In this document: positions 1 through 32,837 of the stretch, piece by piece
Layout: the number at the start of each line of letters is the position of its first letter
Numbering within the stretch: position 1 is the first letter of the stretch
From: Bacteroidales bacterium
Lineage (GTDB): Bacteria; Bacteroidota; Bacteroidia; Bacteroidales; ML635J-15
Length of the DNA stretch: 32,837 nucleotides
Reading direction: 5' to 3'
Assembly: GCA_027858835.1 (NCBI GenBank)
Contig: JAQIBY010000073.1
Location: forward strand, 1 to 32,837
Position numbers and translations under genes: made by a program
The notes under the pieces: model-generated
Databases searched by the model: none
What the model was told of the DNA's origin: nothing
What the model saw: the letters and a program-made list of their open reading frames with translations, nothing else

Positions 1-254
1 AATCCTTTTTCGCCTTTTGATTTATATACCTGTTTTGTCATTTTATTTTGTATTTATTTATGCCCAAATATAGGTATAATTATTTAACTGACAATGAGTT
101 AAATTATAGAAGTCCCCTATCACAATTTTTGTAATATAACTTCAGACACTTTTTGCCATTTATCAAAATCCTGTTTAAAAAAATATGCTCTTTTCTCATA
201 ATGCATAAAATTGATTTAGCCCAAAACTAATTCAATTGAAAACTACAAGCGTTT

Positions 255-290
255 TTATAAGCGCTTATAATCGACTATAAGCACTTATAA
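255..290. promoter_or_regulatory. Tandem palindromes, putative operator
   Basis: A perfect 16-bp palindrome, TTATAAGCGCTTATAA, lies at 255-270. A second, imperfect copy (TATAAGCACTTATA) lies at 276-289. The two are in register about 20 bp apart, close to two helical turns. They sit just upstream of a TATGTTTG -7 box (307-314), and the second copy falls where the -33 element would be. The arrangement fits a binding site for a dimeric repressor or activator of the following zinc-ribbon gene. No binding protein can be identified from the sequence. Confidence 0.45.
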
Positions 291-306
291 AAATGAATAA
301 ATTTTG

Positions 307-314
307 TATGTTTG
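307..314 (+). promoter_or_regulatory. Putative Bacteroidota -7 box
   Basis: TATGTTTG matches the Bacteroidota TAnnTTTG consensus and ends 17 bp before the ATG at 332. No TTTG -33 element is visible; the second palindrome occupies that place. If real, transcription would start near 320. That would make the earlier in-frame ATG at 293 untranslated. Confidence 0.4.
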
Positions 315-331
315 CATTAAAATTAGTTGTT

Positions 332-697
332 ATGAAACGTGAATGCTTGAATTGCGGTGAAATAATCAAAGGAAGATCCGATAAAAAGTTTTGTGATCAT
401 TTATGCAGAAACGCATATAATAATAATCGAAAAAAAGAATTAGAAAAATACATTATTCAAATAAATAGTGAGCTTCGAAAAAATAGAAGAATTTTAAAAG
501 ATTTTAGTCCAGTTGGTAAAACAACAATCCGAAGCAATTATTTAAAAGATTCTGGATTTAATTTTAATTTACAAACCAATACATTCACTACAAAAAATAA
601 TAATACCTATAAATTTTGCTACGATTATGGATATTTAGAATTAGAAGATGAAAAAGTCTTAATTGTGAATTTACAAGATTATATGAAACCAATTTAG
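332..697 (+). CDS. Small zinc-ribbon protein, hypothetical
   Basis: A 121-residue protein of unknown function. The N-terminus has a zinc-ribbon-like pattern: C5-x2-C8, then C21-x3-C25 in a KKFCDHLCRNAYNNN context. A basic helical stretch (about 26-57, Lys/Arg/Asn-rich) and a C-terminal region rich in Tyr, Phe and Asp follow. The layout resembles small uncharacterised proteins seen in Bacteroidota; I know of no assigned role. Nucleic-acid binding is possible given the ribbon and basic segment, but this is inference. An in-frame ATG at 293 would add 13 residues (MNKFCMFALKLVV). I prefer 332 because the zinc motif begins just after it and a -7 box lies between the two starts. The gene is strongly AT-rich and stands alone at the accessory edge of the window. 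Confidence 0.7.
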   Translation: MKRECLNCGEIIKGRSDKKFCDHLCRNAYNNNRKKELEKYIIQINSELRKNRRILKDFSPVGKTTIRSNYLKDSGFNFNLQTNTFTTKNNNTYKFCYDYGYLELEDEKVLIVNLQDYMKPI

Positions 698-1431
698 TTT
701 AAAAACGTCTAAAAATACAATAAATTACATTCTGTAAATCCAGCAAAAACCTAAGTTGAATTTGTTGAAATTTAATGCAAATTTGCTGTGCTCTAGATAC
801 AGCTCCGCCCTCTCAGTCACATTGGTCATTTGTAACTTACTGTATAAGAACATGATATAAATTTGTTAAATTTTGGATATTTGTACTAAATTGTACGGTT
901 TATTCTTCTCCACGAATTTTTTAAAACAAATTTATTTTAGTTCTATTACAAATCTAGTAGAAAATTTTGATTTTAGGGTATGAATTTCACAAAAGATTTT
1001 TAAATTTGTTGCTAGATTTTGGAGATGAATGGGATAATCACCAATATTGAAAGCATGCACAAGACCCAAAAAGTTTATCTTAACCTTGAGTACGTTTCTA
1101 ACTACTACGAAGACCCACTACACTTAAAGTGGAATGGAGCGTAGGAATTGTTCGCATGTACCCTTTGAGCATATCAGTATCGATGAAATAACATTCATAA
1201 ACCATGCATAGGGTATTGTAATACCAATTGTTTTTTAAAATGATTGTTAAAGAAATTCTGAAACTACCAATCGCTGTTCCGAATTATTTCGGAATGATGT
1301 TTAATCGGTATAAATACCATCAGGCAAAAAAATAAAAACCAAGATCTCGGGTTAATGGACAAAATGGTTGGTAAAAAGTTCCACACGGCTGTAATTTATT
1401 AGGTTTGCATTAAATGAAAGCTTATGAATAC
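698..1431. other. Gene-poor AT-rich gap
   Basis: About 730 bp without an intact gene. Two open minus-strand stretches that overlap in different frames (932-1117 and 1098-1283) may be a decayed gene and are listed separately. A small hairpin (TTCCGAA, loop TTAT, TTCGGAA) lies at 1277-1294. I see no tRNA, insertion-sequence ends or other recognisable element. Confidence 0.5.
932..1283 (-). pseudogene. Possible decayed, frameshifted gene remnant
   Basis: On the minus strand, 1283-1098 stays open for 61 codons (it contains YECYFIDTDMLKGYMRTIPT) and ends at a stop. A second frame, 1117-932, is open for another 61 codons (it contains VHAFNIGDYPIHLQNLATNL). The two overlap by 20 bp, so one indel would join them into about 115 codons. 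Neither has a convincing start, and a stop lies directly upstream of the first. The residue mix looks protein-like, but I recognise no family. Chance open frames remain possible. Confidence 0.22.
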
Positions 1432-1464
1432 AAAAAAGCGCCAAATTTCTCAAATTTGGCGCTT
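1432..1464 (-). terminator. Rho-independent terminator of the ser operon
   Basis: A perfect 13-bp inverted repeat (AAGCGCCAAATTT / AAATTTGGCGCTT) has a 3-nt loop. Read on the minus strand it is followed by a T run (the complement of A1432-A1437). It lies about 20 bp past the stop of the DUF1015 gene and should end the serC-serA-DUF1015 transcript. Confidence 0.85.
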
Positions 1465-1483
1465 ATATAAAGTATAAACTCTA

Positions 1484-2737
1484 TTAATCCAATTTATGAA
1501 TCAATAAGCCTGAGCGCAATTTAGGCTCAAACCAAGTTGTTTTCGGAGGCATGATGTTACCGGTGTCTGCAATGTCAATCAGTTGCTTCATACTAACAGG
1601 GTACAAAGCAAAAGCAACTTTCATTTCACCACCATCAACGCGTTTTTTCAATTCGCCGAGACCACGGATTCCACCCACAAAATCAATACGTTTTGAGGTA
1701 CGCAAATCTTCGATTCCCAAAAAATTATCCAAAACAAGATTTGAAAGAATGGTTACGTCCAATACACCAATCGGATCAGTATCATCATAATAACCCGGAC
1801 GTGCAGTTAATTTATACCATTTTCCTTCGAAATACATACTGAACTCATGAAGTTTTGCAGGTTTATAAACATCTTCACCCATATCTTCCACTTCAAACAC
1901 TTCATTCAGTTTTTCCATGAATTCATCGGCTGTCAGTCCGTTTAAATCCTGAACAACACGGTTATAATCAATAATTTTTAATTGATTATCGGGAAAATGT
2001 ACTGCCATGAAATAGTTGTATTCTTCATCTCCAGTATGATTCGCATTTTTTGCAGCAAATTCATCACCGATACGAGCAGCTGCTGCCGTTCTATGATGAC
2101 CGTCGGCAACATAAGTTGCAGGCACTTTTGTCGCAAAAAGTTCTTCTAGCTGCTTATTGGTTTCCGGATTATTTACCGGCCAGAAAGCATGTCCAAATCC
2201 GTCTTCTTTTACAACAAACTCATACTCGGGAGCTTCGTTATTCACAATATTCTCAACAATTGCATCAATTTCAGGCACAGCTTTGTATGAGAAGAATACT
2301 GGCTCCATATTCGCACGGGTATAGCGGGTAAGCACCATACGATCTTCTTCTTTTTCGGGGCGTGTTAATTCATGTTTCTTAATGACACCGTCTTTGTAAT
2401 CCTGACAAGCTGCGCAACCAACCAGACCGTATTGAGTACGTCCATCCATGGTTTGTGCATAAATGTAATATTTCCCTTCGGCTTCTTGTTTAAGCCAGCC
2501 TTTTTCTTGAAATTTCTTGAAATTTTCAACTGCTTTTTTATAAACAGCCTCAGAATGAACATCAGTTCCTTCTGGCAAATCAATTTCGGCACGTGTAATG
2601 TGCAAAAGTGAATGCTCTTTGCCCTCAGCCATTTCGGCAGCTTCTTTTGAATTCATCACGTCATAAGGAAGGCAAGACAATTCCTCTGCCATCGCTTTTT
2701 GGGGACGCAATCCTTTGAAAGGTTTGATTATAGCCAT
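1484..2737 (-). CDS. DUF1015 family protein, serine-cluster associated
   Basis: A 417-residue cytoplasmic protein of the DUF1015 family (COG4198). Visible conserved blocks are LPYDVM (23-28), the charged stretch KKHELTRPEKEEDR (120-133), and YVADGHHRTAAAARI with DGHHR at 212-216. The DGHHR block resembles the nucleotide or phosphate loop of ParB/Srx-fold proteins such as the archaeal free-serine kinase SerK. I note that as a motif-level resemblance only. In many Bacteroidota this gene sits next to serC and serA, as here, which points to a role in serine metabolism. No phosphoserine phosphatase is encoded nearby. I know of no demonstrated activity. It is the last gene before the 1432-1464 terminator. 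A four-helix-bundle cassette separates it from serA, so its transcription may depend on read-through. Confidence 0.85.
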   Translation of the reverse strand: MAIIKPFKGLRPQKAMAEELSCLPYDVMNSKEAAEMAEGKEHSLLHITRAEIDLPEGTDVHSEAVYKKAVENFKKFQEKGWLKQEAEGKYYIYAQTMDGRTQYGLVGCAACQDYKDGVIKKHELTRPEKEEDRMVLTRYTRANMEPVFFSYKAVPEIDAIVENIVNNEAPEYEFVVKEDGFGHAFWPVNNPETNKQLEELFATKVPATYVADGHHRTAAAARIGDEFAAKNANHTGDEEYNYFMAVHFPDNQLKIIDYNRVVQDLNGLTADEFMEKLNEVFEVEDMGEDVYKPAKLHEFSMYFEGKWYKLTARPGYYDDTDPIGVLDVTILSNLVLDNFLGIEDLRTSKRIDFVGGIRGLGELKKRVDGGEMKVAFALYPVSMKQLIDIADTGNIMPPKTTWFEPKLRSGLLIHKLD

Positions 2738-2772
2738 AGTTATACTTTTTTAATAATTATTATTCGAATTTA

Positions 2773-2812
2773 CGAGCTTGCGAGCTTGCGAGCTTGCGAG
2801 CTTGAGAACGTG
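2773..2812. repeat. Octamer repeat array, left flank of cassette
   Basis: Four perfect head-to-tail copies of the 8-mer CGAGCTTG (2773-2804) are followed by AGAACGTG (2805-2812). The same two 8-mer types reappear in inverted orientation at 3311-3340, on the other side of the four-helix-bundle gene. Confidence 0.85.
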
Positions 2813-2867
2813 CGATGTATTCGCAACGAGATTAACAAGATCACAACTTGCTCACAAAAATATTATT

Positions 2868-3251
2868 CTATTTTGAAATGACACACCATTTTTCTTTGTT
2901 TTGCATAATTTTCACTAACATCGATAAAATGTGATCGTACTTGTCAGACAACTCAGCATGTAACTCTGCCGTGATATATCGACAATCTAAAGCAAAGTCT
3001 AACCATAGCTTAGTCTCATCAGCTTCTGCTTCTGAATCGGTTAACTTACTAAGAAAGTTTTTAGGATACTTTCTTCGTCTCCAAGCCTCTACAATGTTAC
3101 TAACTACTGAGCGAGATGATCTTTTTATTTGCATAGAAAGATCAAATCTCTCTTCGTCAGGAAAATCTTTAGTCATTCTAAAAATCTCCATTGCAGCCTC
3201 ATAAGCAACATTATAAACTTTTATATCTTTCGTCGAAGTAATGATAGCCAT
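2868..3251 (-). CDS. Four-helix-bundle protein, 23S rRNA IVP/Avd-like
   Basis: A 127-residue all-helical protein of the four-helix-bundle family (TIGR02436). The family is named for proteins encoded in 23S rRNA intervening sequences and is related to the Avd accessory proteins of diversity-generating retroelements. Family hallmarks are visible in the core QIKRSSRSVVSNIVEAWRRR (41-60), followed by FLSKLTDSEAEADETKLWL. The helices are amphipathic and basic, which fits nucleic-acid or multimer binding. The start is set at the ATG at 3251. An upstream extension to 3281 would add MFLLYLNKSN, which is not family-like. No reverse transcriptase, variable repeat or rRNA is nearby, so this is a solo copy. 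It splits the serine operon and is bracketed by inverted octamer repeats, which suggests a mobile or selfish cassette. Function unknown. Confidence 0.85.
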   Translation of the reverse strand: MAIITSTKDIKVYNVAYEAAMEIFRMTKDFPDEERFDLSMQIKRSSRSVVSNIVEAWRRRKYPKNFLSKLTDSEAEADETKLWLDFALDCRYITAELHAELSDKYDHILSMLVKIMQNKEKWCVISK

Positions 3252-3310
3252 GTTAGATTTATTTAAGTAAAGCAAGAACATCTAAATGCGAACTTAGCTT
3301 GTTTACTTTT

Positions 3311-3340
3311 CGCACGATCGCAAGCTCTCACGTTCTCACC
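3311..3340. repeat. Octamer repeat, right flank of cassette (inverted)
   Basis: Read on the minus strand this stretch contains AGAACGTG, AGAGCTTG and CGATCGTG head to tail. It shares AGAACGTG exactly, and AGAGCTTG with one mismatch to CGAGCTTG, with the array at 2773-2812, in the opposite orientation. The pair brackets the four-helix-bundle gene. Confidence 0.7.
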
Positions 3341-3348
3341 ACCGAGTT

Positions 3349-4272
3349 CTACTTATTCACTTGAAACGTTTTGTCTCCTTTTTCAAACATAGCGACAATT
3401 TGCTCAATTGCAGCAATTCCTGCATTAACATTTGCCTCTTTAGTCTGTGCCCCCATTTTCTTTGGAGTAAAGAAATAACGTCCTTCAAATTTTGCAGCAA
3501 TATCATCGGCACAATCTGGAGCGATATCAGAAAGGTAAGTAAAATCTTCGCGTTCAGCCATCAACTCCATCATTTCTGCTTCGTTAATCACCTCTTTGCG
3601 TGCTGTATTTACGAGACATGCATCCTTTGGCATTGAACCTAACAAGGCTTTTCCAATTGATGCTTTTGTTTTTTCGTTAGCCGGGATATGCAATGAGATA
3701 TACTGACATGATTTGTATAATTCCTCAGCAGAGTCCAATGCTTTTACACCGTCTGCTTCAATTTCAGCCTTCTTAACGAAGGGATCAAACGCACAAACTT
3801 CCATTCCAAAGCCTTTAGCAATGCGAGCTACGTGTTGTCCAACATTTCCATAGGCGTGAATTCCAATGCTTTTTTCTTTTAATTCAGTACCCGGTTTTCC
3901 GTTGAAACCACCGCGAGCCATAAAGACCATCATACCCAAAGCAAGTTCTGCAACTGCATTGGAGTTTTGTCCCGGTGTATTCATTACAACCACATTGTGT
4001 TTTGTCGCTGCATCCAAATCGACATTATCATAACCTGCACCTGCACGAACGACAACTTCCAGATTTTTTGCGGCTTCAATCACTTCTGCAGTCACTTTAT
4101 CCGAGCGAATGATAATTGCATTAACATCAGCAACAGCATTCACAAAATCTTGTTGTTCGGCATATTTTTCAAGCAAAACAAACTCATATCCTGCCTCTTT
4201 ACAAACGGCTTCAATTCCTTTCACTGCCTCAGGAGCAAAAGGTTTTTGTGTAGCAACCAATATTTTTTTCAT
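3349..4272 (-). CDS. serA: D-3-phosphoglycerate dehydrogenase, short Lys type
   Basis: Catalyses NAD-dependent oxidation of 3-phosphoglycerate to 3-phosphohydroxypyruvate, the first step of serine synthesis. At 307 residues it is the short form without ACT or ASB regulatory domains. Visible motifs are RAGAGYDNVD (76-85), the dinucleotide loop AYGNVG (140-145, with Ala in place of the first Gly), the NAD-selecting Asp D163, and the catalytic Arg in VNTAR (R225). The usual catalytic His motif (TPHxGA) is replaced by TPKKMGA with Lys at 271/272. This is the hallmark of the type IIIK enzymes known from Entamoeba and Bacteroides, so it is a subtype and not a loss. The gene lies 66 bp downstream of serC in the same orientation, so the two are probably co-transcribed. 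Lack of an ACT domain implies no direct serine feedback. Confidence 0.95.
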   Translation of the reverse strand: MKKILVATQKPFAPEAVKGIEAVCKEAGYEFVLLEKYAEQQDFVNAVADVNAIIIRSDKVTAEVIEAAKNLEVVVRAGAGYDNVDLDAATKHNVVVMNTPGQNSNAVAELALGMMVFMARGGFNGKPGTELKEKSIGIHAYGNVGQHVARIAKGFGMEVCAFDPFVKKAEIEADGVKALDSAEELYKSCQYISLHIPANEKTKASIGKALLGSMPKDACLVNTARKEVINEAEMMELMAEREDFTYLSDIAPDCADDIAAKFEGRYFFTPKKMGAQTKEANVNAGIAAIEQIVAMFEKGDKTFQVNK

Positions 4273-4291
4273 CGCATTAATATTTTAAATA

Positions 4292-4315
4292 ATGAGCTGC
4301 CAAAAGCCAGCTCAT
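4292..4315 (-). other. Stem-loop between serC and serA
   Basis: An 8-bp perfect inverted repeat (ATGAGCTG / CAGCTCAT) with an 8-nt loop fills most of the serC-serA spacer. There is no T run, so it is not a canonical terminator. It could be an RNA-processing or stability hairpin that sets relative serC and serA expression. Confidence 0.4.
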
Positions 4316-4338
4316 CATAATTTCACAATACTTTTAAT

Positions 4339-5409
4339 TTACGCATTTGCTTTTTCGAAATCGTTCATTGCTTTTACAAGTACCTCAACATCTTCAATAG
4401 TAGAAGCATTGTAAGTAGAAGCACGGAATCCACCGACTGAACGGTGACCTTTAATTCCGACAATGTTACGTTCTCCTGCAAATTTGATGAAATCAGCTTG
4501 AAGGGCTTCATATTTGTCCTCAAAAATAAAGCAAATATTCATTCGTGAGCGATCTTCTTTAGCTACAGTTCCTTTGAACATTTTACTTTCATCAATTGCA
4601 TTATAAAGCAAATCGGCACGTTCTTGAGCTAATTTATCCATTGCCTCAACTCCACCCATGGATTTAACCCATTTCAATGTTTCGCGAATTGCAAAAATAT
4701 TGATTACCGGCGGTGTATTGAACATAGACCCTTTTTCAACATGGATTGAATATTTCAACATGGTTGGAATCGGACGATCAACCACTTTATCAAGCATTGA
4801 TTTACGGATAATAACAAAAGTTGCACCTGCTGGGCCTACATTTTTCTGAGCACCACCATAAACCATCGCATATTTTGAAAAATCAACCGGACGGCTCATG
4901 AAATCAGAAGACATATCAGCAATCAAAGGAACCGGACAATCAATATCATTCAACATTTCAGTTCCTTTAATAGTGTTATTGGTTGTGATATGAGCATAAT
5001 CCATATCTGCAGGAATATCATAATCTTTAGGAATATAAGTGAATTCCTTATCTTTTGATGATACCTCCAAAACTTCACCCCAAAGTGCAGCTTCTTTTAC
5101 CGCTTTGGCTGACCAAGTTCCGGTATTCAGGTAGAAAGCTTTTTCTTCAAGGAAATTGTAAGGAATCATTGCAAACTGCATTGACGCACCACCCCCCAGG
5201 AACAAAATTTCAAAATCATCCGGGATATTCATCACCTCATGCATCATAGCAACAGTTTCATCCATAATTGCCATGAATTCTTTTCCACGATGTGAAACTT
5301 CAAGAATGGATTGTCCTGCATTATCAAGCTCTAGAATCGCTTTAGACGTATTTTCCAACAAGCTATCAGACAACTTGCACGGACCTGCATTAAAAATATG
5401 CTTTCTCAT
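4339..5409 (-). CDS. serC: Phosphoserine aminotransferase
   Basis: A PLP-dependent class V aminotransferase that converts 3-phosphohydroxypyruvate and glutamate to O-phosphoserine and 2-oxoglutarate. The same fold acts in the pyridoxal-phosphate pathway. Its 356 residues match the family's usual length. Visible features are FNAGPCKL at the N-terminus (6-13), SHRGKEF (39-45), [11 protein letters not shown] (70-80) for phosphate binding, the cofactor-holding DMSSDF (165-170), and [12 protein letters not shown] (184-195) with the Schiff-base Lys K189. The C-terminal [15 protein letters not shown] block binds substrate phosphate. It is the first gene of the minus-strand serine operon and is preceded by a good Bacteroidota promoter at 5453-5482. 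It is divergent from the UPF0316 gene. Confidence 0.97.
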
Positions 5410-5452
5410 AATTTATTAATTTTTAAATATTTAAGTACCATTTTGTTCTCAA

Positions 5453-5482
5453 CAAAAATAAACATATTTAGCAATCTTTCAA
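5453..5482 (-). promoter_or_regulatory. Putative serC operon promoter
   Basis: On the minus strand a TATTTTTG -7 box (complement of 5453-5460) matches TAnnTTTG. A TTG -33 element (complement of 5480-5482) lies 19 bp upstream of it. Spacing and sequence fit the Bacteroidota primary sigma consensus. The leader to the serC ATG would be about 40 nt. Confidence 0.6.
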
Positions 5483-5520
5483 GTATAAAAATAATGATGT
5501 AAAACATATCTATTTTTAAT

Positions 5521-5528
5521 TACATTTG
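5521..5528 (+). promoter_or_regulatory. Putative -7 box for UPF0316 gene
   Basis: TACATTTG matches TAnnTTTG, 25 bp before the ATG at 5554. No clear TTTG -33 is visible at the expected distance. It is divergent from the serC promoter. Confidence 0.4.
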
Positions 5529-5553
5529 CGCCAAATTTAAAGGAGAATTAAAC

Positions 5554-6135
5554 ATGACATTAATTGTATTTGATTGGCAAACCTGGGTACTAATCCCGCT
5601 GTTTATCTTTGTTGCCCGCATATTTGATGTGAGCATCGGCACATTACGTATCATCTTGGTGAACAGAGGGTATAAAACCTTAGCTCCCATACTAGGGTTT
5701 GTAGAGGTTTTCATTTGGGTTATTGCCATCAGTAAAATAATGGAAAATCTGGATAACTGGATAAATTACATTTTCTATGCAGCAGGTTTTGCAACCGGAA
5801 ATTTTGTTGGTATGTATATTGAAGAAAAGCTTGCCATCGGGAAGGTCGGAGTCAGGATTGTTACAAAACGAGGTGCAGACAAACTCATAAAAAGTATTGC
5901 TGACAACGGATTTGGCATTACATATATAGATGCACAAGGGAAATACGGCGATGTACATGTAATTTATTCAACCTGTAAACGCAAACGGCTCCATCAATTG
6001 CTTGCTTTAGTACATGAATACAACCCAAAAGCATTTTATACCATAGAAGATATACGCTTTGCAAATCAGAATTACGACACTCCCGCAAAAATTCCGGGGA
6101 CAAAACGCCTTTTTAGCTTTCGAAAAGGAAAATAA
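5554..6135 (+). CDS. UPF0316 / DUF2179 membrane protein
   Basis: A 193-residue inner-membrane protein of the UPF0316 family (DUF5698 plus DUF2179). Three hydrophobic helices are visible at about 9-27, 45-62 and 70-90. The conserved ARIFDVSIGTLRII stretch (21-34) lies in and after the first. A soluble DUF2179 domain, PII-like in fold, covers about 95-168 (GVRIVTKRGADKL to YTIEDIRF). The function of the family is not established. The PII-like tail suggests sensing of a small ligand, which is inference. The start is well supported by an AAAGGAG ribosome-binding site ending 8 nt before the ATG, unusual in this SD-poor phylum. It stands alone, 56 bp ahead of the DUF58 gene. Confidence 0.88.
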   Translation: MTLIVFDWQTWVLIPLFIFVARIFDVSIGTLRIILVNRGYKTLAPILGFVEVFIWVIAISKIMENLDNWINYIFYAAGFATGNFVGMYIEEKLAIGKVGVRIVTKRGADKLIKSIADNGFGITYIDAQGKYGDVHVIYSTCKRKRLHQLLALVHEYNPKAFYTIEDIRFANQNYDTPAKIPGTKRLFSFRKGK

Positions 6136-6191
6136 ACACAATGAAATTCTCATAAATTTTCACTAAATTCGTTTTTTGAAAAAACAGTGAA

Positions 6192-7112
6192 GTGAAAAAC
6201 CTGAAAGACATACGACAATTCGAGGAATTTGATAATCTGGAATTCATAGCCAGACAAGTTGTTGAAGGATTTATTACTGGTCTGCACAAAAGTCCGTATC
6301 ACGGATTTTCCGTAGAATTTGCAGAACATCGCCTTTATAATAAAGGAGAATCCACAAAACATATTGACTGGAAATTGTATGCTCGTACAGAAAAGCTTTT
6401 CGTAAAACGATATGAAGAAGAAACTAATCTTCGGGCACATTTAATTATTGACACCTCTTCATCCATGTTGTTTCCGGTAAAGACGGAGCGCATGAATAAG
6501 ATTTCCTATTCCGTTTATCTTGCATCAGCCTTGATTTATTTGCTAAAACGTCAACGTGATGCTGTCGGATTAAGTTTATTTGACGAAAACATAAAATTAC
6601 ACACCGATGCCCGCCTAAATTCAGTGCATCTTGCCCATCTGTACAATGAACTTCGAAATTTATTATCGGATGATTTTCAACCAGCAAAAGTAAAAACCAG
6701 TGCCGCCGAATCATTGAATATTCTTGCCGAACAAATAAACAAGCGCTCATTGGTTGTTATCTTTTCAGACATGTTCACCGAAGAAGACCCCGAAGTGCTG
6801 TTTTCTGCCCTGCAACATTTGCGATTTAAGAAGCACGAGGTCATTCTTTTCCACGTCACCGACCACGAACTGGAACAGGAATTTAACTTTTCAAATCGTC
6901 CGCATCGCTTTGTGGATTTAGAAACGGGAAAAGAACTAAAACTAAATCCAAACGAAGTACGCGAACATTATCAAAATAAAACAAAACGCATTTTTACCGA
7001 ATTAAAAAATCGCTGCGGACAGTTTAATATCGATTTTGTGGAAGCAGATATCCGTAAAGATTTCACGGAAGTGCTTCATGCCTATTTGCTGAAACGTGGA
7101 AAACTATATTAA
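6192..7112 (+). CDS. DUF58 (vWA-like) protein
   Basis: A 306-residue DUF58-family protein with a von Willebrand A-like fold. The conserved HIDWKLYART block (57-66) is the DUF58 signature. A complete MIDAS-type DxSxS motif follows (D87, S89, S91, in IIDTSSSM), so metal binding is likely intact. There are no membrane segments, so it is probably cytoplasmic. DUF58 proteins usually sit beside a MoxR-type AAA+ ATPase and vWA membrane partners in BatA-like chaperone or metal-insertion operons. None is present here, so this is an orphan member whose MoxR partner must lie elsewhere. The start is GTG at 6192; the in-frame ATG at 6141 is followed by a stop after four codons. An exact function cannot be given. 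Confidence 0.88.
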   Translation: MKNLKDIRQFEEFDNLEFIARQVVEGFITGLHKSPYHGFSVEFAEHRLYNKGESTKHIDWKLYARTEKLFVKRYEEETNLRAHLIIDTSSSMLFPVKTERMNKISYSVYLASALIYLLKRQRDAVGLSLFDENIKLHTDARLNSVHLAHLYNELRNLLSDDFQPAKVKTSAAESLNILAEQINKRSLVVIFSDMFTEEDPEVLFSALQHLRFKKHEVILFHVTDHELEQEFNFSNRPHRFVDLETGKELKLNPNEVREHYQNKTKRIFTELKNRCGQFNIDFVEADIRKDFTEVLHAYLLKRGKLY

Positions 7113-7258
7113 GCCCTTTTTAACAAACCCTTAAACACAAACAATTTCCTTAGAATAAAAGACTAACTGACACAACATTAAAAGCCCACCTAACTTAGAA
7201 CACAAGTATTCTGTTGAACAATATTGATTTAGAATCAAAATAAATAAGCTAAATTATA

Positions 7259-7288
7259 TTGCATCTTGTTTGAAAGTATTTATTTTAG
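7259..7288 (+). promoter_or_regulatory. Putative promoter of the symporter operon
   Basis: A TTG (7259-7261) lies 19 bp upstream of TATTTTAG (7281-7288), which has one mismatch to TAnnTTTG. This is the best Bacteroidota-type match in the 223-bp gap ahead of the six-gene run. The leader would be about 40 nt and includes short direct CCTAA repeats at 7321-7332. Confidence 0.35.
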
Positions 7289-7335
7289 TCCAAAATTAAA
7301 CCTAAATCATAATCTAATTTAACCTAACCTAACTT

Positions 7336-8088
7336 ATGGAAACAAATAACCAAGAGTATCGGATTAGTTTTTTTAAACCATCAAACCCACAAACTACTGC
7401 AAATCGCAATATGGTTTTATGGCTATTATTAATATGGACAGTGGCTATTTTTGGCTTCCATGTTGTGCTAAAACTTATTGAAGAACCAACGCCTGAACCA
7501 ATCTTACTAAGCTATCAGGAGGTCAGTCAAAACGTATATCAGGGAAACGCAAGTTTGAATGAAATGCAAACTTTTGCGAAAGTCCCATTGCAGGTGTTAA
7601 GTAAAGTTTTTATTGTACCTGAAGAGCGCATTGAATTGCAAAATGCCTTGAATTGGGCTATATTCCAGATTGCTGATGATGAAGAAAAAGACGCACTGAA
7701 AGCCGAAATTGCGAATTTTAAAGCCATAGAGGAGAAAACAACAGATATCCTTGCACAAGACTATCAACAGGCAAAAATTGAATTAATGGCAGTTGCGGCT
7801 CCTATGCTTGGTCTTTCAGACCGAGATGTCAGAACTAAAATATTACCACTCGAATTAAACACCGAGTATCCGCAAAATATGTCTGAGGAAAATATTGCTC
7901 AGCTTGAAACGGTACTCAATAAATATTTGATTCATAACGAATCCGTACTAACCAATATGACAGTACTCGGATTTCCATTTCATTACTTCTACACGGCAGT
8001 GTTCCTTTTAATACTATTTGTTGTCCTCTGCTGGATTTATTGCGTTAGAACCGATGTACTGAACAAAAAGTACGGAATTGACGATTAA
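7336..8088 (+). CDS. Enlarged DUF4212-like symporter small subunit
   Basis: A 250-residue membrane protein. TM1 lies at about 27-47 (MVLWLLLIWTVAIFGFHVVL) and TM2 at about 213-237, starting with GFPFHYFYTAVF and ending in a positively charged RTDVLNKKYG tail. Both resemble DUF4212, the small subunit (about 80-110 residues) that precedes VC_2705-type sodium/solute symporters. Its place 38 bp upstream of such a symporter supports this. The unusual part is a roughly 150-residue helical, Glu/Gln-rich segment between the two helices (about 50-205). By the topology it should be extracytoplasmic. It could dock the porin or TPR partner, or bind substrate; both are inference. It is the first gene of the run. 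The family call rests on TM motifs and context. Confidence 0.72.
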   Translation: METNNQEYRISFFKPSNPQTTANRNMVLWLLLIWTVAIFGFHVVLKLIEEPTPEPILLSYQEVSQNVYQGNASLNEMQTFAKVPLQVLSKVFIVPEERIELQNALNWAIFQIADDEEKDALKAEIANFKAIEEKTTDILAQDYQQAKIELMAVAAPMLGLSDRDVRTKILPLELNTEYPQNMSEENIAQLETVLNKYLIHNESVLTNMTVLGFPFHYFYTAVFLLILFVVLCWIYCVRTDVLNKKYGIDD

Positions 8089-8126
8089 TTTTTAAAACTA
8101 ATTATTAACCAGAAATTTTACTTGTT

Positions 8127-9797
8127 ATGAAACGATTTATCACATTAATAATACTGTTATTATCATCCACAGTTATTTTTGCAGCAAATGCTGCTACTGA
8201 CCTTGAAGGCGGTTTCAAACTTGGGCCGGCGATTATTATGATTACAATTCTCGTTATTTTCGTCATGGTCGGAATAATTTTCCGTGCAAAAAACACCAAT
8301 GACTTTTACGCTGCCGGTCGTGGCATTTCAAAAGTTGGCTCAGGGATGGCAATTGCCAGTAATTGGATGAGTGCAGCCTCATTCCTCGGAATGGCGGCGC
8401 TTATGTACGGTTCCGGATACCATGGCTTATCCTACGTTGTCGGATGGACAGGTGGTTATGTACTCTTACTAATTCTTATGGCCGGACAAATCCGGAAATA
8501 CGGGAAATATACTGCCGCTGATTTTATTGGGGACAGATATTATTCCAGAACTCTCAGAGCAGTTGCCGCTGTGATTGCAATTCTAATTTCGATTGCATAT
8601 TGTGTCGGACAATTTGGTGGTATCGGACTCCTTTTTAAATGGATTATGGGAATTGAATACTGGCTAGCTGTTGTAATTGGGGGAAGTGTTGTGTTAACTT
8701 ATACATTAATATCAGGGATGCTTGGTGTAACTAAAAACATGCAGATTCAGTATGTCATTATCATTATCTCATTCTTAATCCCGTTGTTTATTTTAACCTT
8801 TAAATTTGATTACTTCTGGCTATTGCCTCAAATCGGATACGGATCTGTTGTTTCTGACATTGTTGGTGGTATTCCACTTGCTGAAACTGCCGATCTCGTT
8901 AATAAATACGGACATGAATTTGCAATGGTACCAATGCCAGAATATGCAATGCCATGGGATCCTGCAACCGGACAAACTTTCTTCCAATGGATTGCAATTG
9001 CATTCTCATTAATGATTGGGACTGCCGGACTTCCTCACGTATTGCAACGTTTTTACGTTGTGCCTAATGCAAAGGATGCTAGATGGTCTGTTGTATGGGG
9101 ACTTTTCTTTATTTGTATCTTATACTGGAGCGCACCGGTTTACTCTGCTTTCGGACAAATCCTTTCGGCTCACCCCGAAATTGGGGCCCTGGAAAAAGAT
9201 GCAATTGTCGTTTATACCGCACAACTCGGAAATATTCATCCACTAATTGTCGGATTCCTAGCCGCAGGGGGTGTGTCAGCGGCTTTTTCAACCGTTTCAG
9301 GCTTGCTTGTCGCCGGCTCTTCTGCTTTTGCCCACGATTTATACGTGAAAGTTTTCAGACCGGATTCATCTCCTAAAATCCAGTTGCGTATGGCACGTTA
9401 TGGCACCGTTGTAATGGCTGTTATTGTCGCATCAATTGCACTTTTAAAACTTGCACTAATTGGACAACTTGTTGCGGTGGCATTTTCCCTTGCAGGTTGT
9501 ACTATCTTCCCTCTGTTTCTACTCGGAATATGGTGGAGTGGCTCCAATAAACAAGGTGCAATTGCCGGACTGATTGCCGGAGGACTCGTATCCTTAATTG
9601 CAATTGCATACTTTATTGCAGGAACGCAAGGGGTTACACTACCATTCAATGAGTTTATCGATTATTATCTCGGCGCATGGTATTTTGCGGTTTTTGGAGC
9701 TCCATTGGCAATAATTGTGCACATTATTGTTGCAAAGTTAACCCCGGAAACGCCTATTGAAATCCGTAAATTCCTGACTGAAAGCGTACATTCTTAA
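8127..9797 (+). CDS. Na+/solute symporter, VC_2705 subfamily (acetate-like)
   Basis: A sodium:solute symporter family transporter with about 13 membrane helices. It opens with a signal-like segment ending AANAA (about 1-23), as seen in ActP-type acetate permeases. Family motifs include NDFYAAGR (57-64), SNWMSAASFLGMAALMYGSG for the unwound TM1 region, GTAGLPHVLQRFYVVPNAKDAR in the middle, and a Ser-rich helix (AAFSTVSGLLVAGSSAFAHD) that carries Na2-site residues in this fold. Its length of 556 fits. The subfamily works with a DUF4212 small subunit, which is encoded upstream. The substrate is probably a short monocarboxylate such as acetate, but it cannot be read from sequence. The stop overlaps the next start (TAATG), indicating translational coupling with the TPR protein. 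Confidence 0.93.
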   Translation: MKRFITLIILLLSSTVIFAANAATDLEGGFKLGPAIIMITILVIFVMVGIIFRAKNTNDFYAAGRGISKVGSGMAIASNWMSAASFLGMAALMYGSGYHGLSYVVGWTGGYVLLLILMAGQIRKYGKYTAADFIGDRYYSRTLRAVAAVIAILISIAYCVGQFGGIGLLFKWIMGIEYWLAVVIGGSVVLTYTLISGMLGVTKNMQIQYVIIIISFLIPLFILTFKFDYFWLLPQIGYGSVVSDIVGGIPLAETADLVNKYGHEFAMVPMPEYAMPWDPATGQTFFQWIAIAFSLMIGTAGLPHVLQRFYVVPNAKDARWSVVWGLFFICILYWSAPVYSAFGQILSAHPEIGALEKDAIVVYTAQLGNIHPLIVGFLAAGGVSAAFSTVSGLLVAGSSAFAHDLYVKVFRPDSSPKIQLRMARYGTVVMAVIVASIALLKLALIGQLVAVAFSLAGCTIFPLFLLGIWWSGSNKQGAIAGLIAGGLVSLIAIAYFIAGTQGVTLPFNEFIDYYLGAWYFAVFGAPLAIIVHIIVAKLTPETPIEIRKFLTESVHS

Positions 9798-10591
9798 TGA
9801 GCTTTTTAAAAAATAAAAATACGAGAGTCATCATATTTGTTATGGTGACCCTCGTTGCTGTTAGCCTTGTCGTTTCTAAGCTTTATTATCAAAACGTCAA
9901 TCGTGCGGTTGACCCTCGAATTGTGCCGGCACGAGAAATGTACGGACAATATAACGACATGGCACAAGCGAATGATTTTAACGGGATTCTGCAACTTCTC
10001 GATTCCATAGAAAACATCTATCAAAGCATTCCGCATTACGAAAATGCATTTGAAATGGGCGTGCTCGCCAACAACAGAGCGGCTGTATATTTAACCTTGG
10101 CAATGCATAAAGACAGCATCTTAGTTCCTGCAGAATCTCAATTTTTATTGAAGCTGGATAAGGATACACTGCTAAATATGGCAATGCATGATATCACAAA
10201 GGCCGTTGATATTTACGAACATTGGAAAGATGAATATGCATCCCTTACAGAAGCCCAATGCAAATCGAAAATTCAATCAGATTTCTTCGTGGGCCTTGAA
10301 GAATATCCTGAAAAAGAAAAAGAAAAATTCTTAAAAACCAGACTAACTACTTTCATGCAAAACCAAGTGGAAATTGACAGACGATTATCTGTGAGTTATA
10401 CAAACATGGGCATTGCATACAGACAGCTGGAGGAATATGATCTTGCGATTGCCGCTTACCGCAAAGCAATGGCACTTTGGGATAAAAACCTGACTGCTGA
10501 AAACAATTTGAATGTTTTACTCGGACGGCCGATGAAAGAGCCTTCTGTCATACAGAAACTTTTTCCGCCTGACAAAGAAAAATCAGAATAA
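9797..10591 (+). CDS. Membrane-anchored TPR protein
   Basis: A 264-residue protein with one N-terminal membrane anchor (about 10-28) and a soluble helical body that should face the periplasm. The clearest repeat is a canonical TPR at about 197-230 (SYTNMGIAYRQLEEYDLAIA with AYRKAMALW), and weaker TPR-like helices precede it. TPRs bind other proteins, so an assembly or scaffold role for the transport complex is plausible; this is inference. The start ATG overlaps the symporter stop by one base, the tightest link in the run, which argues for a subunit of the same complex. The next gene starts 21 bp downstream. No family name beyond TPR can be given. Confidence 0.75.
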   Translation: MSFLKNKNTRVIIFVMVTLVAVSLVVSKLYYQNVNRAVDPRIVPAREMYGQYNDMAQANDFNGILQLLDSIENIYQSIPHYENAFEMGVLANNRAAVYLTLAMHKDSILVPAESQFLLKLDKDTLLNMAMHDITKAVDIYEHWKDEYASLTEAQCKSKIQSDFFVGLEEYPEKEKEKFLKTRLTTFMQNQVEIDRRLSVSYTNMGIAYRQLEEYDLAIAAYRKAMALWDKNLTAENNLNVLLGRPMKEPSVIQKLFPPDKEKSE

Positions 10592-10612
10592 TCACTTAAA
10601 AAACTAATTGTT

Positions 10613-11893
10613 GTGAAAAATTTAAAACGCTTTATTATTATCGTCCTGCTGATGGTACCGATTGCTCTATCAGCTCAAAATTCTGATGAAGACAAACCTG
10701 ATTACGGAATTCATTGGTCAGGCTTCGTGAAAAATGATTTCTTTTTTGACACAAGACAAGTTGTATCAGCACGTGAAGGACATTTTTTATTATACCCTAC
10801 TCCTGTGAGTCTCGATGTCGATGATAAAGATATCAATGCACAGGGAGGCTTAAATTTCCTTTCAATTCAATCCAGACTTACTGGTAAAATTACCGGTCCG
10901 GATGCGTTCGGAGCAAAAACTTCAGGAGTAATTGAAGGTGCGTTTTTCGGACATTCAAATCTTGATATTAACGGATTTAGATTGCGACATGCTTTCGTAA
11001 AGCTCGACTGGACAAATACTCAACTATTGTTTGGGCAATACTGGCATATGATGTTTGTTCCCGAATGTTTTCCCGGAACGATCTCATTTAATACTGGAGT
11101 GCCGTTTCAGTATTTTTCCAGAAATCCGCAAATTCGATTGACACAAAAAATTGGTGATAATGCCAAGTTTGCTATTGCTGCTGCCACACAACGTGATTTT
11201 GCCAGCCCCGGTGGATACACAAGCCTAAGTAATGCAATGATTCCTGATATGCAGGCGCAATTCCAAATCAAAGCTTCTGATGCCTTATTGGTAGGTTTAA
11301 CCGGTGGATATAAAACCCTTAAGCCAAGATTATCAACGAATGCAAATTACATTGCAGAAAATACAGTTGGTGGGTTTACATCAAATTTATTCATGCGATT
11401 AAAAACAGAACCTATTACTGTTAAGCTTCAAGGGATATGGGCTCAAAATGCATTCGATGGATTAATGATTGGTGGTTTTATGATTAAGGATTTTACTGAT
11501 CCAGCAAAAGACTATAGGTCATATACCCCAATTAACACAATGAGCGCTTGGCTCGACATCCATACAAACGGCAAAAAGTACCAATTTGGATTATTTGCCG
11601 GTTATTCACAAAATATGGGAAGCTTTGATGAAGTGGCTGACACTGTCTTTAATGCTGGCATGAATACAAGCTATGCACGTGGAGCAAATATCGATTTTCT
11701 GTATAGAGTTTCTCCGAGAATGCATGTGAATTGCGGAAAATTTCGTCTCGCCGGAGAAGTTGAATATACCGTAGCTGCATATGCAACTGCTGATGAATTT
11801 GGCGCCCTCAACATTGACAAATACGGAAAAATTACAGAATCTGAAATGGTTGGAAACGTAAGACTTCTCATGTCTGCATATTATTTCTTTTAA
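10613..11893 (+). CDS. Porin-like outer-membrane beta-barrel protein
   Basis: A 426-residue protein with a signal peptide (about 1-21, cut after ALSA). The body alternates hydrophobic and polar residues, with glycine- and aromatic-rich strands, and the C-terminus is aromatic (SAYYFF), as in outer-membrane barrels. The stretch FGQYWHMMFVPECFPGTISF (about 140-159) resembles a conserved segment of DcaP-like and related Gram-negative porins. I am not sure of the exact family. In this operon it is a natural outer-membrane entry route for the symporter's substrate, by inference. The start codon is GTG at 10613, 21 bp after the TPR gene. Downstream, a 69-bp spacer leads to the phosphoesterase. Confidence 0.75.
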   Translation: MKNLKRFIIIVLLMVPIALSAQNSDEDKPDYGIHWSGFVKNDFFFDTRQVVSAREGHFLLYPTPVSLDVDDKDINAQGGLNFLSIQSRLTGKITGPDAFGAKTSGVIEGAFFGHSNLDINGFRLRHAFVKLDWTNTQLLFGQYWHMMFVPECFPGTISFNTGVPFQYFSRNPQIRLTQKIGDNAKFAIAAATQRDFASPGGYTSLSNAMIPDMQAQFQIKASDALLVGLTGGYKTLKPRLSTNANYIAENTVGGFTSNLFMRLKTEPITVKLQGIWAQNAFDGLMIGGFMIKDFTDPAKDYRSYTPINTMSAWLDIHTNGKKYQFGLFAGYSQNMGSFDEVADTVFNAGMNTSYARGANIDFLYRVSPRMHVNCGKFRLAGEVEYTVAAYATADEFGALNIDKYGKITESEMVGNVRLLMSAYYFF

Positions 11894-11962
11894 AAACAGA
11901 CTTGTAACAATAACGATTAACAACACGTAACATCATATACTCTATTGTAACAATTTTTGTTC

Positions 11963-12709
11963 ATGAAATTGGCATTTATCTCTGATATCCATGAGGACAT
12001 TGTAAGTTTACGGCTTGCAATTAGCATGCTCGAAAAATATAAGCCTGATAAATTGATTTGCTTAGGAGATATCTGTGGGTTTAATCCACTGTATTACAAA
12101 TACTTTGATCAAAGAAATGCCCACGAGTGTTTGCGCATCATAAAACAAAATTGCGATGTAATTCTTCCTGGAAATCATGATTATTATGCATCAAAATCTT
12201 TACCCGGAATTTCTCCGAAATTTGAATTTCCTGCAAATTGGTATGAACTGGATTATTTACAAAAACAAAAAATTGCAAACGGAAAATTGTGGGATTATGA
12301 GTATTCAGAACTAAATCCGATGTTGAGTCATAGCGATATAGATTTTCTTCAGAATCTTAAGCAAATTTGTCGGATTGAAACTGAAATGGGCGGCCTTTTA
12401 GCCTCGCATTATATTTATCCGAATTTGTCCGGGATGGAAGTGGGTTTTTGCAAAACACCGACAGATTATATCCCACATTTTGATTACATGAAAACTCATC
12501 AGGTAAATGTCGCAGTCGCGGGACATGCTCACGCCTCAAGATTATTATGTGTAACAAAACAGAAAATCCATAAAGTCAAATTCGGAAAAAAATGTGAAGT
12601 GGATAAGCAAATGATTTTACTCTGCCCCCCAATTGCCAGAGGTGCATTCAAACAAGGTTTTTTAATTTTGGATACAAAAGAGAAAATCTCTCGTGCCATA
12701 CGTATTTAA
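11963..12709 (+). CDS. Calcineurin-like metallophosphoesterase
   Basis: A 248-residue cytoplasmic metallophosphoesterase. All dinuclear-metal motifs are in order: SDIHED (DxH) near the N-terminus, CLGDICG (GD), PGNHDYY (GNHD), a later SHY histidine, and AGHAHASR (GHxH). The protein should therefore be active, on a phosphodiester or phosphomonoester that cannot be read from sequence. It has no signal peptide. The start is placed at ATG 11963; a TTG at 11957 would add only two residues. The gene lies between the porin and the nucleotidyltransferase sensor, whose start follows 12 bp later. If that enzyme modifies a protein or makes a nucleotide signal, this hydrolase is a candidate for reversing it. 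That link is a hypothesis from gene order. Confidence 0.85.
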   Translation: MKLAFISDIHEDIVSLRLAISMLEKYKPDKLICLGDICGFNPLYYKYFDQRNAHECLRIIKQNCDVILPGNHDYYASKSLPGISPKFEFPANWYELDYLQKQKIANGKLWDYEYSELNPMLSHSDIDFLQNLKQICRIETEMGGLLASHYIYPNLSGMEVGFCKTPTDYIPHFDYMKTHQVNVAVAGHAHASRLLCVTKQKIHKVKFGKKCEVDKQMILLCPPIARGAFKQGFLILDTKEKISRAIRI

Positions 12710-12721
12710 TGTTGTAACGCT

Positions 12722-15190
12722 ATGAAAAACAAATCACTACGCCGTGTTTTTATTGGGATTATACTGCCCTCTATCGTGGCTATCTTCTTGTTTTTTCTTT
12801 CTGTTTGGTTATTTATTATCCCAATCGTCGAGAAAAACATGATGGATAATAAAAAAGAAATGATTGGTGAATTAACAAACACTGCATGGAGCCTGATTGA
12901 CGAATTTTATCAGGATTATACCGACTCAATATACACTAAGGCGGAAGCCCAACAACTTGCAACATCCAAAATTGAGCTTATGCGTTACGGAAACGACGGG
13001 AAAGATTATTTCTGGATTAGCGATATGAGCCCTAAAATGGTGATGCATCCTTACAGAAAGGATTTAAACGGAAAATCTCTGAGAAATTACGAAGACCCCA
13101 ACGGATTTAAGCTGTTTGTTGAAGCAGTCAACATTGCCGAAGAATCCGGAGAGGGATATCTCGATTATTATTGGCAGCTTAGGGAAGACACAAGTCATAT
13201 CGTTCAGAAAATATCCTATGTTAAAGCCTTTCCTGAATGGAATTGGATTGTTGGGACTGGAATTTATATTGAAGATGTACAGCAGGATATTTCGGCACTG
13301 AAAAATCAAATTATCAACATATCCCTTGTCATTACAGGTATTATAGCTCTTATTCTACTCTTTATTATAAGACAAAGCTTTCGTACCGAGTCAAAACGAA
13401 GTCAGGCTGAAACAAGCTTAAAATCTTCACGTGAAAAATTCAAATCATTGGTAGAGGCATCTACTGAAGGCACTTTATTATTAGTTGATAATCAGGTGAT
13501 TTATGCAAATCAAACCTTTGCTCTATTTTCAGGGTATCAAACAGAGCAACTTTTAAGATTACGTTTTGATGACTTATTTGATATGTCATGGAAAACTATG
13601 TTGAAACGAATCGAAGAACCAGGAAAATCTGTTACCCTTGAGGGATACCTCAAAGACCATAATGGAAACCCAAAAGAAATGGTCATTTCTTTAAGTAAAA
13701 CCTATGCGCAAAATGAAACCAGAGTAATTGTTACTACGCGAGAACTAGGAATGCAGCAGCGCTTAAAAATTGCCGAACAGCAACTCAGTAAGGATATTGA
13801 AAATGCACTGATTATGATGAATCAACCGATTAGCCAATATGTTGAGTCTATCATTTCTTGTGAACCGGACTTCCCTATTTCAGCTGCAGCACAAAAAATG
13901 ACACGCCATAAAAAAGCATTTATCCTTGTGAAGCAAAATCAGCGATATCTTGGATTGGTAACACATGCAGACATTTGTGAAAGAGCGGTTTCCGATGGCA
14001 TTTCTTTGGTTGAGCCAATTACGGAAATAATGAGTGCTCCAATTCCTTATATTCAACATGATGCTTTAATGCCGGAATTACTGAATACATTTAAAGCAAA
14101 AACCACCGATTTTTTGTGTTTAAAAAATGCGCAAAATAAAATCACCGGAGTAATCGCTAAAACAGCAGTAATTAACCCTCATGGAAATGCAATTAGTGTC
14201 CTCTTGCAAGAAATTCAGCTTTGTGATACGGAAAATGATATGAAAGCGATTTTCCTGAAAGTACCTGCAATGATTCGTGGAATGATAAGCGGTGGCATAA
14301 AACCGGAAAATATAACCCGATTAATTAGTTCGGTGGTTGACAGAATTGCATGTCGGGCAATAGAGATTGCGATTGATGAGTTTGGATCAGCACCCTGTGA
14401 TTTTGCTTTTGTCGCACTAGGCAGTGAAGCCAGAGCAGAACAAACTTTGTTGACAGATCAGGACAATGCCATCATTTTTGATGATAAATTTGCTGATAAC
14501 CAGAATGCAATCGATTATTTCATGGAACTGGCAAATCGCGTAAACCACTTGATGCATAGTGCCGGCATTCATTTGTGTGATGGTGAAATTATGGCGAATA
14601 ATCCGAAATGGAATAAGCCATTAGCTGACTGGAAAGCCTATTTTACAAAATGGATACATAAAAGCGATCCGGAAAGTTTACTCGATGCGTCAATATTTTT
14701 TGACATGAAAGCAATTTATGGGCAAGATAAGTTTGTTGAGGAGCTTCAAGAACATATCCTTACTGAAGTGAAAAACAAAGCTGTTTTCTTTCAGCACATG
14801 GCTCAGATTATGATACAAATTAAAATGCCATCCGTAACTGCCAATGAAATAGACATAAAAAAAATAATGCTTCCACTGACCGGTTTTGCTCGGATTTACA
14901 GCTTGCGTTGTCCTGAATACGAGACAAATACTGTGAGTCGATTAAAATTAGCTGCAAAAAACAAACAAATTACACTTGCAGCGGAAAAAGACTTGCTTCA
15001 GGTTTATGATTTTTTGATGGGAAAACGCATTGAGCTGCAAGCTGATTTGATTCTGCAAGGAGAAAAACCCAAGAACGAAATGCAAACATCCGAACTTTCT
15101 GAATTTGAGTTAAGTGCTTTGAAAAAAGCGATTTCTATTCTTGCCGAATATCAAGTTCAATTATCTGCAGATTTTAAAGGCATGGTTTAG
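12722..15190 (+). CDS. Cache-PAS-CBS-DUF294 nucleotidyltransferase sensor
   Basis: An 822-residue transmembrane signalling protein. In order: TM1 (about 10-34); an extracytoplasmic single-Cache domain (about 40-195, with GNDGKDYFWISD and FPEWNWIVGTGIYIEDV); TM2 (197-217); a short linker helix; a PAS domain (about 237-342); a CBS pair (about 375-485); a DUF294 GlnD-like nucleotidyltransferase (about 495-640); and a helical DUF294 C-terminal domain (about 655-815). The nucleotidyltransferase motif GS-x10-DxD is intact (G567, S568, D579, D581), so catalysis is likely. Proteobacterial DUF294 proteins are typically cNMP-CBS-CBS-DUF294 and often lie next to VC_2705 symporters. Here Cache and PAS replace the cNMP domain. 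Small carboxylates are common Cache ligands. A role sensing the symporter's substrate and controlling uptake by nucleotidylation is inferred. It is the last gene of the run. Confidence 0.88.
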   Translation: MKNKSLRRVFIGIILPSIVAIFLFFLSVWLFIIPIVEKNMMDNKKEMIGELTNTAWSLIDEFYQDYTDSIYTKAEAQQLATSKIELMRYGNDGKDYFWISDMSPKMVMHPYRKDLNGKSLRNYEDPNGFKLFVEAVNIAEESGEGYLDYYWQLREDTSHIVQKISYVKAFPEWNWIVGTGIYIEDVQQDISALKNQIINISLVITGIIALILLFIIRQSFRTESKRSQAETSLKSSREKFKSLVEASTEGTLLLVDNQVIYANQTFALFSGYQTEQLLRLRFDDLFDMSWKTMLKRIEEPGKSVTLEGYLKDHNGNPKEMVISLSKTYAQNETRVIVTTRELGMQQRLKIAEQQLSKDIENALIMMNQPISQYVESIISCEPDFPISAAAQKMTRHKKAFILVKQNQRYLGLVTHADICERAVSDGISLVEPITEIMSAPIPYIQHDALMPELLNTFKAKTTDFLCLKNAQNKITGVIAKTAVINPHGNAISVLLQEIQLCDTENDMKAIFLKVPAMIRGMISGGIKPENITRLISSVVDRIACRAIEIAIDEFGSAPCDFAFVALGSEARAEQTLLTDQDNAIIFDDKFADNQNAIDYFMELANRVNHLMHSAGIHLCDGEIMANNPKWNKPLADWKAYFTKWIHKSDPESLLDASIFFDMKAIYGQDKFVEELQEHILTEVKNKAVFFQHMAQIMIQIKMPSVTANEIDIKKIMLPLTGFARIYSLRCPEYETNTVSRLKLAAKNKQITLAAEKDLLQVYDFLMGKRIELQADLILQGEKPKNEMQTSELSEFELSALKKAISILAEYQVQLSADFKGMV

Positions 15191-15298
15191 AATCATTGTA
15201 ATTCAGGAAAATTAACTAGAGCTTTGAAACAAAAAGATGATTTCGTTTTAATGCACGCTTCAAAACTCTCGAAAGGAGATAATCTTTTGTAAAGCTGG

Positions 15299-15547
15299 CT
15301 ACTCCTCTCCCTTTGCTTTTTTTAAATTATCCATTTGTCGTCGTACATAAAAGCCGAGAATGAAACCTGAAACCAGCATTGCAATTCCTTCCAATAGCAG
15401 TTCTTTTGTTTTCATTTCTGAGAAATATTCCGAAACACTCAATTCTGTGACGATGAGGATTCGGTACATATGAAAAAACAAAAACAGAAACATCCCGATA
15501 AGGAAACCTCGGGTTAGAATAAAGTAAAGCTTTTCTGATTTTTTCAT
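15299..15547 (-). CDS. Small two-helix membrane protein
   Basis: An 82-residue hypothetical protein with two hydrophobic helices (about 8-34 and 50-68), a short charged loop between them and a basic/acidic C-terminus (RRQMDNLKKAKGEE). I recognise no family. Its ATG overlaps the stop of the MscS gene in an ATGA tetranucleotide, so translation is probably coupled. It may be an accessory subunit of the channel, but nothing in the sequence proves this. It converges with the sensor gene across a 108-bp gap without a clear terminator. Confidence 0.7.
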   Translation of the reverse strand: MKKSEKLYFILTRGFLIGMFLFLFFHMYRILIVTELSVSEYFSEMKTKELLLEGIAMLVSGFILGFYVRRQMDNLKKAKGEE

Positions 15548-16635
15548 TCAGCTTTCGTGTTAGGAATTTGTTTTATGTACACATCTTGTTGCGGGAATGG
15601 AATGGTTACGTTATTTTCACGGAAACGCTTGTCAATTTCAAATCGCAATTCAGAGCGAATCGGTTCAATCCGAAATTGTTGCCTCGAGAAAAATTTCAAT
15701 GAAAAATCCAGCGAGGAGTTTCCGAAATCCTCAAAAAACACATATGGTGAAGGTGTTTTTTCAATGCTGGGATGATCATTTGCTACGCCAATCAATATTT
15801 TTTCAACTAAACGAACATCACTGCCGTATGCGACGCCAACATCCACACTGAAACGACTTTTCCTGGAATTATGTGACCAATTAATTACCTTTTCAGAGGT
15901 AAACATTGAATTTGGCACAATCATTATCACATCATCTCTGGTAACAAGTTTTGATGTTCTAAGGCTGGTTTCAACAACTTCTCCAATAAGTTCACCCTCA
16001 ATTTCAATTACATCACCAACTTTTATTGAATGGTCAAACAATATGACAATCCCAGAAACAATGTCGTTGAAAAAATGCTGAACACCAAGCCCGATACCAA
16101 CTAACAATGCAGAAACCGAGGCAATTAAGAAGGTGATACTAAAACCTAGCGACTGAATAAAAATACTGATTGCCAACACATAAGCAAAATATTTCATCAG
16201 CATGAAAACTGAGCGGGTTTTCCCTTTTTCAATTTCTTTTTTCTCCTGATATCGGTTAATCCCAGCCTCTATAATGAGAATGAGAAAGCGGGTACCTGTA
16301 AGCACAAAATACAGCAAAACCAAATGGTAAACAAGAATATTAACCTTTTGTGTATTAAAAACAACTGCTTGCAATACCACTTCTGTAGGAATTCCAACAA
16401 TTTTAAAAATTCCATATAACATGAAGTAGGTTGACAGGGAAAAGACAAAGCGTTTAATTGCCCGCGCATGCTTTGTCGAGAGCGAAGAAACTGTAGTAAT
16501 TTTTCTAGACAATCGATTACCATAGGTAATTAAAAAAATCCAAAATCCGATTATCAGTAAAACACTGAAAAGCTCCAACACCTGTAAACTAAAAACATCG
16601 CCATCAATCAGCGTGCTTGAAAAAAAATCTTTCAT
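15544..16635 (-). CDS. MscS-family mechanosensitive channel, long form
   Basis: A 363-residue inner-membrane channel protein. Hydrophobic helices are visible at about 18-38, 62-80, 98-122 and 143-162, ahead of the pore-lining MscS helix (about 168-200, containing LIASVSALLVGIGLGVQHFF and then NDIVSGIVILF). The beta domain follows (HSIKVGDVIEIEGELIGEV, with IVPNSMFTSEKVINWS) and then the mixed C-terminal cage domain. The extra N-terminal helices make it longer than E. coli MscS (286 residues). The role is release of solutes on hypo-osmotic shock, from family knowledge. The ATG overlaps the upstream esterase stop (ATGA) and its own stop overlaps the next start, giving a coupled trio. Confidence 0.92.
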   Translation of the reverse strand: MKDFFSSTLIDGDVFSLQVLELFSVLLIIGFWIFLITYGNRLSRKITTVSSLSTKHARAIKRFVFSLSTYFMLYGIFKIVGIPTEVVLQAVVFNTQKVNILVYHLVLLYFVLTGTRFLILIIEAGINRYQEKKEIEKGKTRSVFMLMKYFAYVLAISIFIQSLGFSITFLIASVSALLVGIGLGVQHFFNDIVSGIVILFDHSIKVGDVIEIEGELIGEVVETSLRTSKLVTRDDVIMIVPNSMFTSEKVINWSHNSRKSRFSVDVGVAYGSDVRLVEKILIGVANDHPSIEKTPSPYVFFEDFGNSSLDFSLKFFSRQQFRIEPIRSELRFEIDKRFRENNVTIPFPQQDVYIKQIPNTKAE

Positions 16636-17951
16636 CCTTCTTCAATAATTAATTTCTTTACAGTTTTTTTATCACGGTTTGACACTTGTATTAAATACAT
16701 TCCTTCCGGCAAACTACTGATATCTACTTTTACACTTACTTCTGACGTCCAGATATCTTTCACTTTTTTTCCGATGGAATTAAAAATTTCTATATGGTGA
16801 TTTTGTCCTGCTTCAAACTCGGTTTTTATCTCAACACAATCAATTGCAGGGTTTGGAAAAACATGAAATTCAGGGCTTAAGGATTGATCTGCTCGATGTG
16901 TTAAATCATCAACATACGGATTTACTGATGCCAGAAAGTCGATTCCATCATAAAAAATAGGAGCCCAATATTCACAAGGGAAGGAGTCCCGCTCCAGTTC
17001 TGTTAAACTCATTTCGCCACAACTGTAAAAGGCATGTGGCTGATTGGGATATGAATAAAACTCATGCGTCATTCCCAGGCTTTCCATATGTTCATGGATT
17101 GGCAGAGAACCATACAATGTAAAAGTTAAATTATACCCAGTTCCGAAATTAAAGGCAGAACCTTCATCGTAGGGAACAATATTATCTGCAGTTCCATGTA
17201 CCAACATAACTGGAATATTTTCTGTTGGTTCGATGTAATTTACATCCATTGTAGCACCCCAAAGTGCAATAACCGCGCTGACATCCGTTGTGTGATTAAA
17301 ATGGGAAGCTTCCAAACTTGTGCTTTCATCCAGCAAACCCAAATCAACATTATTGGCTCCATCATCAACTTCTCCAGCTTCGGGAATCCATTCGTCAGGA
17401 TTCATGAAAGCAGCATGTATAGCAGTAATTGAGCCGGCAGAATTTCCCAATAAATATATTTGTGTTGTATCAATTCCATATGTTTCGTGGTTGTGTTTGA
17501 AATACCTGACGGCGGCTCGTGCATCTTGAATTGCACGCCATGCTGCACGTTTCATACCGGTATCGGGACCAATGCTTTCTCCTCCCAAAACTGGATTAAA
17601 TCCAAGTCGATAATTGACCGCAGCAGCAACATACCCGTAATGTGCAAGTGAATCGCACCATGCAATCATATCCGGACGCTGTGAGCTACCCCGCAAAAAT
17701 GCACCTCCAAAAAAAGTTAAAACCAAAGGTCGTTTTGTCATGGTATCACTTTGTGGTGGTTGATACAAATCAAAATTAAGGTCTGCAGGGAGATTGACAC
17801 CATTAAATAATGCATCCCAAGAATCGGCATTCCCGTAAACGTTGTCATAGCTAATCTCTATTTCAGAAAACACGCTTTCCGTAAAGCGCTGTGCGTACAA
17901 ATTGCTTGTTATAGCAAAACAAAATAAAATACAAAAATAGCTTATTCTCAT
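16632..17951 (-). CDS. Secreted alpha/beta-hydrolase with T9SS type A signal
   Basis: A 439-residue esterase-like protein. It has a signal peptide (about 1-20, ending LYA), an alpha/beta-hydrolase core of the carboxylesterase/BD-FAE type, and a C-terminal T9SS type A sorting domain (about 360-439, FHVFPNPAIDCVEI to EGMYLIQVSNRDKKTVKKL). The oxyanion region is FFGGAFLRG (80-88). The likely triad is S171 in GNSAG, D256 in HGTADNIVP and H306 in QPHAFY. It should be exported across the outer membrane and anchored or released there. The substrate is unknown; carbohydrate or polymer esters are typical. It is a paralogue of the protein at 24891-25949, which lacks the sorting domain. Its stop overlaps the MscS start. 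Confidence 0.9.
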   Translation of the reverse strand: MRISYFCILFCFAITSNLYAQRFTESVFSEIEISYDNVYGNADSWDALFNGVNLPADLNFDLYQPPQSDTMTKRPLVLTFFGGAFLRGSSQRPDMIAWCDSLAHYGYVAAAVNYRLGFNPVLGGESIGPDTGMKRAAWRAIQDARAAVRYFKHNHETYGIDTTQIYLLGNSAGSITAIHAAFMNPDEWIPEAGEVDDGANNVDLGLLDESTSLEASHFNHTTDVSAVIALWGATMDVNYIEPTENIPVMLVHGTADNIVPYDEGSAFNFGTGYNLTFTLYGSLPIHEHMESLGMTHEFYSYPNQPHAFYSCGEMSLTELERDSFPCEYWAPIFYDGIDFLASVNPYVDDLTHRADQSLSPEFHVFPNPAIDCVEIKTEFEAGQNHHIEIFNSIGKKVKDIWTSEVSVKVDISSLPEGMYLIQVSNRDKKTVKKLIIEEG

Positions 17952-17968
17952 TTTCTTAGGCTTTTTAA

Positions 17969-17996
17969 CAAAAATAGAAAAAAATAATGAAGCAAA
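17969..17996 (-). promoter_or_regulatory. Putative promoter of esterase-MscS operon
   Basis: On the minus strand TATTTTTG (complement of 17969-17976) matches TAnnTTTG. A TTTG (complement of 17993-17996) lies 16 bp upstream, slightly closer than the usual 18-20. The leader would be about 15 nt. Confidence 0.35.
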
Positions 17997-18091
17997 GAAA
18001 CTGATATCTTAAATTCAAGTGTTTGGCATTTGAGAACTTACCAAGCCCTCAACCCTATTCAGGCATTGACAACAAACAAATAACAAACCAG

Positions 18092-18107
18092 CCTGCCGGC
18101 TGGCAGG
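18092..18107. repeat. GC-rich palindromic hairpin
   Basis: CCTGCC-GGCT-GGCAGG forms a 6-bp GC stem with a 4-nt loop in otherwise AT-rich intergenic DNA, between the esterase promoter and the end of the giant gene. There is no T run. It resembles the short dispersed GC-rich palindromes common between Bacteroidota genes. A second, weaker repeat (ACGGAAA 18184-18190 with TTTCCGT 18202-18208) sits next to the giant gene's stop and may end its transcript. Confidence 0.5.
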
Positions 18108-18228
18108 TAATAATCAAGTCCCAATTTCAAACAATAAAAACTTCAAACCTCAAACTGAACTTGTCCGGCGTAACGCAGTGAAGACGGAAACTTTCCAACT
18201 TTTTCCGTTTCCCATTTCCTTAAAGGAA

Positions 18229-21200
18229 TCAATAAACCACCGTTACAATTCCGGTATAAGGATCATTTCCGTTGTGCAAATTCACTACATATATGTAACT
18301 TCCTGTTGGGACAAGTTTGCCGGTATTCGTTGTTCCGTCCCATGCTTTGTCGCCGGGACGAGCCTGATACAATTTTTGTCCCCAACGATTGAATACATAA
18401 ACAATATAATTGTCAAATAAATCAAGATTTTCGATTATCCATGTATCGTTATTATCATCAGCATTTGGAGTAAAAGCATTGGGGATACGGATACAGTCAA
18501 CAGGGTTATCGACAAGCGTGATTGTATTGAGCTCATATTGACAAGCATTGGCATCCTGCACAGCAATATTATAATTACCCTCCTGGAGATTACTTATTTC
18601 AAGAAATGGAATTGGGACACCATCAATAACAGCCATATACGGAGAAGTTCCACCAACTACCTGTAATGAAATATATCCATCAGTATTGCCAATGCATGAC
18701 GGATTCCCAGAAATGTAACTTAGCAGTATTTCGGAGGGCTGCTGTATTGTTAACGAAGTATCTGTCGCACATCCTCGTGAATCACTAATATGTAATTGAT
18801 AAATCCCTTCGGCTAATCCATTCGCAACAGAATCATTTGAAATTACACTCCCATTATAATACCATTGAAAATAATAGGGAGGTGTTCCCCCGGAAACATT
18901 AGCAGAAGCAGAACCATCCTCATAACCGTAGCAAGAGATGTTTGTTTTATGTAAATTCAGATAAAGTGCGGTGATGGGCTCATAAACATAAACACTGTCA
19001 ATAAATTGACAATTCTGATTGTCAGTAATGGTATAGGAATACCAACCTCCATTGAGGTTTGAAATAAGATTTCCGGTATTTCCGTTACTCCAATTTACCA
19101 CGAATGGTGAGTGACCACCGGAAATGTTTAGGCTAATTGCGCCATCGTTACTACCATAACATGAAATACTATCCACTGTTGCGATTGCAGTAATTGCAGG
19201 CGGCGAAATAAGTTCGGCACTGGCTGATCCAGCACAACCAAGCTCATCAATAACTTCCACCTGATAGTTTCCGGCCGGTAGTGAATTTATTGCTTGTGTT
19301 GTATATGCACCGGGTGACCAGAGATAAGAAAAAGGTGCTTGTCCATTATGTTGAGCGATTAATTCACCGTTGGCATCACCGGCACAGGCAATGTCGCTTA
19401 CAACATTTATCGAAACATTAAGATTTCCCACAGCATTAATTGTCATGCTGGTTTCTGCTGAGCAACCGTTCACATCCTCTACGCTTACGGTGTAGTTTCC
19501 AGCCGAAAGATTGGAAACAGATGCGGACGTATCGGGCAAACCATCCCATTGATATGTATATGGACCGCTTCCTCCGGAAACAGAAACACTGCAATTACCA
19601 GCTTGTGCACTGAGGCATAAAACGTCGGATGCACTGCCGGTTAATACAACTGTAGCAGGCTCGCTGAGGGTTTCACTGATTATCACCTGACATGAATTGT
19701 CATCAGAAACGGTGAGTGTATATGTACCTGCTGCAAGGTTATTGATATTAGGTACATTATCGCCAGTATTCCACAGCCAAGTATAATCTCCACTAATTGT
19801 TCCCCCGGAGGCAGTTGCGGAAAGACTTCCATCATTGTTTCCATTGCAAGAAAGCTGTTGCACGTCACTAAATGATACAGTCAGTTGGTCGGGTTCTCCA
19901 AGGATTATGCTTTGAGTGGATGTGCATCCATAAGCATCCTGCACATTAGCAATGTATGTTCCGGCAGACAGATTGGTGTAGCTATCGCCTGTTGTTAAGT
20001 CTGGCCATGTAAAAACAGGGGAATCTGCAGAGCTACTCACTTGAATACTGCCATCAGAACCACCATAACATAAAGGTTCAGCTGCATCAAGAATTGAAAT
20101 ATTAGGTTCTGCGTGAACTTCAATATCCACCTGGTCATTATCGACACATGAACCGGTTGAATTTTCGTAAGTTATTGTGTGAACTCCAACTCCGGCAACG
20201 GCAGGATCAAATTCACCTGTAGCAGGGTCGGTAATTCCGATTCCGGACCATGTTCCTCCAGCAGAGACAGCCGTCAAGAAAACAGATGATTCGTTCACAC
20301 AAAAATCTGTGCCTGAAGTAATTGTTGGATCGGGCGCATTTTGCACACTAATGGTTTCTGTGTCAGTATCAGCGCATTCTCCATTAACAATATCATAAGT
20401 GATGAGATAGTTTCCGGGAGTTAAAGCACCCGGATCAAATGCTCCTGTGGTAACATCAGTAATTCCTGTACCTGACCAAGTTCCTCCTGAATCTGTAGCG
20501 GAAAGTATCACTGGGCTGTCTGATCCACAAAATGGACCTGCCGGAGTAATATCGGCATTCACTGCTGCATACACATGAAAGGTTTCTGTATCACTGTCAA
20601 GGCAGCTCCCAGAGCCAATGTCATAAGAAATTGTAATGTCTCCGGAACCGGCTAGTGAAGAATCAAACGACCCTGTTGAAGCATCAACAATGCCTGCTCC
20701 AGACCATGTTCCGCCTGCATCAGCAGCAGACAGAAAAATAATTGCATCTGACGAACACATGTCTGCTTGAGCGGTAATGGTAGCATCTGGAGTTTCAAAA
20801 ACTTCGATATCAATATTATCTGTGCCTGTACATCCGGACATAGTAAGCTCGTATGTAATGGTGTTAATCCCAGTGTTAGCAGCCGATGGATCAAAAGTCC
20901 CAGCTGAGACATCAGTAATTCCAGTACCGCTCCAAATACCCCCTGTTGTAGCTGCTGTTAGGTTTGCCGCTGCATCATCAGAGCAAAAATCGCCAGGATC
21001 AGTAATTGTTGCATCTGGAATTGCATTAACGACAACACTCACATCATCGGAAGTTGTACAACCGTTAATGTCAGTAACTATCACAGTATATAATCCTGCA
21101 TCGGAAAGCGTAACAGGAGAAATAATTGGGTTTTGAATTATGGATGAATAACTTCCGGGGCCGCTCCAGCTCCATGAATTGGCATCTCCACCGGATTCTG

Positions 21201-24200
21201 TCAGGTTTAGTGTTTCTCCCACGCAAACCGCTGAATTGCTGCCGGCTGTAGCTCCCGGAATTGGATTTACTGTCAGTGTATAAGTTTCCTGCGATAATGT
21301 GCAAGGGACACCAAGCGGATTATTCGTTGTTACAGTAATACTAACTGTTGTGCCTGCATCCGCTGCTACCGGAGTATATGTAAAACTAAAAGGTGATGTG
21401 TTAAAATTGGTTGCATTCAGTGAACCGTTTCCACCATGCGTTAAATTTACTTCTGTAGCACTGCCTCCAAATGTATTCCCGCTAAGGGTTACCGAGTTAA
21501 CTCCACAGGTATTCCCTGTTGTGGAATTGAGTGTAACAGAAGGTGGATTCGAACACCCACAGTTTACATCCACAAGCGCACTTTCAACAGTACAACCCGT
21601 AGTTGTGTTAGATACCGTAACATAATACGTCCCATTTGACAATGAGCCAAAACTAGTACTTGACTGAAAGCTGCCACCAATGGAGTATTCGTAATCTGGA
21701 CCGGTTGGGCTGGTAATATTTATTATTCCATTGCCGTCACCGCCCGAGCAATCAACATTTGTAACCGGTATAGATGGTAGCGTATTTACACTTACTAAAA
21801 CATCATCCGTATTGGAACAGCCTCCGGCGTTGGTAACAGTAACAGTGTAAGTCCCACTTGCTGTTGCAGTAACACCGGTTATACTTGGGTTGTTTGCAGA
21901 AGAAGTAAAACCATTTGGTCCGGACCATGACCAAGAAGTGGCACCTCCACCAGTTTCTGTAAGCAATAAATCTTCGCCCTCGCAAAGCGGTGAATTGCTG
22001 CCGGCATTTGCAGTAGGATTTGGATTAACGGTAACTGTTGCACTCTCACATACAGATGTAATACAACCATTATTGTAATTCACATAATAGGTTTCTGATG
22101 CACTTAATGTTTGTGATATGTTTAATGGATTTCCGGTGCCAATAAATGTGCCTCCACAACTGCCTGTGTACCAATACACATCTCCGCTTGCCGGGGATCC
22201 TCCGGAAGCTGTCAATGTAATATTTGTTGGCGTTCCCGAACAAACTCCAGTTGGATTAGCTGTTGCAGAAATTGGTCCCTCAGCATTGAGGTAATGATGA
22301 AAAACAGCAGCTCCGGTACATGATCCGCCATTGACATATTGGTAACCACCGCCAACATTTGTTAGTCCACTGAATTTGCCGGTCAAATATAAATAGACAC
22401 TATCAGTAGTTGGCTCACCAATATCAAAACCATTGTACCCTGAATATCCTCCACTGAATCCGTAATAGCTCAACCAAGCCAAATAATCATTATCTAAAAG
22501 CTGTGCTAATAATATGTTACTTGATGTACCTGCCATAGTTTGATTATAATATTCAGCATGACTAATTGTTGAAAGTCCTGTAGGGCTTTGATGACCACAT
22601 ATCCACAAGTTATCATGCGAATCTTTTTTCAATTTTTTCATACTTGTGTAATCGGCACCTCCAAAAAAAGTTGCATAAACAATCGTCCCTGATGTATTCA
22701 CTTTAAAAAGGTACCCATCTTGCGTGCTAGCTTCATTTGCCGTAATTCCAGTACCATCATTGATGATTCCGTCATAATAAGTACATGCATCGCCAGGATC
22801 AACCACAGGAAAATTTGCGCTATACGTATGCCCTGTCATATACATGTTGCCATCTGAATCAAGCTCTGTGTCTCCATTTGCAGCACCAATATTTATTTTA
22901 TCAAATCCGGCTCCACCAATGTAACCACCCCAACTAGGGTCAGGTTGATTAGATGCATCAAATTTCATGTAGAACAAATCATTCGCTCCCTGATTAGTAT
23001 AAGTATCAGTAATCAATGCTGAAACAAAGCGGGTTGTCGAACTCCACATTTCATCACCTGCAATGTAAAACTCACCGGTGTTTTGATTGATGGCGATATC
23101 ACATGCTCTACCTGTATATGTATCTGCAGCAACTCCCGGAAGCCAGGTCGCCCAGATTAATGCGCCTGTAGTAGAAAATTCAATAATAAAACTTGTAGCA
23201 GTTGAAGTTCCGCTTAAATTTCCCTGATATCCAGACCCTGAAGGGATACCAGTGGAATAGGTAGGATAACCTCCTGATTTGCCAACTAAATATGTGTTTT
23301 TGCCTGCATCAAAATCTATATCGAAAGTCTCGAGATTAGCACCCTTGTCGAGATAGGTAGCCCATTGTCTAGTATTATCGGGAAGAAATTTCAATATGTA
23401 ACCACGTGTACCTATACTCTGTGTAGCATCCCATCCTTGATAAAAAGCGCCAGCCCAGTTTTGCAATGGAAAATCACCGGATCCCATACTAAACTCTTTT
23501 CTGCTAGTTCCTGAAATAAATAAATTATCATCATGATCAATGCCAACTGCACCATTTACATCATCATCTCCGGAACCACCATATAAACAAGCCCATAAAA
23601 GTGCTCCATTTGGTCCAAACTTAGATATAACAATATCATTATTACCCGTTACAGTGCCATATGTGATTGTACTTCCAGCACTACTAAGATAATCAGCGAC
23701 ATCTGTTGCATCCGGACTCCATTCCCAATCGACTACATAGTATTCTCCTACGGAATTAGCAACCATTTCTCCCCAGCTACCATATCCATTATATTCCAAT
23801 GAACTTGCCCAAAATAATCCCGGATCTAAAATCAACTTCTGTTGCTCATTATAATTAGCGACATCAAATTTTATATTGTTTCCCTCCACAACATACGCTG
23901 TTTCAACGACTTCCTTTCCAGAAAAAGAAATAGGAGCTTTATCCGTAAAAGTAAAACTCCCGACATTGAATTCCACCTGATTTTTGCCGTTCATATAGAG
24001 TTTTTCAACACCTTGCCAGTTCATTTCAATTAAAGATGGATTCCCGCCCGGATGAACAATAAATTCATATTTTAGGACAGATTCATCTTGATAAAATACC
24101 ATATCAATATTGGGATATATATTATTGTACTTTACTTTGTTAAATGATGGAACATTCAGCAAGCCATCAGGACAATGTGGCAGATAAAAGTCATTTTTTA

Positions 24201-24639
24201 TTTTTGTATTTGCTTCCCCCTGAATGTCAACATTTGTCTCCGCATTTTCAAAATACAAATCAAAACGATGTTGTGTTGTTACAGCCGCAAGTTTTACTGC
24301 TAAATTATCATCACCCCGGTTTTTTGCTTTTAAGGACTCCTCGTTATCCTCATAATCAATTTCATTTGTGATAAAGACAACCCGATCCTGCATAAAATAT
24401 GCATACACATTGTTATGTGCCCAATAATATTTTACACCATCAAAACCCTTTATTTGACCTGCATTTTTAACGAACCCTGAACCGTTAAGGTTTTCAGTTT
24501 TAGGATACTCACTTGTTTGTTTTTCTGTATTTAGCTCCTTAGCGGAAGCATTTTCCGGCAACAAAAATAAAACGAACGAAAATATGAACAAAACAAGCTT
24601 GATCACGTGGATGTCAAAACTATTACGTTTTTTTTCCAT
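18229..24639 (-). CDS. Giant T9SS type B surface protein with SprB repeats
   Basis: A 2136-residue secreted protein. In order: a signal segment (about 13-33, ending ASA); a DUF7948-like N-terminal domain (about 52-275, FVKNAGQIKG onward); an SBBP-type beta-propeller region (about 275-780, repeated GGxGDDDVNG/DNLFISG-like units); Ig/PKD-like domains (about 783-1205); four tandem units of about 75 residues built around GGTWSGxGI (about 1208-1510); seven SprB repeats (about 1515-2035, each starting SCxGxxDG and ending GxYxxxVxDxxGC); and a gliding-motility C-terminal domain (about 2048-2136, IPNAFTPNADD, VFNRWGQKLY, PTGSYIYVV). The last is the type B T9SS signal. SprB repeats occur in the gliding adhesin SprB, so adhesion or gliding is a fair guess, though a structural or polymer-binding role is equally possible. 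Two paralogous esterases flank it. Confidence 0.93.
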   Translation of the reverse strand: MEKKRNSFDIHVIKLVLFIFSFVLFLLPENASAKELNTEKQTSEYPKTENLNGSGFVKNAGQIKGFDGVKYYWAHNNVYAYFMQDRVVFITNEIDYEDNEESLKAKNRGDDNLAVKLAAVTTQHRFDLYFENAETNVDIQGEANTKIKNDFYLPHCPDGLLNVPSFNKVKYNNIYPNIDMVFYQDESVLKYEFIVHPGGNPSLIEMNWQGVEKLYMNGKNQVEFNVGSFTFTDKAPISFSGKEVVETAYVVEGNNIKFDVANYNEQQKLILDPGLFWASSLEYNGYGSWGEMVANSVGEYYVVDWEWSPDATDVADYLSSAGSTITYGTVTGNNDIVISKFGPNGALLWACLYGGSGDDDVNGAVGIDHDDNLFISGTSRKEFSMGSGDFPLQNWAGAFYQGWDATQSIGTRGYILKFLPDNTRQWATYLDKGANLETFDIDFDAGKNTYLVGKSGGYPTYSTGIPSGSGYQGNLSGTSTATSFIIEFSTTGALIWATWLPGVAADTYTGRACDIAINQNTGEFYIAGDEMWSSTTRFVSALITDTYTNQGANDLFYMKFDASNQPDPSWGGYIGGAGFDKINIGAANGDTELDSDGNMYMTGHTYSANFPVVDPGDACTYYDGIINDGTGITANEASTQDGYLFKVNTSGTIVYATFFGGADYTSMKKLKKDSHDNLWICGHQSPTGLSTISHAEYYNQTMAGTSSNILLAQLLDNDYLAWLSYYGFSGGYSGYNGFDIGEPTTDSVYLYLTGKFSGLTNVGGGYQYVNGGSCTGAAVFHHYLNAEGPISATANPTGVCSGTPTNITLTASGGSPASGDVYWYTGSCGGTFIGTGNPLNISQTLSASETYYVNYNNGCITSVCESATVTVNPNPTANAGSNSPLCEGEDLLLTETGGGATSWSWSGPNGFTSSANNPSITGVTATASGTYTVTVTNAGGCSNTDDVLVSVNTLPSIPVTNVDCSGGDGNGIINITSPTGPDYEYSIGGSFQSSTSFGSLSNGTYYVTVSNTTTGCTVESALVDVNCGCSNPPSVTLNSTTGNTCGVNSVTLSGNTFGGSATEVNLTHGGNGSLNATNFNTSPFSFTYTPVAADAGTTVSITVTTNNPLGVPCTLSQETYTLTVNPIPGATAGSNSAVCVGETLNLTESGGDANSWSWSGPGSYSSIIQNPIISPVTLSDAGLYTVIVTDINGCTTSDDVSVVVNAIPDATITDPGDFCSDDAAANLTAATTGGIWSGTGITDVSAGTFDPSAANTGINTITYELTMSGCTGTDNIDIEVFETPDATITAQADMCSSDAIIFLSAADAGGTWSGAGIVDASTGSFDSSLAGSGDITISYDIGSGSCLDSDTETFHVYAAVNADITPAGPFCGSDSPVILSATDSGGTWSGTGITDVTTGAFDPGALTPGNYLITYDIVNGECADTDTETISVQNAPDPTITSGTDFCVNESSVFLTAVSAGGTWSGIGITDPATGEFDPAVAGVGVHTITYENSTGSCVDNDQVDIEVHAEPNISILDAAEPLCYGGSDGSIQVSSSADSPVFTWPDLTTGDSYTNLSAGTYIANVQDAYGCTSTQSIILGEPDQLTVSFSDVQQLSCNGNNDGSLSATASGGTISGDYTWLWNTGDNVPNINNLAAGTYTLTVSDDNSCQVIISETLSEPATVVLTGSASDVLCLSAQAGNCSVSVSGGSGPYTYQWDGLPDTSASVSNLSAGNYTVSVEDVNGCSAETSMTINAVGNLNVSINVVSDIACAGDANGELIAQHNGQAPFSYLWSPGAYTTQAINSLPAGNYQVEVIDELGCAGSASAELISPPAITAIATVDSISCYGSNDGAISLNISGGHSPFVVNWSNGNTGNLISNLNGGWYSYTITDNQNCQFIDSVYVYEPITALYLNLHKTNISCYGYEDGSASANVSGGTPPYYFQWYYNGSVISNDSVANGLAEGIYQLHISDSRGCATDTSLTIQQPSEILLSYISGNPSCIGNTDGYISLQVVGGTSPYMAVIDGVPIPFLEISNLQEGNYNIAVQDANACQYELNTITLVDNPVDCIRIPNAFTPNADDNNDTWIIENLDLFDNYIVYVFNRWGQKLYQARPGDKAWDGTTNTGKLVPTGSYIYVVNLHNGNDPYTGIVTVVY

Positions 24640-24696
24640 TGAAATAAAAATTAGTATGTTTAATTAGTACACTATCTATCTATTGTGTATTTGAAA

Positions 24697-24704
24697 CAAA
24701 TATA
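24697..24704 (-). promoter_or_regulatory. Putative -7 box of giant gene
   Basis: On the minus strand TATATTTG matches TAnnTTTG exactly, about 58 bp before the ATG at 24639. A TTTTC sits near the -33 position, a weak match. It is the best promoter candidate in the 251-bp gap. Confidence 0.4.
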
Positions 24705-24871
24705 AAAAATATAACTGTGAAAATGAAGTAAATCTTAACTGGATGTTTACTCAGATCTAAATCCTTAATTTCCAGACTCAAATCAGCACAGGGACAGGAT
24801 TCAGGGTTTATGCGTTATGTGGCAAGAGTTAGGACAAAATGAGCGAACTGAAAAATGCAACACGAAGCAAT

Positions 24872-24887
24872 CCCGACGCATGTCGGG
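24872..24887. repeat. GC-rich hairpin past esterase stop
   Basis: CCCGAC-GCAT-GTCGGG forms a 6-bp perfect stem with a 4-nt loop, starting 3 bp past the stop of the second esterase. No T run follows on the minus strand. It may protect the transcript 3' end or be a dispersed palindromic repeat. Confidence 0.5.
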
Positions 24888-24890
24888 GTC

Positions 24891-25949
24891 TCAAAACCTC
24901 TTATTATCCCCTTGACTGTGTTTTAACAAAAAATCCAACCCTAAATTATAAACTACAGGCCAATCTTTTCCCGGAAATTTTTTACGACGAAGTTCTCGTA
25001 TTGAAATTCGGCCATCGCTGTGAAATGCATGTCCTTTTCCCGAATAAACATGATAATCATGGGCTTTCCCGATTTTAAGTAAATAGTCATGTATGCTTGC
25101 AGAACCATGAATCTGCGGCATAAACCACATCCGCTTCCCAATTGTAAAAACAGTCCCGTCCCCTACTGGAATAATTTGGTCTTTCTCTCCATGAATTAAG
25201 AGTACTTCGGTTGGATTATCCGGCTTTATATAGGACAAGTCAGAAATACCGCCCCACAATGCAATTACACCCTTCACATCACAAGTGTGCTGCAAGTAAA
25301 TTGGATGGAAATTTGAGCTACTGTCCAGACTTCCAAGAAAAGAATTGTTTCTTCCGGAGCCACATCTTTCAGCCTCAGGGATTGTTTCGGCCCCATCCAT
25401 AAATGCGGTATGTAAGGCAATAATTCCTCCCGATGAACTCCCTATTAAAAACATCTGTGTTGTGTCAATCCCAAATGATTGTGAATGATGTTTAAAATAT
25501 CGTATTGCCGCGCGACTATCCTGTATTGCTCTCCAACTCGCCCGAAGCATGCCGGTTTTTGGACCAATATTTTTCCCGGAAATCAGAGGGTTAAAGCCTT
25601 TTCTATAATTAATTGCTGCAGCAACAAATCCCTGTCCAGCCAAACTGTCACACCAGGAAATAACATCCGGGCGTCTATTTGAGCTGCCAAGAAAACTACC
25701 GCCATTAATTAACATAACAAAGGGATATGATTTTTCTGGATTCATCTCTGAAGGTCGATATAAATCAAATTGTAGGATTTTTGGTGAATTAACGCCCAAT
25801 CCAATTAAATCCCAAGAATCAGCTTGTCCAAAAGGAATATCATATATCACATTAACGGCATCTTGTGTCTGTGATTTCTGTGAAAACACAAATTGAGTCG
25901 CTAAAGCAAATAGCATAATAAATGTCGATATTTTCCTCCCCAAAATCAT
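24891..25949 (-). CDS. Periplasmic alpha/beta-hydrolase, tail-less paralogue
   Basis: A 352-residue esterase-like protein from ATG 25949, with a signal peptide ending FVFSQ. It is clearly paralogous to the protein at 16632-17951. Shared blocks include SWCDSLAGQGFVAAAINYRK against SWCDSLAHYGYVAAAVNYRL-like text, GPKTGMLRASWRAIQDSRAA, and FKHHSQSFGIDTTQMFLIG. The likely triad, numbered from the TTG at 25958 (subtract 3 for the ATG start), is S175 in GSSSG, D260 in HGEKDQIIP and H310 in GKGHAFHSDG. It stops right after the hydrolase fold and has no T9SS tail, so it should stay in the periplasm unless sorted another way. The TTG at 25958 would add three residues but overlaps a -7 box. Substrate unknown. 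Confidence 0.88.
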   Translation of the reverse strand: MILGRKISTFIMLFALATQFVFSQKSQTQDAVNVIYDIPFGQADSWDLIGLGVNSPKILQFDLYRPSEMNPEKSYPFVMLINGGSFLGSSNRRPDVISWCDSLAGQGFVAAAINYRKGFNPLISGKNIGPKTGMLRASWRAIQDSRAAIRYFKHHSQSFGIDTTQMFLIGSSSGGIIALHTAFMDGAETIPEAERCGSGRNNSFLGSLDSSSNFHPIYLQHTCDVKGVIALWGGISDLSYIKPDNPTEVLLIHGEKDQIIPVGDGTVFTIGKRMWFMPQIHGSASIHDYLLKIGKAHDYHVYSGKGHAFHSDGRISIRELRRKKFPGKDWPVVYNLGLDFLLKHSQGDNKRF

Positions 25950-25955
25950 AATCTT

Positions 25956-25963
25956 CAAAAATA
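25956..25963 (-). promoter_or_regulatory. Putative -7 box of second esterase
   Basis: TATTTTTG on the minus strand matches TAnnTTTG, but it ends only 6 bp before the ATG at 25949. Transcription from it would give an almost leaderless mRNA. No good -33 is seen. It lies 6 bp from the opposing box at 25970-25977. Confidence 0.3.
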
Positions 25964-25969
25964 AAGAAA

Positions 25970-25977
25970 TATATTTG
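25970..25977 (+). promoter_or_regulatory. Putative -7 box of lplA operon
   Basis: TATATTTG matches TAnnTTTG and lies 21 bp before the ATG at 25999. It covers the alternative TTG start at 25975, which argues against that start. No TTTG -33 is visible. Confidence 0.45.
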
Positions 25978-25998
25978 TCTATCCTGAGTTTATATGAA

Positions 25999-26820
25999 AT
26001 GGGATTGATTTTTTTTAAGAAATATTACCCTTTGCTGTTTTTTCTGATTGTTTGCTTTTTTAAGCCTGCATTGAAAACAAACGCGCAAGTAATCCTCAAC
26101 CCCGATTATATCGTGGTTTCCGGATTAGTATTGGATGTTGAAAATGATTCTGCCTTGCTTTTTGCTAATATTTACAATCCCAGAACTATGCGAGGTACAA
26201 TTTCTGATAAAAATGGATATTTCAGATATTACGCCCTGCCCGGCGACACTTTGTGGTTTTCAAGTATGGGATATTACCCATTGCATTTTGCAGTAAACGG
26301 AGAACCGGGTTCAAAAATTCGTGATACCTTTTATCTGAAAGCAAGAGTCTATAAAATTCACGATGTGGAAATTCTTGCACTTACCCGATATGAAAAACTC
26401 AGAAATGATGTGAAAAACATGAAAATTCCGCGAGACATTGAAAATGCACGGAATAATTTTCCGATCGTAAATCATAATGTCAATGCATTTTATGAACGGA
26501 ACAATGAGAATTTCGGCTTGGTATTCAGCCCGATATCAGCACTTTACGACGCTTTCTCAAAGGAAGGGCGAGAACGACGAAAACTAGCTGAACTTCAGCG
26601 ACAAGATGCGATAAAAGCAGAAATTGAACCGCATTTTAATGAGGAGATGATAAAGCGAATTACCGGTTTGGATGATGAGCTCGCTGAAGAATTCATCGGA
26701 TTTTGCAATTTTTCAGAAGAATTCTTGCTAAATGCCCCAGATTATTATATCATTGAAATTATTTTAGAACAATATGAGGAATTTTGTGTTCTAAAGGGGA
26801 TGAAGAATAAAAATGATTAA
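25999..26820 (+). CDS. Carboxypeptidase-regulatory-like envelope protein
   Basis: A 273-residue protein from ATG 25999. A hydrophobic signal segment ends near KTNAQ. A carboxypeptidase-D regulatory-like beta-sandwich follows (VSGLVLDVENDSALLFANIY, GTISDKNGYFRYYALPGDTL, FSSMGYYPL), the fold found in front of TonB-dependent receptors. The C-terminal half is helical and charged and has no barrel or plug, so this is a stand-alone envelope protein and not a receptor. Proteins of this shape are common in Bacteroidota; the role is unknown. The upstream TTG at 25975 lies inside a -7 box and is rejected. It starts a four-gene run: lplA follows after 6 bp. Confidence 0.8.
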   Translation: MGLIFFKKYYPLLFFLIVCFFKPALKTNAQVILNPDYIVVSGLVLDVENDSALLFANIYNPRTMRGTISDKNGYFRYYALPGDTLWFSSMGYYPLHFAVNGEPGSKIRDTFYLKARVYKIHDVEILALTRYEKLRNDVKNMKIPRDIENARNNFPIVNHNVNAFYERNNENFGLVFSPISALYDAFSKEGRERRKLAELQRQDAIKAEIEPHFNEEMIKRITGLDDELAEEFIGFCNFSEEFLLNAPDYYIIEIILEQYEEFCVLKGMKNKND

Positions 26821-26826
26821 AACAAT

Positions 26827-27810
26827 ATGCTGGTAATTAAAAGCCCTTCTCGAAATGCATATTTCAATATTGCAGCAGAGGAGTATCTCTTAAAAACAGT
26901 GAAACAGGATGTGTTTCTGATTTACATTAATGACCCTGCAATTATTGTCGGGAAGCATCAAAACACCATGGCTGAAATTAACAAACCCTTTGTTGAGGCC
27001 AATGGGATAAAGGTTGTTCGAAGACTTAGTGGCGGTGGTGCTGTGTATCACGATGATGGAAATCTGAATTTTTCTTTCCACATGAAAGCCGATGAAAAAG
27101 ATGATTTTGTTGATTTCTTAAAATTCACAAAACCTGTTGTTGATTTATTAAACCAAATGGGAGTTCGTGCTCAATTTAAAGGACGAAATGATTTGGTTAT
27201 TGATGACAAAAAGTTTTCCGGAAATGCAAAAATGAAATTTCATCATAAGATTTTGCAGCACGGAACCATTCTTTTTGATTCAGAAATGAAAGTATTATCA
27301 GATGCATTAAAAGTCAATCCCCTAAAATTTCGAGACAAAGCTGTAAAATCGGTTCGCTCTCGCGTGACAAATATTGTCGATTACCTGCCCGAGGCAATGA
27401 ATATTGATGTCTTTTCGGAAAAACTTATTAATTATGTCATTGAATTGTACCCGAAAGCGGTAAGCTATGAATTTACAGATGAAGATATTGTCGGGATACA
27501 AAAACTTGCTGATGAAAAATATGCAACTTGGGAATGGAATTACGGCAGCTCACCGGAATACAATTTTAATAAAGGGATAAAAACCGATGCGGGTTACATT
27601 GAATTTCATCTCGATGTGACGGAAGGAATGATTCGTAAAGCACGAATTTTTGGAGATTTTTTTGCATCAAAACCCATTCACGACATTGAAAAACGCCTTT
27701 TAAATCAAAGACATGACGAGCAGACCTTACTTTTAATACTGGTATCCTTAGATTTAAAAGCTTATTTTGGAGATGTTACTGCACATGAACTAATAAATGG
27801 TTTAATTTAA
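26827..27810 (+). CDS. lplA: Lipoate-protein ligase A
   Basis: Activates lipoate with ATP and attaches it to lysines of E2 subunits and GcvH. Its 327 residues match bacterial LplA with the C-terminal accessory domain. Visible motifs are RRLSGGGAVYHD (65-76) with GNLNFSF, forming the lipoyl-AMP site, and GRNDLVIDDKKFSGNA (119-134), which holds the conserved Lys (about K129). The downstream HGTILFDSEMKVLSDALKV block and the small C-terminal domain (about 245-327) are also present. It acts in the cytoplasm, serving pyruvate and oxoglutarate dehydrogenases or glycine cleavage. It is embedded in an envelope-gene operon, 6 bp after one gene and 13 bp before mscS, with no functional reason visible. 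Confidence 0.95.
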   Translation: MLVIKSPSRNAYFNIAAEEYLLKTVKQDVFLIYINDPAIIVGKHQNTMAEINKPFVEANGIKVVRRLSGGGAVYHDDGNLNFSFHMKADEKDDFVDFLKFTKPVVDLLNQMGVRAQFKGRNDLVIDDKKFSGNAKMKFHHKILQHGTILFDSEMKVLSDALKVNPLKFRDKAVKSVRSRVTNIVDYLPEAMNIDVFSEKLINYVIELYPKAVSYEFTDEDIVGIQKLADEKYATWEWNYGSSPEYNFNKGIKTDAGYIEFHLDVTEGMIRKARIFGDFFASKPIHDIEKRLLNQRHDEQTLLLILVSLDLKAYFGDVTAHELINGLI

Positions 27811-27823
27811 AAAAATAAATATT

Positions 27824-28642
27824 ATGGATTTTATGGAAGTACAATTGAGAAATTTGCTCGACATGCTGGTCATGTATACGCCGAAACTGATTGGTGCAAT
27901 TGTCGTTTTAATTGTCGGTTTATGGGTGATAAAAAAACTCACTAAAACCATTCTGAAATTAATGGAAAAACGCGATACAGATGCTTCATTAAGACCTTTT
28001 TTGAAAACACTTTTCAATACCTTGTTGAAAGCGCTGCTTGTCATTTCCGTAATGGGAATGGTGGGAATTGAAATGACCTCATTTATTGCGATTCTTGGTG
28101 CTGCCGGTTTGGCAGTTGGCATGGCATTATCTGGGACATTGCAGAATTTTGCCGGCGGGGTCATGATTTTATTGTTCAAACCATACAAAGTGGGTGATTT
28201 CATTGAGGCTCAGGGGTATATGGGCACTGTAAATCAAATTCAGATTTTTAACACCATTTTGCTTACCGTGGATAACAGAACAATTATTATCCCAAATGCG
28301 AAAATTTCAAACGACTCCTTAACGAACTTTTCAACTCAGGACACGCGCCGTGTTGATTGGGTTTTCGGAATTGGTTATGGTGACAGTGTGGAAGAAGCAC
28401 GAAAAGTTCTTGAAGATTTTCTAGCTAATGATGAGCGCGTATTGAAAGACCCTCCATATCAGATAGTCTTGTCTGAACTTGGCGACAGCTCTGTGAATAT
28501 TACGGTTAGAGCATGGGTAAAACCTGCCGATTTTTGGAATCTAAAATTTGAAATGAACGAAAAAGTGTACAATAAATTCAATGAAGTTGGACTGAACATT
28601 CCATTTCAGCAAATGGATGTGCATGTACATAATGCGAAATAA
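27824..28642 (+). CDS. mscS: MscS small-conductance mechanosensitive channel
   Basis: A 272-residue channel protein close in length and layout to E. coli MscS. TM1 lies at about 18-39, TM2 at about 58-85, and the pore helix follows (FIAILGAAGLAVGMALSGTL, then QNFAGGVMILLFKPYKVGDF). The Gly/Ala-packed pore helix is classic. The beta domain (VDNRTIIIPNAKISNDSLTN) and cage domain (DWVFGIGYGDSVEEARKVL, ending IPFQQMDVHV) follow. It opens on membrane tension to release osmolytes. This is the second MscS homologue in the window and differs from the 363-residue one at 15544-16635 by lacking extra N-terminal helices. It lies 13 bp after lplA and 12 bp before the DUF3078 gene. Confidence 0.95.
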   Translation: MDFMEVQLRNLLDMLVMYTPKLIGAIVVLIVGLWVIKKLTKTILKLMEKRDTDASLRPFLKTLFNTLLKALLVISVMGMVGIEMTSFIAILGAAGLAVGMALSGTLQNFAGGVMILLFKPYKVGDFIEAQGYMGTVNQIQIFNTILLTVDNRTIIIPNAKISNDSLTNFSTQDTRRVDWVFGIGYGDSVEEARKVLEDFLANDERVLKDPPYQIVLSELGDSSVNITVRAWVKPADFWNLKFEMNEKVYNKFNEVGLNIPFQQMDVHVHNAK

Positions 28643-28654
28643 AAAATATGTATC

Positions 28655-29542
28655 ATGAAGAAGTTTTTCATCTTAGCATTTACCGTATTGGTCTCCTTTA
28701 CTTTAAGTGCTCAAAAATCAGTGCTCGATTCGCTCTCCAGGTGGGAAACAGGAGCGGTTGCAACACTAAATGTATCTCAGGTTTCTTTAATAAACTGGAG
28801 TGCAGGGGGTGAAAATTCCATGTCAGGAGTTGCACTTCTCAATGCTTTCGCAAACTATAAAAAGAATAAATTCCAATGGGATAATACATTGGATTTAGCC
28901 TATGGCATGAGTAAACTGGGTGATGATCCTTGGACAAAAAGCGACGACCGGATTGATCTTGCCTCAAAAGCAGGACAATATGCCTTTGAAAATTGGTATT
29001 ACACTGGTTTGTTAGGATTCAAATCGCAATTCGGACCGGGTTATTCAAAACCAGGTGATGATGTCCCGATTTCAAATTTCTTGGCTCCAGGATATCTGAA
29101 TGTTTCACTTGGTATGGATTATAAACCCAATGATCATTTTACATTATTTCTTTCCCCTTTATCAGGAAAAATAACTTTTGTGATGGACCAAGCACTTGCT
29201 GATGCCGGGGCGTTTGGGGTAGATCCTGGGAGCAATGTCAGAGCCGAATTCGGGGGATATCTGAAAATGGCATTCAAGTATGAAATAATGAAAAATGTGA
29301 ATTTTCAAACAAAACTTGATCTCTTTTCAAACTATCTGAATAAACCGGAAAATATTGATGTTGCATGGGATGTTTTATTGTCAATGAAAGTTAATGAATA
29401 CCTTACGGCGACAATTACAACAAACCTGATTTACGATGATGATATTGACATTGCTATTGAACAAGAAGATGGTTCAGTAGTTATGCGCCCTGCGATTCAG
29501 TTTAAAGAGATTTTCGGATTGGGTTTGTCATATAGCTTTTAA
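28655..29542 (+). CDS. DUF3078 outer-membrane barrel protein
   Basis: A 295-residue Bacteroidota-specific DUF3078 protein. The signal peptide is at about 1-19 (ending LSA, QK). Next come the family-typical VSQVSLINWSAGGENSMSGV and NAFANYKKNKFQWDNTLDLA, and then alternating beta-strands ending in an aromatic tail (GLGLSYSF). The form is an outer-membrane beta-barrel; the function is not established. It is the last gene of the lplA-mscS run, 12 bp after mscS. No clear terminator directly follows its stop. Confidence 0.9.
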   Translation: MKKFFILAFTVLVSFTLSAQKSVLDSLSRWETGAVATLNVSQVSLINWSAGGENSMSGVALLNAFANYKKNKFQWDNTLDLAYGMSKLGDDPWTKSDDRIDLASKAGQYAFENWYYTGLLGFKSQFGPGYSKPGDDVPISNFLAPGYLNVSLGMDYKPNDHFTLFLSPLSGKITFVMDQALADAGAFGVDPGSNVRAEFGGYLKMAFKYEIMKNVNFQTKLDLFSNYLNKPENIDVAWDVLLSMKVNEYLTATITTNLIYDDDIDIAIEQEDGSVVMRPAIQFKEIFGLGLSYSF

Positions 29543-29796
29543 TCAAGCATAATCGAAAATTGTAAAAAAACATGATTCCTTCATAAAAGTGGAATAATAC
29601 CCTCAGGTTTTTTTGATTTGAAAAGCGGGGGTTTTACGGATGTTTTACAGCAAAGCCTGCCAACTGCATAGATGGCAAAACAAAATATGTAATACAAATT
29701 GTGTTTGAGAAAGATTGATCTCACAAAGTGGATACTAAATGCCACAATATAGTTTTTATCAAAAAGATGATAAATTTATTATCTCATTTAGAGTAT
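29543..29796. other. Intergenic gap without visible features
   Basis: About 250 bp between the DUF3078 stop and the bidirectional terminator. It has only short, weak inverted repeats (for example TGCCA/TGGCA near 29660-29680). I see no gene, promoter or RNA feature I can support. Confidence 0.4.
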
Positions 29797-29834
29797 AAAA
29801 AAAAGCCATCCGCAGAATTGCGGATGGCTTTTTT
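29797..29834. terminator. Strong bidirectional terminator
   Basis: A perfect 10-bp GC-rich stem (GCCATCCGCA / TGCGGATGGC) with a GAAT loop is bounded by eight A on the left and six T on the right. It works in both directions: it ends the minus-strand lipoprotein gene and could stop read-through from the DUF3078 operon. Confidence 0.92.
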
Positions 29835-29852
29835 ATAAATTCTTTTAAAGGC

Positions 29853-30266
29853 TTATTCTTCTCCTTCTTCTCCTTCTTCCATATCTGAAAACAATGCCTC
29901 AAACATTTTCTCTTGCAGTTTGTCATAACCTTCGCATTCAGCGAGTTTTTCTTCAACTGCACCATACTCATCTTCCATGTTTTCTGTGAGTGCTTCGATT
30001 TCAGTCGAAAGTTCTTTAGAAGCTTCTTCGTCTTCTTCGTACTTTTTCATGATTTCTTCAGACTCTTTCATGGTTTCTTTAAATGCTTTGACAATTTTGT
30101 CAATTTCAGCATCGTCGATTTTGCCGTCATCGGCAGCTTTCTCTTGCATTTTTACAAATGCTTCTTGTTTTTTAATTAAGTTCTTTGCGTCAGCTTTTGG
30201 TCCACCACATGATGAAAATGCAAAAACAAATGCAACAAGACTTAGTAAAACAGCAATTTTTTTCAT
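29853..30266 (-). CDS. Small acidic lipoprotein
   Basis: A 137-residue protein with a lipoprotein signal (MKKIAVLLSLVAFVFAF, then lipobox FSSC with the lipidated Cys at about 20, followed by GG). The mature part is almost wholly helical and rich in Lys and Glu (KETMKESEEIMKKYEEDEEA) and probably coiled-coil. It ends in a strongly acidic tail (DMEEGEEGEE). I recognise no family. It has its own near-consensus promoter and a strong terminator, so it is monocistronic and may be well expressed. A periplasmic or surface-facing structural or cation-binding role is possible, but nothing proves it. Confidence 0.82.
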   Translation of the reverse strand: MKKIAVLLSLVAFVFAFSSCGGPKADAKNLIKKQEAFVKMQEKAADDGKIDDAEIDKIVKAFKETMKESEEIMKKYEEDEEASKELSTEIEALTENMEDEYGAVEEKLAECEGYDKLQEKMFEALFSDMEEGEEGEE

Positions 30267-30308
30267 AATAGTATTAGATTAAAATTAAACATTGATTACC
30301 GTATCATG

Positions 30309-30338
30309 CAAATATAGAAAAAAACTATAGACTACAAA
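30309..30338 (-). promoter_or_regulatory. Promoter of acidic lipoprotein gene
   Basis: On the minus strand TTTG (complement of 30335-30338) lies 18 bp upstream of TATATTTG (complement of 30309-30316). It is the cleanest Bacteroidota-type promoter in the window, with a leader of about 35-40 nt to the ATG at 30266. It lies just after the nadE stop. Confidence 0.62.
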
Positions 30339-30366
30339 CACTTAGCAAATATTATTTCGCTTTTTT

Positions 30367-32025
30367 TTATTTTATTAAATATTTTGCAATCAGCGGCATC
30401 CTGCGACCAAACCCAAAAGCCTTTGAGCTTACCCGTAAAATTGGTGGTGCCTGAAATCGTTTGTGCTCATTACGATTCACTAAATTCACAACAAAGCGCA
30501 CAGTTTCAGCAGCATATCCGGCATTAATTATTTCAGTAACCGAAAGTTTTTTCTCGATATAAGAAAAAAGAATTCCATCCAAAATTTCATAGGGTGGTAA
30601 ACTGTCCTCATCTTTTTGCCCTAGGCGTAGTTCTGCTGATGGCGGTTTTGTAATGCTATTCTCTGGAATAATATCTCTGTTTCGGTTAATAAATCTTGAT
30701 AAGGCGAAAACATCGGTTTTATAAACGTCACCTAAAACCGAAAACCCACCGTTCATATCACCGTACAATGTCGTGTAACCTACCGCAGTCTCACTTTTAT
30801 TTGATGTATTAACAAGAATATGCCCGTCTTTATTTGAGGCAGCCATCAAAATAACTCCACGCAAACGTGCTTGAATATTTTCTTCTGTCACATCTTCTTC
30901 CTTCCCTGCAAAATATTCAGACATGCTTGTGTTGATTGATTCGAAAGATTGCTGAATGGAAATGGTTTCATAATGCATTCCAAGATTCTTTGCCAACTGC
31001 ACCGCATCTTTTATGCTGTGGTCGCTGCTGTATTTTGAAGGCATTAAAATTCCATAAGTGTTTTCGCCGCCGATTGCTTCAGCAACCAAAGCTGCGGTTA
31101 AGGCCGAGTCTATTCCTCCGGATAAGCCCATAATTGCAGTTTTGAAACCCATCTTGTGGTAAAAATCACGTATGCCGAGTACCAGCGCATTATGAATCAT
31201 TTCAATTTTCTCAACCGGTTTTGATTCGATTACAGGTAGTGAGTCAATCTCTTCTGTATCAATAACTTTGCTGTCCTCATTAAAGTGCGACAGTTGATTC
31301 ACAATTTCTCCGTCTTGATTTATTACCCGAGAACCCCCATCATAAATCAATTCAGTATTGGCTCCGATTTGGTTCACATAGATAATCGGCAAATTGTATT
31401 GTTTCGCATTTTGTATTAACACCTGCTTTCGTAAATCTTCCTGATTGTATGAAAATGGCGAGCCGGCAATATTTATCACATAATCCGGCTTGTGTTTTGA
31501 CAACTCCTGTAAAGGTGATATGCTATATAATGTTTCTTTCGCAAATTGATAACTTGCTTCTTGTTTATCCCACAAATCTTCACAAATTGTAACAGCAATT
31601 TTTTCACCCTTATATTCTAACAAATTAAATTCGGTATTTGGCTCAAAATAGCGGTAATCATCAAAAATATCGTAGGTAGGGAGCAGTGTTTTTTTGAAAA
31701 CCTTCTGCACTTGTCCGTCTGAAATAAACAAGGCTGCATTAAAAAGCTTTTTCCCTTTTTCGCTATCATTTATCCACGGACTTCCTAATATTATTGCAAT
31801 CTCATGACAATGACTTGCAATAATATCAATCTGTTCGTAAACCATGTCAATAAAATCTTTCTGCTCAAGCATGTCGTGCGGGATGTATCCGCAAAGGGCA
31901 AGTTCCGAAAAAACGACCAAATCAACCTGCTTTGATTTTCCCTGCTCAATTGCCGAAATAATTTTTTGACTATTTTCCCTTAAATCGCCGATGGTATAAT
32001 TTAATTGTTCAAGTTGTATTTTCAT
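30367..32025 (-). CDS. nadE: Glutamine-dependent NAD+ synthase
   Basis: Catalyses the last step of NAD synthesis: ATP-dependent amidation of nicotinate adenine dinucleotide using ammonia released from glutamine. The N-terminal nitrilase-type glutaminase domain (about 1-260) has a complete Glu-Lys-Cys triad: E41 in FSELALCGY, K112 before TLLPTYDIFDDYR, and C148 in ITICED. The C-terminal synthetase domain (about 275-552) carries the PP-loop SGGIDSA (302-308) and the conserved NTSNKSETAVGYTTLYGD block. Its 552 residues fit the shorter bacterial two-domain form. It is cytoplasmic and flanked by a terminator upstream (32039-32069) and a lipoprotein promoter downstream, so it appears monocistronic. 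Confidence 0.97.
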   Translation of the reverse strand: MKIQLEQLNYTIGDLRENSQKIISAIEQGKSKQVDLVVFSELALCGYIPHDMLEQKDFIDMVYEQIDIIASHCHEIAIILGSPWINDSEKGKKLFNAALFISDGQVQKVFKKTLLPTYDIFDDYRYFEPNTEFNLLEYKGEKIAVTICEDLWDKQEASYQFAKETLYSISPLQELSKHKPDYVINIAGSPFSYNQEDLRKQVLIQNAKQYNLPIIYVNQIGANTELIYDGGSRVINQDGEIVNQLSHFNEDSKVIDTEEIDSLPVIESKPVEKIEMIHNALVLGIRDFYHKMGFKTAIMGLSGGIDSALTAALVAEAIGGENTYGILMPSKYSSDHSIKDAVQLAKNLGMHYETISIQQSFESINTSMSEYFAGKEEDVTEENIQARLRGVILMAASNKDGHILVNTSNKSETAVGYTTLYGDMNGGFSVLGDVYKTDVFALSRFINRNRDIIPENSITKPPSAELRLGQKDEDSLPPYEILDGILFSYIEKKLSVTEIINAGYAAETVRFVVNLVNRNEHKRFQAPPILRVSSKAFGFGRRMPLIAKYLIK

Positions 32026-32038
32026 GATTTATCAGGAT

Positions 32039-32069
32039 AAAAAAATCCCAATTCTTTGGAATCGGGATT
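32039..32069 (-). terminator. Terminator of the PorT-like gene
   Basis: An 11-bp stem with one mismatch (AATCCCAATTC / GAATCGGGATT) and a TTTG loop. On the minus strand seven T follow. It lies about 20 bp past the barrel gene's stop and just before nadE, separating the two transcripts. Confidence 0.8.
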
Positions 32070-32090
32070 GTGTATTTATTCAAATTTTGT

Positions 32091-32795
32091 TTAGAAAAGA
32101 ATTCCCAGTTTCAAAGAGATGGAATTTGTCTTACCTACGTGATCACGAACTGTCTTGTCATCATCTTCAAACACATCAATCGTAAGTTCATCATTTTTGT
32201 TTCTTACAAAATCTAATATCCCACCATTATAAACAATTTCAGTTACAAAGCGAGTATTTCCTGATAAAGACCATTCAAATCCCGCTCCCATGTACCATGA
32301 CATGCTAATTGGTGAAATGTTTTTTGTAATTAAATCATTGGAATCAACCGTAACATCTGCCATGCCTTTTAGATTAATCATTGGAGCAATACCTGCCTTC
32401 ATGAAATAGGACATAAAGCCAATTTCATTTGTTTTTCCTTTAAATCCTATCGGGATGCTGAGATAGCTCAAATTGTATTTAATGTTTTCTCCAGCCGCAA
32501 TAATATCAATACGATTTATGTCGTAGAGATCAATAATAGATCCGTATTGGTAACTCATTGTGCCACCGATATCATTGTATTTAATGGCAAGATTAAAAAC
32601 AAAATTATCAGAAAGGGGAAAGTCTGACCAAGCACCAAATTCATAACCAGGGCGAACTCCTTCATTTGATTGCATTTTACTGTCAACCCCAAACCATGAG
32701 AGATTTGGTCCTACAAATAATCCACCTGAAATCTGAGAAAACGCAGTACTGCTTATTAAAGCAAATAAAACAAAGGCGAGGATAATCTTTTTCAT
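32091..32795 (-). CDS. PorT-like outer-membrane beta-barrel protein
   Basis: A 234-residue protein with a signal peptide (about 1-20, ending AFSQ). The 8- to 10-strand barrel pattern is typical of the PorT/OMP_b-brl_2 family of Bacteroidota: GGLFVGPNLSWFG, YEFGAWSDFPLSDNFVFNL, YLSIPIGFKGK, FMKAGIAPMINL and the terminal SISLKLGILF. Family members vary in role; PorT itself supports type IX secretion, but this small generic barrel cannot be assigned that job. It is complete, with its ATG 42 bp from the window edge, so its promoter may lie outside. It is terminated before nadE. Confidence 0.85.
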   Translation of the reverse strand: MKKIILAFVLFALISSTAFSQISGGLFVGPNLSWFGVDSKMQSNEGVRPGYEFGAWSDFPLSDNFVFNLAIKYNDIGGTMSYQYGSIIDLYDINRIDIIAAGENIKYNLSYLSIPIGFKGKTNEIGFMSYFMKAGIAPMINLKGMADVTVDSNDLITKNISPISMSWYMGAGFEWSLSGNTRFVTEIVYNGGILDFVRNKNDELTIDVFEDDDKTVRDHVGKTNSISLKLGILF

Positions 32796-32837
32796 AATAT
32801 TGTCGTTTTTAATTTGGATACATTAATTTTGTTCAAT

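Follow-up and report, generated by a model that had tools for sequence, protein, structure and literature searches.

A modular Bacteroidales locus encoding a DUF4212-linked symporter, a DcaP-like porin and a candidate C2-C3 carboxylate receptor

Gene content and layout

We analysed a 32,837-nucleotide stretch of a contig from an uncultured Bacteroidales bacterium (hereafter the window), in which six consecutive genes lie on one strand (Table 1). The ORF coordinates confirmed the spacings of 38, −1, 21, 69 and 12 bp reported in an earlier note on this DNA; the gap between POR and MPE is 69 bp from the ATG at 11963 and 63 bp from the TTG chosen by the ORF tool. No terminator-like sites were found on the plus strand between the six genes, and promoter-like sites in the run occurred at chance level (25, versus 27.6 ± 4.7 in shuffles). 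The protein families were also as the note had named them: genes 1–3, 5 and 6 matched Pfam or NCBIfam models, and gene 4, for which neither collection gave a family, was modelled as a barrel by AlphaFold2. The sensor gene is bordered by MPE upstream and by a minus-strand ORF downstream. We compared the locus with the best 80 of 140 loci from relatives, a sample whose counts lean towards close relatives. The upstream genes for a DUF5698 protein and a DUF58 protein had no phmmer match in these 80 loci.

Table 1. Genes of the six-gene run, in window coordinates.
Gene	Product	Position	Strand	Length and start
1	D4212L, enlarged DUF4212 small subunit	7336..8088	+	250 aa
2	SSS, VC_2705-family sodium/solute symporter	8127..9797	+	556 aa
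3	TPR protein with N-terminal membrane anchor	9797..10591	+	264 aa
4	POR, DcaP-like outer-membrane porin	10613..11893	+	426 aa; GTG start
5	MPE, calcineurin-like metallophosphoesterase	11963..12709	+	248 aa; alternative TTG start 11957, 250 aa
6	Transmembrane sensor, sCache_2-PAS-CBS-DUF294-DUF294_C	12722..15190	+	822 aa

The symporter and its envelope partners

Gene 2 matched SSF (Pfam) and TIGR03648 (493.9 bits, cut-off 320.75), which identifies it as a large subunit of the VC_2705 type. As in other symporters of this type, a DUF4212 subunit with two transmembrane helices (TM) is encoded directly upstream; SSS directly followed D4212L in 79 of the 80 loci (best 80 of 140). However, the usual small subunit has about 80–115 residues and no soluble domain, whereas D4212L has 250. 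Its Pfam DUF4212 match (48.6 bits, cut-off 30) covered residues 205–249 only. Hydropathy and positive charges placed TM1 at about residues 27–45 and TM2 at about 219–237, with a helical domain (about 55–198) predicted to be periplasmic. Short DUF4212 proteins (84 and 115 aa) aligned with each half on its own, and the additional residues fell between TM1 and TM2. The AlphaFold2 model (pLDDT 90.6) showed an all-helical insert. A PDB sequence-profile search with the insert gave nothing below E 0.22, Foldseek gave nothing at E ≤ 0.001 (best 0.44, with membrane helices in the query), and the best hit of D4212L in the VIA fold search, also with membrane helices included, had Z 6.0 and rmsd 9.4. Because helical folds score middling Z values and the query joined the insert to the membrane helices, these searches do not demonstrate a new fold.

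The TPR protein has a TPR_1 match at residues 200–227 (Pfam) and a TM at 11–29, and hydropathy predicted its soluble part to be periplasmic. Of the 64 loci that had 2.6 kb or more available to read, 63 carried a TPR gene. Its start, which overlaps the SSS stop in the window, overlapped SSS or followed it by at most 5 nt in 41 of 66 loci. All three readable loci that combine a short-insert D4212L with SSS and a sensor (L208–L210) lacked the TPR gene.

The AlphaFold2 model of POR (mean pLDDT 85.1) had a signal sequence followed by a predicted barrel from about residue 32. Its best fold was the DcaP channel 6eus (Z 31.4, rmsd 2.8, 328 aligned residues, 16% identity), ahead of the next fold at Z 25.3, and a profile search matched the same protein at E 1.6e-6. 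Strands read from the predicted secondary-structure line gave a 16-stranded barrel of the DcaP type. DcaP differs in its extended periplasmic N-terminal coiled coil, which POR lacks (DcaP aligns from residue 66). A TonB-dependent or SusC-like identity was considered and rejected, the best folds being DcaP and general porins. According to PMC12338516, carboxylic acid catabolism in Acinetobacter needs DcaP porins. A DcaP-like porin gene was present in 28 of 50 loci and is thus optional; in L038 and L049 its position was occupied by a 472 aa protein, with no Pfam family found for the L038 copy.

The phosphoesterase and the sensor

MPE matched Metallophos (PF00149) and had no TM, and it is probably cytoplasmic. 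All of the metal motifs (DxH, GD, GNHD, H and GHxH) were present, with D8, H10, G35-D36, G70-N71-H72-D73, H149, G187-H188 and H190 invariant in 21 rows of the alignment. The sensor gene came next after MPE in 20 of the 20 MPE genes that did not end their contig stretch (80 loci, best 80 of 140). This adjacency fits a dedicated partner of the sensor. The earlier note had suggested a possible opposing hydrolase, and MPE might reverse the sensor's mark. MPE was absent beside the sensor at 14 of 30 places in related genomes, some of them at contig ends, so it is not an obligatory partner.

The sensor comprises a TM at 18–36, sCache_2 at 40–191, a second TM at 197–215, PAS (PAS_9), CBS, DUF294 and DUF294_C, the domains being Pfam matches. 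The locus therefore has its own transmembrane sensor, as suggested earlier: a two-TM Cache receptor that retains every catalytic nucleotidyltransferase motif residue. In the PscD Cache domain, seven residues contact propionate, and the domain binds acetate, glycolate, propionate and pyruvate (PMC5062169). These residues align with Y96, W98, H109, F132, Y149, W151 and K163 of the sensor. All 28 aligned sensors keep the seven unchanged, as do another 21 of this type. None of 12 control sCache_2 domains from related genomes kept all seven; the best kept six, and one (L202) was incomplete and cannot show seven. Judged by its sequence, the domain would belong to the C2-C3 carboxylate class of PscD, McpP and Adeh_3718, and its pocket points to such carboxylates at large rather than to acetate alone, with pyruvate or propionate also fitting.

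The DUF294 domain scored 153.9 bits (cut-off 21), and the pol-beta type GS...DxD motif (G567, S568, D579, D581) was intact in 28 of 28 sensors. The invariance of GS and DxD makes a loss of catalysis unlikely.

Proposed function

The reading that we favour, and consider fairly probable, is that the six genes form a unit that imports acetate, or C2-C3 carboxylates close to it, and has a dedicated receptor. Small anionic acids would cross the outer membrane through the DcaP-like porin. SSS and the enlarged DUF4212 subunit would then move them across the inner membrane, probably driven by sodium. In the periplasm, the D4212L insert and the anchored TPR protein may meet and regulate or position SSS, perhaps near the porin. 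The periplasmic Cache pocket would bind the acid while CBS reads the adenine-nucleotide state; the substrate, the sodium coupling and this CBS ligand are suggested by what is known of the families. DUF294 would move a nucleotide onto a target, for which a protein that transports or activates acetate is the likeliest candidate, and MPE would take the nucleotide off again. The import unit from outer membrane to cytoplasm described in the earlier note gains from the resemblance of POR to a carboxylate channel, but the six genes do not make up a fixed unit (see below).

The target of DUF294 could be otherwise. It is possible, if on the unlikely side, that the domain has RNA or a small molecule as its substrate, or regulates without any transfer. 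Canonical operons carry a 3'-5' exonuclease beyond DUF294, and such an enzyme would match a nucleic-acid product; phosphoesterases can cleave many phosphodiesters. Against this reading stand the invariant GS and DxD and the prediction of protein nucleotidylation in PMC5715377, which itself rests on earlier family analysis and not on an assay. Protein modification is the version retained in our proposal.

Recurrence and modularity

Co-occurrence of the six families in relatives was borne out. All six were found together, in one order and on one strand, in 10 of the 80 loci (best 80 of 140), and since order and strand recur, the run is more than a chance arrangement. The idea of one invariant unit was nevertheless rejected: some importer genomes gave no sensor at E ≤ 1e-20, and elsewhere the modules are split or mixed. 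The locus is a set of nested modules, with D4212L, SSS and the TPR protein as a near-constant core, and MPE and the sensor as a movable pair that also occurs separately or beside other acetate-type symporters. In G001, of the same genus, genes 1–4 lie on one contig and the pair on another, amid unrelated genes; in G004 the pair is likewise on a different contig from the importer genes and has unrelated flanks. G044 and G057 have the pair, and a DUF4212 search gave none. In L214, L215 and L219, sensors of the same type adjoin DUF485-SSF pairs, and the MPE-sensor pair occurs with DUF485-SSF symporters too; elsewhere such sensors stand by other SSF symporters, MPE being present in some cases and missing in others. 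Two of these symporters matched the MctC and ActP models below cut-off. Among 30 genomes without an adjacent sensor, a search at E ≤ 1e-20 found none anywhere in 13, which means that the importer can function without it.

These observations would suit a different reading, in which the importer (genes 1–4) and the MPE-sensor pair are two modules independent of each other, have a substrate in common and only at times lie together, the sensor governing acetate metabolism at large and not this SSS. We regard this as unlikely, because an adjacent sensor shared the strand in 22 of the 24 cases that could be read and often lay within 11 nt of the TPR gene (7 loci). Moreover, in the phylum sample a sensor was found in all five D4212L genomes versus at least 9 of 387 others (Fisher 2.7e-8), the latter count being a lower bound because at most two candidates per genome were scored; Cache-bearing sensors were counted from match ranges starting below position 11. 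The uptake unit with its own receptor stays our preferred reading.

Substrate

The substrate is likely to be acetate or another C2-C3 carboxylate. TIGR03648 carries no named substrate, and reading it from the symporter alone was dropped. An acetate--CoA ligase family member was encoded within five genes in 6 of the 80 loci (best 80 of 140), and the one checked matched NF003313 at 765 bits (cut-off 729). Of 7 annotated regions viewed, 3 had acs next to canonical DUF4212-SSS genes. The window's own genome has an acetate kinase; no AcsA-type acetate--CoA ligase was found over cut-off in that genome, and none in the window. That lack, the acetate kinase and the many hosts that are sediment Bacteroidales, probably fermenters, would suit a unit that exports or exchanges acetate as a fermentation product, but this is very improbable, given that SSS symporters are uptake systems, that an extracytoplasmic pocket of the high-affinity type and a porin suit scavenging, and that canonical relatives adjoin acs.

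With uptake as the working proposal, a bolder version may be put forward, which we think quite improbable as a whole: a class of one-protein receptors, sensing acetate outside the cytoplasm and answering by covalent nucleotidylation instead of phosphorylation, with MPE as eraser, would control the symporter, and the D4212L domain and the TPR protein would bridge it to a dedicated porin in one regulated trans-envelope assembly that carries small acids across both membranes. The locus is useful for such questions. The putative signal can be read from the sequence, with a C2-C3 carboxylate pocket outside and DUF294 on the same polypeptide; the putative eraser is the neighbouring gene, so a single reconstituted system could put ligand, writer and eraser to the test. 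The enlarged D4212L offers a handle on the role of DUF4212 in these symporters.

Comparison with known systems

In several phyla, acetate symporters have DUF294 proteins as companions. The present system is closer to described ones than first claimed, for DUF4212-SSS-DUF294 operons with an exonuclease and an acetate--CoA ligase are annotated in Alphaproteobacteria. Our search for literature on DUF4212, alone or as a symporter partner, found none, which is weak evidence of absence since subscription papers lay mostly outside it. The closest known arrangement is the operon acs - DUF4212 - SSS - DUF294 - hypothetical - 3'-5' exonuclease, with an SSS of the VC_2705 type, for example on plasmid 1 of Paracoccus denitrificans PD1222. 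In both, the symporter follows directly on the small subunit, a CBS-DUF294-type protein and an adjacent hydrolase are encoded downstream, and there is a link to acetate. In the window, however, the small subunit has a helical periplasmic insert, genes for a TPR protein and a porin have been inserted, the sensor carries a Cache domain between two TM, and MPE stands where the exonuclease usually does; no 3'-5' exonuclease lies beside DUF294. In seven annotated plasmid regions, chosen by hand and not at random, DUF4212-SSS was present in 6, DUF294 in 5, the exonuclease in 4 and acs in 3. Within Bacteroidota, the exonuclease adjoined DUF294 in G046 (L138) and in Hymenobacter; three further DUF294 loci of the phylum (1.5 kb flanks) gave one weak match and two without any.

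Other systems share single elements. Pflu5625 of the CrbS/R acetate regulon also joins CBS to a nucleotidyltransferase in acetate use, but takes a cytoplasmic cNMP input, whereas the input of the window's sensor is a transmembrane Cache domain and PAS; the histidine kinase of that regulon is a separate SLC5-STAC protein, and deletion of Pflu5625 (cNMP-CBS-NTase) had a negligible phenotype on acetate (PMC5715377). The PscD and McpP sCache_2 sensors have all seven ligand-contact residues in common with ours, yet their output is a chemotaxis signalling domain and not PAS-CBS-nucleotidyltransferase (PMC5062169). For MctP, the NCBIfam match in our comparison was 99.8 bits, below the cut-off of 700. 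In MctS/MctR, which controls MctP, a Cache-domain sensor likewise adjoins an SSS carboxylate symporter, but the pair is a histidine kinase with a response regulator, unlike the sensor described here (PMC9100948).

Gene Content and Recurrence in Relatives

The window is the entire contig C71 of a 3.6 Mb genome that is 99% complete. Reading its ORFs gave the six genes with the gaps reported in the earlier note, and family profile searches bore out the families it had named: an enlarged DUF4212 subunit (D4212L), a VC_2705-family symporter (SSS), an anchored TPR protein, a porin, a metallophosphoesterase (MPE) and a Cache-PAS-CBS-DUF294 sensor. The porin has no Pfam or NCBIfam match, and its identity was confirmed by profile and structural model.

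The D4212L protein was used as query against 84,980 species genomes. This search yielded 140 relatives, and the neighbourhoods of the best 80 were read by profile search. Among these best 80 of 140, SSS followed D4212L in 79 loci (70/70 where at least 1.7 kb was available), and TPR was present in 63 of the 64 loci with at least 2.6 kb, the sole exception being L095, where the symporter frame is broken. The porin lay downstream in 28/50 loci with at least 4.3 kb of room, MPE in 18/45 with at least 6 kb, and a same-strand sensor in 22/39 with at least 8.6 kb (two more were convergent). The six families, which the earlier note took to form one import unit, do co-occur: the complete set was found in 10 of these 80 loci, contiguously in nine. 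The SSS-TPR junction was an overlap or at most 5 nt in 41/66 cases, and TPR-sensor spacing was at most 11 nt in 7/7; both point to coupling of the genes. The porin-MPE gap was wider (median 73 nt, n = 9), similar to the 69 nt in the window.

At L095 the symporter and porin frames are in pieces and the TPR gene is missing, reflecting either a decaying copy or assembly errors. The record of locus L036 is named Candidatus Delongbacteria (GH39), but its contig also occurs in a genome assigned to the same genus as the window; thus, the title or bin is doubtful.

The table lists other features. The 2136-aa protein is a large surface or secreted protein, and one of the two esterase-like proteins carries a Por_Secre_tail secretion tag.

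Features elsewhere in the window and at related loci
Sequence	Feature	Position	Strand
Window	2136-aa protein: DUF7948, SprB repeats, Ig-like domains, CHU_C type IX secretion signal	18229-24639	-
Window	Two BD-FAE/carboxylesterase-like proteins flanking the giant gene	16632-17951; 24891-25958	-; -
Window	Two MscS-type mechanosensitive channels	15544-16635; 27824-28642	-; +
Window	23S rRNA-intervening-sequence protein family ORF; bAvd-like match below cut-off	2868-3281	-
L095	D4212L locus with broken frames	10217-12751	
L038	472-aa protein at porin position	13238-14656	
L049	472-aa protein at porin position	10386-11804	
L115	Glycine C-acetyltransferase	2698-3945	
L138	1272-aa double-ligase ORF	3064-6879	-

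Protein Architecture

In D4212L an insertion of about 150 residues falls precisely between the two membrane helices, and the protein's halves align separately with short DUF4212 relatives. The model is confident (pLDDT 90.6) with a helical insert, which the charges would place outside the cytoplasm. The TPR protein has a single N-terminal helix with positive charges ahead of it, which predicts a periplasmic location for the TPR part. For the porin, DcaP was the best fold match (Z 31.4; next 25.3), although DcaP has an N-terminal extension that the window porin lacks; DcaP family porins have a role in carboxylic acid catabolism in Acinetobacter (PMC12338516). The same porin family adjoins a short DUF4212-SSS pair in genome G046 (L218), and a DUF485-SSS pair with sensor in G447 (L219). 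Two Cytophagales-titled loci have at the porin position a 472-aa protein with a signal-like N-terminus, possibly a different porin; the L038 copy had no Pfam match. The MPE metal motifs were all kept in 21 alignment rows.

The MPE-Sensor Module

MPE and sensor go together as one module. The sensor gene came next in 20/20 MPE genes that were not last in their stretch (best 80 of 140 loci). We read 30 places in related genomes where a sensor lies away from the stretch that carries the importer (genes 1-4); the importer contig is cut in some of these genomes, so the separation may amount only to another contig. MPE was directly upstream in 16, and in the other 14 it was absent or lay past the end of the readable sequence. 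In five genomes of the phylum, SSF symporters that lack a D4212L partner stand next to the pair, with a DUF485 gene in three (L214, L215, L219) and none in two (L216, L217).

Thirty genomes had D4212L with no adjacent sensor; the sensor lay elsewhere in 17 and was not found anywhere in 13. In a phylum sample of 392 genomes, D4212L occurred in five (a sixth match was a short DUF4212) and a Cache-type sensor in at least 14, including all five (Fisher p 2.7e-8, uncorrected for kinship). Four of the five have a shorter insert (protein about 235 aa in all), and TPR was absent from all three readable neighbourhoods of these genes.

Sensor Pocket and Substrate

The window sensor aligns to the structures of PscD and Adeh_3718 (E near 1.5e-27). 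PscD contacts propionate through Tyr90, His103, Tyr143, Lys156, Trp92, Trp145 and Phe126, and a crystal structure of its relative Adeh_3718 contains acetate (PMC5062169). The equivalent window residues are, in the same order, Y96, H109, Y149, K163, W98, W151 and F132. All seven were invariant in 28/28 aligned sensors, as were GS and DxD of the DUF294 nucleotidyltransferase domain. The seven-residue pattern occurred in 22 distinct sensor genes from other loci, the window's counted, among them those adjoining DUF485-SSF pairs. Three of the seven residues are common across the sCache_2 family at large, according to PMC5062169, which makes a control important: other sCache_2 domains of the related genomes had all seven in 0/12 cases, keeping at most six.

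An acetate--CoA ligase family gene lay within five genes in 6/80 loci (best 80 of 140; one member tested); most of these loci come from records entitled Delongbacteria, Cloacimonadota or Armatimonadetes. No AcsA exceeded the cut-off in the window's own genome, which counts against acetate as substrate. That genome does have acetate kinase, as well as a 730-aa ORF in which one domain resembles succinyl-CoA ligase, and activation may therefore take another route. Glycine C-acetyltransferase lies near the importer together with acetate--CoA ligase at L115, L110, L101, L091 and L104. In the L138 ORF the first half matches propionate--CoA ligase and the second half acetate--CoA ligase, each above its cut-off; the ORF adjoins a CBS-DUF294-type protein and an exonuclease.

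We read the unit as an importer of C2-C3 carboxylates that is accompanied by a receptor, which probably sets a nucleotidyl mark that MPE would erase. Genes 1-4 likely import small carboxylates, and the sensor likely detects the same compounds; the putative mark and its erasure are plausible, and a physical bridge across the periplasm is speculative.

Comparison with Known Systems

An annotated Paracoccus plasmid carries in a row acs, DUF4212, SSS, DUF294, a hypothetical gene and a 3'-5' exonuclease. The arrangement is near-identical on a Limimaricola plasmid, lacks acs on a Ruegeria plasmid, and lacks acs and exonuclease on a Skermanella plasmid; Hymenobacter has exonuclease and DUF294 with no transporter. 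The Pseudomonas fluorescens acetate regulon includes a DUF485 protein and the cNMP-CBS-nucleotidyltransferase Pflu5625, described there as of unknown role and without a clear deletion phenotype (PMC5715377). The plasmid rows and this regulon indicate that the skeleton of the window system is already known. The window system differs in the input of its sensor (transmembrane Cache and PAS), in its hydrolase, which is MPE where the Paracoccus row has a 3'-5' exonuclease, in the small subunit's periplasmic domain, and in having a TPR protein and a porin.
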